DNA from: Luteolibacter rhizosphaerae
GTDB lineage: Bacteria > Verrucomicrobiota > Verrucomicrobiia > Verrucomicrobiales > Akkermansiaceae
Reading direction: 5' to 3'
DNA length: 64,000 nt
Assembly: GCF_025950095.1 (NCBI RefSeq)
Contig: NZ_JAPDDR010000004.1
Location: 434,001 to 498,000, forward strand
This document shows, one piece after another, positions 1 to 64,000 of this stretch; position 1 is the stretch's first letter, and each line of letters begins with the position of its first letter. A model generated the notes under the pieces. It was not told the DNA's origin, did no database searches, and was given only the letters and a program-made list of their open reading frames with translations. The position numbers were made by a program, and so were the translations under genes.

Positions 1-338
1 TGCAGCTCGCCAGCACCATTCAGCAATACCTGATGATGGGGGCCGTGTTCGGTTTGGCCACCATGGGTTCGCCGGTGATGCTCTGGGTCTGGGCCGCTGT
101 GTTTGGCGTGACCGCCCTCTTCGCCGTGGTGACCCTGCCGGTTGAGTTCGATGCCAGCAAGCGCGCCCTCGTGTGGCTGGAGCGTAGTGGCATCGCGAAC
201 CAGATGGAGCACAGCCGCGCGAAGAACGCCCTTTTCTGGGCCGCGATGACCTACGTGGTCGGAGCCATCGGCGCGATCGCCCAAGCCCTCTACTTCATAA
301 TGCTGATCCTCGGCCAGCGGAACAGCGACGAGCGCTAA
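1..338 (+). CDS. C-terminal part of a membrane zinc metallopeptidase (YugP/PF04298-like)
   Basis: The reading frame is open to the left edge, so only about the last 112 residues are present. The fragment has two hydrophobic stretches (around positions 33-140 and 235-310) either side of the block LPVEFDASKRAL, which is typical of the C-terminal half of putative neutral zinc metallopeptidases of the YugP type. The HExxH zinc site should lie upstream, outside the window, so catalysis cannot be confirmed here. The protein would be an integral membrane peptidase of unknown substrate. The family call rests on this one conserved block. Confidence 0.65.
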   Translation, partial: QLASTIQQYLMMGAVFGLATMGSPVMLWVWAAVFGVTALFAVVTLPVEFDASKRALVWLERSGIANQMEHSRAKNALFWAAMTYVVGAIGAIAQALYFIMLILGQRNSDER

Positions 339-402
339 GCCTGCGGACGACCTTGCCGGATCGATCGGGGATGCATAGCGTTATCGCTAGCTCCCCGTTC
401 TC

Positions 403-828
403 ATGCGAAAGTCCTTTCTTCTCCCGGCGATCTGCGCTCTGCCCTTGGTCTCGGTGGCAGCAGACGAGGGCCCGCCGGAGAAGTGGCAGAGGGTCGAGTT
501 CAAGCGGGAGATCCTGCTCCGGATTTCCCCGCCATGCACGCTGTCGTCGGAGGGCAGCAAGCTGACCGTGTATCCGCAGGAGACGACTTTCGCCGAGTTC
601 ACGAAAGATGTGAGCTGGGAGCACGGTGTCCCGGACTATCTGGTCGGCACGGATCCGACATCCAAGAGCTTCGATTTCGACCTGATGGACACCGTCACCT
701 TCAGGAAGGAAGTCGTGATCAGGGTGGTCCGCACCACCATCCGGGTCACGGACGGGGGCGTGATTCTGGTGGCTAAAGGCAGCCGCATGCCCCGGGTGAT
801 GAAAGAAAAGGAGGCCGCCTCGCCTTGA
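403..828 (+). CDS. Small secreted protein of unknown function
   Basis: This encodes 141 aa. The first ~20 residues (MRKSFLLPAICALPLVSVAA) form a clear Sec signal peptide with an A-A cleavage region, so the mature protein is exported. The mature part is short, mixed in charge, and probably beta-rich: it ends in a run of alternating Val/Ile and polar residues (RVVRTTIRVTDGGVILVAKG). It has no cysteine pair, repeat or motif that I recognise. It lies 64 bp after the peptidase gene and is followed by the helicase gene on the same strand. I cannot assign a function. Confidence 0.65.
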   Translation: MRKSFLLPAICALPLVSVAADEGPPEKWQRVEFKREILLRISPPCTLSSEGSKLTVYPQETTFAEFTKDVSWEHGVPDYLVGTDPTSKSFDFDLMDTVTFRKEVVIRVVRTTIRVTDGGVILVAKGSRMPRVMKEKEAASP

Positions 829-903
829 GGGCGTAGGGCGGCGGCGTTTTTCCGTCCGTTGGATTGCAAAAAGGGCGGCTTCCCGCTCTCATCCCGCCCG
901 CGC

Positions 904-2904
904 ATGGCAGGGGGCTTTTCTTTCGACTCACTCAACAAGGCCCAGCGGGATGCCGTGGCCTCCCTCGATGGCCCGGTCCTCATTCTTGCAGGTGCAGGTA
1001 CGGGTAAAACCCGCACGGTGACATGCCGGATCTCGAACATGCTCGAGCGGGGAATCGCGCCGGAGAACATCCTCGCGGTGACCTTCACCAACAAGGCGGC
1101 GGTGGAAATGCGCGAGCGTATCGGCGGCATGGTCTCGAAGAAGAAGGCGGAGGCGATGACCGTCTGCACCTTCCACTCGCTCTGCGTGCGCCTGCTCCGC
1201 GGCGGCATCCACAAGCTCGGCTACAAGAAGAACTTCTCGATCTGCTCCGGCAGCGATCAGGTAGGCATCATGAAGCAGCTCATCGTCCGCATGGGCGGCA
1301 GCGATGAGAAGGTGAAGGCGGAAGCCGTCCTCTCCGAGATCTCCAAGGTGAAGAACAAGGGCGGCGACGTTCAGGACATGGACGACGACTTCTTCGCCTC
1401 CCTCGCCGTGGCTTATCAGAACGAGATGCGCGCCCAGAACGCCGTCGACTTCGATGATCTCCTGCTCCTTGCCGAACAACTTCTGCGCGAGCACAGCGAC
1501 GTGCGCGACTACTTCCGCAGCGTTTACAAGCGGGTCACGGTCGACGAGTTCCAAGACACGAACGGTCTGCAGATGAAGCTCCTTCAGCAGCTTGTCGGCC
1601 CGCCCTACCATGTCTGCGTGGTGGGTGATGACGACCAGTCCATCTACGGCTGGCGCGGTGCGGAGAGCGCGAATATCCTCGAGTTCGAGCGCTTCTTCCC
1701 GAATCCCAAGATCATCCTGCTGGAGGAGAACTACCGCTCCACCCACGCCATCCTGCACACGGCGAACAGCCTGATCCGCAGGAACGCCGGGCGCCGCGAG
1801 AAGTCGCTCAAGTCCACCATCATGGGCGGCGAGCCGGTGCAGCTCGTCGGCATGCCCGGCGATGAGGAGGAAGCCACCTACATCTCCGAGGAGATCCTCG
1901 TGGACAAGGCCCGCGGCAACCGCCCTTGGGAAGATTTCGCAATCCTCTTCCGCACCAACAAGCAGAGCCGGAAGTTGGAGGAGGCTCTGCGCGAACGGAA
2001 GATCCCTTATCGCATGGTCGGGGCCCAGAGCTTCTACGACCGCCGCGAGGTGAAGGACGCGCTGGCCTACACGGCCCTGTTAGATGATCCGGAGGGCGAC
2101 GTGCCCTTGCTGCGCGTTCTCAACTCGCCGCCTCGCGGAATCGGTCAGGCGACCGCGATGCTCGCCACCGACTTCAGCCGCGAGATCGGTGCCAGTGTCT
2201 GGCGCGCCCTCTGTGACGAGAACTTCCTCGCCCAGCTTTCCACCAAGGTCCGCAACTCGATCGAGACTTTCACCACCCAGGTCCTCACCGCGAAGATGAA
2301 GGTGGATGCCAAGGTCATGCCGGCCAACGAGGTGCTGAAGGAGTTTCTCGACGAGATCGAGTATCTCCCGTGGCTCGAACGTGGCTGCAAGACGGACCAG
2401 GAAAAGTTGCAGCGTGGCGAGGGGCTCTCCGAGGTCGTCAACGAACTCGCCAAGGCGGTCGAACGCGGCAAGAGTCTGCGCAAGTTCCTCGACGATAGCG
2501 CGCTGGCTTCCGACCGTGAGGACGACGATCTGGAGAAGAAGTCCGGTGCCACCCTCATCACGCTCCACGCCTCGAAGGGGCTGGAGTTCCCGAATGTCTT
2601 CCTCGTGGGCTTGGAAGAGGGCGTGCTTCCCCACCAGCGCAGCGTGACGGAGGGCACCAAGGACGAGGAGCGCCGCCTGCTCTACGTCGGCATCACCCGC
2701 GCGCAGTTGAAGCTCACCATGACCTACTGCACCCAGCGCATGAAGTGGGGGCAGCCGGTTTCCTGTCAGCCCAGCAGCTTCCTGGAGGAGCTGGATGACA
2801 CCCATCTCATCCATACCACCTATGACGATGTGATGGGGGCGGAGGCGGATGACGAGGAGTTGGACAATTTCTTCGGCGGCCTGAAGGATTTCCTCAAGAG
2901 CTAG
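904..2904 (+). CDS. UvrD/Rep/PcrA-family ATP-dependent DNA helicase (superfamily 1A)
   Basis: This encodes 666 aa from the ATG at 904; an earlier in-frame start at 859 only adds a tail not seen in the family. SF1A motifs appear in order: N-terminal Q-motif (LNKAQRDAV), Walker A AGAGTGKT, motif Ia TFTNKAA, motif II DEFQDTN, motif III GDDDQSIYGWRGA, motif IV EENYRS, motif V TLHASKGLEF, and motif VI RRLLYVGITRA. These predict a 3'-5' DNA translocase or helicase acting in repair or replication restart. The length fits Rep/PcrA and is shorter than E. coli UvrD; the C-terminal UvrB-binding extension is not evident, so I leave the subfamily open. Confidence 0.93.
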   Translation: MAGGFSFDSLNKAQRDAVASLDGPVLILAGAGTGKTRTVTCRISNMLERGIAPENILAVTFTNKAAVEMRERIGGMVSKKKAEAMTVCTFHSLCVRLLRGGIHKLGYKKNFSICSGSDQVGIMKQLIVRMGGSDEKVKAEAVLSEISKVKNKGGDVQDMDDDFFASLAVAYQNEMRAQNAVDFDDLLLLAEQLLREHSDVRDYFRSVYKRVTVDEFQDTNGLQMKLLQQLVGPPYHVCVVGDDDQSIYGWRGAESANILEFERFFPNPKIILLEENYRSTHAILHTANSLIRRNAGRREKSLKSTIMGGEPVQLVGMPGDEEEATYISEEILVDKARGNRPWEDFAILFRTNKQSRKLEEALRERKIPYRMVGAQSFYDRREVKDALAYTALLDDPEGDVPLLRVLNSPPRGIGQATAMLATDFSREIGASVWRALCDENFLAQLSTKVRNSIETFTTQVLTAKMKVDAKVMPANEVLKEFLDEIEYLPWLERGCKTDQEKLQRGEGLSEVVNELAKAVERGKSLRKFLDDSALASDREDDDLEKKSGATLITLHASKGLEFPNVFLVGLEEGVLPHQRSVTEGTKDEERRLLYVGITRAQLKLTMTYCTQRMKWGQPVSCQPSSFLEELDDTHLIHTTYDDVMGAEADDEELDNFFGGLKDFLKS

Positions 2905-2974
2905 GCACGGGATGCCCCGGAACGTGCTTCCGTTTCCGGCAGGAGAAGTTAGGGTAGTTTCCCATTCTCTCCCC

Positions 2975-3977
2975 ATGTCCACCTCGCTCCCGGCAAACCC
3001 CTCCGGCTTCCCGGATCTCGAATCCGAAGTCGCCTCCCTGCGCGAAGAAGTCGCGGCTCTCAAGCTGGAGAATGCCGACCTATACGTGCAACTCGCCAAA
3101 GAGGGCGGTTGGGCTGCGGGTCATTACTACTCGCCGATTCCCGACTACGCCGAGGTGCAACGCCAGATCGAGCACAAGCGCGGCCAGATCCCGCACATGC
3201 CGGATCTGGATCTCAACCACGCCGGCCAGGAATCGTTGCTGGAAGAGTTCGCGAGCTATCAGTCGGAACTTCCCTTTCCGGAAGAGAAGAGCGAGGGCCT
3301 CCGCTATTTCCACAACAACGAGTGGTTCACCTATGCGGACGCCATCTTCCTGCACTGCTTGCTGAGGAAGCACCAGCCGCGTCGTATCATCGAGGTCGGT
3401 TCCGGCTTCTCCTCGGCGGTCATGCTCGACACGATCGACCGCTTCTTTCCCGCGCGTCCCGAGGTGACCTTGATCGAGCCTTATCCGGATCGTCTCAGGA
3501 GCCTGCTCTTTGAGCGTGATCTTTGAGCGTGATCTTTGAGCGTGATCTTTGAGCGTGATCTTTGAGCGTGATCTTGAGCAGGTGACGATCTTCGAGAACA
3601 AGGTGCAGGAGGTCCCCTTGGAGGTGTTTTCCAAGCTGCAATCGGTTGATCTCTTGTTCATCGACTCCAGCCACGTCATCAAGTGCGGCGGTGATCTCCA
3701 GTTCCTGATGTTCGAGGTGCTGCCCCTTTTGCCTTCCGGGGTCTTCGTGCACTTCCACGACATCTTCTATCCCTTCGAGTATCCGGAGACTTGGCTGCTT
3801 CAAGCGCGGAATTGGAATGAGCTCTACCTGCTTCGCGCCTTCCTCGCTCACAACCGCGATTGGGAGATCCATTTCTTCAATAGCTACGTGGCGGCGGCCT
3901 GCCCCGATCTCATCGCCTCGCGCCTCCCGCTCTGTAGCCGCAGCGCCGGAGGCAGCATCTACCTGCGTCGTCTCTAG
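2975..3977 (+). pseudogene. Class I SAM-dependent methyltransferase gene interrupted by a 13-bp tandem repeat
   Basis: The 5' part (from ATG 2975, 183 codons) has an N-terminal coiled-coil stretch rich in Glu/Leu and the SAM-binding motif IIEVGSGFSS. It then stops at TGA 3524. The 3' part, in another frame, carries the rest of the Rossmann fold (LLFIDSSHV, FVHFHDIF) and ends at 3977. Between them lie five copies of CTTTGAGCGTGAT. Removing four copies (52 bp) gives one continuous 316-aa frame reading ...LLFERDLEQVTIFENK..., so the ancestral gene almost certainly had one copy. Any copy number of two or more places a TGA at the second copy. Restart at GTG 3555 or TTG 3549 could still make the C-terminal piece. 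The substrate is unknown. Confidence 0.85.
3508..3572 (+). repeat. Five perfect tandem copies of a 13-bp unit inside a methyltransferase gene
   Basis: The unit CTTTGAGCGTGAT occurs at 3508-3520, 3521-3533, 3534-3546, 3547-3559 and 3560-3572, and is followed by a truncated CTTGAGCA. Thirteen is not a multiple of three, so each gain or loss changes frame. The unit also carries an in-frame TGA once it is duplicated. Confidence 0.98.
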
Positions 3978-4084
3978 GTCCCCCGCCGCGGTCCGCGAAA
4001 TTTCTTCGAGTCGCCGCTGGCGGCGGGCATGGGATGAGCTAGCTTGTGGGCGTCGTTCTCCCCCGGACCGCTCCACAGATCCCG

Positions 4085-5347
4085 ATGAGAATTGCTGCCT
4101 TTTGCTTGGGAGGCCTACTGTTGACCACAGCCGCACATTCCCAAGATGCACCCGCCCACCCGGACGCCCCGATCCACTTGGTCCGCGCCTTTCCGAATCT
4201 CGTCCTCGACGACAACGTCGCGGCCGCTGCGGTGATGCCGGACCTCAACCGTACCGTCGTCGCTCTCCAGCGCGGCCAGGTCCGCCTACTCCCGGAGAAC
4301 TCGGAAGCTAGCGAGGCACCGCTCTTCCTCGATCTGCGCGAGAAGGTGAAGGAGGAGACCGAGTTTGAAGAAGGCGTCCACGGCCTCGCCTTCCATCCGA
4401 AGTTCGCCACGAACCGGAAGGTCTACGTCTGCTATTCCCAGCGCGGCCCGCGCCGCACCGTTCTGGCCGAATACGAGGTGCCCGAAGGCAGTGAACTCCG
4501 CGCCGATCCCCGCACGAAGCGCGTGATCCTGGAGTATCCTCATCCTCTCGGGAACCACTGGGGTGGGGGAATCCTCTTCGGGCCGGATGGCTTCCTCTAC
4601 GTGGCGATCGGGGACGGCGGCTTGCGAGATGATCCCTATCGTCTCGGCCAGAATCTATGGTCCCTTCATGGCAAGATCCTGCGCATCGATGTCGATGGCC
4701 GCAGTGCGGGCCTCGCTTACCGCATCCCGAAGGACAACCCCTTCCACGAGCGCCAGGAGACCCGCGACGAGATCTTCGCCTATGGCATGCGCAATCCATG
4801 GGGCATGTCTTTCGACAAGGAGACCGGCACCCTCTGGTCGGGCGACGTGGGCCAAGACCTCTGGGAAGAAATCAATCTGGTGAAGGCCGGTGGCAATTAC
4901 GGCTGGAGCGAACGCGACGGCCCGGAGCGCCTGAAGTCCCGCGAGGCGGCGCCGGAAGAAGGCGGTCCCTACATCGATCCCATCCACACCTACCGCCACG
5001 ATCAAGGCATCAGCGTCACCGGCGGCTTCGTCTATCGCGGCGATCGCCTGCCGTCCTTGCAGGGCCGCTATCTCTTCGGGGACTGGGGCATGGGCAAGCT
5101 CTGGGCCTTGTCATGGGACTCTAGTACTTCCTCGTCCACCGGCCTCCGCCAGATCGTCGAGCCGGAAGCTGAGTTCCGTATCAATCCCACCGTGATCGCG
5201 ATGGATGCGAAGAGAGAGCCGCTGATCTTTAACCACTACCCGTCCACCATCTACACCTTGGAAGAAGGCTTGCCGGAAGTGTCGATCATCGGTGGCCCGG
5301 ATGCAGAGCTCTCGCCTTCCGATTCCTCCACCGCGCCGGAAGACTGA
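4085..5347 (+). CDS. Secreted PQQ-dependent sugar dehydrogenase (glucose/sorbosone dehydrogenase family)
   Basis: This encodes 420 aa from ATG 4085. The start gives a clean signal peptide (MRIAAFCLGGLLLTTAAHSQ); an upstream GTG at 4046 would bury it. The mature part is the six-bladed GSDH beta-propeller: GLAFHPKF, HWGGGILFGPDGFLYVAIGDGG, KILRIDVDG, AYGMRNPWGMSFD, GDVGQDLWEEI, GGNYGWSERDG and GRYLFGDWGMGKLW all match the family in order. Members oxidise aldose sugars with PQQ in the periplasm. No PQQ biosynthesis genes are in the window, so cofactor supply is unknown. The protein ends in a Ser/Thr/Pro-rich tail. Confidence 0.9.
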   Translation: MRIAAFCLGGLLLTTAAHSQDAPAHPDAPIHLVRAFPNLVLDDNVAAAAVMPDLNRTVVALQRGQVRLLPENSEASEAPLFLDLREKVKEETEFEEGVHGLAFHPKFATNRKVYVCYSQRGPRRTVLAEYEVPEGSELRADPRTKRVILEYPHPLGNHWGGGILFGPDGFLYVAIGDGGLRDDPYRLGQNLWSLHGKILRIDVDGRSAGLAYRIPKDNPFHERQETRDEIFAYGMRNPWGMSFDKETGTLWSGDVGQDLWEEINLVKAGGNYGWSERDGPERLKSREAAPEEGGPYIDPIHTYRHDQGISVTGGFVYRGDRLPSLQGRYLFGDWGMGKLWALSWDSSTSSSTGLRQIVEPEAEFRINPTVIAMDAKREPLIFNHYPSTIYTLEEGLPEVSIIGGPDAELSPSDSSTAPED

Positions 5348-5577
5348 TTGGTGGTTTCTTGCGATAGCATGGCGGTGAATTGTCGTGCTGTAGGGGTAGG
5401 GGATGACTCGGCTGAGGGGTGATGTCCGAAAACACCCCGTGGCTACGTGTTCACGTAATTAGATAATCAAGTTTGGGTGATAATCCAACGACCGTTCGAA
5501 GTGACTCAGGCCTCTTCGAACGGGCTTCCCGCCCTTCTCAAGCGGCAGCCTTCTCACCCCCGTCTGTCCCCCGCATC
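5348..5577. other. Intergenic region with two inverted repeats ahead of a secreted-protein operon
   Basis: This 230-bp gap holds a near-palindrome TACGTGTTCACGTA (5444-5457) and a 9-bp inverted repeat CGTTCGAAG/CTTCGAACG (5493-5501 and 5514-5522, 12-nt loop). The first resembles the palindromes at 9826 and 59323. Two GATAAT-like hexamers (5462 and 5479) could be -10 elements, but no convincing -35 pairs with them. Confidence 0.5.
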
Positions 5578-6294
5578 ATGTCATTGAAAGCTCTCTTCGG
5601 AGCAGTGCTCGCCACCTGCGCCCTGCTCGTTCCCGCCAGCGCCGGCACCGGCGCGAAAGTCTATTGCTGGGCTCCCCACCTCAGCTCCCCGATCCTCCTA
5701 GACTCACACGGCCAAGGCATCGGCAGCTACGCCGGTCGTCCCTACGGCTACAAGATCCTCGGCGTGGCTGGTTCGCTTGCCCTCGGTGATCAATGCGACG
5801 GCGCCTTCCCCGACTCCGCCGATCCCCTGAAGCGCTTCCGCCAAGGCTGGTGGAGCGGCGGCCTCGGCAGCCGCGTCGACATCAGCTCCCACGTGAAGCT
5901 CCAGGTGAACTGGGCGCAGTTCTACCCGAAGCGCCTCGAAGTGAAAGGTGACCGCCCCGGCGCGACCACCGGCCCCGTCCGCCTTTACGGCGATGTGTGG
6001 AACTGCACCACCATGTTCGGCTATCCGGAAGTCACCCTCGTCTTCCACCTCGCCGGGGCCGGGGACTACCAGATCCCGAATCGCAACCCGAACGGCTTCT
6101 TCTACGTCGTGGCGGAGTACAACCTCACCGCCCCGCAAGTCACCGGCACCCTGAACGTTTCTTCGCAGCCTGTCCTGCGGAACAACATCACGCCCGTCGG
6201 TTACAAGATCAACCGCAGCGGCGGCACCACCACCACACCGCCTTTCACCGGCTACGATCCCAGCGGGGAAGTGGTCTTCCTCACCGGACAATAA
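5578..6294 (+). CDS. Secreted protein of unknown function, first gene of a three-gene set
   Basis: This encodes 238 aa from ATG 5578, chosen because it starts a good signal peptide (MSLKALFGAVLATCALLVPASAG). The mature protein is rich in Gly, Pro, Tyr and Trp, with few charged residues. It has three Cys (in VYCWAP, GDQCDG and WNCTT), so one disulphide is possible. The late region (VTLVFHLAGAGDY, FYVVAEYNL) looks like a beta-sandwich. I recognise no family. An 18-bp gap separates it from the next co-directional secreted protein gene, which suggests an operon. Confidence 0.7.
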   Translation: MSLKALFGAVLATCALLVPASAGTGAKVYCWAPHLSSPILLDSHGQGIGSYAGRPYGYKILGVAGSLALGDQCDGAFPDSADPLKRFRQGWWSGGLGSRVDISSHVKLQVNWAQFYPKRLEVKGDRPGATTGPVRLYGDVWNCTTMFGYPEVTLVFHLAGAGDYQIPNRNPNGFFYVVAEYNLTAPQVTGTLNVSSQPVLRNNITPVGYKINRSGGTTTTPPFTGYDPSGEVVFLTGQ

Positions 6295-6312
6295 TTCATC
6301 GCTACCCCGTTT

Positions 6313-6843
6313 ATGAAAGCCTTCTCAATCCTTGCACTTCTAGCCACCGCGTCCGCCTTCGGCCAAAGCGGCCACGGCATCGAGTTCCTGCCGAAGGACA
6401 TCAAGCCGCCCGTCGGTGCTCCCACCAGCGATCTCGAATTGAAGAAGCGCCAGGCGAACGAGAAGTTCAGCGGCTTCGCCGAAGAGAAAGCGATTCCCAA
6501 GCGCTGGGACCTCGAGTCGAACTCCGAGTACATCGCCTTCGGTGAATTCGTCACGCTGCTGCCAAAGGGCGCGATCATCCACGTCCCCGAGAAGCACAAG
6601 GCGAACGTCGTGAAGGAAATGAAGGGCGCCCTGTTGCTTTGGCCGGAGTTCGTCGCCCGCTACCCCGGCTTGGTCAGCCGCATGGATGTCAGCCTGGAAG
6701 AAGCTTCCGGACAAAAGCCCATCGCCGCCGAACGCCTGAAGGCCGCGCGCAACACCGGTCTCATCATCGTCGGCGTGCTCAATCAGAACCCCATCACCGT
6801 CAGCCGCGATTCCATCCCGCCGGAGGAAGTTCCCGCCCGCTAA
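6313..6843 (+). CDS. Secreted protein of unknown function, second gene of the set
   Basis: This encodes 176 aa beginning MKAFSILALLATASAFGQ, a short signal peptide. The mature protein is charged and Lys/Glu-rich, probably alpha-helical in the first part (DLELKKRQANEKF). The block GEFVTLLPKGAIIHVPEKHK follows and resembles a small beta domain. It has no Cys in the mature part. It sits 18 bp after the preceding gene and 23 bp before the next, all on the same strand and all exported, so the three products probably act together at the cell surface. Function is unknown. Confidence 0.7.
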   Translation: MKAFSILALLATASAFGQSGHGIEFLPKDIKPPVGAPTSDLELKKRQANEKFSGFAEEKAIPKRWDLESNSEYIAFGEFVTLLPKGAIIHVPEKHKANVVKEMKGALLLWPEFVARYPGLVSRMDVSLEEASGQKPIAAERLKAARNTGLIIVGVLNQNPITVSRDSIPPEEVPAR

Positions 6844-6866
6844 GTTTCACCTTTGCTGTCCCTCTC

Positions 6867-7880
6867 ATGTTCGCCCGCCTCTCGCTCTTCCTCCTGTCCG
6901 CATCCCTCCTGCAGGGCGCGGACTTCATTCGCCAGATCCACAGCGTAGCCGGTCAGGCGATCATCTACGACATCCCCACCGCGGGCGATCAGGGCCATGT
7001 GAACTCCCGCCCGCTCACCACGGACTCCGCCATCTTCCAGCTCTACACCTCCACCACGACGAACAACGTCACCACGCTGAAGAAGCTCGATGAGAAGACC
7101 GTAGGCACCTTCCTCCCGCAGGTCACCGTGCAGGCGCTGTCGGAGGACCCCTACTTCCCGCCGCGCACACGTGCCGATAAACCCTACGGCATGCGCATCA
7201 CCATCGCTGGCATGCAGGCTGCGAATTCCGGCTCCCCCGAGTATGCCCGAAAGGTTAGCGTCACCCGCAGCTACAAGCTCTACGATCCCGCCACCTTCAT
7301 CCCCACCGGAGCCGGCGGCGAGTATGCCGACAGCTTCGTGTTCCGCGAGAACGGCACCTTCACCGACAACGCCATCCTCCAGCGCCTTCCCGGCACATCG
7401 CCCAGCAAGGTCAGCGGGGAAGAATCGTTCACCGTCTACCTCCAGCCTACCGGCTCGTCCCCGCAGTCGGAATTGGCGAAGGCCAGCGTGCAGATCTGGC
7501 CCGTCGCGGACGCCGCGATCTCGAATCTCGTCCAAGACTACATCTACAAGTTCGTGCCCCCGGATGGCAGCGTGGTGCTAAACGATCTTTATCCGAAGAG
7601 CGTGACCTACGCGCAGGTCTACAAGGGCCCTCAGGTCACCGGTAGCGTTGGTATCCCGCTCCCGGATACCGTGGTGGCCTACGACACCTACGCCCCGCAA
7701 AAGGCCCAGCTCGCCCTCAGCGGCCTAGAGGAAGTGCTTCAGGATGACGGCCAGTACACGATCGAGATCCTCACCATCACGCCCTTCAACAACGGGGCTC
7801 CGGAGATTCTCGCCCACGTGAGCTTTTTCCTGAAGCGGGACCTCAGCATCCGCAGCAGCGTGACCACCATGGAACAGTAA
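6867..7880 (+). CDS. Secreted protein of unknown function, third gene of the set
   Basis: This encodes 337 aa from ATG 6867, which starts the signal peptide MFARLSLFLLSASLLQG; the frame is open further upstream, but that part is a shadow of the preceding gene. The mature part is Thr/Ser/Tyr/Pro-rich with many short beta-like segments and no Cys, consistent with an extracellular beta-sandwich protein. It has no catalytic motif that I recognise. It ends 70 bp before a GH43 gene reading the same way, so a role in polysaccharide binding or use is possible, but only by position. Confidence 0.68.
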   Translation: MFARLSLFLLSASLLQGADFIRQIHSVAGQAIIYDIPTAGDQGHVNSRPLTTDSAIFQLYTSTTTNNVTTLKKLDEKTVGTFLPQVTVQALSEDPYFPPRTRADKPYGMRITIAGMQAANSGSPEYARKVSVTRSYKLYDPATFIPTGAGGEYADSFVFRENGTFTDNAILQRLPGTSPSKVSGEESFTVYLQPTGSSPQSELAKASVQIWPVADAAISNLVQDYIYKFVPPDGSVVLNDLYPKSVTYAQVYKGPQVTGSVGIPLPDTVVAYDTYAPQKAQLALSGLEEVLQDDGQYTIEILTITPFNNGAPEILAHVSFFLKRDLSIRSSVTTMEQ

Positions 7881-7987
7881 GTGAGGCCCCGGCCATCGCG
7901 GCGGAAACCCGGGCTTGTCCTGCCTCGGGAGCGGGTGTTATTTGCTCAAACATGTTCGCCAAGGCGAACAAATCGCACCCCGACACC

Positions 7988-8962
7988 ATGAATCCGTTCC
8001 GAACCTCTTTCCTCGCCCTGATCGCCATGGCCGGCAGCCTTTCCGCTGAAGAGAAGACCTCCGGCAATCCGCTTTTCGAAGGCTGGTATGCCGATCCGGA
8101 AGCCATCGTCTTCGGCGATGAATACTGGATCTTCCCGACCTTCTCCGCGCCTTACGAGCAGCAGACCCACTTCGACGCCTTCTCTTCGACCGACTTGGTG
8201 AAGTGGAAGAAGCATTCGCGCATTTTCGATAACGAGGACATCAAGTGGGCCAAGCGCGCGATGTGGGCTCCCTCGATCATCGAGAAGGACAAGAAATACT
8301 ACTTCTTCTTCGGTGCGAACGATATCCAGAACAACGAGCAGGAAGGCGGCATCGGTGTCGCGGTAGCGAACAAGCCGGGTGGCCCCTACAAGGATCATAT
8401 CGGCAAGCCGCTCGTGGACAAGTTCCACCATGGCGCCCAACCGATCGACCAGTTCGTCTTCAAGGATGACGATGGCAGCCACTACCTGATCTACGGCGGC
8501 TGGCGTCACTGCAACATCGGCAAGCTCACCGAGGACTTCAAAGGCTTCGTGCCCTTTGAAGATGGCGAGACCTTCAAGTCGATCACGCCGGAGGGTTATG
8601 TGGAAGGACCCTTCGTCTTCAAGAAGAACGGGAAATACTACTTCATGTGGTCGGAAGGTGGCTGGACAGGTCCGGACTATCGCGTCGCTTACGCCATCTC
8701 CAATACGCTCATGGGCCCGCACAAGCGCATCGGCGTGATCCTCAAGCAGGATGAAACCATCGCCCGCGGCGCCGGCCACCACTCGATCATCCACAACAAG
8801 AAGGACGACACCTGGTACATCGTCTACCACCGCCGCCCGATCGGTGAGACGGATGGCAACTACCGCGTGACCTGCATCGAGAAGATGGAGTTCGATGCCG
8901 ACGGTTTGATCAAACCGGTGAAGATGACCAAGGAAGGCGTCCCGCCCAGCAAGCTGAAGTAA
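7988..8962 (+). CDS. Secreted glycoside hydrolase, family 43-like
   Basis: This encodes 324 aa from ATG 7988; that start gives the signal peptide MNPFRTSFLALIAMAGSLSA, while ATG 7952 adds a charged tail in front. The five-bladed GH43 propeller signatures are present: GWYADPEAIVF near the N-terminus (the Asp is the expected general base), MWAPSI in blade 2 (region of the pKa-modulating Asp), and VEGPFVFKKNGKYYFMWSEGGW (the Glu of VEGP is the expected general acid). RGAGHHSIIH matches blade 4-5. GH43 enzymes usually release arabinose or xylose from plant polysaccharides; the exact substrate cannot be read. A strong terminator follows directly. Confidence 0.9.
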   Translation: MNPFRTSFLALIAMAGSLSAEEKTSGNPLFEGWYADPEAIVFGDEYWIFPTFSAPYEQQTHFDAFSSTDLVKWKKHSRIFDNEDIKWAKRAMWAPSIIEKDKKYYFFFGANDIQNNEQEGGIGVAVANKPGGPYKDHIGKPLVDKFHHGAQPIDQFVFKDDDGSHYLIYGGWRHCNIGKLTEDFKGFVPFEDGETFKSITPEGYVEGPFVFKKNGKYYFMWSEGGWTGPDYRVAYAISNTLMGPHKRIGVILKQDETIARGAGHHSIIHNKKDDTWYIVYHRRPIGETDGNYRVTCIEKMEFDADGLIKPVKMTKEGVPPSKLK

Positions 8963-8989
8963 GCAAAGCCGCGCCGCTTGATTTTGCAG

Positions 8990-9020
8990 GGCAGGGACTT
9001 CGGTCCCTGCCTTTTATTTT
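8990..9020 (+). terminator. Rho-independent terminator after the GH43 gene
   Basis: A perfect 9-bp stem GGCAGGGAC/GTCCCTGCC closes a TTCG tetraloop and is followed by TTTTATTTT. The T-run lies on the + strand side only, so it ends the GH43 transcript. Its tail overlaps the stop codon of the convergent PEP-CTERM gene. Confidence 0.93.
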
Positions 9021-9718
9021 GCCCGGCGTCGCCGCAGCAGCATCGCCGCCCCCATCACCCCGAGCATCGTGGTGGAAGGCTCGGGCACCGTGAAGAGCGT
9101 GTTCACACCGGTGATCTTGAAGCGGTCGATGTCCCTCGGCCCCCGGGGCCTGTCCTGGAAGGCCCCGATCAAGATCGCGTTGAAGGTGCCGGACTCCGGG
9201 TTGATTTCGATCTCGCGGTCCTCGTTGCTGCGGTTGGAGAGATCGTCCACCCGCTGGTCGAATCCGAGAGAGGCGAGATCCTCGTAGGAGAGCCCGCTGA
9301 GATCCACCGCGCCATCCAGATTCGCGGTGTAGTAGGTCACGTCCCGGTCCCAGGTGCCGTAGGGATCCAGGGTCAGGGTCACATCGGACACGGGTCCCTC
9401 GAAGATCAGCAGCACCCAATCGTTCCCGCGACCGTTGTCGATCTGGTGCTCCGGCACGCGCATCCCTTCACCGGGATTCGTCACGCCTACTCCGGTGGGG
9501 TAGATCACACCCAGCGCGGCCTCGAAGGATTGGTTCCTCCTCCCGCCGGTGTGGCTCCATGAGGTGGCGCTGAAACCTTGGCCCCCGTTCGCGAAGACCA
9601 GGTTGTTGCCGAACTCGCGATCTTGGGACGGTCCGGTCGTTTCCCAAGTCATCGACTGGGAGAAGACCGGTAACGCGAACGCGACGACGGCAAAAGCCGA
9701 CAGTGCGGGCAGGTTCAT
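9014..9718 (-). CDS. PEP-CTERM-anchored secreted protein
   Basis: This encodes 234 aa from the ATG at 9718, which opens a signal peptide (MNLPALSAFAVVAFALPVFS). The C-terminus reads VPEPSTTMLGVMGAAMLLRRRR: the Pro-Glu-Pro box, a transmembrane stretch and an Arg cluster. This is the PEP-CTERM sorting tail processed by exosortase/archaeosortase-type enzymes. The body is a beta-rich domain with many Asp and Thr (VTLTLDPYGTWDRDVTYYT) and no catalytic motif. It probably becomes a surface or matrix protein. No exosortase is encoded in the window. Confidence 0.82.
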   Translation of the reverse strand: MNLPALSAFAVVAFALPVFSQSMTWETTGPSQDREFGNNLVFANGGQGFSATSWSHTGGRRNQSFEAALGVIYPTGVGVTNPGEGMRVPEHQIDNGRGNDWVLLIFEGPVSDVTLTLDPYGTWDRDVTYYTANLDGAVDLSGLSYEDLASLGFDQRVDDLSNRSNEDREIEINPESGTFNAILIGAFQDRPRGPRDIDRFKITGVNTLFTVPEPSTTMLGVMGAAMLLRRRRAK

Positions 9719-9784
9719 TCGGGGGAGGGGTGAGGGAGGGTGAAGATCCGGATCGCGGGGAACGACTGCGGGTAGCAATCGAGC

Positions 9785-9812
9785 CTTATACTTAAAATCT
9801 TCTTACAGTCAA
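9785..9812 (-). promoter_or_regulatory. Putative sigma70-type promoter of the PEP-CTERM gene
   Basis: Read on the minus strand, TTGACT (9807-9812) and TATAAG (9785-9790) are separated by 16 bp. They lie about 67 nt upstream of the start at 9718 in an otherwise AT-richer stretch. A 12-bp palindrome lies 13 bp upstream of the -35. Confidence 0.6.
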
Positions 9813-9825
9813 TGAGTCGTGGGTA

Positions 9826-9837
9826 ACGTGATCACGT
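9826..9837. promoter_or_regulatory. 12-bp perfect palindrome ACGTGATCACGT, candidate operator
   Basis: The palindrome lies in the 332-bp gap between two divergent genes, just upstream of the putative promoter at 9785-9812. Closely related sequences occur at 5444-5457 and 59323-59332, both also between genes. The rest of this gap (9838-10050) shows nothing I can assign. Confidence 0.45.
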
Positions 9838-10050
9838 GTGGATGCTTCCTTCCAAGCGTTCCACTCGATCAACCGCTGAGAGCGCTATCGAAAATCCCTC
9901 GCCTAACATCGGGATTCTCGATGTTCGGTTTCTGCAAGTCCTTGAACCGCGGATCGTAACCTCCCGGGATCGATCAAGACACAACCTTGCTGAGGGTCTC
10001 CGCTTCCCGATGCACCTTGTTGCTCTCATCGCGCGCGGTAGTTTCGCCCT

Positions 10051-10785
10051 ATGTCTGGAAACGCCGTGCTGGATTCCGCTCCCGCCCTCATGACCTGCGT
10101 GGAGCGCTGGACGGAGCGCTTGCCGATTCTGTCGAATGGCTACTTCACGGCCCTGCGGCAGGACACCATGAACCGCGAGGTCTTCGTCCGCACTCAGAAG
10201 CAATTCTACTTCGCGGTGCGTTACTTCTCCCGTCCCATGGCGGCACTGATCGCGCGCATGCCGGACTCCGCGTCACGCCAGGGGCTGATCCATAATCTCT
10301 CGGAGGAGCATGGCTTCGACGATGAGTCGGAGGATCAAGCTCCCGGTTTCGATCCCGCGGTCGCCCACGATCTTACCTTTCTGGGCTTCCTCCGCAGCCT
10401 CGGCGTGACCTCTCAGGAAATGGCCAGGGAGCGGGAAGCGCCGGGTGTGCGCGCCTTCAATGTCGCGCTCATGGGCACTTGCCAGATGGAGCGTGTGGAG
10501 ACCGCCTTCGGTTGCCTCGGTGTGATCGAATATGCGTTCGCTGACATCTGTGAGCTGATCGGCCGCAAGGTCGTGGAGCGCGGGTGGGTGGCTCAGGATG
10601 AACTGGTGCACTACAAGCTGCATGCCCAAATCGACAAACGCCACGCTGCGGACTTCTTCAAAGTCGTGGATGGTGCATGGAACCGCGACCCCGCCGCCCG
10701 CGCTGCCATCGGAGATGGCATCCAGCTCGGCCTGCATGTTTTCAACCGCTTGTACGAGGACTTGGACCCGGAGAACTGGTCATGA
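10051..10785 (+). CDS. Haem-oxygenase-like diiron oxidase/oxygenase (HDO) family protein
   Basis: This encodes 244 aa, all-helical by composition. The metal-ligand pattern of haem-oxygenase-like diiron enzymes can be followed: Glu/His in NLSEEHGFDD, Glu in MERVETAFGCLGVIEYAF, and the late helix HYKLHAQIDKRHAADFF with His, Asp and His. Members of this fold (UndA, SznF and PqqC/CADD-like proteins) act on fatty acids or amino acids with O2. Its stop overlaps the next start (ATGA), and a desaturase and a BtaA-like transferase follow, so a lipid or amino-lipid substrate is likely. A cofactor-free TenA/PqqC-type activity is the alternative. Confidence 0.75.
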   Translation: MSGNAVLDSAPALMTCVERWTERLPILSNGYFTALRQDTMNREVFVRTQKQFYFAVRYFSRPMAALIARMPDSASRQGLIHNLSEEHGFDDESEDQAPGFDPAVAHDLTFLGFLRSLGVTSQEMAREREAPGVRAFNVALMGTCQMERVETAFGCLGVIEYAFADICELIGRKVVERGWVAQDELVHYKLHAQIDKRHAADFFKVVDGAWNRDPAARAAIGDGIQLGLHVFNRLYEDLDPENWS

Positions 10786-11237
10786 ACATTCTTGCCCATT
10801 TGATCGTGTCTCTCGGATCCCTCAGCCTGGGAGCCTGTGTGGCAGGAAGTCGGAGCGAAGTCCCTCCGGCACCTTCAAACGTGAAAATCGAGTGGAGTGA
10901 CCCTCGTCCCATGATCGCCTTGGGTCCGGGATCGAAGCCGTTGGAATTGCAGGTTCACGGTGATGCGGAGTTCCTCGCACGACACCCCGTCTTGCGCAGA
11001 GACCTGTCATGGGAACTCCAAGCGGATAATGAAGAGGACCCTGTGCGTATGGGCATTGAGATCCATGGCAGGCCCCGCACCTCGGATGATCCGTCTTTGC
11101 TGAAGCTGGAAGTGGTCAGGGGAGAGGGGAACCAACGGTTCCTTAGGAGCAATCAAGGCGATCACGGAGTGGAGGTGGGAAAGGCGCCCGGTATCGGATC
11201 ACCGCATGCGTGGCATATCCACCGGAGCAGACCCTGA
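10782..11237 (+). CDS. Small putative lipoprotein within the desaturase/BtaA-like operon
   Basis: This encodes 151 aa from ATG 10782, whose ATGA overlaps the stop of the diiron protein; this overlap and the signal sequence decide the start. The N-terminus (MNILAHLIVSLGSLSLGACVAG) is a signal peptide ending in a lipobox-like LGAC, so the product is probably lipidated and membrane-anchored. The mature part is short, charged and without a known motif; it has RDLSWELQADNEED in the middle and several His near the end. A role inside the operon cannot be read. Confidence 0.6.
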   Translation: MNILAHLIVSLGSLSLGACVAGSRSEVPPAPSNVKIEWSDPRPMIALGPGSKPLELQVHGDAEFLARHPVLRRDLSWELQADNEEDPVRMGIEIHGRPRTSDDPSLLKLEVVRGEGNQRFLRSNQGDHGVEVGKAPGIGSPHAWHIHRSRP

Positions 11238-11292
11238 CCCTCGATACCGCTGCCCGGAGCAATCCGAAGCTGATAGCCATTAGGTGAATCCC

Positions 11293-12231
11293 ATGGAGAC
11301 CGCTTCGACACCCAGCCTCAGTGCCGAACTGCTTCGCGGTTTACACCACCGCGGTGAGTTGCATCATTGGTTGCGTCTCTTCGTGTTCTCGGTCCTCTAC
11401 ATTGTCGCGGCGGCCTTCGCGATCTTCGCCGCGGGCTATCTGAATGCGTGGTGGCACTACTTCCTGCTCGCACCGCTCTACCTCCTCGCCGCAGCCTCGC
11501 TTCACGGCATCAGCCTCTTCACCCACGAGGCGGTACACGGCACGCTCTCGAAGAACCGTCTCTGGAACGATATTCTCGGGGCCGCCTGCGCGATTCCGGT
11601 CCTACAGAATTGCTCCGCTTACCGCGTTCTTCATCTGCGCCATCACGATCACCTCGGGGAGGAGGGAGATCCCGACCACTACGCGAACTACACGCGCTGG
11701 ACCTGGATGGTCTTCACCATGAACTGGCTCCGCCTGCTGGTCGGCTACCCGGTTTACATCGCCGCCATTCCCGTCCTCGGCTTCAAGCATGGCGATGCCA
11801 AGGCCCGCCTCGGCATCCTCGCGGAATTGGCGGCTACCGCGCTGCTCGTGGGGGCGATCCTTGCTTCTCCGATTCCAGGGACTTGGCTCCTGCACGGCTG
11901 GCTCATCCCCATGCTCTTCATCAATACCATGGTGAATATCCGCGGCATGAGCCAGCACACCCTGCTGGAGCACGCGGATGACGAGATCCGCGGCACCCGC
12001 AGCATTCTCACCGCGCCGCTGGTGCGGTTCTTCATGTGCAACGAGAACTACCATCTCGAGCACCACCTCTATCCGGGCGTGCCATGGCATCAGTTGCCGA
12101 AGCTCCACGCCGAGCTCCAGCAGGAGCTTCGCGAGCGCGGTGCTCCCTACATTCCCTCGTATTCCGCATTCGTCCGCGAGTTCGTCCTTGGCAGCCTCAA
12201 GCGGAGTCCGCTTGGCTGGCGGCACCGATGA
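11293..12231 (+). CDS. Membrane fatty-acid desaturase
   Basis: This encodes 312 aa. ATG 11293 is preferred over GTG 11284 because AGGTGA sits 5 nt before it as a ribosome binding site. The three histidine boxes of membrane diiron desaturases are present: FTHEAVHGT (HxxxH), HLRHHDHLGEEGDPDHY (HxxHH) and NYHLEHHLYPGVPWHQLP (HxxHH). Hydrophobic segments lie before box 1 and between boxes 2 and 3. The NxHLEHHLYPxxPxxxLP ending is typical of desaturases and beta-carotene-hydroxylase-like relatives acting on acyl lipids. Its stop overlaps the next gene by ATGA. Regiospecificity cannot be inferred. Confidence 0.9.
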   Translation: METASTPSLSAELLRGLHHRGELHHWLRLFVFSVLYIVAAAFAIFAAGYLNAWWHYFLLAPLYLLAAASLHGISLFTHEAVHGTLSKNRLWNDILGAACAIPVLQNCSAYRVLHLRHHDHLGEEGDPDHYANYTRWTWMVFTMNWLRLLVGYPVYIAAIPVLGFKHGDAKARLGILAELAATALLVGAILASPIPGTWLLHGWLIPMLFINTMVNIRGMSQHTLLEHADDEIRGTRSILTAPLVRFFMCNENYHLEHHLYPGVPWHQLPKLHAELQQELRERGAPYIPSYSAFVREFVLGSLKRSPLGWRHR

Positions 12232-13313
12232 GTTCGATGCCGGAATTGTCATCGCCCTGCGCATGGGCGGAAGAAGCCGCCGCATGGCCCTTGGCTTTCG
12301 CTCAAGTGCGGGAGGACCCTCGCCTCGATATGGAGCTCGCCCGCAAGCTGCCGGAGGGAGCCACCGTGGTGATGATCGCGTCCGGCGGCGATACCGCGGC
12401 CTGCCTCGGGCGTCTGCCCCTCACGCTTCACCTCGTGGACATGAATCCGGCGCAGATCGCGCTTTCCCGGGTGAAGTGGCATCTTGCTTCCGGTTCCTCC
12501 GAGGATGCCGCTGCTTTGCTCGGTCATGCCGGGATGAATCCCTTCGATCGCATGCGTGGCTTGGCGCTGATTCAGGAGCAGCTCGAACTGGATGAGAATG
12601 TCTTCGGCCCGGCAGATCGCGTGGCGGAACTCGGTCCGGATCACTGCGGCCGCTATGAGATCACCTTTGCCGAGCTGCGTTCCCATCTCGCGCCATCACG
12701 CGAGGCGCTGGATGAATTGCTCGCCTCGCCACTGCCGATCGAGGGCTTCGACCAATCGCCGCTCGCCGCCGCGCTCGATGATGCCTTCGCTGCGGTCATG
12801 TCGCTGCCGAACCTCGTGCGTCTCTTCGGCGCGGAGGCCACGCAGAATCCCCGCCGTTCCTTCAGCGATCATTTCGCCGCACGTACCCGCGAGATCGTCG
12901 GGCGACGAGCCCCGCGCACGAACCCCTTCCTGCGCCAGATCCTTGCGGGCGATTTCCATCCATCCCATCGCTACGATTGGCTGCAGTCCTGCCATTTGCT
13001 CACCGCGACTCCGGAGTGGCATTACGGCAAGATGAGGGACCTGCTGGAGTCCATGCGTCCTGGCAGCGTAGATCTGGTCCATCTCTCGAACATCCTCGAT
13101 TGGCTCAGCCCGGCGGAGGCTGAGTCCACCTTGCATGCCGCCCGTCGGGCGATGCGGCACGGTGGCAAGGTGATCATCCGTCAGCTCAATTCCACGCTGG
13201 AGGTTCCCTCACTGGAGTCGGGCTTGCAGTGGGATCCCGCACTCGGCTCCGCGATGGAGCGCCGCGATCGCAGCTACTTCTATCCGCAGATTCATGTCGG
13301 CACCCGCCCATGA
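12228..13313 (+). CDS. BtaA-like (DUF3419) S-adenosylmethionine 3-amino-3-carboxypropyl transferase
   Basis: This encodes 361 aa from ATG 12228, coupled to the desaturase stop by ATGA. The DUF3419/BtaA signature is visible: VVMIASGGDTAACLG as a modified SAM loop, then HLVDMNPAQIALSRVK, and at the C-terminus VHLSNILDWLSP, VIIRQLNS and RDRSYFYPQIH. BtaA moves the 3-amino-3-carboxypropyl group of SAM to diacylglycerol, the first step of betaine lipid (DGTS) synthesis. No BtaB N-methyltransferase lies nearby, so the product may stay unmethylated or the acceptor may differ. Membrane association is expected by analogy. The family call is firm; the acceptor is inference. Confidence 0.82.
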   Translation: MSSMPELSSPCAWAEEAAAWPLAFAQVREDPRLDMELARKLPEGATVVMIASGGDTAACLGRLPLTLHLVDMNPAQIALSRVKWHLASGSSEDAAALLGHAGMNPFDRMRGLALIQEQLELDENVFGPADRVAELGPDHCGRYEITFAELRSHLAPSREALDELLASPLPIEGFDQSPLAAALDDAFAAVMSLPNLVRLFGAEATQNPRRSFSDHFAARTREIVGRRAPRTNPFLRQILAGDFHPSHRYDWLQSCHLLTATPEWHYGKMRDLLESMRPGSVDLVHLSNILDWLSPAEAESTLHAARRAMRHGGKVIIRQLNSTLEVPSLESGLQWDPALGSAMERRDRSYFYPQIHVGTRP

Positions 13314-14251
13314 CTCTCCACCACCTCACGGCGGACCTCTCCCCGGATCTCGCTCCGGCATTAGCTCGCTTTGAGCGGGAGTTCACGTATCCGCTCGGTC
13401 CGGACACCCGCTTCCGGATCTCGCACGGTCAGAGCTACCTCCCGTTCTTCCGCGCGATGGGGCAGGCGGACATCTCGGTGATCGAGCAGGGACAGGAGAT
13501 CCTCGGCTGCCTTGCCCGGGTAGCACGCCGCCTGTGTCTCTCCGCCGGGGAGGCCTTCGATGCCCACTACCTTTGCGATCTCAAGCTCCGGGCCTCAGCC
13601 CGCGGTTCGACCGTGCTTCCTCGGCTGATTCGCGAGACGAAGCGGGTGATCGAGGCGAGCGCATCCACCCGCTGCTACAGCGTGGTTATGGGCGGCACAG
13701 GCAAGCTTCCGACCGATTATACCGGACGTCTCGGTGTACCGCGCTTCGAACTGCTCGGAGAGATCGCAATCCTCCGCGTGGAAGGGTCGGGGACCGGAGA
13801 TGCTTGCCACCCGGTGTCAGCCTCATCCTTCGAGTCGATGTCTGCAAAGCTTCCACGCGAGGGCTACTCGGCTTGGGGGGCAGACCGCGCTCTTCGCTCA
13901 ATGATTGAGCCGATCCACTTGGTCACATCGCAGGGCGATGCCTGCGGGATCATCGAGGACACCCGGAAGGGCAAGCAGCTCTTTCGGGAGGGTGGTGCCG
14001 AATTGCTTTCCGCCCACCTCTCCGGCTTCTCCTTCGCCTCAGCTTCGGCTGGCGCCCGTCTGCTTCAGGACGCGAGCTTCCTTGCCCGCCAAGCCGGCTT
14101 CCCGGCCCTCTTCGCCGCTGTCCCCGCCAGCAGGGCGGGGGATCTTCTCGCCTGCCTTGGAGCCCTACGAGTCACTGTAGCCCCGGCAAGCATCTACGGC
14201 CACGCACTGGAGCCTGGCCACGACTGGTGGATTGATACGGCCGAGATCTGA
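13310..14251 (+). CDS. GNAT-like acyltransferase, last gene of the operon
   Basis: This encodes 313 aa from ATG 13310, again coupled by ATGA to the preceding stop. The middle region (ILGCLARVARRL, FDAHYLCDLKLRASARGSTVLPRLIRE) follows the beta4-alpha3 pattern of GNAT N-acyltransferases. The R-x-x-R-G-S loop fits acyl-CoA pyrophosphate binding. A second, weaker GNAT-like half (GDACGIIEDTRKGKQLF onward) may be present. With a BtaA-like amino acid transfer upstream, an N-acylation of the new amine is an attractive but unproven role. The fold call is moderate. Confidence 0.6.
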   Translation: MTLHHLTADLSPDLAPALARFEREFTYPLGPDTRFRISHGQSYLPFFRAMGQADISVIEQGQEILGCLARVARRLCLSAGEAFDAHYLCDLKLRASARGSTVLPRLIRETKRVIEASASTRCYSVVMGGTGKLPTDYTGRLGVPRFELLGEIAILRVEGSGTGDACHPVSASSFESMSAKLPREGYSAWGADRALRSMIEPIHLVTSQGDACGIIEDTRKGKQLFREGGAELLSAHLSGFSFASASAGARLLQDASFLARQAGFPALFAAVPASRAGDLLACLGALRVTVAPASIYGHALEPGHDWWIDTAEI

Positions 14252-14402
14252 GCCCGGATCCGCGAAAAGACATGCGTATATCTTGGCACGCCCGATGCTA
14301 TTTATAGCTCACAAGTCGACCCAGTCGACAGGCGGTCCGGCCGGATGATTTGCGGGTTCATGGGTTTCCCCGCGGTGCATCGGTCGGGCCGCTTTGTGCC
14401 TA

Positions 14403-15269
14403 TCAGCAGCGGCGTCGGCGCAGCGCCATGCCGGCAGCCGCAGCACCCGTGAGCAGAGCCGTGGAAGGCTCGGGCACCGGCACGAAATTACCGAAGCCGT
14501 TGGTGCTGCCGTTGGTCAGGCCCAGGTTTCCATCGATCGCGGCGAAGATTCCGTGGCTCTCCGGCGCGAGGCCGAACTGCGTGGTCGCGAACCAATCGAA
14601 ACGCACCGAGGAAACGTTGTTATAATAGAGAATCATCCCGCCGTCGGCGGTGGTTTCGAGATGATTCGAGCCTCTCGAGTCGAAGCGTAGGTTGCCATTC
14701 TCATCAACCACGCTGATTTCGCTATTGTTGTGTAGCTGGTAGCCGACCAAGCCGTCGCTGCCGAAGGCCCGAATCGACTCGGATTGGTAGGGCTCGCCGT
14801 CGTGATCGTAGATCAGGAAACGCACGCCGGGCAGCGTGACCGGAACGCTGAAGTTTGAACCGGCTTCGTAGAAAGACATGGACCAGGCGATGCCACCGGT
14901 CTCTTGCGAGTAGTTGCCGTCGTGGCGGTAGTAGACCCCCAGATCGTCGCTTCCGGCGCTGGTGTTGTAGTCCGGGATCCAGCCCACCCACTCGTAGGTG
15001 CTGGTCGGGCGCAGGTTCGAGGTCTCGCCATCGGTCAGGCCGATCTGGGAGACGCGCACGTCGATGCCGATCCCATTGTAGGTGCCTGCATTGGCGAAAT
15101 CCAAGGAGGGCTCGGAGGTGTAGTAGGGCCCGAGCGTCGAATTGTTCGGATACATCTGTGTCGCCGGCTGAACATTGTTGCTGAAGTTCAGGTCGACGTA
15201 GGTCTGGCCCGCGGCGGCTGAAATCAGCGCGGCGAGAGCCAGTGAGGTGTGAGAGGCGACACTTGGCAT
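14403..15269 (-). CDS. PEP-CTERM-anchored secreted protein
   Basis: This encodes 288 aa. The N-terminus is a signal peptide ending in AAAGQT. The C-terminus reads VPVPEPSTALLTGAAAAGMALRRRRC: PEP box, membrane stretch and Arg cluster. The body is beta-rich and full of Asn, Ser, Tyr and Gly (for example DFANAGTYNGIGIDV), with many short loops. The look is that of a surface adhesin or matrix protein rather than an enzyme. It converges with the desaturase operon and lies just downstream of the NRPS genes on the same strand, but its style suggests an independent gene. Confidence 0.82.
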   Translation of the reverse strand: MPSVASHTSLALAALISAAAGQTYVDLNFSNNVQPATQMYPNNSTLGPYYTSEPSLDFANAGTYNGIGIDVRVSQIGLTDGETSNLRPTSTYEWVGWIPDYNTSAGSDDLGVYYRHDGNYSQETGGIAWSMSFYEAGSNFSVPVTLPGVRFLIYDHDGEPYQSESIRAFGSDGLVGYQLHNNSEISVVDENGNLRFDSRGSNHLETTADGGMILYYNNVSSVRFDWFATTQFGLAPESHGIFAAIDGNLGLTNGSTNGFGNFVPVPEPSTALLTGAAAAGMALRRRRC

Positions 15270-15384
15270 GAGGACGGGGGGTGAAACAGCGGGGGTGCGT
15301 CTAGCAGTCTGGAGGCCGGAATGCCATGATAAAGAACTCCGTGATCGCGGGGGATGCCGATTCCGGAATTCTGCGGAGCAGGGT

Positions 15385-18300
15385 TCAGGTGAGCTTGGAA
15401 GCGAGCGCGGCGGCCAGTGAAGCGACGTTCTCCTCCTCGAAAAGGGTTAGGTGTCCGCCGGGAACCGGCACGATTTCCAAGCCTTCTCCGGCTAGCTCGG
15501 TCCAGCCGTAATCGGCTGGCCACTCGACCTTGTCGCTGGCGGTCATCGCCTTGAAAAGAGTGATCCGGCCTTGGAAACGGCGGGGCCGGAAGGCCTGCAT
15601 TGCCCGCCAATTCTCCTCGCGGACCTGCACCCGTCGCAGGTCGCTGTGCGCTTCCGCCGGGCCGTTGCCCAGCGCTGCGGCCACCTCCGCCTTCACTCGA
15701 CGGTTGGTCGCTATCCCTTCGGCGATGCGCTCGCGCAGGCGCTCCAGCCGGGAGGGCAGGGGGAGATCGTGCTGCTGCTGCCAGAAGGCGTTGAACCGGC
15801 CGGTGAGCGAGTAGCGCTTGGCGGGCGCGGTCGGGTTGTGGGTGTCGAAGAGGCCGAGGAACTCCACCGTGTAGCCACGCTCCTGGAGGATGCAGGCCAT
15901 CTCGTGGGCGACCACGCCACCGAAGGAGTAGCCCGCAAGGCGGAAGGGCCCGCCGGGATGCAAGGAGAGCAGATTCTCGACATAGGCGGCGGCGGTCTCC
16001 TCGACCGAAGCCGGGGTGATCGGCCCGCTGCTGCTGAGGTCGAGCGACTCGATCGCATGCAGCGGGAAGCGCCGTGGCATCAGTTCCGCCAGGCTGCGGT
16101 AGAAAAGCACGCCACCATCGCCGCCATGCAGGCAGAAGAGCGGGGTGCCATCTCCCGAGTCCGCGAGGGTGACCAGATGTCCTTTGCCTGCGCCGCTTGG
16201 GAGCCCGGTCTCGGCCTGCGGGCAGAGCAGTGCGGCGAGCTTTGCAATCGTGGGATGGCCTAGCAGGGCGGCCAGCGGCAGGGTGCGACCGAACTCGCGG
16301 TTGATCCGGGAGAACATTCGCAGCGCCAGCAGCGAATGCCCGCCGAGCGAGAAGAAGTCGTCATCCCGGCCGATCTCCGGGACCTGTAGTAGTTCGCTCC
16401 ACAGCGCGGCGAGCCTTTGCTCGGTTTCTCCTTCAGGCGCGGCGTAAGGCTTCGCCTCGTTTGGCTTCTTCGCGGGGTCGGGCAGGGCTGCCACGTCGAT
16501 CTTGCCATTGGCGGTAACCGGGAAGCTCTCGATGATGGCCACTCCATCCGGTCGCAGGTAGGCCGGTAGGCTGGCCTCCAGCCATGCGGAGAGGGACGGG
16601 GCATCCAGCAGGCTGCCTTGCTCGGGCAGCACCCAGGCGAGAATGCGTTTGGTCTCCGGGCTATCGCCCCGGACCGCTACCTTCGATTGCCTGACCTCAG
16701 GGTGAGATGCGAGCACCGACTCGATCTCGCCGAGTTCGATGCGGAAGCCCCGCACCTTCACCTGATGGTCGCGGCGTCCGACGAACTCGATCGTGCCATC
16801 GGGCAGCCAGCGGCAAAGGTCGCCGGTCTTGTAAAGCGTAGGGCTGGAGACGAAGCGCTCCGCGGTGAGAGCGGGGTCCTTGTGGTAGCGCAGCGCGAGG
16901 CCGTCACCACCGGTGAGAAGTTCGCCGGGAATGCCGATCGGCACGGCTCGTCCCTGCTCGTCGAGGATCTGCACCGTGGTGTTGGCGATCGGTCGCCCGA
17001 TCGGGATCGAGGCCCGCTCGCAATCCTCCGCGGTGATCCGGTGGCAGGTGGTGAAGGTGGTGTTCTCGGTCGGGCCGTAGCCGTTGATCAGCGCGGTCTC
17101 CGGCAGCGCTTCGAGTGCGCGGCGCACGTGGGGGACCGACAGGACATCGCCCCCTGCCAGCAGGTAGCGTAGGCCCTTCAGCGATTCGAGATGCTCCTCG
17201 ACCATCACTTGGAAGAGGCCCGCGGTCAGCCAGAGCGTGGTGACGCCCTTGTCCCGCACGGCGCTGGCGATCTCGTCGAGGCCGGTGCCTCCGGCAGGAA
17301 TCACCAGCTTGCCGCCGTTCAGCAACGGACCCCAGATCTCGAGCGTGGAGGCATCGAAGGACAGCGGCGCTGCTTGCAGGAAGACATCGTCGGGCGTGAT
17401 CGCGATGAAGTCGCAGCCGCGTACGAGGCGGACCACGCCGCGGTGCGGCACCACCACGCCCTTTGGCTTGCCGGTGGAGCCGGAGGTGAAGAGGAGGTAT
17501 GCCGGATCCTCGGCCCGGATGGTGAGATCGGGAATCCCGTTGAAGGGCGATGCATGACCCGCGGCAGGAATCTCCAGCACCTTGCCCTGCCATGCACCGA
17601 AGGCTTCGCGGCAACCGTCCGCCGCAAGCCCGATGACCGCGTCGCTCTCTTCTAACAGAAGTGCGAAACGTTCGGCTGGATAAGAAGGGTCCAGCGGGAC
17701 ATAGGCTCCACCTGCGAGCAGGATGCCCAGTAGGCCGGTGATCATCTCGGGCGAGGGCTTGGCACACAGCGCGACCGCTTCACCGCCCTTGAGCCCGGCG
17801 GCGTTCAGTTGAGTGGCGATCGCCGAGGCTTCAGCCAGCAACTGATCGTAAGTGAAGCTTTGCTTGCCGTATTCGAGCGCCGTTCGCGAGGGATGAGCGC
17901 GCGCGGTCTTCAGGAAGAGCTCGGCGATGTTCGACTCACGCGGATACTCGCTCCGCTTGCCGCTCCATTCGCCCAACTGCTTCGTCTCCGCTGCTGTGAG
18001 GATCTCGAGCTTTGAGAGCGGCATCGCCGGATTGGCGGCGATGTTCTCCAGCAGCTGCCGGTAATGGCCGAGCATGCGCTCCGCGGTGCTGCGGTCGAAG
18101 AGATCGCTGCTGTAGTCGCAGGTCACCCGCCAGCCTTCCGCTCGCTCGACCATGAAGAAGTGCAGGTCGAAGATCGCGCCCGGTGAGCGCGAGGGAATCG
18201 GGATCAGCTCGACCCCGCCGAAGCGCCCGGCCTTCGCGAAGGAGCGCTGGTGGGTGAAGTTGACCTGGAAGAGCGGGTTGCGGCTCGGATCCCGTGCCGG

Positions 18301-19389
18301 CTTCAAGTCGCGCACCAGACACTCGAAAGGCAGGTCTTGGTTCTCGACGGCCGCCAGCGCGTTGTCGCGGACCTGACGCACCAGGCCCTCGAAGGAAGGG
18401 TCGCCCGAGAGGTCGCTGCGCAGGATCAGCGAGTTGATGAAGACGCCGATCAGTGGTTCAAGTTCGGCCCGCGTGCGTCCTGTGATCGGGGAGCCGACCG
18501 CGATATCCGTGCCGCCGCTGTAGCGATGCAGCAGCACCTTGTACGCCGCGAGCAGTAGATGGTAGAGGGTCGCACCCTCGCGCGCGGCGATGGCTTGCAG
18601 CCGCTGCGTCAGCTCCTTCGGCAGCAGCGCGGAGATCAGCTCGCCGCTCCAGGTCTTTGCCGCAGGGCGGGGCCGGTCGGTGGGCAGATCCAGCTCCGCC
18701 ATCCCCTGCAACTGCTTCCGCCAGAAGCCGAGTTGCTTGGCGATCTCGGGCCCGGCGAGGAAGTCCTTCTGCCACACGCTGAAGTCGCCGTATTGGATCG
18801 GCGGCGGATCCAGCGGGCAGTCACGGCCCTCGAAGTAGGCCTGATAGATCTTCGCCAGTTCCTCCGTCAGCACCGTCATCGACGAGCCGTCGAAGAGCGC
18901 GTGATGAACCGTCACATGCAGGATGTGCGAGCTCGCTGAAAGTCGCACGAGCTCCGCCCGGAATACCGGACCCTTCGCCAGACAGAACGGCCGCTGAGCC
19001 TCGATGCTCCCCAAGCGGTCAGCCTCCGCCTGCCGCTCTTGCTCGGGAAGCTGCGAGACATCCAGCAGTGGCAGGCTGAAGTCCCGCGCCGGCTCCACGA
19101 TCTGCAGCAGCTCGCCATCGTCCTCCTCGAAGTGCGTCCGCAGCGATTCGTGGCGCTCGATGATTGTCGCCAGCGTTCGCTCCAGCAGCGCCACATCCAG
19201 CGGCCCTTCCAAGCGGAAACGCATCGGGATGTTGAACGCGGTGACTCCCGGCTGCAGCAACTCCAGATACCAGAAGACCTGCTGCGCGATCGACGCCGGA
19301 AAGGCCAGCAAGTCCCCCGCGTCATCGGCGGGTGCCGCCGTGGCGTCTTGGGTCTGGGGGGCTTGGCTCATCTCGGGTGAAGGTAGCAT
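15385..19389 (-). CDS. Nonribosomal peptide synthetase, C-A-PCP-TE termination module
   Basis: This encodes 1334 aa from ATG 19389; a TTG at 19398 overlapping the upstream TGA is an alternative start. Domains are: C (about 20-450; HHALFDG, His163), A (about 470-970; TSGSTGKPKG near 634, YGPTENTT), PCP (SLGGHSLLAL, Ser1019), and TE (about 1085-1334; GYSFGG with Ser1155, His1313 in PGGHLTLF). My hand alignment to GrsA gives the A-domain code DALWLGGTFK, which differs at two places from the valine code DAFWIGGTFK; a Val-like aliphatic residue is predicted. The C domain looks LCL type and no epimerase is present. The TE releases the final peptide by hydrolysis or cyclisation. Confidence 0.93.
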   Translation of the reverse strand: MLPSPEMSQAPQTQDATAAPADDAGDLLAFPASIAQQVFWYLELLQPGVTAFNIPMRFRLEGPLDVALLERTLATIIERHESLRTHFEEDDGELLQIVEPARDFSLPLLDVSQLPEQERQAEADRLGSIEAQRPFCLAKGPVFRAELVRLSASSHILHVTVHHALFDGSSMTVLTEELAKIYQAYFEGRDCPLDPPPIQYGDFSVWQKDFLAGPEIAKQLGFWRKQLQGMAELDLPTDRPRPAAKTWSGELISALLPKELTQRLQAIAAREGATLYHLLLAAYKVLLHRYSGGTDIAVGSPITGRTRAELEPLIGVFINSLILRSDLSGDPSFEGLVRQVRDNALAAVENQDLPFECLVRDLKPARDPSRNPLFQVNFTHQRSFAKAGRFGGVELIPIPSRSPGAIFDLHFFMVERAEGWRVTCDYSSDLFDRSTAERMLGHYRQLLENIAANPAMPLSKLEILTAAETKQLGEWSGKRSEYPRESNIAELFLKTARAHPSRTALEYGKQSFTYDQLLAEASAIATQLNAAGLKGGEAVALCAKPSPEMITGLLGILLAGGAYVPLDPSYPAERFALLLEESDAVIGLAADGCREAFGAWQGKVLEIPAAGHASPFNGIPDLTIRAEDPAYLLFTSGSTGKPKGVVVPHRGVVRLVRGCDFIAITPDDVFLQAAPLSFDASTLEIWGPLLNGGKLVIPAGGTGLDEIASAVRDKGVTTLWLTAGLFQVMVEEHLESLKGLRYLLAGGDVLSVPHVRRALEALPETALINGYGPTENTTFTTCHRITAEDCERASIPIGRPIANTTVQILDEQGRAVPIGIPGELLTGGDGLALRYHKDPALTAERFVSSPTLYKTGDLCRWLPDGTIEFVGRRDHQVKVRGFRIELGEIESVLASHPEVRQSKVAVRGDSPETKRILAWVLPEQGSLLDAPSLSAWLEASLPAYLRPDGVAIIESFPVTANGKIDVAALPDPAKKPNEAKPYAAPEGETEQRLAALWSELLQVPEIGRDDDFFSLGGHSLLALRMFSRINREFGRTLPLAALLGHPTIAKLAALLCPQAETGLPSGAGKGHLVTLADSGDGTPLFCLHGGDGGVLFYRSLAELMPRRFPLHAIESLDLSSSGPITPASVEETAAAYVENLLSLHPGGPFRLAGYSFGGVVAHEMACILQERGYTVEFLGLFDTHNPTAPAKRYSLTGRFNAFWQQQHDLPLPSRLERLRERIAEGIATNRRVKAEVAAALGNGPAEAHSDLRRVQVREENWRAMQAFRPRRFQGRITLFKAMTASDKVEWPADYGWTELAGEGLEIVPVPGGHLTLFEEENVASLAAALASKLT

Positions 19390-19394
19390 GGAGT

Positions 19395-22300
19395 TCAAAG
19401 CTTCCGGCGATAAGCGTCGCGGTTGACGCGCTGGATGGTCGCCGCCGCCGGAGCTGGTTCGGGTTCTGCCGTCAGGTCCGCCGCAATCGCCGAGATGTTC
19501 CGATGCCGGAAGATCTGCGCCGGCGTCAGCCCCAGCCCCGCCCGCGTGGCCCGCGTGCTGATCTGGAAAATCAGGATCGAGTCGCCGCCGAGCTCGAAGA
19601 TGTCGTCACCCGTGCCGATCTCGCGCAGCCCCAGTACCTGCTTCCAAATCTCCACCAACTGCCGCTCGGTTTCGTTCTTCGGCGCCGCGATGTCACGACC
19701 GCTGCTCTCCATCTGCTCGCCCGGAGCCGGCAGCGCCTTGCGGTCCACCTTGCCATTCGGCGTCAGCGGGAAGCTCTCCAGCACCACGAAGGAGGTCGGC
19801 ACCATGTAATCCGGCAGCTTCGCCGCCAGATGCTTCCGTAGCGCCGCTGGTAGCTCTCCACCGGGACCCGAAGGCTTCTCATGATGCGGCACGTTCGCCA
19901 GCGGAGCAGGCGTCGACTGGATCGGCCACAGCGGGAAAGCCCCGCTGCCGATCGGCAGGAAGATCGCATCAATCAGGCCCGCCGTGCCATTCCCACGCCA
20001 GCGGACATGAGCACGATAACCCGTCGCCTCCGCCACCGCGAAGAGCGCCTCCGCCGATAGGGCATTTCCGGGCACTCCCGGCGCGAAGGGCAGGGGACCA
20101 TGCTCCGGCGAATGCTCCAGGGCCCGCAGGAAACCCAGCGGCGAATTCAGCCGCACATCCGGAATGCCCGCGATCGCCAGCTCATCCGGACACTCCGCCA
20201 GGATCGCTTCCAGCTGCTCCAGATTCAGCCGCTCCCACTGCCGCCACTTCGTCACCACCTGCACCGCCGGCTTCTCGCCGATATGCAAGATCACATCGTA
20301 ATGGTAAGTCGTCGTCTCGTTCGCCATCCGCCCGCGACGGAGCTGGATTTCGACATGCGCCAACCCCGGGATATCCACACGGTCGAACCAAGCCGGATCG
20401 ATCGAAAGCTCCGTTTCGCGCGCCAAACGCTGCGCGATCTTCTCGCGCAGTTGCCCGCAGCTCGTGCCATCCGGAGCCCGCTCGCGCAGGATCTCCGCAT
20501 GATGTGCCGCCAGCAAAGCGTTGCTCTGGATGTCGCCTAGGAAGATCCTCCCGCCCGGCTTCAGCGTGCGCGCCGCCCCTTGCAGCACGCGCACCAGATA
20601 ATCAGAGTGCGGGAAATACTGCGCCACCGAGTTGATCACCACCGTGTCGAAATACTGCTCGGGAATGTCCGAGAAGTCGTCCGCCGGGCGATGGAACAGC
20701 TTCACGTGCGGATAGTTCAGCTCCTGCTTCAGGGCCGCGATGGCCACCTCGGAAATGTCCGCCGCCCAGTAGCACTCCGTCTCTGTCGCGAAGCGCGAGA
20801 GGATCTGGCCGGTGCCGCAGCCGATCTCGAAAATACGACGCGGGCCGTACTTCCGCAGCCGGTTCGCCGTCATGTCGATCCACTCCACCACCTGCGCATC
20901 GATGTCCGTGGCTCCCGCCCAACCGGCGATCACCGAGTCCAAGCGGTCCAGCTTGCCGCCGCCGGATTGATCGATCGCGGACTTGTAGAGCAGATCCCAC
21001 TGGTCCTGCCACAGCGCGGTGCCGTCGCCTTCACCGGAATTGCCGGGGCGCACGTAGGCAACCAAACGGCCATCCTGCACATGCGCCACCGCCTGCGCCA
21101 CCGCAGGGTGCGCGGAGAGATGCGTCTCGATGTCACCCAGCTCGATCCGGAAACCACGCACCTTCACCTGGTGATCCATGCGCCCCAGGCACTCGATGCT
21201 GCCATCCGGCAACCAGCGCGCCAGATCGCCCGTACGATAGAGCTTCCCGCCTTGCAGCGCGGTGCTCACGAAGCGGTCCGCCGTCAGATCAGGCCGCTCA
21301 TGGTAACCCTGCGCCAGACCATCACCGCCGATCAAAAGCTCCCCGGCGATTCCCACCGGCTGCGGCTGCATCGCCGCATTCACGATATACACCTGCGTGT
21401 TATCGATCGGGCTGCCGATCAGCACCGGACCCTCACCGGCGAAGACCTGCGCGGTCGTCGACCAGATCGTCGTCTCCGTCGGGCCATAGACATTCCAAAC
21501 CTCGCCACAGATCGGCGCCAGGCGATCCACCAGATCCCGCGGCACGGCTTCACCGCCGACCAAGGCCTTGAAGCCCTCCTTGCCCGTCCAGCCTGCTTCT
21601 AACAGCAGCCTCCAGGTCGAGGGCGTCGCCTGCAGCACCTTGATCCCGTGGCGGTTGATCTCATCCGCCAGGCGGTTGCCGTCGATCACCGTGTCGCGCG
21701 TGGCGATCACCGTCTCCGCACCCGTGCTCAGCGGCAGGAAGATCTCCAGCCCCGCGATGTCGAAGGACAGCGTCGTCACCGCCAGCAGCACATCGTCCGG
21801 CGCGAGACCAGGCTCGCGGCGCATCGAGTTCAGGAAGTTCACTACCGCACGGTGCGGCACGCGCACCCCCTTCGGCCGGCCGGTCGAGCCGGAAGTGAAG
21901 ATCACATAGGCCGTATCTTCCGCGGATTTTTCCACCGCCACGAAGCCCGTCGCGGAGCCCGGGATCTCATCGCTCAGCAGCACCACCGCCTGCGAGGAAG
22001 GCAGCTCGCGGTGCAGCGAGGTCTGCGAGAGGATCACCGGCATGTGCGCATCCTCCACCATGAAGGCCAGCCGCTCCGCCGGGAAGCTCGGGTCCATGGG
22101 CACATAGGCCGCACCGCACTTCAAGATCGCCAGCAAGCCCGCGACCATGTCGGTCGAGCGCTCCAGATGGATGCCCACCAGATCGCCGCGCTTCACTCCC
22201 GCGTTCTGCAGGCGTGCCGCGATCGCCGTCGCGCGCAGTTCCAGTTGCGAGTAGTTCAGCGCCTGCCCGCCGCAGCGCAGCGCCGTCTTCTCCGGCACCC

Positions 22301-25300
22301 GGCCCGCGATCGATGACACCAGGCAATCCAGCGTCGCCTCGCGCGGATACTCGCGTTCGGTCGCATTCCATTCGCCCAGCACCCGCGCGCCTTCCTCCGG
22401 AGTCAGGATCGGCAGGGCTTGCAGCGCCGCATCGCCATTCGCGATCGCGCTCTCGATCAGTTGCTCGAAGCAGCCGAGCCAGCGCCGGATCGTCGCTGCA
22501 TCGTGCAGATCGGTGTTATACTCGCACTCCACGATCATCCGCTCGTCCGTCTGCACGAGGTTGAAGAAGAGATCGAAGTTTACGTGGCGCTTCGGGTTCG
22601 TCTCCACGTCGAAGCTCAGCCCGTCGAAGGCGATGCGATCCGCACCGGACTTGTCGATGTTGAACATCACCGTCACCAGCGGCAACCGGCTCGTGTCTCG
22701 CGGCAGGGTCAGCTTCTTCAGCAGGCTGCCGAAGGTGTAGTCCTGGTAATCGTAGGCCTCCAGCACCTGCTCCTTCACCTCGGCGGCGAAGGCGCGGAAG
22801 GGTCGCTCCGCTGCGGCGTTCAGGCGCAGCGGCAGGAAGTTCAGGCAATGGCCCACCAGCTCATCGCGGCCCACCCGAGTCTGTCCCGCGGCAGGCACGC
22901 CGATCACCAGATCCTCTTGGCCTGTCAGGCGATGCAGCAGGGTCGCAAAGGTTCCGAGCAAGGTTGCAAACAAGGTGCCGCCTAGTTTCGGCGAGGCCTT
23001 CTTCAGTCGTGAATAGCGGTCCGCATCCAGCGTGATCGCCTCCATCGCGCCGGCATAGGTCTTCAGCTGCGGGCGCGGGCGATCCGTCGGCAGCTCCAGC
23101 ACCGGCGCTCCGCTTTCAAATTTCGCCACCCAGAAGCTCTCCGCCGCCACACGCTCCGCGGAGTCCTTGTTAGAGACCTCCAGTCGCGCGTAGTCGGCGA
23201 AGGACATCGCTGGCGGCAGCATCGGCAGCCGCTCGGCCTTGCGGGCGTTGTAGGCCTCCGCCAGCTCCATCAGGATCATGCCGAAGGACCAGCCGTCGCA
23301 CACCAGGTGATGTGCGGTGAAAAGTAGCTCGTGCGTGTCTGCGGACAGTCGCGCCAGTTGTAGGCGCAGCAGCGGACCTTCCGTCAGTTTGAAGGGCGAG
23401 CGCGCCTCCTCTTCGCGCGCTTGCGACCAGTGCATGCCGCGCACATCCGGCGTCAGCGCGGAGAAGTCGTGCTCCGCGATTTCCAGTTCGCGTGGGGCGG
23501 CGTGGAAGATCTGCTGCTGGCCATCTTCGCTGAAGGTGCTGCGCAGTGCCGGGTGGCGCACCACCAGATCGAGCAGCGCCGCACGCAGCGCCGCGGTATC
23601 CAGCCCGCCCTCGAAGCGGATCACGTTTGATTCGTTGTAGGAGCAGTTCGCTTCGTCGCCCATCATCAGCGAGTGGAAGATCTCGCGCTGCGCCTCCGTC
23701 GTCGGAGAGACATCGCGGCGCGGGAAGACGCTCGGCGCATCGCAGACCACCGTCGATGCCGGCAGGAATCCAGCCGCCTGCATGTCCGCCACCGCTTCCG
23801 TGAAGCCGCGGATGATCCGGTCGAAGTCCTCGTCGCCATGGGCCGTCGTGAAGTAGAGCGGACGTCCCTCCCACACGTGCACCCCGCGCTCGCGCAGGAA
23901 GTACCACAGCAGGCTCGCATGTTTCAGGTCCGCCGCATGTTCGATCACCGCGTAGGCGCTGAAGTGCGGCAAGCGGATCGGCACGCCGATCGTCGCGAAA
24001 TACTCGTTCAGGGTCCGGCACAGGCGCTCCACCCGCTCCGTCACCTCGATCTGCAGGCGTGGGCCTTCGCCCTTCAGGTGCTCCACCACGCGCCATGCCG
24101 CGGCCAGCGCCAGCGGATGCCGCACGAAGGTGCCTGCGAAGAAGGTCACCCCCACCTCCGGGAAGCTATCGTCGCCGTAGTTCCAGGCACCGCCGTCCAG
24201 CGCGTCCATGTATTCACGCTTTCCGGCCAGCACGCCGATCGGCATGCCTCCGCCGATCACCTTGCCGTAGGTCGCCATGTCCGCCTCGATCCCGAAGTAG
24301 GCCTGCGCCCCGCCGGGATGGCAGCGGAAGCCTGTCACTACTTCATCGAAGATCAGCGCCGTGCCGGATGCCTTCGTGATCGCCCGCACCTCGTGCATGA
24401 ACTCGCGCGGCTGCAGTCCCGGGGCCCGGCTCTGCACCGGCTCCACCATCACCGCTGCCAGTTCATGCGCATGCGCCCGCAGGATCTCCAGCGAGGCCGG
24501 GTCCGCGTAGTCCAGCACCAGCATGTTCTCCACCAGCGATTGCGGGATGCCCGGCGCGATCGGCTGCGCCTTGTAGACACCGTCCACCCACGCGCCGCGC
24601 ACCAGCACTTCCTCGAACATGCCGTGGTAGTCGCCCGTGAAGTAAGCGATCCGTGTCCGGCCCGTGATCGTCCGCGAGAGGCGCATCGCGGCCATCACCG
24701 CTTCGGAGCCGGTGTTGCAGAAGGTCGCGCGATCCATCCGGGTCAGCTCGCAGATCGCTTTCGCCAGCTTGCCCGCGATCGGCGATTGCGGCCCGATCTC
24801 GATGCCCGTCTTGAGCTGCTTCTCCACCGCCTCGATCAGCCAGTCCGGAGAGTGGCCGAAGAAGTAGGTCCCGAATCCCATCGTGATATCGACATACTCG
24901 TTCCCGTCCAGGTCCCAGATCTTCGCGCCTTTGGAGCGGGCGGACACGATCGGATAGACCATCTCCTTCCACAGCGACTTGAAGCCGGAGACCGCACGCG
25001 GGTCCGCGTAGTGATCACGGTGTTCCGCCGTGTAGGCCTTCGAGGAGGCCGTCTTGCGCACATAGCGCGCGATCAGTTCGTCCAGCGCCTTCTGCTGCGT
25101 CGCGGTCAGTCCGCCGTTCTCACCCTTGTCGATCGGCTTGTAGGGGCCGAATCGCGTATTGGCGGAGACATTGCGGCTATGGCCCTCGGGCCATTTCACC
25201 GCGGGCAGTTGGCTCGTCGCCGCTTCGCTCCGCGCCGGGGCCACCGCCCCGTTTGCCGCGCGCTGGTTCTCCAGCAGCGCCTGCATCAGGTGGATCTGAT

Positions 25301-28300
25301 TCGCCATCAGTTGCTCGATGGTCGAGCTGCCGTTGACCGGCGCGCTCATGCCCGGCAGAACGGCCACCGGTGCTGCCGCTACTACGGGAGTCGTAGTCAA
25401 AGGCGCGGCATCGGCGGGCATTTCGGCAGCCAGATGCTTGGCCAGTGCCACCACGGAGGACAGCTCGCCCAGCATCTGGCGGAAGGTCACCTTCACCCCG
25501 AAGCGCGATTGGACCGCTTGGCTCGCTTGGGTGAGGAACAGCGAATCGAAGCCGAGTTCCGTGAAGGTGGCGGCATCATCCTCCACCGCCACCCCGGACA
25601 GATCCAGGACGATGGCGCGGAGTTTCGTGGCGAGATCGGGAGTGCGGTCGGCGGGGGCAGACATGGCAGGGGGAGGAGTGGAGAGGGGGAGAACAGGAGC
25701 GGCAGCCGCGGGCACGGCAGCCGGAGCAGCAGCGGCATCGGGCTCGCCGGACTTGTCGATCCAGTAGCTCTGTCGCTCGAAGGGGTAGGTCGGGAGATGC
25801 AGGCGGGCACGCTCTTGCCTGGCAAAGAAAGTGTTCCAGTCCGGAGCACATCCGGTCTTCCACAGCTCGCCCGCGGCGTTCAGCAGGTCGGCCAGATCCG
25901 CGGAGGCTGAGGGCAGCGTGGAGATTACCGTGCTCGCCTTCTTGTCCGGATGCTGGCGCGCGAAGGGCGCAAGTGCTTGTCCGGGACCAACCTCTAACAA
26001 GATCAGTCCCTCTTCCGCGAAGGCCGTTGCCAGTGCATCGGTAAAGCGCACCTCGTGGCGCAGTTGCCGTGCCCAGTAGCCCGGGTCGGCCAGCGTTGCC
26101 GCGTCCATCGCCTTGCCCGTGCAGGTGGAGATCCACGGGATTGCCGGGGCATTCGCGCGCACCTTCGCCGCCTCCGCGGTGAATGGCTCCACGATTGGCT
26201 CCATCATCGCGGAGTGGAAGGCGTGCGAGGTCTTCAACGCCCGGCAGGCGATCTTCTTGTCCTCTAGCTCGCTTTGGAAGGCCGCCACCGCTTCATGCGA
26301 GCCGGATACCGTGCAGAGCTTCGGGCTGTTGATCGCCGCCAGATGGATTCCCTCGGGCAGCACCAACTCGTCCGCGCCTTGGCGCACCGCCAGCATCGCC
26401 CCGGAGGGTAGATCCTGCATGAAGCGCGCCCGCGTTGCCAGCAGGGCCAGCGCATCCGGCAGGGTGAATGTTCCGGCCAGCACCGCGGCGACGTACTCGC
26501 CGATGCTGTGACCGATCAACAGCGAGGGCGTGATGCCCCAGGAGATCCACAGCCTCGCCAGCGCATACTCCGTTACGAAGATGCAGGGCTGTGTCAGCCA
26601 GGTTTGGTGAATGCGTTCTTCCGCGGCAGCTTGCTCCTCCTCGCCGGGATAAAGTGTCTCGCGGATATCCAGATCCAGATGTCGCTGCAGGATCGCCGCG
26701 CACTCGTCCACTGCATCGCGGAAGGCGGCTTCCCCCAGCAACTCGCGGCCCATGTTGAGATACTGCGAGCCTTGGCCGGGGAAGAGGAATGCCACCTTTG
26801 CCGGCTTCGCGGCTGCGGCGGACTTCACCGGTTCGCGCAGCTTCGCGATCGCTTCCTCCACGCTCGCTGCCACCAGCTGCCTGCGGAAGGGGAATGCCTT
26901 GCGACCCGTCGCCAGCGTGTAGGCCACGTCGGACAATGAGATCTCCGGATTCAGGTGTCCCGCCAGATTCGCGGACATCGCCTCCAGCGCCGTCGCCGTC
27001 TTCGCCGAGAGCACCAGCAACTGCTGCTTCCTTCCCTCACTCGTCGGAGCGATCTCCGGAGCCTCTTCCATCACCACGTGCGCATTGGTGCCGCCCACGC
27101 CGAAGGCGCTCACACCCGCGATTCGCGGTGTGCCATTGCGTTCCCATGCCTTCTCTTCCGCCACCGGGGCGAGGGGGCTGTTAGAAAAATCGATCCGCGG
27201 ATTCGGCGCGCTGAAGTGTAGCAGCGCCGGGATCTTCCCGTGGCGGAATTGCTGGATCGTCTTGATCAGCCCCGTCACGCCCGCCGCCACGTCCAGATGG
27301 CCGATGTGCGTCTTGCCGGTGCCGATCGCGCAGTAGCCGTTGCCGACCGCACCGCCATCACGGAATGCCTTCGTTAGCGCTGCGATTTCGATCGGATCAC
27401 CCAGCGGGGTGCCGGTGCCGTGCGCCTCGATGTAGGAAACCTCCTGCGGGCTCACGCCGGCCGAAGCTTGCGCCAGCGCGATCACCTCGGCCTGTGCGTT
27501 CAGGCCGGGTGCGGCGAAGCCGATCTTGTCGGAGCCGTCGTTGTTCACTGCCCAGCCCTTGATCACGGCCAGGATCGGATCGCGATCCGCCACCGCTTCG
27601 CTCAGGCGCTTGAGCAGCACCACGCCGCAGCCATGGCCGAAGACCGTGCCGTTCGCCTTCTCGTCGAAGGCGCGCACCTTGCCATCGCCGGAGACCATGC
27701 CTTCCTCGGTGTAGAGGTAGTCGCGCTGCTGCGGGAAGCTGATCGATACACCGCCCGCCAGCGCCATGTCGCACTGGTAGGTCAGCAGCGAGGTGGCCGC
27801 CTGGCAGATCGCCACCAGCGAGGTGGAGCAGGCGGTCTGCACCGTCATGCTCGGCCCGCGGAGGTTCAGCTTGTAGCTCACCCGCACCGGCATGAAGTCC
27901 TTGTCGTTGCCGAGCATCGTCTGGTACTCGGCTACCTGATAGTTCTTCGCCAGTTCCTTGGCCTTGCCCAGGTTGTGCAGCAGATAGGTATTCAGGCTCA
28001 GCCCGGCATACACGCCGATCATGCCCGGGTAGGCATGCGGATCGTAGCCGCCGTGCTCGATCGCTTCCCATGCACACTCGAGGAAGATCCGGTGCTGCGG
28101 GTCCATCAGCTCCGCTTCCTTCGGATAAATCCCGAAGAAACCTGCATCGAACAGGTCCGGCTTTTCCAGCGTGCTACGGGCCCCGACGTATTTCGCCCCG
28201 TCCTGATCCGTGCGGCTGTCGAAGCGCGTGATGCAGTCCTTGCCTGCGATCAGGTTCTGCCAGAACTCATCGGGGTTGGCAGCGCCGGGAAAACGTCCGG

Positions 28301-28349
28301 ACATGCCGATCACGGCGATCGCTTCGGGCGGGGGGAGTTCGTCGTTCAT
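19395..28349 (-). CDS. Hybrid PKS-NRPS: KS-AT-ACP-aminotransferase-C-A(MT)-PCP
   Basis: This encodes 2984 aa from ATG 28349; that start gives the usual KS opening (IAVIGMSGRFPGA). Domains are: KS (Cys174 in TACSTS; EAHGTGT), AT (GHSIGEY, Ser615; HAFH box typical of malonyl-CoA), ACP (GFDSL, Ser936), PLP class III aminotransferase (Lys1363 in TYGKVIGGG), C (His1681 in HHLVCDG), A (TSGSTGRPKG near 2151) with a methyltransferase inserted before the A C-terminal lobe (IFEIGCGTG near 2506), and PCP (Ser2924). No KR, DH or ER is present, so the beta-ketone is left for transamination, as in McyE. The A code DILQLGVIWK is one change from a glycine code (DILQLGLIWK). Product inference: malonyl extension, beta-amination, then an N-methylated small residue. 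Confidence 0.95.
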   Translation of the reverse strand: MNDELPPPEAIAVIGMSGRFPGAANPDEFWQNLIAGKDCITRFDSRTDQDGAKYVGARSTLEKPDLFDAGFFGIYPKEAELMDPQHRIFLECAWEAIEHGGYDPHAYPGMIGVYAGLSLNTYLLHNLGKAKELAKNYQVAEYQTMLGNDKDFMPVRVSYKLNLRGPSMTVQTACSTSLVAICQAATSLLTYQCDMALAGGVSISFPQQRDYLYTEEGMVSGDGKVRAFDEKANGTVFGHGCGVVLLKRLSEAVADRDPILAVIKGWAVNNDGSDKIGFAAPGLNAQAEVIALAQASAGVSPQEVSYIEAHGTGTPLGDPIEIAALTKAFRDGGAVGNGYCAIGTGKTHIGHLDVAAGVTGLIKTIQQFRHGKIPALLHFSAPNPRIDFSNSPLAPVAEEKAWERNGTPRIAGVSAFGVGGTNAHVVMEEAPEIAPTSEGRKQQLLVLSAKTATALEAMSANLAGHLNPEISLSDVAYTLATGRKAFPFRRQLVAASVEEAIAKLREPVKSAAAAKPAKVAFLFPGQGSQYLNMGRELLGEAAFRDAVDECAAILQRHLDLDIRETLYPGEEEQAAAEERIHQTWLTQPCIFVTEYALARLWISWGITPSLLIGHSIGEYVAAVLAGTFTLPDALALLATRARFMQDLPSGAMLAVRQGADELVLPEGIHLAAINSPKLCTVSGSHEAVAAFQSELEDKKIACRALKTSHAFHSAMMEPIVEPFTAEAAKVRANAPAIPWISTCTGKAMDAATLADPGYWARQLRHEVRFTDALATAFAEEGLILLEVGPGQALAPFARQHPDKKASTVISTLPSASADLADLLNAAGELWKTGCAPDWNTFFARQERARLHLPTYPFERQSYWIDKSGEPDAAAAPAAVPAAAAPVLPLSTPPPAMSAPADRTPDLATKLRAIVLDLSGVAVEDDAATFTELGFDSLFLTQASQAVQSRFGVKVTFRQMLGELSSVVALAKHLAAEMPADAAPLTTTPVVAAAPVAVLPGMSAPVNGSSTIEQLMANQIHLMQALLENQRAANGAVAPARSEAATSQLPAVKWPEGHSRNVSANTRFGPYKPIDKGENGGLTATQQKALDELIARYVRKTASSKAYTAEHRDHYADPRAVSGFKSLWKEMVYPIVSARSKGAKIWDLDGNEYVDITMGFGTYFFGHSPDWLIEAVEKQLKTGIEIGPQSPIAGKLAKAICELTRMDRATFCNTGSEAVMAAMRLSRTITGRTRIAYFTGDYHGMFEEVLVRGAWVDGVYKAQPIAPGIPQSLVENMLVLDYADPASLEILRAHAHELAAVMVEPVQSRAPGLQPREFMHEVRAITKASGTALIFDEVVTGFRCHPGGAQAYFGIEADMATYGKVIGGGMPIGVLAGKREYMDALDGGAWNYGDDSFPEVGVTFFAGTFVRHPLALAAAWRVVEHLKGEGPRLQIEVTERVERLCRTLNEYFATIGVPIRLPHFSAYAVIEHAADLKHASLLWYFLRERGVHVWEGRPLYFTTAHGDEDFDRIIRGFTEAVADMQAAGFLPASTVVCDAPSVFPRRDVSPTTEAQREIFHSLMMGDEANCSYNESNVIRFEGGLDTAALRAALLDLVVRHPALRSTFSEDGQQQIFHAAPRELEIAEHDFSALTPDVRGMHWSQAREEEARSPFKLTEGPLLRLQLARLSADTHELLFTAHHLVCDGWSFGMILMELAEAYNARKAERLPMLPPAMSFADYARLEVSNKDSAERVAAESFWVAKFESGAPVLELPTDRPRPQLKTYAGAMEAITLDADRYSRLKKASPKLGGTLFATLLGTFATLLHRLTGQEDLVIGVPAAGQTRVGRDELVGHCLNFLPLRLNAAAERPFRAFAAEVKEQVLEAYDYQDYTFGSLLKKLTLPRDTSRLPLVTVMFNIDKSGADRIAFDGLSFDVETNPKRHVNFDLFFNLVQTDERMIVECEYNTDLHDAATIRRWLGCFEQLIESAIANGDAALQALPILTPEEGARVLGEWNATEREYPREATLDCLVSSIAGRVPEKTALRCGGQALNYSQLELRATAIAARLQNAGVKRGDLVGIHLERSTDMVAGLLAILKCGAAYVPMDPSFPAERLAFMVEDAHMPVILSQTSLHRELPSSQAVVLLSDEIPGSATGFVAVEKSAEDTAYVIFTSGSTGRPKGVRVPHRAVVNFLNSMRREPGLAPDDVLLAVTTLSFDIAGLEIFLPLSTGAETVIATRDTVIDGNRLADEINRHGIKVLQATPSTWRLLLEAGWTGKEGFKALVGGEAVPRDLVDRLAPICGEVWNVYGPTETTIWSTTAQVFAGEGPVLIGSPIDNTQVYIVNAAMQPQPVGIAGELLIGGDGLAQGYHERPDLTADRFVSTALQGGKLYRTGDLARWLPDGSIECLGRMDHQVKVRGFRIELGDIETHLSAHPAVAQAVAHVQDGRLVAYVRPGNSGEGDGTALWQDQWDLLYKSAIDQSGGGKLDRLDSVIAGWAGATDIDAQVVEWIDMTANRLRKYGPRRIFEIGCGTGQILSRFATETECYWAADISEVAIAALKQELNYPHVKLFHRPADDFSDIPEQYFDTVVINSVAQYFPHSDYLVRVLQGAARTLKPGGRIFLGDIQSNALLAAHHAEILRERAPDGTSCGQLREKIAQRLARETELSIDPAWFDRVDIPGLAHVEIQLRRGRMANETTTYHYDVILHIGEKPAVQVVTKWRQWERLNLEQLEAILAECPDELAIAGIPDVRLNSPLGFLRALEHSPEHGPLPFAPGVPGNALSAEALFAVAEATGYRAHVRWRGNGTAGLIDAIFLPIGSGAFPLWPIQSTPAPLANVPHHEKPSGPGGELPAALRKHLAAKLPDYMVPTSFVVLESFPLTPNGKVDRKALPAPGEQMESSGRDIAAPKNETERQLVEIWKQVLGLREIGTGDDIFELGGDSILIFQISTRATRAGLGLTPAQIFRHRNISAIAADLTAEPEPAPAAATIQRVNRDAYRRKL

Positions 28350-28351
28350 CG

Positions 28352-30148
28352 TTAGCGGGGGGAAGGGCGGCGGAAGCGGGCGAGTCCGGCTTGTTGCAGC
28401 CTCGCCCGGTCTTGGGCGGCGGAGCTGCTGGCAGCGGCTTGGGGGGAAAGGAATTCGGCCAGGGACTTCGCGCTCGGGCGGGCGAAGAGATCGGTGATCG
28501 CCAGATCCTTGCCGCTCATCTCGCGCAGGCGCACATGCACCACCGCCAAGTGGATCGAGGTGCCGCCCAGATCGAAGAAGTTCGCCTCGGGATCGGAAAC
28601 CGCTTGGCCCAGGATCTCGCTCCAGAGCTGGAGAACGCGGCCTTCCCACGTGTCGGTGGAGATCGCCGTTTCTGGAGTGGATCGCTCCTCTGCGGCCAAG
28701 GCCAGCCGGTCGATCTTGCCGTTCGGGGTGAGGGGAAAGCTTTCGCGCTGAATGAATTCGCCGGGGATCATGTAGGCCGGCAGCGTGGTGGCTAGATGCG
28801 CTTTCAGGTCCGCGGGCGCACCTTGGACGTGTGCCGTCAGCCGTCCGTCCTTCGCGATCACCACCGCCTCCACCACGGACTCGTGACTGGCCAGTGCCAG
28901 TTCGATTTCCCCGAGTTCGATCCGGAAGCCGTTCACCTTCACCTGATGATCGGCGCGGCCTCGGAATTCCAAAGTTCCGCAGGGCAGGCGGCGGGCCAGA
29001 TCGCCGCTGCGATAGATTCCGCCTGCCAGCGCGAAGGCCTTCGCTGTCCTCTCCGGGTCATTCAGATAGCCGCCGCCGAGGCCGGCTCCGCCGATGCAGA
29101 GCTCACCCAGTTCGCCATCCGGCACGATCGCCAGATCTTCGTCGCGGATGGTCACCGTCACGTTCGGGATCTCATGACCCAGCGGCACGAAACCGAAGGC
29201 ATCGAGGTTCCGGCCGTGCAGGCGGTAGAAGGCGCAGATGTCCGTGCACTCGGTCGGACCGTAGGTGTTCACCACCTCCGCCGCGCCGGATTCAAGCCAC
29301 GAGCGCAGGCGCGGGATCGAGATCGGTTCACCGCCCAGCACCGCGAATCGCAGCGAGATCAGCGCGGTCGCGTCCGTTTCAACCAGTGGATAGAAGGCGC
29401 TCGGCGTGCAGTTGATCAGGGTGATGCCGTGTTGCCGGATCAGCCCGTTGATACGGGAGATGTCGTAGGTTCCGTAGTCATCCAACACCAGCACGCCACC
29501 GCTCAGCAGCGGGGCGAAGAAGTTCTTCTGCGTCAGGTCGAAGCTCGGCGAGCTGATCACCAGCGTCCGGTCGCTCGCGCCGAGGTTCAACTCATGGGCA
29601 TACCATTCGAGCAGGTTGGCGAAGCCGCGGCGGAAGACGGCGGCTGCCTTCGGTTTTCCGGTCGAGCCGGAGGTGAAGATGGCGTAGAGCGGATCGTCAG
29701 GCGTCGCGTAGCTGCGCACCGGGGCTGCATCACCCTTCGCCTCCTCGGAGATCGCGAGCACCTGCGGGGCAGGGAAGCGTGCTCCGAGATCCTCGCGGCT
29801 GATCACGATCTCCAGCCCGGCGGAGGCGATCATGTGCTCCAGTCTTTCGGCGGGGTAGGCGGGATCGAGCGGCACGTACGCGGCCCCGGACTTCACCACG
29901 GCCAGCAGCGCCACGATCAGTTCGATCGAGCGGTCCAAGCCGATCCCGATGTAGCGGCCGGGCCCGGCCCCGAGTTCTTGGAGCTTCTTCGCGAGCGCGT
30001 TGGCACGGGCTTCAAGCTCGCCCGCGCTGATCGAGCGGGTGCCGGCGATAACTGCGGTCTCGTCGGGATTACGCACGGCGCGCGCCTCGAAGGCGGCGAG
30101 TAGACGGTCGGGCAGGAGAGCTTCCAGCTGCTGGGGGGCGGCGGTCAT
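28352..30148 (-). CDS. Nonribosomal peptide synthetase loading module, A-PCP
   Basis: This encodes 598 aa from ATG 30148; the frame is open upstream to 30313, but that part is not domain-like. The A domain has TSGSTGKPK near residue 158, FDLTQKN, NTYGPTECTD, SGDLARR and the A10 lysine in PLTPNGKID. The PCP serine is Ser531 in DLGGTSIHL. There is no condensation domain, so it loads the first unit onto the assembly line. It ends 2 bp before the PKS-NRPS start. Asp235 is kept, which argues for an alpha-amino acid substrate. My hand-read code DLKNVGTDIK matches no code I know. The C-terminal tail is Arg/Ala-rich and may dock with the next protein. Confidence 0.92.
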   Translation of the reverse strand: MTAAPQQLEALLPDRLLAAFEARAVRNPDETAVIAGTRSISAGELEARANALAKKLQELGAGPGRYIGIGLDRSIELIVALLAVVKSGAAYVPLDPAYPAERLEHMIASAGLEIVISREDLGARFPAPQVLAISEEAKGDAAPVRSYATPDDPLYAIFTSGSTGKPKAAAVFRRGFANLLEWYAHELNLGASDRTLVISSPSFDLTQKNFFAPLLSGGVLVLDDYGTYDISRINGLIRQHGITLINCTPSAFYPLVETDATALISLRFAVLGGEPISIPRLRSWLESGAAEVVNTYGPTECTDICAFYRLHGRNLDAFGFVPLGHEIPNVTVTIRDEDLAIVPDGELGELCIGGAGLGGGYLNDPERTAKAFALAGGIYRSGDLARRLPCGTLEFRGRADHQVKVNGFRIELGEIELALASHESVVEAVVIAKDGRLTAHVQGAPADLKAHLATTLPAYMIPGEFIQRESFPLTPNGKIDRLALAAEERSTPETAISTDTWEGRVLQLWSEILGQAVSDPEANFFDLGGTSIHLAVVHVRLREMSGKDLAITDLFARPSAKSLAEFLSPQAAASSSAAQDRARLQQAGLARFRRPSPR

Positions 30149-30407
30149 GCTGTGGGGGCGACGGGGAGATGAGGGGGAAATTAGAAAAAATTCGGGGGCG
30201 CTAACAAGGGCGGGGCGGGGCTTGTCGGCCGATCGGTCATTTCGTTTTCGGAATGCGGCAGCGGCTACGCAAACAGATAAGTGATTCGTTCCTTGTTCTA
30301 TCATGAACCGCAAAATCGGGCATTACGCGATTTCGTAGCGGCGCAGATTCTAAAAATTCCTTGTTGGATGCCACCTAAAATTTTAACATCGCCGTGCTGT
30401 TTACGGA
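30149..30407. other. Divergent intergenic region between the NRPS and exopolysaccharide operons
   Basis: This 259-bp gap is AT-richer than its surroundings, especially 30340-30400, where AAAATT/AATTTT runs occur. Both large operons are transcribed away from it, so it should hold two promoters. I could not fix a convincing -35/-10 pair on either strand. Confidence 0.45.
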
Positions 30408-31655
30408 ATGATCCCCAGAGTCCCACGTACCCCCCGGGTGGTACCATGGATGCTTGCCGCGTTGTCGGCAGCCCCCTTGGTTCCCGCGTCGGGAGAGGAA
30501 GTGCTGCCCGCGATACCCGGCCGTTTGGACGGGGAGCTGGACAGCCGCATCGTGCCTCGGACCGGCTCTCCTTTTGATCCTCAAGCCGGGGAGACGCGTC
30601 AGCAGGAGCTGGAGATGGGCGTCAACATTTCCGCCGTCTACGACGATAATATCTATCTCAGCGCCTCCCGCAAGGAGGCCGATCTGGTGATGCGGGTGGC
30701 CCCCGCGATTCACTACCGCCGCGGCGATAAAGTGAGCGGCGAGGGCGGCTACCTGAGCGTGGCCTATCGCCCGACCGCCGTGGTTTATGCCGACAACAGC
30801 GACAACAGCCGCTTCGACCAGGTGGCCGAGTGGGACATCGGCTGGCGTGGCAAGAAGACCGCGATTTTTTGGAAAGGCGCCGCGCGTCAGTTGGGCGATG
30901 CCACCGCCGATACCGGCGCCCTCACCGATCGCACGGAGTTCTCGAACGAGGTCCGTTTGGCTTGGTCGATCCGCGAGAAGCTCAGCGTCGAGCTGGCAGG
31001 CGGCCGCGAATCCGTCTCCTACGATTCTTCGTCCTACGCCGACTCCGCTCTCAACTACGGGGAGCTGGCTCTCCGCTACACCCACTCGCCCAAGACCCGC
31101 CTTGGCATGATCTACAAGGCCGGGCGCTTCGAGGTGGATGGGGCAGGGGAGCAGACCGTCCAGCGCCTCACCGGCAGGATCGAGTGGACTCCACGCGAGA
31201 AGATCGCCGTGGACCTTGAACTGGGTGGTGAGCATCGCAGCTTCGACCGCGGGTCAGAGACTTCGCCGGTCGTCGAGGGCCGGATCGGCTGGAAACCGAA
31301 GGAGGGCACGGAAGTTTATCTCGCCGGCTACCGCCGCGAGCAGGCATCCGCCTATCTCCCCGGCCAGAACTACACCCAGACTGGTGCCGCGCTCGGCATC
31401 TCGCAGCGCCTTGGCAGCGACTGGACCGCTCGGGTTGAGGGCGGCGTGGAACGTGCTAAATACTCGGTCGTCTCCGGAAACAGCACCGGGGGCCGTGTCG
31501 ACCGCATCCATTTCATCCGCCCCGCCCTCGAATACCGCGTGACCGACGATTTCAGCATGGGGCTCTTCTATCGCTACTCGGAGAACGACTCGAACCGGAC
31601 CGGCCTCGGCCATGAAAACCACTCCGCCGGGGTGGAAATGGGCTACCGCTTCTGA
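30408..31655 (+). CDS. Outer membrane beta-barrel protein of an exopolysaccharide operon (BBP2-like)
   Basis: This encodes 415 aa beginning MIPRVPRTPRVVPWMLAALSAAPLVPASG, a long signal peptide. The mature protein is a series of amphipathic beta strands with aromatic girdles (ISAVYDDNIYLS, MGLFYRYSENDS). It ends in Phe (EMGYRF), the usual Omp85/BAM recognition signal. VYDDNIYLS is common in the beta-barrel porin 2 family found in EpsH/PEP-CTERM and exopolysaccharide loci. It is the first gene before wza-like and wzc-like genes, so it may form or assist the export pore. Confidence 0.8.
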   Translation: MIPRVPRTPRVVPWMLAALSAAPLVPASGEEVLPAIPGRLDGELDSRIVPRTGSPFDPQAGETRQQELEMGVNISAVYDDNIYLSASRKEADLVMRVAPAIHYRRGDKVSGEGGYLSVAYRPTAVVYADNSDNSRFDQVAEWDIGWRGKKTAIFWKGAARQLGDATADTGALTDRTEFSNEVRLAWSIREKLSVELAGGRESVSYDSSSYADSALNYGELALRYTHSPKTRLGMIYKAGRFEVDGAGEQTVQRLTGRIEWTPREKIAVDLELGGEHRSFDRGSETSPVVEGRIGWKPKEGTEVYLAGYRREQASAYLPGQNYTQTGAALGISQRLGSDWTARVEGGVERAKYSVVSGNSTGGRVDRIHFIRPALEYRVTDDFSMGLFYRYSENDSNRTGLGHENHSAGVEMGYRF

Positions 31656-31675
31656 TACGACCCCTGTCCCCCGCC

Positions 31676-32269
31676 ATGAACATCAAGCTTTTCCTCATCA
31701 TCGCCGCCATGATCGGTGCTTTCGCCGCCCTGACCGGCGGGGCCTCGGGCCAAGCTCCCGCAGGCGGCCGCGCGTCGGGCACGATCGGCAGCATGGATAC
31801 CGTGGAGATCCGGGTTTTCCGGGAGGAAGAGCTTACCACGATGGGCCAGCTTTCGCCGAACGGCACCATCACCATGCCCCTGATCGGCGCGGTGAAGATG
31901 GCCGGCCTCACGACCGATCAGGCCGCCGCCGCGATCACCGCAAAGCTGAAGGACGGCTTCCTCGTGAATCCCCAGGTCAGTGTCAGCATCGAGGCCCGCG
32001 TCCGCCGCAGCATCACCGTGCTCGGTCAGGTCCAGAACTCCGGCGTCTTTGAACTCCCGGCGAATCGCAAGCTGACCGTGGTGGAGGCCATCGGCATGGC
32101 GGGCGGCGCGACCCGCATCGCAAATACGAAGAAAATCACGTTAAAGCGTAATACCGGAGGCAAGCCTCAGGTGAGCATTCTCAACCTGAAAGACATCACT
32201 TCCGGCAAGACCGCGGACATCCCGCTGCGGGACGGCGACGTGCTAACCGTTCCCGAAAGCCTGTTCTGA
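31676..32269 (+). CDS. Polysaccharide export protein (Wza-like, Poly_export + SLBB)
   Basis: This encodes 197 aa with the signal sequence MNIKLFLIIAAMIGAFAALTGGASG. The Poly_export domain follows (DTVEIRVFREEEL, SPNGTITMPLIGAVKMAGLT, VNPQVSVSI), and then an SLBB-type segment (RRSITVLGQVQNSGVFELP...VVEAIGMAGGAT). It is about half the length of E. coli Wza and lacks the extra SLBB repeat and the C-terminal outer membrane helix. It probably forms a periplasmic adaptor ring and relies on the preceding barrel protein for the outer membrane pore. It sits 20 bp after that gene. Confidence 0.88.
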   Translation: MNIKLFLIIAAMIGAFAALTGGASGQAPAGGRASGTIGSMDTVEIRVFREEELTTMGQLSPNGTITMPLIGAVKMAGLTTDQAAAAITAKLKDGFLVNPQVSVSIEARVRRSITVLGQVQNSGVFELPANRKLTVVEAIGMAGGATRIANTKKITLKRNTGGKPQVSILNLKDITSGKTADIPLRDGDVLTVPESLF

Positions 32270-32293
32270 TCCTTTCTCCGACCATATCCCCCC

Positions 32294-34507
32294 ATGGCTG
32301 CCCCCCGCAAACCGGAACATCTTCTGACGAATTCGCCGCCTCACGCGGAGCTGGCGACCGTTCAGCCCACTCTCTACCTCTCCAAGGTGGAGCCGGGTCG
32401 GTTGCTTGGCGTGATCATACGCCGAGGCTGGCTCGTGATCCTCGGCATGCTGCTCGCCGTCGGGGCCATGTGGCTCTACGTGAAGAGCGCGCCCAAGATC
32501 TATGTCTCCACCGGCTCGGTGGAAGTGAGCAGTCACGCGCCGGATCCGCTTCGCATCGAAGGACTTACTCAGCAGGACACCAAGGACCTCGAACAGCTCC
32601 GCACCATCGAGGGCAACATGGTTTCCACCGCCGTGCTGCTGCGCGTGGCGAAGGAAAACGGCCTGCTCACCGCCACCGACTTTGCCCCGCCGGGAACCAC
32701 CGAGCAGGGTGTCATCGGCATGCTCTCGAAGCGCGTCCGGGTCGAGCTCAAGCGCGGCACCCGCGTGGTGGCGATCAGCGTGGAGGATACCGATCCCGCC
32801 CGCGCCAAGCGCTTGGTGGAATCCTTGGTCACTGAGTATCAAGCGTGGATCCGCGAGCGCCGCGAGACTGTTACCAAGGAGATGGGCGAGGGGCTCGCGA
32901 AGGAGGAGCAGAAGCTCCGCGAGCAGATGGGCGTCGCAGAAGTCCGTCTCCAGGCTTTCCGCGAGCAGCACCCCGTCCCCGGCCTCGACGAGCGCGAAGG
33001 TGCGGGCCCGGTTTCCGGCCAGCTCGGCAACCTCAACACCCAGCTCTCCCAAGCCAAGTCCGAGCGCCTCCGCCTCGAAGCCGAATACGAGGCCTTCAAG
33101 AAATTCGACCCCGAGGATCCCGACGCACTAGCCGGAATCGGACGTAGCACCTACGCCGATGAAGTGCTCGCCCAAGCCCGGGCATTGCAGGCCAAGGAGT
33201 TGGAATTCTCCCGCGTCAAAGAGCGCTACCTCCACAAGCACCCGGGTTACAAGGAAGTCGCGCAAGAAGTCGAAACTCTCAAAGCCGATCTCGCCGAAGC
33301 CTCCCGCTCCGCCGGTGAAGCCCTCGAGAAAAGCTACCACGTGGCCATGGAGAACGAGGCCAAGCTCCAGGGCGAAGTTGACCAAGCCCGCACGGTCGCC
33401 GTCGGCGTCGAAGGCGTCCGCGCCAAGTTCGACAGCCTCAAGCGCGAAGCCGAGGCTGCCCGCGAACTTCATGCTTCTGTGGACAAGCGTCTCCGCGAAT
33501 CGAATCTCGCCGGCGCCCTCGCCGCGTCCGCCATCACTTGGGCCGAGCCGCCGCTTGTTCCGGAGAAAGCCTCCAAGCCGGTGAAGATGGTCCTCTTCCC
33601 CGTAGCCGCCTTCGCCGGCATGCTCGGCGGGCTGGTCCTGATGGTCGGCTTGGAAGTCGGCGATGGCCGCGTGCGGGATTCCGCCGATGCCGCCCGCGCC
33701 ACCGGCACGCCACTGCTCACCAGCCTCCCGGTCATGCAACCGGGCAGGGAAGGGGACATGGTCCTCCTTTCCGATCCCGCCTCCTCCGAGGCGGAGGCTT
33801 TCCGCCGCCTGCGCGCCGTCCTCCTTCCCGCGCCGGGCAAGCCGGGCGCCCGCACCGTGCTCTTCACCAGCGCCGTGCCCGGCGAGGGCCGCTCGCTCTG
33901 CGCCATGAACTATGCCGCGTCGCTGGCCATGCAAGGGCAGCGCACGCTCCTGCTCGATGCCGACATGCGGCGCCCGGGCTTGAGCCGCCAGCACGTGAAC
34001 GGCGAAGGCCGCGGGCTGGGGGCCTATCTCGCCGGCGATTGCGATCCCGCCAGCGCCTGCTTCCCCACGGCCCTGCCGAATCTCTACCTCCTGTCATCCG
34101 GCCCCATCCGCGGCGATGCCGCTGAACTTCTTTCCGGCACCCGCTTTGCGGCCTTGCTGGAGGATGCCTACCGCTGGTTCGACGCCGTCGTGATCGACAG
34201 TCCTCCGGTGTTGGCTGTCAGCGATGCACTCGCGGTTTCCCGCTACGCGGATCGCGTCTGTCTGATCGTCCGGCAGGACGCCAGCGATCGCAGGAATCTC
34301 AAGAAGACCTCGGAACTTCTTCGCTCGTCGGGCGGAAATTTGATCGGATTTGTCTGGAATGAGCACTCATTCCGAGGCAAAGGAAACTCCGCACCCGAGC
34401 CTGTCATCCCCGTCAGCCATCCGGCGCTTTCAAGCTCCGGTGTGGCGGTGGCGGATGGGCCCGCGGTGAAGGGTGAGGAGGCTGCCCCTACCTCCCCGAT
34501 CGCGTAA
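32294..34507 (+). CDS. Wzc-like exopolysaccharide co-polymerase with BY-kinase domain (Walker A Lys replaced by Arg)
   Basis: This encodes 737 aa. The N-terminal Wzz domain starts with a membrane helix around residues 36-55 (LLGVIIRRGWLVILGMLLAVG). A long coiled coil (about 190-400) and a second helix (MVLFPVAAFAGMLGGLVLMV) follow. The C-terminal kinase-like domain has Walker A PGEGRS at about 530-534, Walker A' LLLDADMRRPG and Walker B AVVIDSPP. The catalytic Walker A lysine is Arg533, which is unusual for the family. The last 50 residues contain no Tyr cluster, so normal autophosphorylation is doubtful. The role would be chain-length control of the polysaccharide. Confidence 0.87.
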   Translation: MAAPRKPEHLLTNSPPHAELATVQPTLYLSKVEPGRLLGVIIRRGWLVILGMLLAVGAMWLYVKSAPKIYVSTGSVEVSSHAPDPLRIEGLTQQDTKDLEQLRTIEGNMVSTAVLLRVAKENGLLTATDFAPPGTTEQGVIGMLSKRVRVELKRGTRVVAISVEDTDPARAKRLVESLVTEYQAWIRERRETVTKEMGEGLAKEEQKLREQMGVAEVRLQAFREQHPVPGLDEREGAGPVSGQLGNLNTQLSQAKSERLRLEAEYEAFKKFDPEDPDALAGIGRSTYADEVLAQARALQAKELEFSRVKERYLHKHPGYKEVAQEVETLKADLAEASRSAGEALEKSYHVAMENEAKLQGEVDQARTVAVGVEGVRAKFDSLKREAEAARELHASVDKRLRESNLAGALAASAITWAEPPLVPEKASKPVKMVLFPVAAFAGMLGGLVLMVGLEVGDGRVRDSADAARATGTPLLTSLPVMQPGREGDMVLLSDPASSEAEAFRRLRAVLLPAPGKPGARTVLFTSAVPGEGRSLCAMNYAASLAMQGQRTLLLDADMRRPGLSRQHVNGEGRGLGAYLAGDCDPASACFPTALPNLYLLSSGPIRGDAAELLSGTRFAALLEDAYRWFDAVVIDSPPVLAVSDALAVSRYADRVCLIVRQDASDRRNLKKTSELLRSSGGNLIGFVWNEHSFRGKGNSAPEPVIPVSHPALSSSGVAVADGPAVKGEEAAPTSPIA

Positions 34508-34606
34508 TGGATTCCCCGGCCCATTTTCTGCTAGTTTTCAAACCAATGACGGCTCCCCCGGTCGTCATCGGATCCCCCGGTCCACATCCCCCTATCCCCC
34601 CGAACC

Positions 34607-36124
34607 ATGAACTGTGCTCCCCCCGCACCGTCCGAGGAGGCGTCCCCCGTGTCGTCGTCCCCGGAAACCCAGGATGATCTCATCCCGCGCTCTTACGAGC
34701 TCCGCCACCGCCACCGCCCTTGGGTAGCTCACCAGAAGCTGGTCGCTGTCAGCTTCCTGGGTGATGCCGCCGTGGTGTTCGTGGCGATGATGCTCGCGTA
34801 CCTCATTCGCTTCGAGAGCAATCTCCAGCACATCGGGGTGGATGATCCGGCGGTAAGCCTCCGTGGCTATGTCGGTCACGTGATTTTCGGCGGGCTGCTC
34901 ATGCTCGTGATGCTCGCGAACTTCCGCGTGCACGATCCGCGCAACTATCTCGCCATCCGCCGCACCTTCACGGTGATCGTGAAGACCTGTGCGCTGTGGC
35001 TTGTCGGGTTCCTCGGGCTCACCCTGATTCTCAAGATCGATCCGGCCATCAGCCGCGCCTATTGCGTGATCGGTGCCGTGATCGCGATGGCGTTGCTCTG
35101 CGGTTGGCGCTGGTTCCTTTACTGCGTGCTGCGCCGCGAGTCCTTCGCCGTCGCGCTGCGTCAGAAGGCGGTTTTTGTTGGCTGGAACGAGGAGTGCAGC
35201 CGTGCGATCGAGCGCTTCAGCGAAGGCCGTGCGCACCAGATCAAGGTGCACGGCGTGATCCTGCCCCCGGGCCGCAAGCTTGATGCCGAACTTCCGGATG
35301 ATGTGCCGGTCTTGGGCGGGTATGATTCCTTCCGTGAGATTGTCCGCAGCTCCGGTGCCGACCTGATCATGGCGGTGGACGGCTGCATGGACCGCCACCA
35401 GATGCTCTTGCTCGCGGAGACCTGCGGCAAGGAGTTCGTGGACTTCAAGCTGGTTCCGAGCTGCTTCCAGATCCTGGTCTCCGGCCTGCAGATCGAGAAC
35501 TTCCACGGCATGCCGGTGCTCGGTATCGGCAAGCTGCCGCTGCACCACGCCTTCAACAACGCGATGAAGCGTGCCATCGACATTGTCGGCGCGATTGCGG
35601 GACTTATCCTGTTCGCCCCGGTGATCACGGCGTTCTGCCTGATGGTCTGGCTCGAGTCCAAGGGGCCGGTGTTCTACAAGCAGCGCCGCATCGGTCTGAA
35701 CGGCCGCCCCTTCCAGATCCTGAAGATCCGCTCGATGAAGCTGGATGCGGAAGCCTCCGGCTCCCCCGGCTGGACTGTGAAGGACGATCCGCGCCGCCTC
35801 AAGGTCGGCAGCTTCATGCGCGAATGGAACATCGATGAACTGCCCCAGTTCCTCAATGTGCTCCGCGGCGAGATGAGCCTCGTCGGCCCGCGTCCCGAGC
35901 GCCCCGAGCTGATCGAAGGCTTCAAGGAAGAGATCCCGCACTACAACGTGCGCCACAACATCAAGCCCGGCGTGACCGGTTGGGCCCAAGTGAACGGCCT
36001 GCGCGGCGACACCTGTTTGCGCGAGCGGGTGAAGTTCGATCTCGATTATATCGAGAACTGGAACTTCTTCCTCGATCTCCAGATCATGGTGATGACCTTC
36101 TTCAACCGCAAGGGAGCCTGTTAG
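34607..36124 (+). CDS. Undecaprenyl-phosphate sugar phosphotransferase (initiating glycosyltransferase)
   Basis: This encodes 505 aa. Several membrane helices lie in the first 170 residues, followed by a CoA-binding-like Rossmann segment (ALRQKAVFVGWNEECSRAI) and the bacterial sugar transferase domain from about residue 320. That domain carries KRAIDIVGAIAGLILFAP, FYKQRRIGLNGRPFQILKIRSM, REWNIDELPQFLNVLRGEMSLVGPRPERPE and KPGVTGWAQVNG, all diagnostic of WbaP/WcaJ/ExoY enzymes. It puts the first sugar-1-phosphate onto undecaprenyl phosphate at the inner membrane. It lies 99 bp after the Wzc-like gene. Confidence 0.93.
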   Translation: MNCAPPAPSEEASPVSSSPETQDDLIPRSYELRHRHRPWVAHQKLVAVSFLGDAAVVFVAMMLAYLIRFESNLQHIGVDDPAVSLRGYVGHVIFGGLLMLVMLANFRVHDPRNYLAIRRTFTVIVKTCALWLVGFLGLTLILKIDPAISRAYCVIGAVIAMALLCGWRWFLYCVLRRESFAVALRQKAVFVGWNEECSRAIERFSEGRAHQIKVHGVILPPGRKLDAELPDDVPVLGGYDSFREIVRSSGADLIMAVDGCMDRHQMLLLAETCGKEFVDFKLVPSCFQILVSGLQIENFHGMPVLGIGKLPLHHAFNNAMKRAIDIVGAIAGLILFAPVITAFCLMVWLESKGPVFYKQRRIGLNGRPFQILKIRSMKLDAEASGSPGWTVKDDPRRLKVGSFMREWNIDELPQFLNVLRGEMSLVGPRPERPELIEGFKEEIPHYNVRHNIKPGVTGWAQVNGLRGDTCLRERVKFDLDYIENWNFFLDLQIMVMTFFNRKGAC

Positions 36125-36162
36125 CGAACCGCCGAACCTTGAGCGTGGAGACTACAACGGGA

Positions 36163-37536
36163 ATGGCGGAGGAAGCGAAGGCCGGTCACTCGGCGCGGCG
36201 GGATCGTTCGATCAAGCTGGCGGTGGCCACCTCCTTCCTCTCGAAGGCCGGCACGGCCTTGTTCCAGTTGCTTTCGATTCCCGTGGCGGTGCGCGTGCTC
36301 AGCCGCGAGGAATTCGGTCTCTACACCACGGTGAACATGACCTTGGCGATGGTGGCCCTGCTCCAGATCGGAGTCGGGCCCTCCCTCGCCCACGGGCTGT
36401 CTCGCGCGAAGGCGAAGGATGACAGTTCCGGAGCCCGCGATCTGGCCTCCACCGCCTTCTTCGTGATGATGGGGATGGCCCTGCTGGCGGGGCTGATCCT
36501 TGCATCGGTGCTTCTCATCGTGCCGCTTCCCGAGCTTTTTGGCAGCGGTTTCGTTGGCAAGGAAAGCGCGCTTCGCCCCGCTTTGTGGACCGGTCTCGCC
36601 CTCTTCTTGCTCCTCTTCGTGCTCAATCTCACCGAGCGGGTGAGGGAAGGCCTCTTGGAAAGCGCCACGAATAATGTTTGGGGTGCGGTCGGTAACGTGC
36701 TGGCCGCGATTGCCGTCGGGGTCGGCATCTTCTTCGTGCCCGAAGTTTGGTATCTTGTCCTCGCCGTGCATGGCTCGGTGGTGATCGCCAAGCTCTGCAA
36801 TACCATCACCCTGTGGAAGAAGCACCCGGATACCCGTCCGGAATGGACCCGCTTCCGCATGCCGGTGGCGAAGCATCTCTTTACCGACGGGCTCGCTTTC
36901 TCCGCCTGCACGCTGGTGACCGGCTATGTGGAATACAGCTTCTGCGGGTGGCTGGTAGGGCGTGAAGCCGGGCCCGCGGCGACAGCTCTCTACGGGATCT
37001 TCGTTTCCATGACGATCATGCAACTCGGCTTCGTGATGATGCTGAGCACGCCTACTTGGCCCGCCGTTGCCGAGGCCTTGGCACGTGGCGATACGGATTG
37101 GGCCAAGCGAGCCGGCAAGCGTCTCTATCTTTACGGCAGCGGCTTCGCGCTTTGCTCCTTCGGCGGGTTGATCCTGCTGGGCCCCTTGGTATTCTCGATC
37201 TGGCTCGGGAAGGATTTCGCGGATACCCCACGCACGCTTTTCGCCTGCTATGCCACCTACTTCGTGGCCCATGTCTGGCGCCATCTGAACCACGCCATGA
37301 TGATCGGCAGCGGCCAAGTGGGACGGCTCGCGCGGATTCAATTCGTGGAGAGCGCGTTGGTGACACTCGCGGCGATCATCGGCCTCCACTACGGTGGAAT
37401 GGGCGCGATGTTGCTCTCGATGGGGACCGTCATTTTTGCGGTGACCGGTTGCATTCTCCCGCGTCTGGTCGGTCACGGGCTGCGCATGTCCGCTCGCGAG
37501 CACGAACCGGCGCTTGGCGTGGTTGCCCGCAGCTGA
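36163..37536 (+). CDS. Oligosaccharide flippase (Wzx/MATE-type polysaccharide transporter)
   Basis: This encodes 457 aa from ATG 36163 (GTG 36145 is an alternative). About 12-14 hydrophobic segments span the protein. The start (IKLAVATSFLSKAGTALFQLLSIPVAVRVLSREEFGLYTT) is the typical opening of Wzx-type flippases. It would move the lipid-linked repeat unit across the inner membrane. Its position 38 bp after the initiating transferase supports this. No Wzy polymerase and no further glycosyltransferases lie in the operon; these must be elsewhere. Confidence 0.87.
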   Translation: MAEEAKAGHSARRDRSIKLAVATSFLSKAGTALFQLLSIPVAVRVLSREEFGLYTTVNMTLAMVALLQIGVGPSLAHGLSRAKAKDDSSGARDLASTAFFVMMGMALLAGLILASVLLIVPLPELFGSGFVGKESALRPALWTGLALFLLLFVLNLTERVREGLLESATNNVWGAVGNVLAAIAVGVGIFFVPEVWYLVLAVHGSVVIAKLCNTITLWKKHPDTRPEWTRFRMPVAKHLFTDGLAFSACTLVTGYVEYSFCGWLVGREAGPAATALYGIFVSMTIMQLGFVMMLSTPTWPAVAEALARGDTDWAKRAGKRLYLYGSGFALCSFGGLILLGPLVFSIWLGKDFADTPRTLFACYATYFVAHVWRHLNHAMMIGSGQVGRLARIQFVESALVTLAAIIGLHYGGMGAMLLSMGTVIFAVTGCILPRLVGHGLRMSAREHEPALGVVARS

Positions 37537-37628
37537 AAGACTTTGCGGCGCTTTCCGTAAGTAGCCTGTCGGACACCTTACGGATTCCGATAAGAGTCTT
37601 TTGTAGAGTGAATTACCGACGCAGGATT

Positions 37629-37646
37629 GCCGTCGGTTCCGACGGC
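37629..37646. repeat. Perfect inverted repeat in the gap before the FN3 gene
   Basis: GCCGTCGG/CCGACGGC is separated by only two bases and lies 53 bp before the next start. It has no T-run, so it reads more like an operator or a leader structure than a terminator. Confidence 0.4.
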
Positions 37647-37699
37647 TGATTCAGCCTTCGACCCTTTGTCCGCACCGGGTTTTCCAGCGAGGGTCGGGT

Positions 37700-38329
37700 A
37701 TGCGTTTGGAAACCCAGTTCCCGACTATCGGTCGTCGCCGGGCCTTTGCCTTGGCTCTCGTTTCGGCTCTCGTCCTGCCTGCCGCGGTTCATGCCGCCGG
37801 CGAGCCTGCTCCCACGGTGGCGCTCTCTTGGAATGCGAATCCCGAGCCGGATGTCGCCGGTTACAAGGTTCACTTCGGCACCGAGAGTGGAGTCTATTCC
37901 AATGTGATCGACGTGCGTGGTACGACGTCGGCTTCCTTACCCCAGTTGTTGATGGGCGGCACCTACTACATGGCGGTGAGCGCTTACAACAGCGCAGGGC
38001 TGGAAGGTCCGCGCTCGGCTGAATTCAGCGTCACCGCGGCGGTGCCTTCGTCGCAGGCTCTTAACACAAGCTTTGCGTTCAGCGGAGCGACCCAAGGTCA
38101 AGGCCAGCTGCAGTGGAAGTATCCGAAGTCCGCGGCTGCCAGCGCCTCCGGCTTTAAGGTCTATGCGAGCGAAGACCTGAAGACTTGGACGGAGACGAGC
38201 CAGGTCGATCCGACCAAGCCTGCGAGGTCGGATTCCGAGTGGCTCTACTTCAACTATCCCTACCAAGCCACCAAGGCGCGGATGTTTTTCAGGGTTGCTG
38301 CAAGCAACGCCTTCGGCACAGCGGAGTAA
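37700..38329 (+). CDS. Secreted fibronectin type III domain protein
   Basis: This encodes 209 aa. A Tat/Sec-like N-terminus (RRRAFALALVSALVLPAAVHA) precedes one clear FN3 domain (VALSWNANPEPDVAGYKVHFGTESG...MAVSAYNSAGLEGPRS), roughly residues 35-115. A second beta domain (LQWKYPKSAAASASGFKVYASEDLKTWTE...FFRVAASNAFG) resembles another FN3-like fold. No enzyme domain is attached. It is probably a surface or matrix protein linked to the exopolysaccharide by position only. A strong terminator follows. Confidence 0.8.
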   Translation: MRLETQFPTIGRRRAFALALVSALVLPAAVHAAGEPAPTVALSWNANPEPDVAGYKVHFGTESGVYSNVIDVRGTTSASLPQLLMGGTYYMAVSAYNSAGLEGPRSAEFSVTAAVPSSQALNTSFAFSGATQGQGQLQWKYPKSAAASASGFKVYASEDLKTWTETSQVDPTKPARSDSEWLYFNYPYQATKARMFFRVAASNAFGTAE

Positions 38330-38338
38330 GTCCATGGT

Positions 38339-38380
38339 AAGCCCGGGCTGCGGCACATCTGCCGTGGCCCGGGCTTTTTC
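38339..38380 (+). terminator. Rho-independent terminator after the FN3 gene
   Basis: A 10-bp stem AAGCCCGGGC/GCCCGGGCTT encloses a second small stem (CGGCA/TGCCG) and is followed by TTTTT. It closes the exopolysaccharide side before gcvP. Confidence 0.92.
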
Positions 38381-38588
38381 GTGCCCTGATCCAAGCCTCC
38401 GTGGCCGCTCGTAAAACACCGGAGATGATTCTAAAAAGTTTACCAAAGCGGTTAAGCTAGATGCCGGATTCGGTCAAAAAGGCGGGAAACTATTGCGCGG
38501 ATCGTCCGCAGGGATTGCACCGCAACGGTTTTGCCTTATTGCAGGGCGCGTCGCCCCGGAGATCCCCTTCAGGGCAAGTCTCACGCCC

Positions 38589-41417
38589 ATGTCCGCTCAT
38601 ACCGATTTCCGCAGCCGCCACCTGGGAGCCATCGGCTCCGACCGCGAGGAGATGCTCCGCGCCACGGGCTATGATTCGCTCGATGCGCTGATCGCCGGGA
38701 CCGTGCCAGAGGGCATCCGCTCCCATGCCGAGCTCGATCTGCCGGTTGCGAAATCCGAGCCTGAAGCTCTCGCCTGGCTGAACGAGATCATGGGCAAGAA
38801 CAAGGTGCTGAAGTCCTTCATCGGGCAAGGCTACTACGGCACCCATGTCCCCGGTGTGATTCTGCGGAATATCCTGGAGAATCCCGGTTGGTATACCGCC
38901 TACACACCTTATCAGGCGGAGATCGCCCAAGGTCGTCTGGAGGCGCTGCTGAATTTCCAGACCATGATCACCGAGCTGAGCGGGCTCGACGTGGCGAATG
39001 CCTCGCTGCTGGATGAAGGCACTGCCGCCGCCGAGGCCATGAGCCTCGCGCTCGCCGGTGCCCCGAAGGGGAAGGTCATCTTCGTTTCCGATGCCTGCCA
39101 TCCGCAGACGATCGATGTGGTGGTGACCCGTGCGGAGCCGCTCGGGATCGAGGTGAAGGTGGGCGACTGGCGCACCTTCGACCCGGCTGGCTGTGAAGGT
39201 CTCTTCGCGGTGATCGTGCAGTATCCGGATACCTACGGCACGGTGGCCGACTACGCCGCTTTCTTCGAGAAGGCGCATGCCGCTAAGGCGGTGACCATCG
39301 CGGCGGCGGATCTGCTGGCGCTGACTCTTCTCAAGGCTCCGGGCGAATTCGGCGCGGACATCTGTGTGGGTTCAAGCCAGCGCTTCGGGGTTCCCTTTGG
39401 ATTCGGTGGTCCGCATGCGGGCTTCATGTCCTGCAAGGACGCGCTCAAGCGCAAGATGCCGGGTCGCCTGATCGGCGTGTCCGTGGATTCGCGTGGCAAG
39501 CCGGGCTTCCGTCTCTCCCTTCAGACCCGCGAGCAACACATCCGCCGCGACAAGGCGACCTCCAACATCTGCACCGCTCAAGTGCTGCTGGCGGTGATGG
39601 CCTCGATGTATGCCGTGTATCACGGTCCCGAAGGCCTGAAGCACATCGCCCGCAGCGTGAACGCGAAGGTGGCGACTCTCGCCGCCTCGCTCAGTGCCTC
39701 CGGTGTGAACGTGGTGAACGAAAGCTTCTTCGATACGCTGACCGTGTCCGTTCCGGATGCTGCCGCCGTGGTGGCTGCCGCGGTGGAGCAGGGGATCAAC
39801 CTGCGCCGCATCGATGACAAGCGCGTCGGTATCTCCTTCGACGAAACCACGACCGATGCGGATGTCGCCACTGTCGCCGCGATCTTCGGGGCGAAGTCAC
39901 TATCCACGGACAAGACCACCGCGTGGCACTCCGATCTTTCCCGCAAGTCCGACTTCCTCACGCAGAAGGTCTTCAACTCCTATCACTCCGAAACGGAGAT
40001 GCTGCGCTACCTGAAGCGCTTGGAGTCGAAGGATCTCGCGCTGAACGAATCGATGATCGCGCTCGGCTCTTGCACGATGAAGCTGAATGCGACCTCCGAG
40101 ATGATCCCTCTTAGCTGGCCGGAAGTCGCCTCGATCCATCCCTTCGTCCCCGCCGACCAGAGCCAAGGCTACCGCGAGATGCTCGGCCTGCTCGAAGGTT
40201 GGCTAGCGAATGTCACCGGCTTCGCCGCCGTGTCGCTCCAGCCGAATGCCGGCTCGCAGGGTGAGTACGCCGGTCTGCTGGCAATCCGCCGCTATCATCT
40301 CTCCCGCGGTGATACCCATCGCGATGTCTGCCTGATTCCCGTCTCCGCACACGGCACTAACCCGGCCTCCGCCGTGATGGTCGGTATGAAGGTCGTCGGC
40401 GTGAAGTGTGACGATCAGGGGAACATCGATGTCAGCGATCTGGAAGCCCGCATCGCCGAGCATCGCGAGAACCTCGCGGCGCTGATGGTGACCTATCCCT
40501 CCACCCACGGTGTCTTCGAGGAGACGATCGTCGATATCTGCAATGCGATTCACGAAGCCGGTGGCCAAGTCTACATGGACGGCGCGAACATGAACGCGCA
40601 GGTCGGTCTCACCAGCCCGGGCCGGATCGGCGCGGATGTCTGCCATCTCAATCTTCACAAGACTTTCTGTATCCCGCACGGTGGTGGCGGTCCCGGTGTC
40701 GGCCCGATCGGTGTGGCGGAGCAACTCGTGCCTTTCCTGCCCGGCCATCGCGAACTGGACTCGGCCGAAGCCCCGGTCTGCTCCGCGCCTTGGGGCAGTG
40801 CTTCGATCAATACGATCTCTTGGATGTATATCGCGATGATGGGGCCGGACGGTCTCAAGGAGGCGACCGAGACCGCGATCCTGAATGCGAACTACGTGGC
40901 CAAGCGTCTCGCGCCCTTCTTCCCGATTCTCTACACCGGCAAGAACGGTCTGGTAGCCCACGAATGCATCATCGACGTGCGTCCGCTTTCCGAGAAGAGC
41001 GGTATCACCGTGGAAGATGTGGCGAAGCGCCTGATGGACTATGGCTTCCACGCCCCGACCATGAGCTGGCCGGTGGCCGGCACGCTGATGATTGAGCCGA
41101 CCGAATCCGAGGCGAAAGTGGAGCTCGACCGCTTCTGCGATGCGATGATCTCGATCCACGGCGAGATCCTGGCCGTGGCGAACGGCGAGGCGGATGCCAA
41201 CGACAACCCGCTGAAGAACGCCCCGCACACCGCGGACAGCGTCTGCGCGGACGAGTGGACCCACGCCTATGGTCGCGAGCAAGCGGCCTACCCCTTGCCC
41301 TATCTCCGCAATCACAAGTTCTGGCCCTCCGTCGGACGGGTGGACAATGTCCACGGCGATCGCAACCTGGTCTGCACCTGCGACAGCGTGGAAGCCTACG
41401 CCGCAGCGGGGAAATGA
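38589..41417 (+). CDS. gcvP: Glycine dehydrogenase (decarboxylating), P protein of the glycine cleavage system
   Basis: This encodes 942 aa from ATG 38589, the full single-chain form. The N-terminal half opens with [17 protein letters not shown] and contains [21 protein letters not shown]. The PLP lysine is Lys691 in HLNLHKTF, followed by the Gly-rich [13 protein letters not shown]. The enzyme decarboxylates glycine and passes the aminomethyl group to the lipoyl H protein. The genes for the T, H and L proteins are not in this window, so gcvP stands alone here. No glycine riboswitch could be recognised in the 120 bp upstream. Confidence 0.97.
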
Positions 41418-41420
41418 CAG

Positions 41421-41490
41421 AGCGGGTAGCGGGTCGCAGGTAGCCGGGGTTTTGTCCCTTGCTACCGCTACCGGCTACTTGCTACCTCCC
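41421..41490. repeat. Hairpin-forming GTAGC-rich repeat between gcvP and the Nudix gene
   Basis: GGTAGCGG (41425-41432) pairs with CCGCTACC (41465-41472), and GTAGCCGG (41440-41447) pairs with CCGGCTAC (41471-41478). GCTAC hexamers are repeated several times. It may act as a gcvP terminator without a T-run or be a REP-like element. Confidence 0.5.
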
Positions 41491-41495
41491 CATGC

Positions 41496-42014
41496 ATGAC
41501 TCCACCCTCACCGATCGATTGGGCTAGCTGGCGGGCGGAGATTCACGCCACGCTGTTGTTCATCGTCCGGGACGGCGAGATCCTCCTGATCGAGAAGAAG
41601 CGCGGGCTGGGTGCCGGCAAGATCAACGGTCCCGGCGGCAAGATCGATCCCGGCGAGACCCCGCTGGAGTGTGTCGTGCGGGAGACCCGGGAAGAGCTGG
41701 GGATCACCGCCAAGCGCCCGCGCAAGCTGGGCGAGCTCCACTTCGCCATGTCGGATGTGCCGGACATCCTTTGCCATGTCTTCCTGGCACGGGATTTCAG
41801 CGGCCAGCCGGTCGAGACGGAGGAAGCCAAGCCGCTTTGGTACAAGCTCGGGGATATCCCTTACGAGCGGATGTGGAAGGATGATATCCATTGGCTGCCG
41901 GTGCTGCTCGACGAGCGGAGCTTCCACGGTCGCTTTGTCTTCGAGGGGGAAGAGGTGGTCTGGCAAGACATGCAACTCGACACCTACTGGGATCCAGAAG
42001 GCCCCCGCCATTGA
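41496..42014 (+). CDS. Nudix hydrolase, MutT/MTH1-like
   Basis: This encodes 172 aa. The Nudix box is complete: GGKIDPGETPLECVVRETREELGI fits GX5EX7REUXEEXGU and binds the catalytic metal. The C-terminal part (PYERMWKDDIHWLPVLLDERSFHGRFVFEG) is close in pattern to human MTH1, where Trp and Asp residues of this segment read oxidised purines. It likely hydrolyses 8-oxo-dGTP or a similar damaged nucleotide in the cytoplasm. It is a single gene between a repeat and a convergent HTH gene. Confidence 0.9.
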   Translation: MTPPSPIDWASWRAEIHATLLFIVRDGEILLIEKKRGLGAGKINGPGGKIDPGETPLECVVRETREELGITAKRPRKLGELHFAMSDVPDILCHVFLARDFSGQPVETEEAKPLWYKLGDIPYERMWKDDIHWLPVLLDERSFHGRFVFEGEEVVWQDMQLDTYWDPEGPRH

Positions 42015-42045
42015 AAGGGATGTTAGGAGCAACTCTTTCCAAATG

Positions 42046-42076
42046 AAAAAGCCCGTTTCCCTGAAGGGAAACGGGC
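42046..42076 (-). terminator. Rho-independent terminator of the HTH protein gene
   Basis: A perfect 11-bp stem GCCCGTTTCCC/GGGAAACGGGC (42051-42061 and 42066-42076) closes a 4-nt loop. On the minus strand it is followed by TTTTT. It ends the gene on the minus strand. Confidence 0.92.
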
Positions 42077-42101
42077 GGATTTTGAGAATTGCTGAAGCGG
42101 C

Positions 42102-42437
42102 TTAGAGGGCTGACTTGAGAGAGTTGAATTGGGCCTTGAGCTTGCTCAGTTCCTTCTCCGCCTTGGCGATCTGATCGTGCAGCGCTTGGAGTTTGGAGAG
42201 CTTCTTACCGATCGGGCCGGCCACCGCCGCACCGCCGGAACTAATAACCCCGGTGCCCGGACCCGTGCGGATCCAGCTCGAGATGGTAAGGGGGGAAATC
42301 TTATACTTCTTCGAGGCGGCACTCTGGCCGCCGCGCCCCTTATCGGCATTCACTTTGTCCACGAAGGCGATGATCTCCGCCTTCTCCTTCGCGGTATATC
42401 GGCGGCCTTTCGCCGCATTGACGTTGGAGTTGCTCAT
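42102..42437 (-). CDS. Small HTH plus coiled-coil protein (orphan transposase OrfA-like or regulator)
   Basis: This encodes 111 aa. The N-terminal half is basic and reads as a helix-turn-helix (RRYTAKEKAEIIAFVDKVN...QSAASKKYKISPLTISSWI), as in the DNA-binding part of IS3-type OrfA proteins. The C-terminal half is a Lys/Leu/Glu coiled coil (KKLSKLQALHDQIAKAEKEL), probably for dimerisation. No transposase catalytic ORF or terminal repeats flank it, and it has its own strong terminator. It is therefore either a domesticated relic or a small stand-alone DNA-binding protein. Confidence 0.72.
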   Translation of the reverse strand: MSNSNVNAAKGRRYTAKEKAEIIAFVDKVNADKGRGGQSAASKKYKISPLTISSWIRTGPGTGVISSGGAAVAGPIGKKLSKLQALHDQIAKAEKELSKLKAQFNSLKSAL

Positions 42438-42953
42438 GACTCCGGAGCTTTAAGGCGGGAGTCGTTGAGTCGCAAGCGCAAACTTGTAACTACACTCAGT
42501 TTTTTTATATATGCGTAGTTCTACGTTGATCTATAGATGATGGGTCGATAAAACTAATTAGTGACATTCTCAAAATCGGACTCTCTGAAAATTGTGCAGA
42601 CATTTCGGAGGGATTTGGCATGAAATCAAGGACTTGCGAGTCAAGCCATGACTGGAGCATCCGTTAGGCTGCGCTTGGGGCTGACGGGTGTTCCCGATTC
42701 GGGTCGAATGAGAATAGTCCAAGCCAGCTTGGGAAGTGGCGGGGGTAGTAGCGGGTTAGCCTCCGCGGAAAGTCATTCTGTTAGGCCAAGTTTAGGTCGA
42801 TAATTGATTCGTAAATCGCTCTCAATTAGCGATTTAAGGATTCAAATAATTGGCTGTTAGTTGCCGGGATAAGTGTTCCCGTTGTGATTGGTCTCGGATA
42901 TTGAGACCGGTTATCAACTGGAGGGGGCTGCCGTCCTGAGGAAGCCTCGCTCT
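42438..42953. other. AT-rich intergenic region without a recognised gene
   Basis: This 516-bp stretch is much AT-richer than the rest of the window, especially 42470-42620 and 42780-42870. It holds a hairpin TAAATCGCT/AGCGATTTA (42812-42836, 7-nt loop) without a T-run. I found no reading frame with protein-like composition and no known RNA family. It may carry the promoter of the HTH gene, or be a remnant of transferred DNA. Confidence 0.5.
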
Positions 42954-44066
42954 CTAGTCGGGAAGGACAACATTCGCAATTTCGGACAGGCGGGTGATCC
43001 ATGCGTCCGCGCCTTTCTCGACGGCCGGGCGGGATACCACGCCACCGAAGCCGATGAAGAGGTCGACTTCGTTCTTCGCTTCGAGATCGGATATGCCATC
43101 TCCCATCATGATGACGGCTTCGGGAAGCATGGCCTGCTTCCATTCCCGGATGATTTCCGGCTTTCCTCCGTTCCGCGTGGTAGGATAGTCCGCGCCATAT
43201 CCGGCATAGTCTCCGCCGGGACTGAAGTGGAGAGGTACCGCCTCAACATGGTCCACGCCAAGGACCCGCGCGAGCGGGCGGATCAAGGGCTCGAAGCCGC
43301 CGGAAAGGATCACCGGGGTCCAGCCCTCCGCCTTGAGCCGGGCTATCATCTCCGCGGCTCCGGGCACGATGGTATCCACATAGAGGCGGGCGACCGCATC
43401 GGCGGTGGCTTGATCCGGGCGGATGATCTCCATACGGCGGCCGAAGACCTCGCCGATGGGCACCTCGCCGTTCATGGCCTGGTGGGTGAGATGCTCGACC
43501 AACTTGAAGACCTCCGGGCCGCGCGCACGTCCCAGTTCGTCGATGCCCTCGATGGTGGAGAGAGTGGAGTCGCAATCGAAGAAGGCGAGCTTGCCACGCT
43601 TACGAAGCGGAGGAAGCACCTCCACGATCATGCCGGGCTCGACCATGTCGAAGAGTTCGATGACATCGGCATTTGAAAGCCGGATGCAGCCGCAACTTGC
43701 CGGGCTGCCGAGCTTTGCTTCCTGATTGGTCCCGTGGATGTAGATGAAACGGTCGAAAGAGTTCGCGTTCTCCGGTTCCAAACCGCTGAGGCGGAGGATG
43801 CGGGTTAGCACCAGATCCTTTTCCGGGGACTCCCCGGGCTGCCAGGTGCCCACGGGTTCCCGCGAGACGAAGACAGTACCGCTCGCGGCGGTCTCACCGA
43901 TTTTTTGTGCGATGACGAAGCGACCGGTCGGCGTGCGATAGCTGCCGGGCGTGAAGCCGACGCCCTTCGCCGCGGTGGATACCGTGAAGATCTTCACGAG
44001 TTCATGACCCCGGAAGACGGTCAGAGTTTGATCATCGATGGAGACTTCGAGGCGCAGATCGTTCAT
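42954..44066 (-). CDS. Fusion of an L,D-transpeptidase (YkuD) domain and a phosphoserine-phosphatase-like HAD domain
   Basis: This encodes 370 aa from ATG 44066, set by an ATGA overlap with the upstream gene. Residues 1-155 form a YkuD domain: TPTGRF, then His111 in YIHGT and Cys127 in SCGCIRLSNADVIELFD, the catalytic motif. Residues 158-370 form a HAD-IB phosphatase: Asp164 and Asp166 in DCDST, Ser255 in LSGGF, Lys302, and GDGISDLEA with Asp323, like SerB. All catalytic residues of both halves are kept. No signal peptide or membrane segment is seen, which is odd for a peptidoglycan cross-linking enzyme. The pairing of cell-wall and serine-type chemistry is unfamiliar to me. Confidence 0.88.
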   Translation of the reverse strand: MNDLRLEVSIDDQTLTVFRGHELVKIFTVSTAAKGVGFTPGSYRTPTGRFVIAQKIGETAASGTVFVSREPVGTWQPGESPEKDLVLTRILRLSGLEPENANSFDRFIYIHGTNQEAKLGSPASCGCIRLSNADVIELFDMVEPGMIVEVLPPLRKRGKLAFFDCDSTLSTIEGIDELGRARGPEVFKLVEHLTHQAMNGEVPIGEVFGRRMEIIRPDQATADAVARLYVDTIVPGAAEMIARLKAEGWTPVILSGGFEPLIRPLARVLGVDHVEAVPLHFSPGGDYAGYGADYPTTRNGGKPEIIREWKQAMLPEAVIMMGDGISDLEAKNEVDLFIGFGGVVSRPAVEKGADAWITRLSEIANVVLPD

Positions 44067-45238
44067 GGCGGTGCTTGCAGGGCGATGAGGGAATTCTTTC
44101 CGCCCAAGGCGGAGGCGAGCTTGAAGGCGGTATGGCGGGAAGGAAGCCTGCCCGGCGTCATGGACAGACCCGCAGGCGAGGTCAATCCGGGGGGCGGTTG
44201 CGGTGTCTCCCACGAACGTGTGAGGGCGGCGAGAATCACGGTCTCTAACAGGCCGCCGCCGCCGATGCCATGGCCGGTCCATGGCTTGAGCGGGCAGATG
44301 GGGACATCTCCGCCCAGTGCGGCACGGATGGCTGCCGGCTCCAGCGCGGCATGGGAGGCGGTGCCGCTTGCATGCGGCACGATCAGGGCCGGGGTACCGA
44401 ACATGGTCTGTGCTTTCCGCAGCAGGTCGACCAAGCCGGGTGCCCCGGGCGGCATGCCGATGGGGTCGGCGGCATCCGAATTGGCGAGATAGCCTGCAAG
44501 CTTCACGCTCTTGTCCGGACCCCGGGTTTCCAATGTCATGGCTGCGGCTGCTTCCGCCGGAAGGATGCCCGTGCTGGCCGGAGAGTAAGGATCATTCAGG
44601 CCGTTCTTCGAGAGAATGCCGGTCGAGGCATAACTATCGAGCAGGCTGGGGGAGAGGGGTAGGTCGACGGCCAAGACGAGAGCCCGCTCCGCCAGTCCCG
44701 CACGTAGCCATAGCGAGGCCATGCCCAAGGCATCAAGTCCTGCAGCGCACCCGCTGGCCTGAACTTGCCACGGCCCCCGGATCCCCAGCTCGATGCTGAC
44801 CGCTGCGGCGGGTTCGCTGTGCAAGGAGTTGCTCGCCGCCATCAAGGAAAACGCGCGGCGCTGCGGCCAAGGATCGATCCAACCCGCGGCGGTGCCACGG
44901 CTGGTGCCAAGAAAGAGCACGGCATCCGCAAGTTGATCGGCAGTCCACGCTGCTTCCGCGATCGCTTCGCGGGCCACGTGAAGTGCGGCCATGCTCGCCG
45001 GCGACCATTTGCGATGGGTAAGTAGCGAGCGTCGCTCGATCCATGAGGCTGGTAAATCGCGGTGCGGGCTGTCGCTTCCCAGCAAGGCCGCGAGGGGCTG
45101 GAAGTTCGTTCTCCCGGCACGGATGGCCGCGAGCTGGGCGGATACGGACTCCCCCAGACCGGAGATCGCTCCGAGACCGGTGATGGAAAGCAACGTTTCG
45201 ATGCGCGCCGGACTAGACGGCCCGCTCCCGGATGCCAA
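44063..45238 (-). CDS. Stand-alone beta-ketoacyl synthase-like protein
   Basis: This encodes 391 aa from a TTG at 45238; an in-frame stop lies four codons upstream, and a TTG at 45193 (starting at LSITGLG) is the other choice. It has the thiolase-fold KS pattern: ITGLGAISGLGESV at the start, Cys164 in ASGCAAG, His289 in PHASGTASH and His323 in KPWTGHGIGGGG. The Cys-His-His triad is kept, but the usual EAHGTGT reads VPHASGT, so it is a divergent KS. Its stop overlaps the start of the transpeptidase/phosphatase fusion. No ACP or other fatty acid gene is nearby. The acyl substrate is unknown. Confidence 0.78.
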   Translation of the reverse strand: MASGSGPSSPARIETLLSITGLGAISGLGESVSAQLAAIRAGRTNFQPLAALLGSDSPHRDLPASWIERRSLLTHRKWSPASMAALHVAREAIAEAAWTADQLADAVLFLGTSRGTAAGWIDPWPQRRAFSLMAASNSLHSEPAAAVSIELGIRGPWQVQASGCAAGLDALGMASLWLRAGLAERALVLAVDLPLSPSLLDSYASTGILSKNGLNDPYSPASTGILPAEAAAAMTLETRGPDKSVKLAGYLANSDAADPIGMPPGAPGLVDLLRKAQTMFGTPALIVPHASGTASHAALEPAAIRAALGGDVPICPLKPWTGHGIGGGGLLETVILAALTRSWETPQPPPGLTSPAGLSMTPGRLPSRHTAFKLASALGGKNSLIALQAPP

Positions 45239-45257
45239 AGCGGAAATTCATCCGGCC

Positions 45258-45776
45258 TCAGATACTTGGCTGCTTCTGCGGGGCCTCGACCGGAGGAAGG
45301 AGCTTTTGGAGCTCCGCCGGAAGACGCTGGATCACTTCCTTCGGCACCGGGGGTGAGTGGGGGATAAGCTTGCCGTCATGAATACTGGGGCCGCTTTTCG
45401 TGCCGTTGTCCTCACGGAAATTGTAGTCGAGCCGGTCCTTTCCATTGCTGAACCAGTAACGGCCGGGATCTTCCAGATAGACGAACCAAGACGAACCCTC
45501 CGGCACTTGCATTCCACCTCCGCCGCTGCCTCCCGTGCTGCCGCCGTGGGGGAGGGGTTCATGGCGGGAGATCATCCACGAAAGCGCGGTTCCTGCCATG
45601 GCGAGCTCCAGGTCGTGGGTCGCAACTTTATCTTCGTAGTGATAGGTGCCGGGCGTGGTGATGAGATCCCCGGGGCTCATCGTGTTCGGCAGCTTGGGCG
45701 GTGCGTGAACCGTGGTAGTGACTCGGTTGCAGCCGGCGAGTAAACCGATGGCGAGGAGGATTCCGAGGGGGCGCAT
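45258..45776 (-). CDS. Putative lipoprotein of unknown function
   Basis: This encodes 172 aa. The N-terminus MRPLGILLAIGLLAGCN is a lipoprotein signal peptide with the lipobox LLAGC. The mature part has a Gly/Ser-rich linker (GGSTGGSGGGG) and a block EGSSWFVYLEDPGRYWFSNGKDRLDYNFRE that suggests a small beta domain. A Pro-rich end follows. It lies 20 bp before the KS-like gene on the same strand, so it may be the first gene of a three-gene operon with the KS and the fusion enzyme. No function can be assigned. Confidence 0.72.
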   Translation of the reverse strand: MRPLGILLAIGLLAGCNRVTTTVHAPPKLPNTMSPGDLITTPGTYHYEDKVATHDLELAMAGTALSWMISRHEPLPHGGSTGGSGGGGMQVPEGSSWFVYLEDPGRYWFSNGKDRLDYNFREDNGTKSGPSIHDGKLIPHSPPVPKEVIQRLPAELQKLLPPVEAPQKQPSI

Positions 45777-45862
45777 CCCTGCATCGTCCCCTAAAGCCCT
45801 TTTGAGGAAAAGCTGAAAGGCTGCCTTCGATCCCGGCTCGAGAGCGCCGGGAAAAGATGATC

Positions 45863-46714
45863 CTACAGCATTTCTTCGACGAACTTCTGCTTATTGAACA
45901 AGGCGAACTGTTCCGGCTCTTCCCCGGTGCCGAGGTAGCGGGTGGGGATGCCGAGCTGATCGTAGATCGAGACCGCCACGCCGCCTTTGCCGGAGCCGTC
46001 CATCTTGGTGACGATCAGTCCGTCGAGCGGGCAGGCCTTGTGGAATTCCTTCGCCTGCTGGAGGGCGTTGGCACCGGTGGTGGCGTCTACCACGAGCAGA
46101 GTCAGGTGGGGAGCCGTCTCGTCGTTCTTGGCGAGGGTCCGTTTGATCTTCGACAGCTCCTCCATCAGGTTGTGGCGGGTGTGAAGTCGGCCGGCGGTGT
46201 CGCAGATGAGATACTTGGAGCCGTCCGCGATGGCCTTTTGATGAGCATTGAAGCACACCGAGGAGGGGTCGGCATTCGGTTGGCCCTTCACCACGGGAAT
46301 GTTGAGGCGCTGGCCCCAGCGTTCGAGTTGCTCCACCGCGGCGGCGCGGAAGGTGTCGGCGGCGGCCAGCACGGTCGGCTGTCCGCGGCGTTGCAGCCAG
46401 TGGGCCAGCTTCGCGCAGGAAGTGGTCTTGCCGACCCCGTTGATGCCGACGACCAGGAAGACGAAGGGCTTGCCGTCCATCCGCGGTAGCAGGGGCGGCG
46501 AGTCTGCGGGAAGCCGCTGGGAGACATGGCGGCGAGCCGCTTCCACGACGTCCTCCGCGGAGACTTGGCGGCCCAGCTCCCGCAATTCGTCCACAATCTG
46601 CATTGCCAGCTTCGGCCCGAGATCGGCTGTGACCAGATCGGCTTCCAGCTCGTCCCAGTCGATCTCCGCTTTGTTTGCGATCTTGTTGTAGAGGGATTTG
46701 AAGAAGCCAGCCAT
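45863..46714 (-). CDS. ftsY: Signal recognition particle receptor FtsY
   Basis: This encodes 283 aa, the NG domain without the acidic A domain of E. coli FtsY. It has the N-domain helices (NKIANKAEIDWDELEADLVTADLG), the G1 loop GINGVGKTTSCAKLA, DTAGRLHTRHNLMEEL and TKMDGSGKGG, and ends in the membrane-docking helix. It is the GTPase that docks SRP-ribosome complexes at the inner membrane. It is a single gene here, divergent from infA. Confidence 0.96.
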   Translation of the reverse strand: MAGFFKSLYNKIANKAEIDWDELEADLVTADLGPKLAMQIVDELRELGRQVSAEDVVEAARRHVSQRLPADSPPLLPRMDGKPFVFLVVGINGVGKTTSCAKLAHWLQRRGQPTVLAAADTFRAAAVEQLERWGQRLNIPVVKGQPNADPSSVCFNAHQKAIADGSKYLICDTAGRLHTRHNLMEELSKIKRTLAKNDETAPHLTLLVVDATTGANALQQAKEFHKACPLDGLIVTKMDGSGKGGVAVSIYDQLGIPTRYLGTGEEPEQFALFNKQKFVEEML

Positions 46715-46818
46715 GGGAAAGAGGCGGCCTTCTAGCGGGCGGGAGGGGGGGCGGCAAGCGCGGTGCGGGACTGATCTGGAAAGCGGCGTGTTTTTGCAGT
46801 TGAATGTGGGAGCCGCTT

Positions 46819-46860
46819 GAGGATCAATCCTCGTGCCCCGCCGGTTGGCGCGGGCCTTTT
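46819..46860 (+). promoter_or_regulatory. infA leader with two hairpins, the second terminator-like
   Basis: GAGGAT/ATCCTC (46819-46832) is followed by GCCCCGCC-GGTT-GGCGCGGGC (46835-46855, one bulge) and then CTTTT. The infA ATG is only 6 nt downstream, and no other Shine-Dalgarno sequence is visible. The placement suggests an attenuator or translation control element, not the end of another gene. Confidence 0.45.
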
Positions 46861-46866
46861 AATTGC

Positions 46867-47166
46867 ATGAGCCAAGGATATAGAGGACGGGGAGGTGGTG
46901 GTGGTCGCAGGTCTCGCGGCGGTCCGCGCGCGCGCAAGCTCGGCCCGGACGGCGAAGAGAAGTCCGTGGAGGTCGAAGGAACGATCTCCTCGGTTCTCGC
47001 CGGCACCCAGTTCCGCGTGCAACTGCAGAGCGGTCACGAGGTTCTCGCCCACATTTCGGGCAAGATGCGCAAGCGTTTCATCCGCCTCGTGGTGGGTGAC
47101 AAGGTCAAGATGGAGATGTCGCCCTACGATGTTTCCAAGGCGCGGATCACCTACCGCCTCGGTTGA
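46867..47166 (+). CDS. infA: Translation initiation factor IF-1 with an RGG-rich N-terminal extension
   Basis: This encodes 99 aa from ATG 46867. Residues about 33-99 are a normal S1/OB-fold IF-1: [59 protein letters not shown]. Ahead of it lies a ~32-residue extension with [20 protein letters not shown], absent from the usual ~72-aa IF-1. Such RGG stretches bind RNA in other proteins. IF-1 occupies the ribosomal A site during initiation. A strong terminator follows. Confidence 0.92.
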
Positions 47167-47190
47167 TCCCGACAGATCTTTTGCGATGGA

Positions 47191-47220
47191 AGCCCGGCTC
47201 TTACGCCGGGCTTTCTTCTT
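47191..47220 (+). terminator. Rho-independent terminator after infA
   Basis: An 8-bp stem AGCCCGGC/GCCGGGCT with a 6-nt loop is followed by TTCTTCTT. The stop codon of the convergent scpA lies inside the loop. Confidence 0.88.
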
Positions 47221-47986
47221 CTAGCTCCTCCTCATCACCCTCCGGGGTGTGGGGGGCGGTGTGGAGTCGGCGCTCGATCTCGATCTCGCCGAGCAAGTAG
47301 GCCTGCCGCAGCACGAACTGGTTCATCTTCATCAGTTCCAGTACGGCCAGGAAGGTGACGATGACCTCGGCCTTGGTGGTGGCGGTCTCGAAGAGCGAGT
47401 CGAAACGAGCCGATTGTCCGGGCACGAAGCGGTAGAGCAGCATCTCGATCTTGTCCGCCACGGTGTAGCGGTCGTCCACGATATCGCCCAGATCGTGGGA
47501 TTCCTCAAAGCGCTTGAGGACGTTCTGGAAGGCGCGGATCAGATCGAAGATGGAAACCTCCGCCAAGGAGACCGGCTCTTCCGGCAGCTCGGGCATCTCC
47601 GGCTGAAAAGCGAAGGAGCCTTCCTGCTCCACCTCTTTCAGGCTGAGGAAGCCGGCGGCATCCTTGAACTTCTTGTACTCGATCAGCTGGCGGATCAGTT
47701 CCCAGCGCGGGTCGTCTTCCTCGGCATCTTCCTCCGGCGGTTGATCCTGGCGGGGTAGCAGGGTCCGGCTTTTGAGATACATCAGATTTGCCGCCATGAG
47801 CACGAACTCGGCGGCGAGGTCGATGTTCAGCATCCGGAAGGTGTCGATGTACTCCAGATACTGCGCGGTGATGCGGGTGATGGAGATATTGTGGATGTCC
47901 ACCTCGTCCTTCTTGATGAGATAGAGGAGCAGGTCGAGAGGGCCCTCGAAGATGTCCAGCCTGACCTTGTAATCCGATGCGTCCAC
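47201..47986 (-). CDS. scpA: Segregation and condensation protein A
   Basis: This encodes 261 aa from GTG 47986, chosen because it starts directly before the family opening YKVRLDIFEGPLDLLLYLIKKDEVDIHNI and gives a typical length. An in-frame ATG at 48097 is possible but would add an unconserved basic stretch. Later blocks (EYIDTFRMLNIDLAAEFVLMAANLMYLKSR) and the winged-helix end (VTFLAVLELMKMNQFVLRQ) fit ScpA kleisin. It bridges the SMC heads for chromosome segregation. scpB is not in the window. Confidence 0.95.
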   Translation of the reverse strand: MDASDYKVRLDIFEGPLDLLLYLIKKDEVDIHNISITRITAQYLEYIDTFRMLNIDLAAEFVLMAANLMYLKSRTLLPRQDQPPEEDAEEDDPRWELIRQLIEYKKFKDAAGFLSLKEVEQEGSFAFQPEMPELPEEPVSLAEVSIFDLIRAFQNVLKRFEESHDLGDIVDDRYTVADKIEMLLYRFVPGQSARFDSLFETATTKAEVIVTFLAVLELMKMNQFVLRQAYLLGEIEIERRLHTAPHTPEGDEEELEEESPA

Positions 47987-48095
47987 GGGCGGACAGGTAG
48001 GGGAACGACCGGCGGGGAGCGAGGGCAAATTTGCTCTCGCTTCGAAGCGCTCCCTGCGATTGTAATTCCGCGCCCCCGAGGGCCCCCTTTGAACC

Positions 48096-49703
48096 ATGGA
48101 GGTCGAGCAGACACAGTCCTTCAACCAGAAGCTGAGCCAGTGGATCGCGAGCCAGGGATTCTGGTTCCAACTCCGGCACTCCATGTCCGGCGGCGGAGGT
48201 TGGGCGATGACCATGAGCCATTTGGTCCGCCTCGGCTTCAAGATCCTGATCGCCTTGGTCGTGGCCAGCGGGGGATTCGGGATCTATCTGGTAAAACGGA
48301 TTGGCTCGGAGCCTTTCATCAATTCGCTGAATGTGGGCTTGGAAGACGGACTCAAGGCCTCGGAGGCGAAGATTCTCGATTTCTCCCGCGTGCAAGGGGA
48401 CGCCCAGATCCGCCGGATCGGGGCGGAAGGCGGGAAGGAGAGCTTTTTCCACAGCTTGGATGCCGGGAACGTGCGTTTCCGGATGGGTCTGCTTTCGGGT
48501 ATGGCCGGGAGTTGGGACGCCGGGGCCCTGGTCGCCAAGTCGATGGATATCAACGTTAAGGCGGGTGCGGAGACTCCTGCCGAGGCGAAAGCGGCAGGTG
48601 CAGCCTTTTTCCAAGATTGGGCGGGTTTTCGTTTCTCCTCGGTCCATGTGGACGAGGCGACCGTGCGCTGGGGCTACTCCGCGCGCACTTGGGGGAAGAT
48701 CGAGAAGAGCCAGATGACCGCCACGCGGTCGGGTGACGGCTGGCATCTGCTATTCTCCGGTGGAACCTTCTCGCAGAACTGGCTGAAGGGCCTCGAGATC
48801 GTCGAACTCAAGATGGAGTGCACACCGGGATCGGTGAGGGTTACGAAAGGCGAGTTCAAGGCGGGCAACGGCACGGTCGTGCTCAAAGATGTGCAGGTGA
48901 AGGGCGGAGACCGGCCCGCACTGAGCGGCACCGTGGAAGCCACCAAGGTGGCGCTTACTCATTTTATCCCGGAATCGGCGCAGGCCTTCGTGGAAGGCGT
49001 GGTATCGGGCGAGTTCCAGATCTCCGGCTCCACGAACTCGACCGACGGGGTCCAATTCGAAGGCGATGTCGCCTTGGACAATGCGAACATCATCAGCCTG
49101 CGCGAGCGCTTCCACTTGCTGAAGGCGCTCTCCGTGGTCGATCTCTACAACAGCTACCGGAAGGTGGATCTCAATCGCGGCGGCTTTCACCTCAAGACCG
49201 GCGGCGGGAAGATGGAACTCTCCCGCGTGGATGTGCGCTCGGAAGATCTCATGACCCTGCAGGGGCGCCTAAAGGCGACTGTCCCGGAAGAAGACACCCA
49301 GCCGCAGCCGCTGGGCAGCGGAGTCTTCTCCCAAATCCCGAACTCCGTGCAGAATGCGGAGGAGGACGGGAAGAAAGATTCCCTGACCTTGGAGAAGGCC
49401 GGCGCCGCCGCTGCGGAGAAGGATACCGAAGAGGCCATCTTCAAGCGCTTCGCCGATAGCGCCCGGAAGCGCGACAGTCTCCATCAGGTATCCGGACGGA
49501 GTGCCCAGACGATCCGCTATGACGGAGGCTTCCGGATCTCCATCCCGGGTGATGCCTTCGATTCGACCGAAGTGCTGCGCCAAACCTATCCGGTGGATCC
49601 GGGGAACGGCCGTATCGCTTTCGATGTGCCGGTGCAGGGCACGATCTATGAAGTGACCGGCCGTCAGGCGGATGAACTTCTCAATCTCGGGTCGAAGCGT
49701 TAG
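48096..49703 (+). CDS. Membrane-anchored AsmA-like protein of unknown function
   Basis: This encodes 535 aa. A single membrane helix (about 43-65, LVRLGFKILIALVVASGGFGIYLV) is followed by a long periplasmic part made of short beta strands. Blocks such as GTVVLKDVQVKGG, ALSGTVEATKVALTHF, SGEFQISGS and GGGKMELSRVDVRSEDLMTLQGRLKA are like the repeated beta-groove units of AsmA/TamB-type proteins, which carry lipids between membranes. A charged Lys/Glu/Ala segment lies near 420-450. It diverges from scpA. The AsmA assignment is by pattern only. Confidence 0.6.
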   Translation: MEVEQTQSFNQKLSQWIASQGFWFQLRHSMSGGGGWAMTMSHLVRLGFKILIALVVASGGFGIYLVKRIGSEPFINSLNVGLEDGLKASEAKILDFSRVQGDAQIRRIGAEGGKESFFHSLDAGNVRFRMGLLSGMAGSWDAGALVAKSMDINVKAGAETPAEAKAAGAAFFQDWAGFRFSSVHVDEATVRWGYSARTWGKIEKSQMTATRSGDGWHLLFSGGTFSQNWLKGLEIVELKMECTPGSVRVTKGEFKAGNGTVVLKDVQVKGGDRPALSGTVEATKVALTHFIPESAQAFVEGVVSGEFQISGSTNSTDGVQFEGDVALDNANIISLRERFHLLKALSVVDLYNSYRKVDLNRGGFHLKTGGGKMELSRVDVRSEDLMTLQGRLKATVPEEDTQPQPLGSGVFSQIPNSVQNAEEDGKKDSLTLEKAGAAAAEKDTEEAIFKRFADSARKRDSLHQVSGRSAQTIRYDGGFRISIPGDAFDSTEVLRQTYPVDPGNGRIAFDVPVQGTIYEVTGRQADELLNLGSKR

Positions 49704-49712
49704 ACGGCGCCC

Positions 49713-50618
49713 TTACTTCGCGCTCGCGAGACCGAGGCTTGAGTAGATCTCGCGCGTGGCCTTGCTCTTGTTGAGCGTGTAGAAGTGGATTCCGTCCACG
49801 CCTTGGTCCAGAAGTTCCGCGCATTGCTGGGCGGCATAGTGGATGCCTACTTTTTCGACCGCGGCAGGGTCGCCCTTGGCGCGATCCAGTGCCCGCAAGA
49901 GCTTCGCGGGGAAGCGCGCGCCGGCGGCGAGTTCCGCCATGCGGCCCATGCTCGAAAGCGAGGTCACCGGCATGATGCCCGCGATGATCGGTACCTCGAT
50001 CCCGCGCAGGCGGCAGCGGTCGCGGTAGTCGAAGAAATCGTGATTGTCGAAGAAGAGCTGCGTGCAGATGTAATCCGCACCGGCATCGATCTTCGCCTTC
50101 ATGTGATCCAGTTCTAACAGGCGGTTCGGAGTCGCCGGATGGCCCTCGGGGAAGCCGGCCACGCCGATGCCGAAGCCGCGCAAATCAGGATGGGCTCCCG
50201 ACTCGTTGAACTTGCGGATGAACGCCACCAGATCCGCAGCGTGACGGAAGTCGCAGTCCGACCAATCGTAGTCCGGCCAGTCGCGGGGCGGATCGCCGCG
50301 CAGGGCGAGGATGTTGCAGACTCCTGCATCCGCGTAGCGTCGCAGGATCTCCGTGATCTCCTCCTCCTTGTGGCCCACGCAGGTCAAATGGGGAATGGGC
50401 GGGATCGAGGTGGACTCCTTGATGCGTACCACCAGGTCGTGGGTCATCTCCCGGGTGCTACCACCCGCACCGTAGGTCACGGAGACGAAAGAGGGATCGA
50501 AGGGTTCCAGATCCACGATCGTCCGGTACAGATCCTCCGCGCCCGCGGAGGTCTTCGGCGGGAAGAACTCGAAGGAGAAGGACGGGCGGCGATGGTTCAG
50601 GATATCGCGGATATGCAT
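49713..50618 (-). CDS. metF: 5,10-methylenetetrahydrofolate reductase
   Basis: This encodes 301 aa from ATG 50618. The TIM-barrel MTHFR signatures are present: FSFEFFPPKT with the catalytic Glu, VSVTYGAGGST, HLTCVGHKEEEI, NILALRGDPP and DYICTQLFFDN. The flavoenzyme makes 5-methyl-THF for methionine synthesis, fed by the same one-carbon pool as the glycine cleavage system encoded upstream. No SAM riboswitch is evident in the short gap to the next gene. Confidence 0.96.
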   Translation of the reverse strand: MHIRDILNHRRPSFSFEFFPPKTSAGAEDLYRTIVDLEPFDPSFVSVTYGAGGSTREMTHDLVVRIKESTSIPPIPHLTCVGHKEEEITEILRRYADAGVCNILALRGDPPRDWPDYDWSDCDFRHAADLVAFIRKFNESGAHPDLRGFGIGVAGFPEGHPATPNRLLELDHMKAKIDAGADYICTQLFFDNHDFFDYRDRCRLRGIEVPIIAGIMPVTSLSSMGRMAELAAGARFPAKLLRALDRAKGDPAAVEKVGIHYAAQQCAELLDQGVDGIHFYTLNKSKATREIYSSLGLASAK

Positions 50619-50758
50619 GCGCTTCGGATCGCGGGCAGCATGGCGCGGGGTACGCGCAAGTGGGGAGCAAAAAACCCGGCGGTGTCGCAACTTCCGCAGT
50701 TGCGGGGCGTTTCTCTCTCGCGGACCGCAGGGTTCCCGCTAATCTCCTCACCCGTTCC

Positions 50759-51580
50759 ATGAAAGCTGCCCGATACTCCTGGATACTCCTCCTCGCCTTG
50801 GCCTCCGCCCGGGCGGAAGGGACGCCCCGCCCGGACGGGACGCCGGAGTCGGGAAAGAACAAACCCGCAGAGAAACAGGACGGCAAGTCGAAGGGCCCGC
50901 GTGGCGAGGGGAGGGAGGGGATGCGCCGGATGATGGAAATCTGGAAGAAGGCGGATACCGATGGGGATGGCTTCATCTCGCTCGCGGAATTTTCCGCGAT
51001 GGAGCGCCCCAGCCGTCTGCCCGAGGAAAAGCGGGCGGAGATTTTCAAGCGGATCGACAAGAATTCCGACGGTCGGATCAGCATGGAGGAGATCCCGAAG
51101 AACGGTCCTCGCGGCATGCCTCATCTAGATCTCGAAAAGGCGGATGCCAACAAGGACAAGAAGATCGACTTCGAGGAGTTCAAGACCCTCGGCTTCGTCT
51201 CCCGGATGCCGGAGGACAAGCAGAAGACGATGTTCCAGCGGATGGATACCAACAACGACGGCTTCCTGACTCCCGAAGACCGGCCCAAGCGCGATGCCAG
51301 GGACGGACGCGAGGGGCGCGGCGGGCGTCGTCCAAACCTGCTGGACCTGGTGAAGGACCATGACAAGGACGGCAACGGCTCGCTCAGCTTCGAGGAGTTC
51401 CGCCAGATCCCTTGGATCTCGAAATCGGGTGAAGATGAGCAGGAAGACCGCTTTGAAGCCTTCGACAAGAACAAGGATCTCAAGATTGACGCAGCCGACG
51501 AGCCGCCGCCCGGGGAGAAACCCGGGAAAGGTGACAAGCCGGAGAAGCAGAAGCAGGGCAAGGAGAAGCCCGAAGCCTGA
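50759..51580 (+). CDS. Secreted EF-hand protein with about six calcium-binding loops
   Basis: This encodes 273 aa from ATG 50759, which starts a signal peptide (MKAARYSWILLLALASARA). Six EF-hand-like loops follow: DTDGDGFISLAEF, DKNSDGRISMEEI, DANKDKKIDFEEF, DTNNDGFLTPED, DKDGNGSLSFEEF and DKNKDLKIDAAD. Positions 1, 3, 5 and 12 hold acidic or Asn/Ser ligands in most of them; the fourth and last have weaker position 12. Linkers are very rich in Lys, Glu and Pro. It is probably a periplasmic or surface calcium-binding protein with no enzyme part. Confidence 0.88.
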   Translation: MKAARYSWILLLALASARAEGTPRPDGTPESGKNKPAEKQDGKSKGPRGEGREGMRRMMEIWKKADTDGDGFISLAEFSAMERPSRLPEEKRAEIFKRIDKNSDGRISMEEIPKNGPRGMPHLDLEKADANKDKKIDFEEFKTLGFVSRMPEDKQKTMFQRMDTNNDGFLTPEDRPKRDARDGREGRGGRRPNLLDLVKDHDKDGNGSLSFEEFRQIPWISKSGEDEQEDRFEAFDKNKDLKIDAADEPPPGEKPGKGDKPEKQKQGKEKPEA

Positions 51581-51590
51581 GGCGAAAGCC

Positions 51591-52295
51591 TTAGAAGTTC
51601 ACTTCAAACCAGATGCCGGCGAAGAGCCGGTCGGTCTGCGGGCTGCTCTCCATCGGGATGGAAGTGCCTGCGAAGGGGGTCACCGCCACGCTGTCGTTGA
51701 AGGCGTAGGTGTAGCTCAGGCGGGCGTAGAGATCGTTCCAGCCATCGCTGCCGTAGTAATCGCTGGTGAAGCTGGTGCCCGCTTTCACAGCCACGAACGA
51801 TGACTTGTTGATCGGCTTGGACCAGGAAGCTTCGAGGTTCCCATACCAACCACCATCGCCAGTGTCATAGGCGATGCCGGTGCCCAGATCCCAATCCTCG
51901 GTGAGGTGCCAGGTGAAGCTAGGATTCAGGTCGAAGCCGTCCTTGAAGAAAGAGTCCTGATAGTCGCGCCAAGTGGCGGCCAAGCCTGCGGTCCATTGCT
52001 TGGTATCGTAGCGAAGGTCGAGGAAGGCGGCGGCTTCCGAGAAATCCTCGTCGCCGGTGGCGGTGCCGTAGTTGCCGCCGAGGTTCAGCACCCATTCGTT
52101 GGAAAGGGCGATCTCCGCCTCGACCTGAACGTCGATCAGGTCGTCCGCCAGCTTGAAGCCGCGGTGGATGTATTCCGAGCGGTAGCCCGTAACGACCTCG
52201 ATGCCGATCGGGGTCGTTTCCGATGGCGGATCCGCAAGGCAAGGGGTTGCGGCGAGGGCGAGAGCAGGGATGAGGCGGTTCACGGCGGCAAGCAT
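51591..52295 (-). CDS. Outer membrane beta-barrel protein (TorF-like porin)
   Basis: This encodes 234 aa from ATG 52295, which gives the signal peptide MLAAVNRLIPALALAATPCLA. The mature part starts with GIEVVTGYRSEYIHRGFKLADD, a block seen in TorF-type putative porins. It continues as amphipathic strands with Trp/Tyr belts and ends in Phe (GIWFEVNF), the usual sign of a barrel. The pore specificity is unknown. It lies 26 bp downstream of secDF on the same strand. Confidence 0.78.
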   Translation of the reverse strand: MLAAVNRLIPALALAATPCLADPPSETTPIGIEVVTGYRSEYIHRGFKLADDLIDVQVEAEIALSNEWVLNLGGNYGTATGDEDFSEAAAFLDLRYDTKQWTAGLAATWRDYQDSFFKDGFDLNPSFTWHLTEDWDLGTGIAYDTGDGGWYGNLEASWSKPINKSSFVAVKAGTSFTSDYYGSDGWNDLYARLSYTYAFNDSVAVTPFAGTSIPMESSPQTDRLFAGIWFEVNF

Positions 52296-52321
52296 GAGCC
52301 TGCCGCCGTGCGCCTGCAAGA

Positions 52322-54805
52322 TCAGGGCGAAGTCTGGATGTCGGATTCGGCGAGGGTGGTGCGGAGCACTTCCTTGCGGAGGCTGCCACCCTTGCGCTCG
52401 CTCCACCAGAGCACCACCGGAGAGGCGATGAAGATAGAGGAGTAGGTGCCGATCACGAGACCGATCAGGATCATCACCGCGAAGTCCTTCAGGGCCGCGC
52501 CACCGAAGACCGCGATGATCGCCACGGTCACGATGGTCGTGAGCGAGGTCAGGATCGTGCGGGAGAGCGTGGCGTTGATAGCCTCGTTCATGAGCTCGCG
52601 GACTTCGCCTTCGCCGGTCTTCAGCGATTCACGGATACGGTCGAAGATAACGATGGTGTCGTTCACCGAGTAACCCGCGATCGTGAGAAGGGCACCGACG
52701 TGGATCAGCGAGAGCTCGCTGCCGAGCAGCACCACGATACCTGCGGAAAGCACCACGTCGTGAAGGAGGGCGACGAAGCCACCGAGGGCGAAGGAGAACT
52801 CGAAGCGGATGGTGATGTAAACCAAGATGCCGAATAGACCGAGCACGAGGGCGATCAGGGATTGCTTCAGGAAGTCTCCCCCGAGCGAGGCGGAGACACC
52901 TTGGACACTTTCGGTCACGGCCCACACTTCCTTGCCTTCCACGGTCTTCTTCTCGGCCAACACCGGGAAGGCACCGCGAAGGTGGCTGGAGATCTTTTCG
53001 GCATCACCTTCACCGCAGCGGATGGTGAGGAGCTCGCCCGTGATGGACTTCTCGAGCTGCACGGTCGGCAGCTTCGAGGTCTGCACCTGAGCGATGGACT
53101 TCTCGACGTCGTGCGGATCGAGGTGCTTGTCGTCAAGCTGATAGCGGAGCAAGGTGCCGCCGACGAAGTCGACGCCCAAGCTGCGCTCGCCACGGACAGC
53201 AACCGCTCCAATGCTGGCGGCGATCAGGATACCCGAGATGATGTAGGAGAGCTTCGTCTTCGAGAGGAAGTCCCAGCGGGTCTCCTTGATCAGGTCGAGG
53301 AAGGAAAGCTTCTTGAGGAGCTTCAGGTCGTTCGCCCAGCGGAACAGCACGCGGGTCACGAGGATCGCCGAGAACATCGAGGCGATCAGACCGATGGTGA
53401 GCGTGACCGCGAAGCCCTTGATGCTGCCGCTACCCATCCAGAAAAGGATCACGGCGGTGACGAGCGAGGTGATGTTCGAGTCGAAGATCGCGCTGAAGGC
53501 CTTTTCGTAGGCGGTGTTGATCGCCACCTTCAGGCTCTTGCCCGCGGCCATTTCCTCACGCAGGCGCTCGTAGATCAGCACGTTCGCATCCACCGCCATA
53601 CCGATGGTGAGGATCATGCCCGCGATACCCGGTAGCGAGAAGGTGAAGCCGAACATCGCCATGCCGCCGAAGACCATCAGGCCGTTCACAGCCAGACCGA
53701 AGAGCGCGACCAGACCGGCGGTGCGGTAGTAGATGAGAACGAAGAGTGCCGTGATGCTGAGGCCCACGATACCGGACCACATGCCCTGCTTCACGACCGT
53801 GGCACCCAGGGTGGGGGAGATTTCGCTGTTCTCGATGATCCGGAGCGGGTTCTCCAGCGGGTTCTTCAGCGCGTTTGCGAGGCTGCGTGCCTCCTCCACG
53901 TTCTGCTGGCCGGTGATTTCGAACTGCTTGCCAAGCGGGACCGATTGAACGGTCGGGGAGGTGAGCACCTCACCGTCCAGCACCACGGCGATGCGGTCGC
54001 GGCCGGGCTGCATGTCCTTGGTCAGGTTGATCATCTTGTCCTCACCGGCGGATGTCAGGGTGATCGAGACGTTGATCTTGCCGGCCATCTGGTTCGGCCA
54101 TGCTTCCTGCACGTCCTTGCCGGTCAGGGCGGAGCGGTTGCTGAGCAAGACATAGGAGGTGCGCTCCACTCCGTCTTCGCCCTTGTTGATTTCCTTGAAG
54201 GCGGTGTAGCCCGGGACGCGGGAAGCCTGCTGCTCCGGCGTGCCCAGGTTCATCTGGCGGTTGTAGATGCGCTCGGCGAGGGTGAGGCCCTCGGGTCCAC
54301 CCGGTTGGCCGCCATCCAAGTTGACGCGCTTGAGTTCCAGCTTGGCCACCTTCTCAAGCGTGTCTCTCACGCCTTCGGCGTCTTCCGCGGCCACGCCGGG
54401 GATCTGGATCAAAATCTGGTCAGTGCCCTGCGTGACGATCTGGATTTCCGCGGTGCCGAGCGCATTGAGGCGCTTCTCGACGATGGCCTTGGCCTGTTCC
54501 ACATCGTCGTGGGTGAGCGGGATCGGCTGTCCGGTGTTCTCGTCGATCTTCGGCTGGACCTGGAGGGTGTAGGAGAAACCGCCGATGAGATCGATACCGC
54601 CCTTCAAAGTCTCCTTCGGCGGATAGATCGCCAGCGTGCAGAGGCCGCAGAGGCCGATGATCAGCACGGTGCCGATGTTCCGCTTCCGGACTTCGAGGTC
54701 CGTGGCGAAGTACCAGAAAAAGAGGACCAGCAAGGCCAGCGCCGCGAGGAACAGCAGCATCGGGTCCTTCAGAAGGGAGGCCGCGAGAACGGTAGAAGGG
54801 AACAT
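52322..54805 (-). CDS. secDF: Fused protein translocase subunit SecDF
   Basis: This encodes 827 aa with SecD and SecF in one chain. The SecD half has a first membrane helix, GGFSYTLQVQP, the P1 head (DRIAVVLDGEVLTSPTVQSVP) and RND helices (GMAVDANVLIYERLREE with the key Asp). The SecF half begins near residue 535 (ERSLGVDFVGGTLLRYQL) and repeats the RND motif (GYSVNDTIVIFDRIRE). It uses the proton gradient to complete Sec export. It sits just after yajC in a tgt-yajC-secDF operon. Its start lies 51 bp after the yajC stop. Confidence 0.96.
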   Translation of the reverse strand: MFPSTVLAASLLKDPMLLFLAALALLVLFFWYFATDLEVRKRNIGTVLIIGLCGLCTLAIYPPKETLKGGIDLIGGFSYTLQVQPKIDENTGQPIPLTHDDVEQAKAIVEKRLNALGTAEIQIVTQGTDQILIQIPGVAAEDAEGVRDTLEKVAKLELKRVNLDGGQPGGPEGLTLAERIYNRQMNLGTPEQQASRVPGYTAFKEINKGEDGVERTSYVLLSNRSALTGKDVQEAWPNQMAGKINVSITLTSAGEDKMINLTKDMQPGRDRIAVVLDGEVLTSPTVQSVPLGKQFEITGQQNVEEARSLANALKNPLENPLRIIENSEISPTLGATVVKQGMWSGIVGLSITALFVLIYYRTAGLVALFGLAVNGLMVFGGMAMFGFTFSLPGIAGMILTIGMAVDANVLIYERLREEMAAGKSLKVAINTAYEKAFSAIFDSNITSLVTAVILFWMGSGSIKGFAVTLTIGLIASMFSAILVTRVLFRWANDLKLLKKLSFLDLIKETRWDFLSKTKLSYIISGILIAASIGAVAVRGERSLGVDFVGGTLLRYQLDDKHLDPHDVEKSIAQVQTSKLPTVQLEKSITGELLTIRCGEGDAEKISSHLRGAFPVLAEKKTVEGKEVWAVTESVQGVSASLGGDFLKQSLIALVLGLFGILVYITIRFEFSFALGGFVALLHDVVLSAGIVVLLGSELSLIHVGALLTIAGYSVNDTIVIFDRIRESLKTGEGEVRELMNEAINATLSRTILTSLTTIVTVAIIAVFGGAALKDFAVMILIGLVIGTYSSIFIASPVVLWWSERKGGSLRKEVLRTTLAESDIQTSP

Positions 54806-54856
54806 GACGGGAAATCTTGGGCGGGGTGAGGTGCGCGGAAGCCGCGCCTGCTTGGG

Positions 54857-55192
54857 TTACGCGGAGGCTGCGGACTGCTTCTTGATCACAGTGGCCACTG
54901 CGGGCTTGTCGAACTCGACCATGGTGCCTTCGGCAATCTTGAGGACGACGGTGCGCTCCTTCACGCTGTGGACGATCGCGTGGATGCCGGCGGTGGTGAC
55001 GACTTCATCGCCTTTTTCCAGCGAGGAGATACGCTTTTCCAACTCCTTGCGCTGCCGCTGCTGCGGGCGAATGAGCAGGAAATAAAACATCACGACCATC
55101 AAAAGCAGCATGGGCATCGGCCCCTCGAGGAACGAGGGTTGACGCTGGGCGGCATCGCCCTGGGCGAGCATCAGGTGGAAAGGAAGCATCAT
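54857..55192 (-). CDS. yajC: Preprotein translocase subunit YajC
   Basis: This encodes 111 aa. One membrane helix (PMPMLLLMVVMFYFLLIRPQQRQRKE) is followed by LEKGDEVVTTAGIHAIVHSVKERTVVLKI and a short Lys/Ala tail, the standard YajC layout. It works with SecDF at the Sec translocon. Its ATGA overlaps the tgt stop, so the two are co-translated. Confidence 0.94.
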   Translation of the reverse strand: MMLPFHLMLAQGDAAQRQPSFLEGPMPMLLLMVVMFYFLLIRPQQRQRKELEKRISSLEKGDEVVTTAGIHAIVHSVKERTVVLKIAEGTMVEFDKPAVATVIKKQSAASA

Positions 55193-56319
55193 TCGGATTT
55201 CGACTGGGTATAGCGGCGGATGAAGGACTCCTTGAATTCGAGGAACTTGCCTTCGCTGATGGCCTCCCGCGCATTGGCGACGAGGCGCAGGAAGAAATGC
55301 AGATTATGAAAGGAAAGCAACCGCAAAGCGAGGATTTCCCCGGCACGGAAAAGGTGCCGGATATAGGCTCTGGAGAAGCGTGCGACGTGCGGATGGGAGC
55401 TTTCGCAGAGGGGGCGCTCGTCCCGCTCGAAAATGAGGTTCTTGATATGGATCGGGCCATCAAGCGTGAAGGCCTGACCGTGACGGGCCACGCGGGTGGG
55501 CATCACGCAGTCGAACATATCCACCCCGCGGGCGATCATCTCGAGAATCTGAGGCGGGGTGCCGAGGCCCATGGCATAGCGGGGCTTGTCCTCCGGCAGG
55601 AACGGGACGCTGTGCTCCACGGCTCGCATCATCTCGACCTCCGGCTCGCCGACCGAGACGCCGCCGATCGCGTAGCCATCGAAGCCGAGATCGACGAGCT
55701 CGCGGGCGGAGCGCTCCCGCAGGTCGGCCCAGACCGAGCCCTGCACGATCCCGAAGTGGCGCTGGATACCGTCCCCGCTCCGTGGCTTGTTCGCTTCGGT
55801 CCAGTCCTTGCAACGCTTTGCCCAGCGGGTGGTTAGACCGAGCGATGTCTCCGCATACTTGCGCTCGCAAGGGTAGGGCGGGCACTCGTCGAAGAGCATC
55901 GCGATGTCCGATCCGAGCGCGGCCTGGATCTCCATGCTGAGCTCCGGCGTGAGCATCATGCGGCTACCGTCGAGGTGGTTCTGGAAGCGCACGCCCTCTT
56001 CGGTGATCTTGCGGAGCTTCGCCAGGGACCAGACCTGGAAGCCTCCGGAGTCCGTGAGCATCGGGCGATCCCAAGTGGCGAACTTGTGCAAGCCGCCGAG
56101 GTCCTTGATCAGCTCATGCCCGGGTCTCAGCCAGAGATGATAGGTATTCCCCAGGATGATCTGCGAGCCGAGCATCTCCAGCTCATCCGGATGCAGGGTC
56201 TTCACCGACCCTTGGGTGCCCACCGGCATGAAGATCGGCGTCTCGACGGTCCCGTGGGCCAAGGCCATGCGTCCGCGCCGGGCGGAGCAGGAAGGATCGC
56301 GCGCTAGAACTTCAAACAT
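55189..56319 (-). CDS. tgt: tRNA-guanine transglycosylase with an altered zinc site
   Basis: This encodes 376 aa from ATG 56319. The TIM-barrel active site is complete: TDSGGFQVWSL with the substrate-binding Asp, and DCVMPTRVARHG with the nucleophile Asp. The enzyme swaps G34 for preQ1 (or queuine) in GUN-anticodon tRNAs. The normal zinc block CxCx2C is absent: the equivalent stretch reads C305-E-S-S-H309-P-H311, with His338 at the place of the fourth ligand. His and Cys here could still hold zinc in another arrangement. It starts the tgt-yajC-secDF operon. Confidence 0.94.
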   Translation of the reverse strand: MFEVLARDPSCSARRGRMALAHGTVETPIFMPVGTQGSVKTLHPDELEMLGSQIILGNTYHLWLRPGHELIKDLGGLHKFATWDRPMLTDSGGFQVWSLAKLRKITEEGVRFQNHLDGSRMMLTPELSMEIQAALGSDIAMLFDECPPYPCERKYAETSLGLTTRWAKRCKDWTEANKPRSGDGIQRHFGIVQGSVWADLRERSARELVDLGFDGYAIGGVSVGEPEVEMMRAVEHSVPFLPEDKPRYAMGLGTPPQILEMIARGVDMFDCVMPTRVARHGQAFTLDGPIHIKNLIFERDERPLCESSHPHVARFSRAYIRHLFRAGEILALRLLSFHNLHFFLRLVANAREAISEGKFLEFKESFIRRYTQSKSE

Positions 56320-56739
56320 CGGGGCGCGCGGTTTAGGGGGAAAGACCTCGTTCCGCAAGCCAATCACTCAAGGGTTGGACCCGACGTACATGGAAAGGGC
56401 GCGAACTAGATTCCCCCCGGAGTCAAGGTTCGCGCCCTTTCTGGGTCAGCCCAGTGTTTCCGGCGGCGAATCTTTCGGATCGATCTCCCCCCAGAGGTCA
56501 AATCCATTGTAAGGGATACGCTGCACGGTCTGGCCTGTGCGCAGATGGTTGAGAGCCATCTGCACGGAGCAAGCCTGCCCAAAATATCAGGTTTTGGAAA
56601 GAATTAATTGAGCTTGAGCACCGCCATAAGGGGGTTGGATCGCTCAAAGTGCCGCATTTTCAGTTGTTTGGCGCAATCCAAGGGTGGGGAAATCAGGCCT
56701 TGATTGCCAGCGTCCGCGTGCCTTGTTAGGAACCGGGAC
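56320..56739. other. 420-bp intergenic region with two strong inverted repeats
   Basis: A 14-bp perfect inverted repeat GAAAGGGCGCGAAC/GTTCGCGCCCTTTC (56393-56406 and 56428-56441, 21-nt loop) and an 8-bp one GCAGATGG/CCATCTGC (56541-56548 and 56556-56563) lie here. CTGCACGG is directly repeated around the second (56521 and 56560). The gap should hold the promoter of tgt and that of the next gene; a structured RNA is possible. No protein-coding frame looks real. Confidence 0.5.
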
Positions 56740-57594
56740 ATGAAATTGATCCGTTACGGCGAACCAGGACGAGAGGAACCCGGGATCATTCTCGACGATG
56801 GTCGCCGCCTGGACACGGGCGGGCAGTTCAATGACTACGACGAAGGCTTCTTTGCGCTCGGGGGATTGGAGGCCCTTCAAGCATGGGTAGAGGACGGTTG
56901 CCCGGATGCGGAAGAAATTCCGCCGGACGCTCGGCTCGGGCCTCCGGTCGATCGCCCTTCTAAGATCGTCTGCGTCGGCAAGAACTACCTCGAACATGCC
57001 AAGGAGTTTGGGGAAGGAATTCCGACCGAGCCAGTGCTTTTCATGAAGGCCTCCACTTGTTGGAGCGGTCCCTTCGATGACGTGATCAACCCGCAGGGCG
57101 CGACCAAGCTCGACTACGAGGTCGAGCTCGCTGTCGTCATCGGCAAGACGGCTACCAACGTAGCGGAGGAGCACTCTCTCGATCACGTGGCTGGCTATTC
57201 GGTCTTCTGCGACTACTCCGAGCGCGCTTGGCAAAAGGAACTGGGCGGGCAGTGGACGAAGGGCAAGAGCCATGACACCTTCGGTCCGATGGGGCCATGG
57301 CTGGTGCCCGCCTCCGCCGTGAAGGATCCGCAGGGCCTGCGCCTCTGGTGCAAGGTGAATAACGAGCTGCGCCAGAACGGCTGGACCGGCGACATGATGT
57401 TCGGCGTGCGCCACCTGATCTCCTACATCAGCCGCTTCATGACCCTGCTCCCGGGCGATGTGATCGCCACCGGCACCCCCTCCGGAGTGGGCATGGGGAT
57501 GAAGCCGCCACGCTACCTGGCTCCCGGCGATTGCGTGGAGCTCGGAATCGAGGGAATTGGCGAGATGCGCCAACGGATTGTGGCTGCTTCCTGA
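56740..57594 (+). CDS. Fumarylacetoacetate hydrolase (FAH) family protein
   Basis: This encodes 284 aa from ATG 56740. The C-terminal FAH fold is clear: [37 protein letters not shown] (two of the acidic metal ligands), [10 protein letters not shown] (the third), [10 protein letters not shown] and [13 protein letters not shown]. Family members hydrolyse or isomerise 2-keto-diacid-type compounds, or decarboxylate oxaloacetate, with Mg2+. The exact substrate cannot be told from sequence. It lies 106 bp before purH on the same strand. Confidence 0.9.
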
Positions 57595-57700
57595 AGTTTT
57601 CCGGCGGCTCGCTTCCCCTCACGACCGCAATCCGCACTTGCCGACTGCCGTCCCCGCGGATTACGCGGGGCGGGTCGCCCATCCCGAAACCAATCATCCG

Positions 57701-59242
57701 ATGCCAATCGCACGCGCCCTGCTTTCCGTTTCCGACAAGTCCGGCCTGGCCGAGTTTGCCAAGCAGCTTCACGAGCAGGGGGTGGAACTCCTCTCGACCG
57801 GTGGCACCGCCAAGGCCCTGCGTGAAGCGGGTCTCCCGGTGATGGACGTTTCCGAATTCACCGGCGCTCCGGAACTTTTCGAAGGCCGGGTGAAGACGCT
57901 CCACCCGAAGGTCCACGGCGGCCTGCTGCATAAGCGCGATGACAAGGAGCACTTGGCCCAAGCCAAGGAGCACAACATCCCGCCGATCGATCTGGTGGTG
58001 GTGAATCTCTATCCCTTCGAGCAGACGGTCGCCCGTCCGGACGTGACGCTCGCGGATGCGATTGAGAACATCGATATCGGCGGCCCTTCCATGCTGCGCA
58101 GCGCGGCCAAGAACTACGCCAGCGTGACCGTGGTCACCGACCCGGCGGACTATGCGCGCGTGATCGAGGAGATGAAGGAGCACGGTGGCAACACGACCAT
58201 CGGCTTCCGCGAGCAACTGGCCGTGAAGGTCTTCCTTCGCACCTCGCAGTATGATGCGGCGATCTCCAATTACCTCGGCCAGTGTGGCCAGGGCTCCCGC
58301 TCGAACTTCATCGTCAGCCTGCCACTGGAGATGGAACTCCGCTACGGTGACAACCCGCACCAGAAGTCCGCGCTCTATGGCGACTTCAAGAGCTGCTTCT
58401 CCCAACTGCAGGGTAAGGAGCTGAGCTACACCAACATTCTCGATATCGAAGCAGCCGCGGACCTGATCCTGGACTTCGTGCGCCCGACCATCGGTATCCT
58501 CAAGCACACCAACCCCTGTGGCGTCGGCCAAGATGACGACGATCTGCGCGTGGCTTGGCAAAAGGCCTTCGAGACCGACCGTCAGGCTCCCTTCGGTGGT
58601 GTGATCGTCTGCAACCGCCCGCTCACGGAAGGCGTGGCACGGATCATCTCCGAAATCTTCACTGACGTGATCATCGCTCCGGACTACGAACCGGAGGCCC
58701 GTGCGGTGCTTCAGAAAAAGAAGAACCTGCGGATCATGAAGATGAACGACGCCTATCTCGTGGCGAAGCGCGCTCCGGTGATCCGCTCCTGTCCGGGAGG
58801 CCTGATGGTCATGGATCGCGACCACACCGCGCTCGGTCTCGATAACCTTGAAGCCAAGGTGGTGACCAAGCGTCCGCCGACGGAGGAGGAAATGCGCGCC
58901 ATGCGCTTTGCCTGGCGCGTGGTGAAGCACGTGAAGTCGAACGCCATCGTTTACGCCAAGTCCGACCGCACCCTCGGCATCGGAGCCGGCCAGATGAGCC
59001 GGGTCGATAGTTCGCGCATCGCGGTGTGGAAGGCGAAGGAAGCAGGGCTCGAGCTCAAAGGTTCGGTGATCGCTTCGGACGCCATGTTCCCCTTCGCGGA
59101 TGGTCTTCAGGCCGCGATCGAAGCGGGTGCCACGGCTTGCATCCAGCCCGGCGGCTCGATGCGCGACGAGGAAGTCATCGCCGCCGCGGATGCCGCGGGT
59201 CTCGCGATGATCTTCACCGGTCACCGTCACTTCAGGCACTAG
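57701..59242 (+). CDS. purH: Bifunctional AICAR formyltransferase / IMP cyclohydrolase
   Basis: This encodes 513 aa from ATG 57701. The N-terminal IMP cyclohydrolase ([49 protein letters not shown]) is followed by the AICAR transformylase ([52 protein letters not shown]). It does the last two steps of purine synthesis and uses 10-formyl-THF, joining the folate theme with metF and gcvP. A CTCCTCCG/CGGAGGAG stem (59272-59297) follows, without a T-run. Confidence 0.97.
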
Positions 59243-59322
59243 GATCCGCAGGCTGATCTCCCTGCTGCTAACTCCTCCGTCGCACCGGTCGGAGGAGAGA
59301 TATACTTTCACTATCCATCTCA

Positions 59323-59332
59323 CGTGATCACG
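59323..59332. promoter_or_regulatory. Palindrome CGTGATCACG upstream of the NERD gene
   Basis: It lies 37 bp before the GTG start at 59370 and 17 bp after a TATACT hexamer (59301-59306). It shares its core with the palindrome at 9826-9837 and the near-palindrome at 5444-5457. Confidence 0.4.
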
Positions 59333-59369
59333 GCATGTCCGTGGAGGTTGTGGGTGTTAGAGTGGGAGC

Positions 59370-60155
59370 GTGATCCTATTCGCCGCTTTCGCGATCGTGA
59401 TCCTGATGGTGGCCACCAGCCTCGTCGGGGTTCTGGTCGGGCTGCGCCCGCGAAGATCAAAAGGTGAAGACGGAGAACTGTATGTGGCCAGGGATCTGAG
59501 GGATCTTGATCCTTTCGCCTACCGGGTCTTCCACGATCTTTATCTACCCCGGCCGGATGGGAGAGGGACGACCCAGGTCGACCACATCGTGGTGTCCCGT
59601 TTCGGCATCTTCGTGATCGAGACGAAGAACTATGCCGGTTGGATTTTCGGTGGTGCCCGTCAGAAGATGTGGACCCAATCGATCTTCGGCCGGAATACCC
59701 AGTTTCCGAACCCGCTGCACCAGAATCACCTGCACGTTCTGGCCTTGCAGGGTTTTCTGGGATTGCCGCTGCGAAACTTCCATTCGATCGTCTTTTTCTT
59801 GGATGGCGATTTCCGAACGGAGATGCCGGAGAATGTCTTGTGCAGCGACCTCTGCGGGTGGATCGGAGCGCGGCAGATGCCGCTGATGTCGGAGGAATTG
59901 CTCCGGGATACCGTGCGCAAAGTGGAGGAACTCGTGAGAGTGACCAACCGTGGCTCGGCCAAGGTTATCCATATGGAAGGGCTCAAGGCGATCCACTTGC
60001 CCGCGGAGCAGCCGATGGTCGTGCAACTGCACATCGCGGGAAATGGACAGGTGGTTCAGCCGCCGCCGCTTCCCCAGTCTCCTTGGGGACCTTCCCAGCA
60101 GAGAGGCGAGCTAGGGCTGGCTGTCGCGGAGCGTGCTCCGGTGTCGGCGGGATGA
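59370..60155 (+). CDS. Membrane-anchored NERD-domain (nuclease-related) protein
   Basis: This encodes 261 aa from GTG 59370. One N-terminal helix (ILFAAFAIVILMVATSLVGVLVGL) is followed by a NERD domain: KGEDGELYVARDL, TQVDHIVVSRFGIFVIETKNYAGWIFG. The Asp of VDHIVV and the E-x-K of IETKNY match the restriction-endonuclease-like active site. The end is Pro/Gln-rich. NERD proteins are thought to act on nucleic acids or in DNA-stress processes, but the role is not well fixed. It starts right after a conserved palindrome. Confidence 0.85.
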   Translation: MILFAAFAIVILMVATSLVGVLVGLRPRRSKGEDGELYVARDLRDLDPFAYRVFHDLYLPRPDGRGTTQVDHIVVSRFGIFVIETKNYAGWIFGGARQKMWTQSIFGRNTQFPNPLHQNHLHVLALQGFLGLPLRNFHSIVFFLDGDFRTEMPENVLCSDLCGWIGARQMPLMSEELLRDTVRKVEELVRVTNRGSAKVIHMEGLKAIHLPAEQPMVVQLHIAGNGQVVQPPPLPQSPWGPSQQRGELGLAVAERAPVSAG

Positions 60156-60219
60156 TCCGATTCTCGGAGTTCCGGATTTTTTCAGTGCGACCGGCAGGGT
60201 GCGGCGTTATGGCAGCGCC

Positions 60220-60963
60220 ATGCTTCTCGGGGTCAATATCGATCACGTCGCCACGCTGCGGCAGGCGCGCTACGCTCTGCTGCCGGATTCGCCGAATGCC
60301 GAGCCTTCGCCCTTGCAGGCAGCGCTCGATGCACAGGCGGGAGGGGCGGACTCCATCACGATCCACGTGCGGGCGGATCGCCGCCACATGCAGGACCGGG
60401 ATGCCTTTGAAATCCGCCAAGGCTGTCCGCTGCCCCTAAACTTGGAAATGGGTGTGACAGCGGAGATGACGGAGCTTGCTCTCCAGTTGAAGCCGGAATT
60501 CGCCTGCTTGGTGCCGGAGACTCGCGAGGAGGTTACAACCGAGGGTGGTCTGGATGTTGCCGGCCGCTTGTCGGAGGTGAAGGCCTGCGTGGCCACGCTG
60601 CAGCAGAACGGTATTCGCGTGTCCCTCTTCATCGATCCGGACCTGCATCAGATCGAGGCTGCGGCGGCCACCGGGGCGGAGATGGTCGAGCTGCATACCG
60701 GTTGCTTTGCTAACGCGACAGGGGCGGCGCTTGAGTCCGAAATCGCCCGCCTGAAGGCGGGCGCGATCGCCGGTCAGGTGGCCGGGATCCAAGTAAACGC
60801 GGGGCACGGAATCAATTACCTGAACCTGCGTCTGCTGGATGCGGTCCCGCATCTCACCGAGCTGAACATCGGGCACAGCATCGTTTCGCGGGCCATGCGG
60901 GTGGGATTCACCCAGGCGGTGGCGGAAATGAAGGCGCTGATGGCCGTCTATCCGGAGTCCTAG
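60220..60963 (+). CDS. pdxJ: Pyridoxine 5'-phosphate synthase
   Basis: This encodes 247 aa from ATG 60220. PdxJ motifs are complete: GVNIDHVATLRQAR, GGADSITIHVRADRRHMQDRD, NLEMGVTAEM, ELHTGCFAN, VNAGHGINYLN and ELNIGHSIVSRA. It joins 1-deoxyxylulose 5-phosphate and 3-amino-2-oxopropyl phosphate into PNP, the precursor of PLP. PLP is used by GcvP and by the aminotransferase domain of the PKS-NRPS. Its stop overlaps the stop of the opposite gene in a CTAG. Confidence 0.97.
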   Translation: MLLGVNIDHVATLRQARYALLPDSPNAEPSPLQAALDAQAGGADSITIHVRADRRHMQDRDAFEIRQGCPLPLNLEMGVTAEMTELALQLKPEFACLVPETREEVTTEGGLDVAGRLSEVKACVATLQQNGIRVSLFIDPDLHQIEAAAATGAEMVELHTGCFANATGAALESEIARLKAGAIAGQVAGIQVNAGHGINYLNLRLLDAVPHLTELNIGHSIVSRAMRVGFTQAVAEMKALMAVYPES

Positions 60964-61589
60964 ATCTCCTCGGATTCGTAGATGGTCCGACCGGGGGCTG
61001 CTGCCAGCGCGCTTTCGAGCAGTCTCGCGGCTATTCGGGAGGCTTGGATCACCCGGTAGCGCCGCGGAACGAGCGGGCGGAGACCTTCGAGCAGGCTGAC
61101 GGAGAATCTTTCCATCGGACGGGACTCGGAACGCAGTCCGCCGATCACGGAGGGCCGCAGGATGGTCAGGGAAGGGTAGCCGATAGCTTCAAGGTCGCGT
61201 TCGGTTTCTCCCTTGGTCCGGAGGTAGAAGCTGCTGGAGCTGGCTTTGGCCCCGATGGATGAAGTGAGGGCGTAGCTGCGTGCGCCCTGTTCCCGGCAGA
61301 ACTTGGCGATGAGGAGGGGGAGTTCGTGGTCGACTTCGCGGAAGGCCGCCTGCGAGCCTGCTTTCCGGATCGTGGTGCCGAGCGCACAGATCACGGCATC
61401 CGCGCGCCACCAAGACTCGCCTCCGGTGAGGTGCTTCATTTCCGTCACGGGATTCTCAAAATGGGGGTGGGGGGCTAGGGCTCGACGGGTCGGAGCGATC
61501 ACCCGGGACACCCGCGGATCCGCTAGGGCAAGCTTAAGAACTTCACTTCCGACAAGCCCTGTCGCTCCAGCTAGAAGGATAATCGCCAT
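60960..61589 (-). CDS. NAD(P)H-binding short epimerase-like protein
   Basis: This encodes 209 aa. The N-terminal Rossmann loop LLAGATGLVGSEV, followed by ICALGTTIRKAGS and YALTSSIGAKASSSSFYLRTKGETERDL, gives the S-x(n)-Y-x3-K catalytic pattern of an extended-SDR enzyme. The protein is short, without the usual C-terminal substrate domain, like HTATIP2/NAD(P)H-binding family proteins. It likely reduces or oxidises a small substrate, or acts as an NADPH sensor. It converges with pdxJ and overlaps it by 4 bp. Confidence 0.85.
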   Translation of the reverse strand: MAIILLAGATGLVGSEVLKLALADPRVSRVIAPTRRALAPHPHFENPVTEMKHLTGGESWWRADAVICALGTTIRKAGSQAAFREVDHELPLLIAKFCREQGARSYALTSSIGAKASSSSFYLRTKGETERDLEAIGYPSLTILRPSVIGGLRSESRPMERFSVSLLEGLRPLVPRRYRVIQASRIAARLLESALAAAPGRTIYESEEI

Positions 61590-61671
61590 TGTGAATAATT
61601 CCGTGTTTTTTACTGCTAATATCTAAAAATCAAATGAATGAATATGTGAACAACTTGCGAACAAGTTCGAT

Positions 61672-62466
61672 TCAATCAATCGATTCAATCGATCGATTGC
61701 GTCGTTTGAAGAGAAGCGTCTGACGGTAGCCTGCGGAGCGGGCCCAAGCAATGGCTTGGGGGAAATCGCGGGCGACTTCGGTGGGAGCGTGGGAGTCGGA
61801 GGAGATGACGAGAGGCACCCCTGCCTGATGCGCCAGTTTCAGGAAGCGGGGGTGGGGGTAGGCTTCGGCGCAGGGCTTGTGCCAGCCGGCTGTGTTCAGT
61901 TCGATGGCGCAGCCGGACGCGGCGATGGCGGCGATGGCGGGTTCGTAGAAGCGGTCGAGATCCCCGGCGGGCCGGTGGGAGAACTTCTTCACGAGGTCCG
62001 GATGGCCGAGGATGTCGAAGAGGCGGCTGCGGGCCATGTCGGCATAGGCCTCCCAGTAGAGGGTCCAGACTTGGTCGACATCGGACTCCGCCCAGCGGCC
62101 GAGCCATTTGGGATTATCGAAGTCCCAGGTGCCGAGGTAGTGGACCGAGCCGATCAGGTAGTCCCAAGGGTAGCGCCCGGAGAGTTCCTCGATCCAGGAT
62201 TCGCAGCCGGGGAGCCAGTCACACTCCATGCCGGCGCGGATCGGAAGGGTGCCGGCGGCGGCGCGAGCGCGGTCGATCCACTCGAAATACTCCGGGAGCT
62301 CGGATTCGAGCATCCGCCAGTCATCGAAGGGCTCGGGGCGGGCCGGAGCGTGGTCGGAGATGCCGTACTCCGTGAGGCCCGCAGCGATGGCGGCGGCGAC
62401 GTATTCTTCCGGGTTGCCGGTGGCGTGGCGGCAGAGCGGGGTGTGGGTGTGGTAGTCAGCAGGCAC
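61672..62466 (-). CDS. PHP-domain histidinol-phosphatase-like hydrolase
   Basis: This encodes 264 aa. The PHP metal site is visible: DYHTHTPLCRHATG at the N-terminus, GISDHAP, the Glu of AGMECDWLPG, LIGSVHYLG, ILGHPDLVKKF, and SSDSHAP near the end. The pattern fits the HisK/HisJ type of histidinol phosphatase (last phosphatase step of histidine synthesis), though other phosphoesters are possible. No other his gene is near. The end of the gene and the bases after it are made of repeated ATCGATT units (about 61670-61700). Confidence 0.88.
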   Translation of the reverse strand: MPADYHTHTPLCRHATGNPEEYVAAAIAAGLTEYGISDHAPARPEPFDDWRMLESELPEYFEWIDRARAAAGTLPIRAGMECDWLPGCESWIEELSGRYPWDYLIGSVHYLGTWDFDNPKWLGRWAESDVDQVWTLYWEAYADMARSRLFDILGHPDLVKKFSHRPAGDLDRFYEPAIAAIAASGCAIELNTAGWHKPCAEAYPHPRFLKLAHQAGVPLVISSDSHAPTEVARDFPQAIAWARSAGYRQTLLFKRRNRSIESID

Positions 62467-62548
62467 AACCGGGCGGGGTTTCGGGTTGCTTGATTTTCGT
62501 TAGGGATACTAGAGTGCGGGACACGCGCAAGCACCGCCGGGATTTCCG

Positions 62549-63631
62549 ATGTCGACCAGCCCTTTTCCAGGTACCAATCCGTTCACCGAGTATCAGATCC
62601 AGAAGCTGCGGGCTCATCCGAAGCGTGTCGTTTTCACCGAGGGTGAAGACCTGCGGGTGCTGAGGGCGGCGCAGCGGCTGGTGGATGCGGAGGCGGCCGT
62701 GCCGGTCCTGCTCGGGAACCGCGATGCAATCCGCGGGCTGGCTGCCGAGAACGGCGTGAGCCTGAAATTCGTGAACGTGATCGAGCCGGCGAAGTCCTCG
62801 GATTTCGGGCTCTTCTGCCAACGCTTCGCCAAGGTGGAGCGCTACCGCAAGCTGAGCGCGGCGGACCCGGCGGACGTGGTCTCGCGCCCGCATTACTTCG
62901 GTGCGATGATGGTCCAGTATGGTCAGGCGGACGCCTTGGTGGGCGGCAACCAGACCCTGCCGGCATCGCTCTTCCGCGCCCTGCTTCACACCATCCAACC
63001 CCTTCCGACGGTGCCGAAGATGTTCGGCATGATGGTGCTGGTCGCCCCGCACCTGCAGCACTTCGGTGAGAACGGTATCCTTTTCCTGGCGGATTGCGGC
63101 CTGATCCCGCAGCCGAGCGTCGAGCAGCTCGCTGCCATCACGCTGGAAACGGGTAAGCTGGCGAAGCACTTCCTAGGCCGCGAGCCGCGGATCGCGCTGC
63201 TGAGTCACTCGACCAAGGGGTCCGCCGGAACCGAGGAGGCCCGCAAGATGGCGGCCGCCACCGCGCTGGCGGTGGAGAAGGCGAAAGAGGCCTATCTGGA
63301 TTTCTCGATCATCGGTGAAGTGCAGGCGGACGTGGCGCTGGATCCGGCCGCGGCGGAGATCAAACTGCCGAACGCCGAGAAGCGGGAGGCCGCGGACGTG
63401 CTGGTCTTCCCGAACCTCGATGCCGCACACATTTCCCTGAAGCTGCTCCAGCACTGCGCCGGGGCAATCAACTACGGCCAGATCCTGGCCGGGCTGGCGC
63501 GGCCCTGCGCGCAGGTCCCGCGGACCGCGAGCGAGGAAACCATCTTCGGCACGGCGGCAGCGGTGGCCGTGGAGGCGATCAAGTATCACCAGCTCTACCC
63601 CGATGGCGAGGTGGAGGGGGCGACGCTCTGA
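62549..63631 (+). CDS. pta: Phosphate acetyltransferase (Pta)
   Basis: This encodes 360 aa, the catalytic Pta domain alone without the long N-terminal part of E. coli Pta. Signatures include RVVFTEGEDLRVLRAAQRLVD, HYFGAMMVQYGQADALVGG, FLADCGLIPQPS, IALLSHSTKGSA, GEVQADVALDP, and ADVLVFPNLDAAH...YGQILAGLARP. It interconverts acetyl-CoA and acetyl phosphate. A malic-enzyme or PduL-type role can be excluded by the motifs. No acetate kinase gene is in the window. Confidence 0.94.
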   Translation: MSTSPFPGTNPFTEYQIQKLRAHPKRVVFTEGEDLRVLRAAQRLVDAEAAVPVLLGNRDAIRGLAAENGVSLKFVNVIEPAKSSDFGLFCQRFAKVERYRKLSAADPADVVSRPHYFGAMMVQYGQADALVGGNQTLPASLFRALLHTIQPLPTVPKMFGMMVLVAPHLQHFGENGILFLADCGLIPQPSVEQLAAITLETGKLAKHFLGREPRIALLSHSTKGSAGTEEARKMAAATALAVEKAKEAYLDFSIIGEVQADVALDPAAAEIKLPNAEKREAADVLVFPNLDAAHISLKLLQHCAGAINYGQILAGLARPCAQVPRTASEETIFGTAAAVAVEAIKYHQLYPDGEVEGATL

Positions 63632-63832
63632 TCCCGGACGGATTTGCCATGAGCCGTTTCCCTGCGAAATCGGCCTGCCGGGACCGGATGGCGAAATTGC
63701 CATGAGCGGGGTTCACCTCATCCCTGCATCGAAGGAATCGTGCGGGATGCCCGGTGGCATGAAACGCGCTTGAACCCGCCCCCGCTGCCCATCATGTTCC
63801 CGCCCCCCGGCCCGGGGGGCCTTTCCGCTTCA

Positions 63833-64000
63833 ATGTCCTCTTTTATCCAGATCCCCGAAGACGCACCCTTTTCCGCCGAACAGCGCGTTTGGCTCGGACA
63901 ATTCCTTTCCAATCTTCTGGCTGGCGCCGCCACCTCCGCTGCTGCGGCTCCGGCAGGCCCGGCGGTCCCGGTGACCATCATCTGGGGTTCCCAGACCGGA
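63833..64000 (+). CDS. N-terminal fragment of a sulfite reductase flavoprotein alpha subunit (CysJ-like)
   Basis: The frame starts at ATG 63833 and is open to the right edge (56 codons). It reads PEDAPFSAEQRVWLGQFLSNLLAG, a Pro/Ala linker, then VPVTIIWGSQTG, the beginning of the flavodoxin FMN-binding loop. This is the start of CysJ-like diflavin reductases that feed electrons to sulfite reductase. The rest lies outside the window, so the assignment is from the opening only. Confidence 0.72.
   Translation, partial: MSSFIQIPEDAPFSAEQRVWLGQFLSNLLAGAATSAAAAPAGPAVPVTIIWGSQTG

Follow-up and report, generated by a model that had tools for sequence, protein, structure and literature searches.

Several described PKS-NRPS assembly lines carry a built-in aminotransferase (AMT). 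They include the cyanobacterial microginin, puwainaphycin, and microcystin McyE lines, in which a KS, an AT, an ACP, and an AMT are followed by NRPS modules, and the mycosubtilin line, in which the chain of MycA is a fatty acyl group. Statine-type modules join an aminoacyl starter to one malonyl unit and yield a gamma-amino acid, with a ketoreductase (KR). The laxaphycin/scytocyclamide line follows the same order of KS, AT, ACP, AMT, and NRPS modules as the line presented here. Its starter is FAAL-loaded hexanoate, unlike the amino-acid-type A1 described below, and its homoserine A domain, which has a similar code, belongs to an internal module rather than to the starter position (accessible part of PMC7524897). 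Finally, proteins with an A-CP-KS-AT-CP-Aminotran_3 architecture were catalogued in 2013, including C6XWU5 from Pedobacter heparinus and G2E5C9 from Thiorhodococcus drewsii (accessible part of PMC3870968).

The window, a 64,000-nucleotide stretch of the Luteolibacter rhizosphaerae genome (contig NZ_JAPDDR010000004.1), harbors three minus-strand genes at 15385-30148 that read A-PCP / KS-AT-ACP-AMT-C-A(MT)-PCP / C-A-PCP-TE (Table 1). The start of P0002 overlaps the stop of P0003 by ATGA, and a C domain follows the single module formed by KS, AT, ACP, and class III AMT. Pfam E-values of the main domains range from 1e-110 (C) to 2e-11 (PCP1), all beyond the cut-offs, and every domain named in the initial annotation was recovered in its proposed order and place. 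The line is present once at full length in the genome, the other five matches being short. KR, DH, and ER are absent from the Pfam matches, none of the 16 families matched in P0002 being a KR, and the AT carries a HAFH motif, which we take to be of the malonyl type; both observations agree with the single malonyl extension without KR proposed initially. The KS Cys/His/His and the AT Ser and HAFH are each invariant in 17/17 ingroup loci, the TE Ser/His is found in all 15 ingroup loci with a visible TE, and the active-site Lys and Asp of the AMT occur in 99/99 aligned AMTs. The AMT is of the mycosubtilin MycA type (E 1e-136, 451 residues), and the alignment revealed none of the catalytic losses in KS, AT, or AMT that had been named there as a ground for rejection.

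Table 1. Features of the assembly line and its surroundings (positions in the window)
Feature	Position	Strand	Remarks
PEP-CTERM protein just downstream of the TE gene	14403..15269	-	tblastn matches in 9/14 ingroup flanks
P0001, C-A-PCP-TE	15385..19398	-	A3 code DALWLGGTF (Val-type); TE Ser/His present
P0002, KS-AT-ACP-AMT-C-A-MT-PCP	19395..28352	-	ATG at 28352, stop at 19395
PCP2	19479..19661	-	GGDS
A2 with inserted SAM methyltransferase (MT)	19749..22307 (MT core about 20502-20846)	-	DILQ[V/L]GVIW, Gly-type
Condensation domain C2	22389..23714	-	HHLVCDG
Class III aminotransferase (AMT), mycosubtilin MycA type	23757..25112	-	Lys and Asp kept
ACP	25425..25637 (borders approximate)	-	LGFDSL
AT	25944..26789	-	GHSIGE and HAFH, malonyl-type
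KS	27045..28325	-	Cys/His/His present
P0003, loading protein A-PCP	28352..30148	-	ATG at 30148, stop at 28352; A1 code DLKNVGTDI
PCP1	about 28448-28639	-	within P0003
A1	about 28694-30091	-	within P0003
Intergenic region common to the divergent units, 259 bp	30149..30407	.	two promoter-like matches, which do not demonstrate function
BBP2_2 outer-membrane beta-barrel (porin), first cassette gene	30408..31655	+	PEP-CTERM-associated porin models below cut-off
Wza-type Poly_export protein with SLBB domain	31676..32269	+	
Wzc-type chain-length determinant / tyrosine autokinase	32294..34507	+	
WcaJ-type polyprenyl-phosphate sugar transferase	34607..36124	+	
Wzx-like flippase (Polysacc_synt)	35980..37536	+	start codon unsettled; overlaps the WcaJ-type gene

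Asp235 is kept in all three A domains. A1 scores 366.7 bits against the TIGR01733 amino acid adenylation model (cut-off 317.4) and, with Asp235 and the code DLKNVGTDI, does not resemble a fatty-acid ligase or acyl starter domain. The amino acid starter deduced initially from Asp235 thus stands, and its code can now be specified as homoserine-type. Codes reported for Hse/Hsl domains are DLKNVGSDVK and DLKNLGTDVK (accessible part of PMC12283262), and DLKNFGSDVK of the scytocyclamide line was called Hse by antiSMASH 4.1, scytocyclamide A holding L-Hse (accessible part of PMC7524897). The A1 code is close to the pattern DLKN[VFL]G[ST]DV and lies 2-3 positions off these three published Hse codes; the exact code was in no paper found by our literature search. 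In 17/17 ingroup loci, the starter code is DLKN[VI]G[TS]DI. Of the 16 ingroup loci in which A2 was seen, 11 have a Gly-type and 5 an Ala-type code, with an MT after each; the N-methyl small residue considered probable at the outset therefore keeps its MT and can be sharpened to N-methyl-Gly, or N-methyl-Ala in some relatives. The Val-like last residue was predicted correctly, A3 having a Val-type code here and being Val-like in 15/15 ingroup loci seen.

Because A2 combines a Gly code with a methyltransferase, the second residue is read as sarcosine. The starter being best read as homoserine, the diamino unit would be 3,4-diamino-6-hydroxyhexanoic acid, and the predicted product is (3,4-diamino-6-hydroxyhexanoyl)-Sar-Val (linear C14H28N4O5, [M+H]+ 333.213 by arithmetic, or 315.203 if cyclised). 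At the level of sequence, the 3,4-diamino-acid logic of the initial annotation is thus supported. Locus L025 has a single frame of 4005 residues that joins C-A(Thr-type)-PCP to KS-AT-PCP-AMT, an arrangement that would favor an A-PCP feeding the KS. In the scheme that we propose, A1 would load homoserine onto PCP1, and the KS would accept the aminoacyl group for the addition of one malonyl unit. Without a KR, the built-in AMT would convert the beta-ketone to an amine, giving a 3,4-diamino-6-hydroxyhexanoyl thioester to which N-methylglycine would be joined by C2/A2-MT and Val by C3/A3; the TE could then release a free acid or a ring, or pass the chain to a different acceptor. The domains, catalytic residues, and conserved codes are directly observed, and substrate use, stereochemistry, and release mode are what we infer. 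We think it somewhat probable that this compact, amino-acid-primed PKS-NRPS line makes a short vicinal-diamine peptide and acts together with the polysaccharide export cassette next to it.

The initial annotation saw no transporter in the cluster. This holds for the three line genes, but on the opposite strand a conserved export cassette starts 259 bp upstream of them. Its genes score above cut-off for Poly_export (75.1 bits, cut-off 28), Bac_transf (223, cut-off 27), Polysacc_synt (36.6, cut-off 28.2), and TIGR01007 (117.3, cut-off 108.05), and none of the scanned window genes was recognised as a polymerase or glycosyltransferase. Outside the cassette, N10 is the only family that reaches at least 4 of the 15 fetched flanks; it is present in 4, and both scanned members match group 1 glycosyltransferases. 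The PEP-CTERM protein at 14403..15269 is a possible associate of the line. Similarly, no PPTase gene lies in the three line genes, as noted at first, but two PPTase-superfamily genes, over cut-off, are present elsewhere in the genome. The N7 family is found downstream of the line in six ingroup relatives (G127, G036, G131, G013, G143, and G082), and the member scanned, from G036, matches PPTase models. Two tblastn-conserved minus-strand ORFs (30375-31235 and 36121-37503) were rejected as genes, because the plus strand at these places carries the porin and flippase genes, both supported by family matches.

Within Akkermansiaceae, the line and the cassette are genetically coupled. Among 195 genomes of this family, the porin (cut-off E 1e-20) is present in 28/29 genomes with an AMT line versus 2/166 without, and Wzc (cut-off E 1e-150) in 25/29 versus 2/166, counts that depend on these cut-offs. 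Porin and AMT line share a contig in 25 of 28 genomes, and in genus g13 they are concordant in 43/43 genomes (12 with both and 31 with neither). Shared descent is a confounder of such co-occurrence inside a single family. In seven relatives, another line takes the same place, followed by porin, Wza, Wzc, and WcaJ on one strand; FkbH is present in 6/6 of these tandem-type genomes tested, the seventh (G085) being split between contigs. The G114 stretch ends at a contig end, and G125 keeps Wzc-WcaJ-Wzx in a genome without line or porin. In G011 and G024, FkbH-type lines lie away from the cassette, and the porin is matched weakly (36 and 34%), on a different contig. Since most relatives with the line keep it by the polysaccharide exporter, the two are suggested to work together, in which case the product may end up with the surface polysaccharide.

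The line belongs to a large family, in which starter codes were tallied for 79 loci, i.e. the window and 78 of 80 loci (L024 and L031, whose AMT stretch is too short, were left out): 46 are amino-acid-type, 9 fatty-acid-ligase-type, and 24 were not seen. A DMG/DMY starter code, which is read as ligase-type, occurs in nine fetched loci, all cyanobacterial. Mapped on the AMT tree, the five starter classes that could be seen require 11 changes, or 32 over 83 rows when 'unseen' is treated as a further class; starters thus switch, and the tree was rejected as proof of substrate. Poly_export genes were listed for 50 of the 80 loci (49 genomes), stronger matches only, with the Luteolibacter marinus locus left out of the distant count because it belongs to the group of the window itself. 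Such a gene lies within 27 kb of at least 16 of 46 distant lines, where 2.0 would be expected. Among the matches listed, these 16 all fall in one clade, of which they represent 16 of the 19 examined loci, 7 of the 19 being close relatives (Bosea and kin); 30 of the 46 show no Poly_export gene within 27 kb, many contigs being short. Outside that clade, 0/27 loci have a listed one, and 0/15 cyanobacterial AMT loci are near one. The Poly_export-linked clade spans several phyla, and polysaccharide genes recur beside its lines; in G228, Wza- and Wzc-like genes sit between the line's own genes. In a control of 18 genomes, C-domain matches outside AMT lines had no listed Poly_export gene within 27 kb, with two exceptions, a G217 stretch and a below-cut-off G228 match, both on the AMT line's contig. 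As these genomes were chosen partly for an EPS-linked look, the control does not give a fair rate and only hints that NRPS outside AMT lines are not near Poly_export.

Some doubt attaches to the starter, since codes predict imperfectly. A1 may take another amino acid, such as Thr or Ser, or be promiscuous, and the diamino unit would then have a different side chain. The distance of its code from the three Hse codes and the absence of an exact counterpart in the papers found leave room for this, as does the split between L017 and L018, near relatives of which one has an Hse-type and the other a Thr-type starter code. However, the differences in A1 are conservative (V/F/L, T/S, and I/V), and the code recurs throughout the ingroup, so that another substrate appears unlikely. 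Further along the line, the 4-amino-3-keto intermediate might mostly cyclise to a tetramic acid or pyrrolidinone, or be processed otherwise, and no 3,4-diamino peptide would accumulate. Gamma-amino thioesters can form five-membered rings. Nevertheless, the active-site residues of the AMT are kept without exception, and the downstream C domains and the Gly/Ala-MT and Val modules are conserved, which makes this outcome very improbable.

A less specific relation to the cassette also has to be considered, in which the product is an ordinary diffusible one, i.e. a free 3,4-diamino peptide (e.g. metal-binding or protease-inhibiting), and the polysaccharide genes adjoin through inherited synteny only. 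The line does end in a type I TE, all 14 ingroup flanks have a common neighbourhood as descent would give, the FkbH-type lines of G011 and G024 stand away from the cassette, and the distant loci outside the one clade have no listed Poly_export gene nearby. By contrast, two differently built lines, Hse-type divergent and FkbH-type tandem, adjoin the same cassette, a separate clade of several phyla has polysaccharide genes beside its lines, those of G228 are placed between line genes, and the flanks have no other widely common gene family. A freely diffusing product seems rather improbable, and we retain the reading of a vicinal-diamine peptide line that works with the polysaccharide export system.

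More tentatively, and with considerable doubt, these lines could represent a widespread, unrecognised PKS-NRPS class making amino-rich acyl-peptides attached to or exported with surface polysaccharide. In the resulting sugar-peptide coat, the peptide part would start from either a 3,4-diamino acid of the Hse, Thr, Val, or Pro type or an FkbH-loaded 3-amino-4,5-dihydroxy acid, the two line types alternating by one cassette in Akkermansiaceae. If true, this would add a vicinal-diamine building block, with an aminotransferase replacing the ketoreductase of a statine-like module, and connect the export of surface polysaccharide with nonribosomal assembly in several phyla; no description of such a connection was found in the portions of the literature returned by our search. 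It would also offer a testable function for clusters to which only an NRPS or type I PKS label has been given, as in Luteolibacter soli, where they may or may not correspond to this cluster (accessible part of PMC11427321).

Our literature search, which covered few subscription journals, returned no described pathway that matches the line over its full length. The porin, Wza, and Wzc match models of the XrtA/XrtB PEP-CTERM exopolysaccharide systems, and a PEP-CTERM protein adjoins the line, but the system-specific models score below their cut-offs (TIGR03027, 95.2 versus 180 bits; TIGR03007, 105.3 versus 278.85; TIGR03016, 57.3 versus 90.85; TIGR03014, 42.1 versus 275). C6XWU5 and G2E5C9 resemble this line in their amino-acid-type loading, malonyl extension, and class III aminotransferase; the accessible part of PMC3870968 gives them a predicted monomer string only (such as Nrp-Mal-Gly-Pk), with no 3,4-diamino unit found there, and the word 'polysaccharide' is absent from its text. 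MycA of the mycosubtilin/iturin type is homologous to the AMT of this line over its whole length, and by analogy the latter would work on a carrier-bound beta-ketoacyl chain; unlike MycA, this line takes its starter from an A domain that has Asp235. Finally, whereas statine-type modules have a KR, this line has none and harbors an AMT in that position, and the statine hydroxyl would therefore become an amine.

Three minus-strand genes encode the assembly line, a single full-length copy in the 6.2-Mb, 31-contig assembly. Pfam bore out the domains and order of the NRPS/PKS cluster read by the initial annotation, whose observation is confirmed, and its malonyl extension without ketoreduction agrees with the Pfam listings of the line proteins, which contain no KR, DH, or ER domain. 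A check for loss of catalytic residues found all of them kept: the KS Cys/His/His and the AT Ser and HAFH, which we take to be the malonyl signature, are invariant in 17/17 loci of close relatives with the same type of line (the ingroup), the TE Ser/His are kept in all 15 of these in which TE is visible, and the Lys and Asp of the class III aminotransferase domain (AMT) do not vary in 99/99 aligned AMTs. The AMT matches structures of the mycosubtilin MycA aminotransferase across 451 residues (1e-136), and its closest counterpart in the named collection is that of Haloferula sp. BvORR071 (94%, among the best 80 of 184 confirmed relatives), which places the window in the Haloferula/Luteolibacter group of Verrucomicrobiota. 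Two MAGs titled Akkermansia muciniphila (L010, L031) carry AMTs 89–90% identical to the Haloferula/Luteolibacter-type line; their titles may be wrong.

Features of the window and of related loci (L, loci; G, genomes)
Feature	Position	Strand	Remarks
A-PCP loader gene	28352-30148	minus	first of three closely linked genes
KS-AT-ACP-AMT-C-A-MT-PCP gene	19395-28352	minus	start overlaps stop of loader gene
C-A-PCP-TE gene	15385-19398	minus	third gene of line
Porin (BBP2_2), Wza (Poly_export/SLBB), Wzc/BY-kinase, WcaJ-type sugar transferase, Wzx-like flippase	30408-37536	plus	export cassette, 259 bp from line, divergent
Haem-oxygenase-like iron redox enzyme, fatty acid desaturase, DUF3419 protein, one unknown gene	10051-14251	plus	in G071 alone among 14 downstream flanks searched
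Second NRPS condensation domain	G000:C1:449298-450611 (L122)		1970-residue frame, elsewhere in the window's genome
A-domain-like stretch in ORF adjoining TE gene	L109:2-1303; L114:3-1757		G013, G160; unusual code DMLGPGGLI
FkbH-PCP-KS-AT-PCP-AMT-C-A(Val-type)-PCP-TE	L117:6643-17187	minus	G019; then same export cassette; likewise in five other tandem-type relatives
PPTase family F2	L187:8117-8836		near distant lines, 9 genomes; one representative confirmed
PPTase family F7	L166:6301-7032		near distant lines, 4 genomes; one representative confirmed
Cupin_8 family F5	L167:2568-3545		recurs near line, 6 genomes

To read the pocket letters, the adenylation domains were aligned to one A domain of the window, with positions numbered after gramicidin synthetase. 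The A2 code of the KS-AMT protein reads DILQLGVIW or DILQVGVIW, varying with the alignment; both are taken as Gly-type, DILQLGLIW being a code for Gly. With the inserted methyltransferase, which retains its SAM motif, this code upholds the N-methyl small residue that had been proposed; among the 16 of 17 ingroup loci with A2 visible, 11 are Gly-type and 5 Ala-type. The loader code (A1) is DLKNVGTDI, of a homoserine (Hse) type found in 17/17 ingroup loci; codes given for Hse/Hsl domains include DLKNVGSDVK and DLKNLGTDVK (PMC12283262), and for the scytocyclamide line, whose product scytocyclamide A contains L-Hse, DLKNFGSDVK is reported as an Hse call of antiSMASH 4.1 (PMC7524897). The expected Val-like last residue is likewise supported: A3 of the TE protein reads DALWLGGTF, is Val-like in all 15 of the 17 ingroup loci where it is visible, and DALWIGGTFK is among the common Leu/Ile/Val codes (PMC12283262).

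Homoserine would thus be loaded onto PCP1 and extended by the KS with one malonyl, leaving the keto group unreduced; the AMT would transaminate C3, N-methylglycine (Sar) and then Val would be added to the diamino unit, and the TE would release the chain. The predicted product would be 3,4-diamino-6-hydroxyhexanoyl-Sar-Val (C14H28N4O5; [M+H]+ 333.213 by arithmetic). Direct loading of the KS from A-PCP has support in L025, a relative's locus where the two are fused in one frame of 4005 residues (C-A(Thr-type)-PCP-KS-AT-PCP-AMT-C-A-PCP-TE). On domains, codes, and this fusion the 3,4-diamino acid proposal stands, with chemistry that we infer, and the initial interpretation is supported and sharpened.

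The export cassette is a neighbour that had not been connected with the line. Matches to porin, Wza, Wzc, and WcaJ adjoin the line in 14/14 ingroup genomes tested, and clustering of flanks places the flippase family in 11 of 15 loci, window included. Past the cassette, only one family (N10, two scanned members of which are group 1 glycosyltransferases) is common to at least 4 of the 15 cassette-side flanks, occurring in 4; the partner that persists is therefore the cassette, and the glycosyltransferases of this region vary from locus to locus. Across 195 Akkermansiaceae genomes, the window's own included, the AMT line (E < 1e-90) occurs in 29 and the porin (E < 1e-20) in 30, with both in 28, counts on which Fisher values ignore descent and are not readable as significance. 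The line lacks the porin only in G133, a genome 61% complete; the porin occurs without the line in G043 (33% identity) and in G114, whose contig stops 74 bases beyond the porin match, so that a line could sit off the contig. In 25 of the 28, one contig carries the porin together with at least part of the line; the two are split in G135, and in G011 and G024 the porin is a weak match only, elsewhere than the line. One genus (g13) has 12 genomes with both and 31 with neither. Wzc (E < 1e-150) is found in 27/195 genomes, 25 of them with the line, the others being G114 and G125. The latter is a real exception to the coupling: it keeps Wzc, WcaJ, and Wzx, line and porin are absent from its genome, and Wza is absent from the 20 kb examined.

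Shared synteny alone could account for such a pairing, and is argued against by the different, differently oriented lines that keep the same cassette partner. Seven relatives (G019, G026, G039, G079, G085, G093, G183) have a large protein that combines KS, AT, AMT, C, A (Val-type), PCP, and TE; in G085 it is divided between contigs. After it, in the same orientation, come porin-Wza-Wzc-WcaJ, and Wzx is visible in six. An FkbH domain, a type that loads glyceryl units, scored above cut-off (TIGR01686) in 6/6 N-termini tested of this tandem type, whose lines would begin with a glyceryl unit and give a 3-amino-4,5-dihydroxy acid. The lines of G011 and G024, located away from the porin, also have this domain. 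The line of G048 is Hse-Gly, with no MT detected, and diverges from the same cassette.

Outside the family, Poly_export and AMT positions were mapped in 49 genomes, five cyanobacterial genomes and G195 being left out of the main count. Among the matches listed, Poly_export lies within 27 kb of 16/46 AMT loci (2.0 expected from gene density) and within 20 kb of 14/46 (1.5 expected), and near 0/15 cyanobacterial loci (0.3 expected). The 16 linked loci come from four Bosea, Methylobacterium, Bradyrhizobium, further alpha- and gammaproteobacterial MAGs, two Acidobacteria, one Eremiobacterota, and one Planctomycetota record. In the AMT tree all 16 fall on one side of a branch (21 rows, SH-aLRT 96), where 16/19 examined loci are near Poly_export among the matches listed, against 0/27 beyond this clade; they are not independent events, because 7 of the 19 are close kin. 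Clustering of recurrent neighbours over 20 contexts, with representatives scanned, returned Poly_export/SLBB, Wzz, Bac_transf, Polysacc_synt flippase, and Wzy_C, as well as group 2 and WecG-type glycosyltransferases, PPTases, and a Cupin_8 protein, possibly a tailoring hydroxylase. In G228, the genes of the line itself are separated by a Wza gene and by one that is Wzz-like (24.1 bits, below the 25.5-bit cut-off). Genetic coupling of the line to polysaccharide export is thus well supported within the family and, outside it, in a single broad clade, and is absent among the remaining loci examined; the peptide may be bound to the polysaccharide, may leave the cell together with it, or may share only its regulation.

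This type of line is a family rather than a singleton. A scan of genome contigs gave 184 confirmed relatives, of which the best 80 were kept; the starter, read from the A domain that lies closest upstream of the AMT, was tallied for the window and 78 of these 80. It is Thr-type in 22 loci, Hse-type in 12, Val/aliphatic in 7, Pro-type in 4, other in 1, fatty-acid-ligase-type in 9, and unseen in 24; DMG/DMY codes are read here as putatively ligase-type. One branch of the AMT tree (SH-aLRT 96) sets apart the nine ligase-type rows, all cyanobacterial, together with three unseen rows. The domain order is not new, since a 2013 catalogue already lists the amino-acid-primed design in Pedobacter heparinus and Thiorhodococcus drewsii, lines given in its entries as predicted monomer strings only (PMC3870968).
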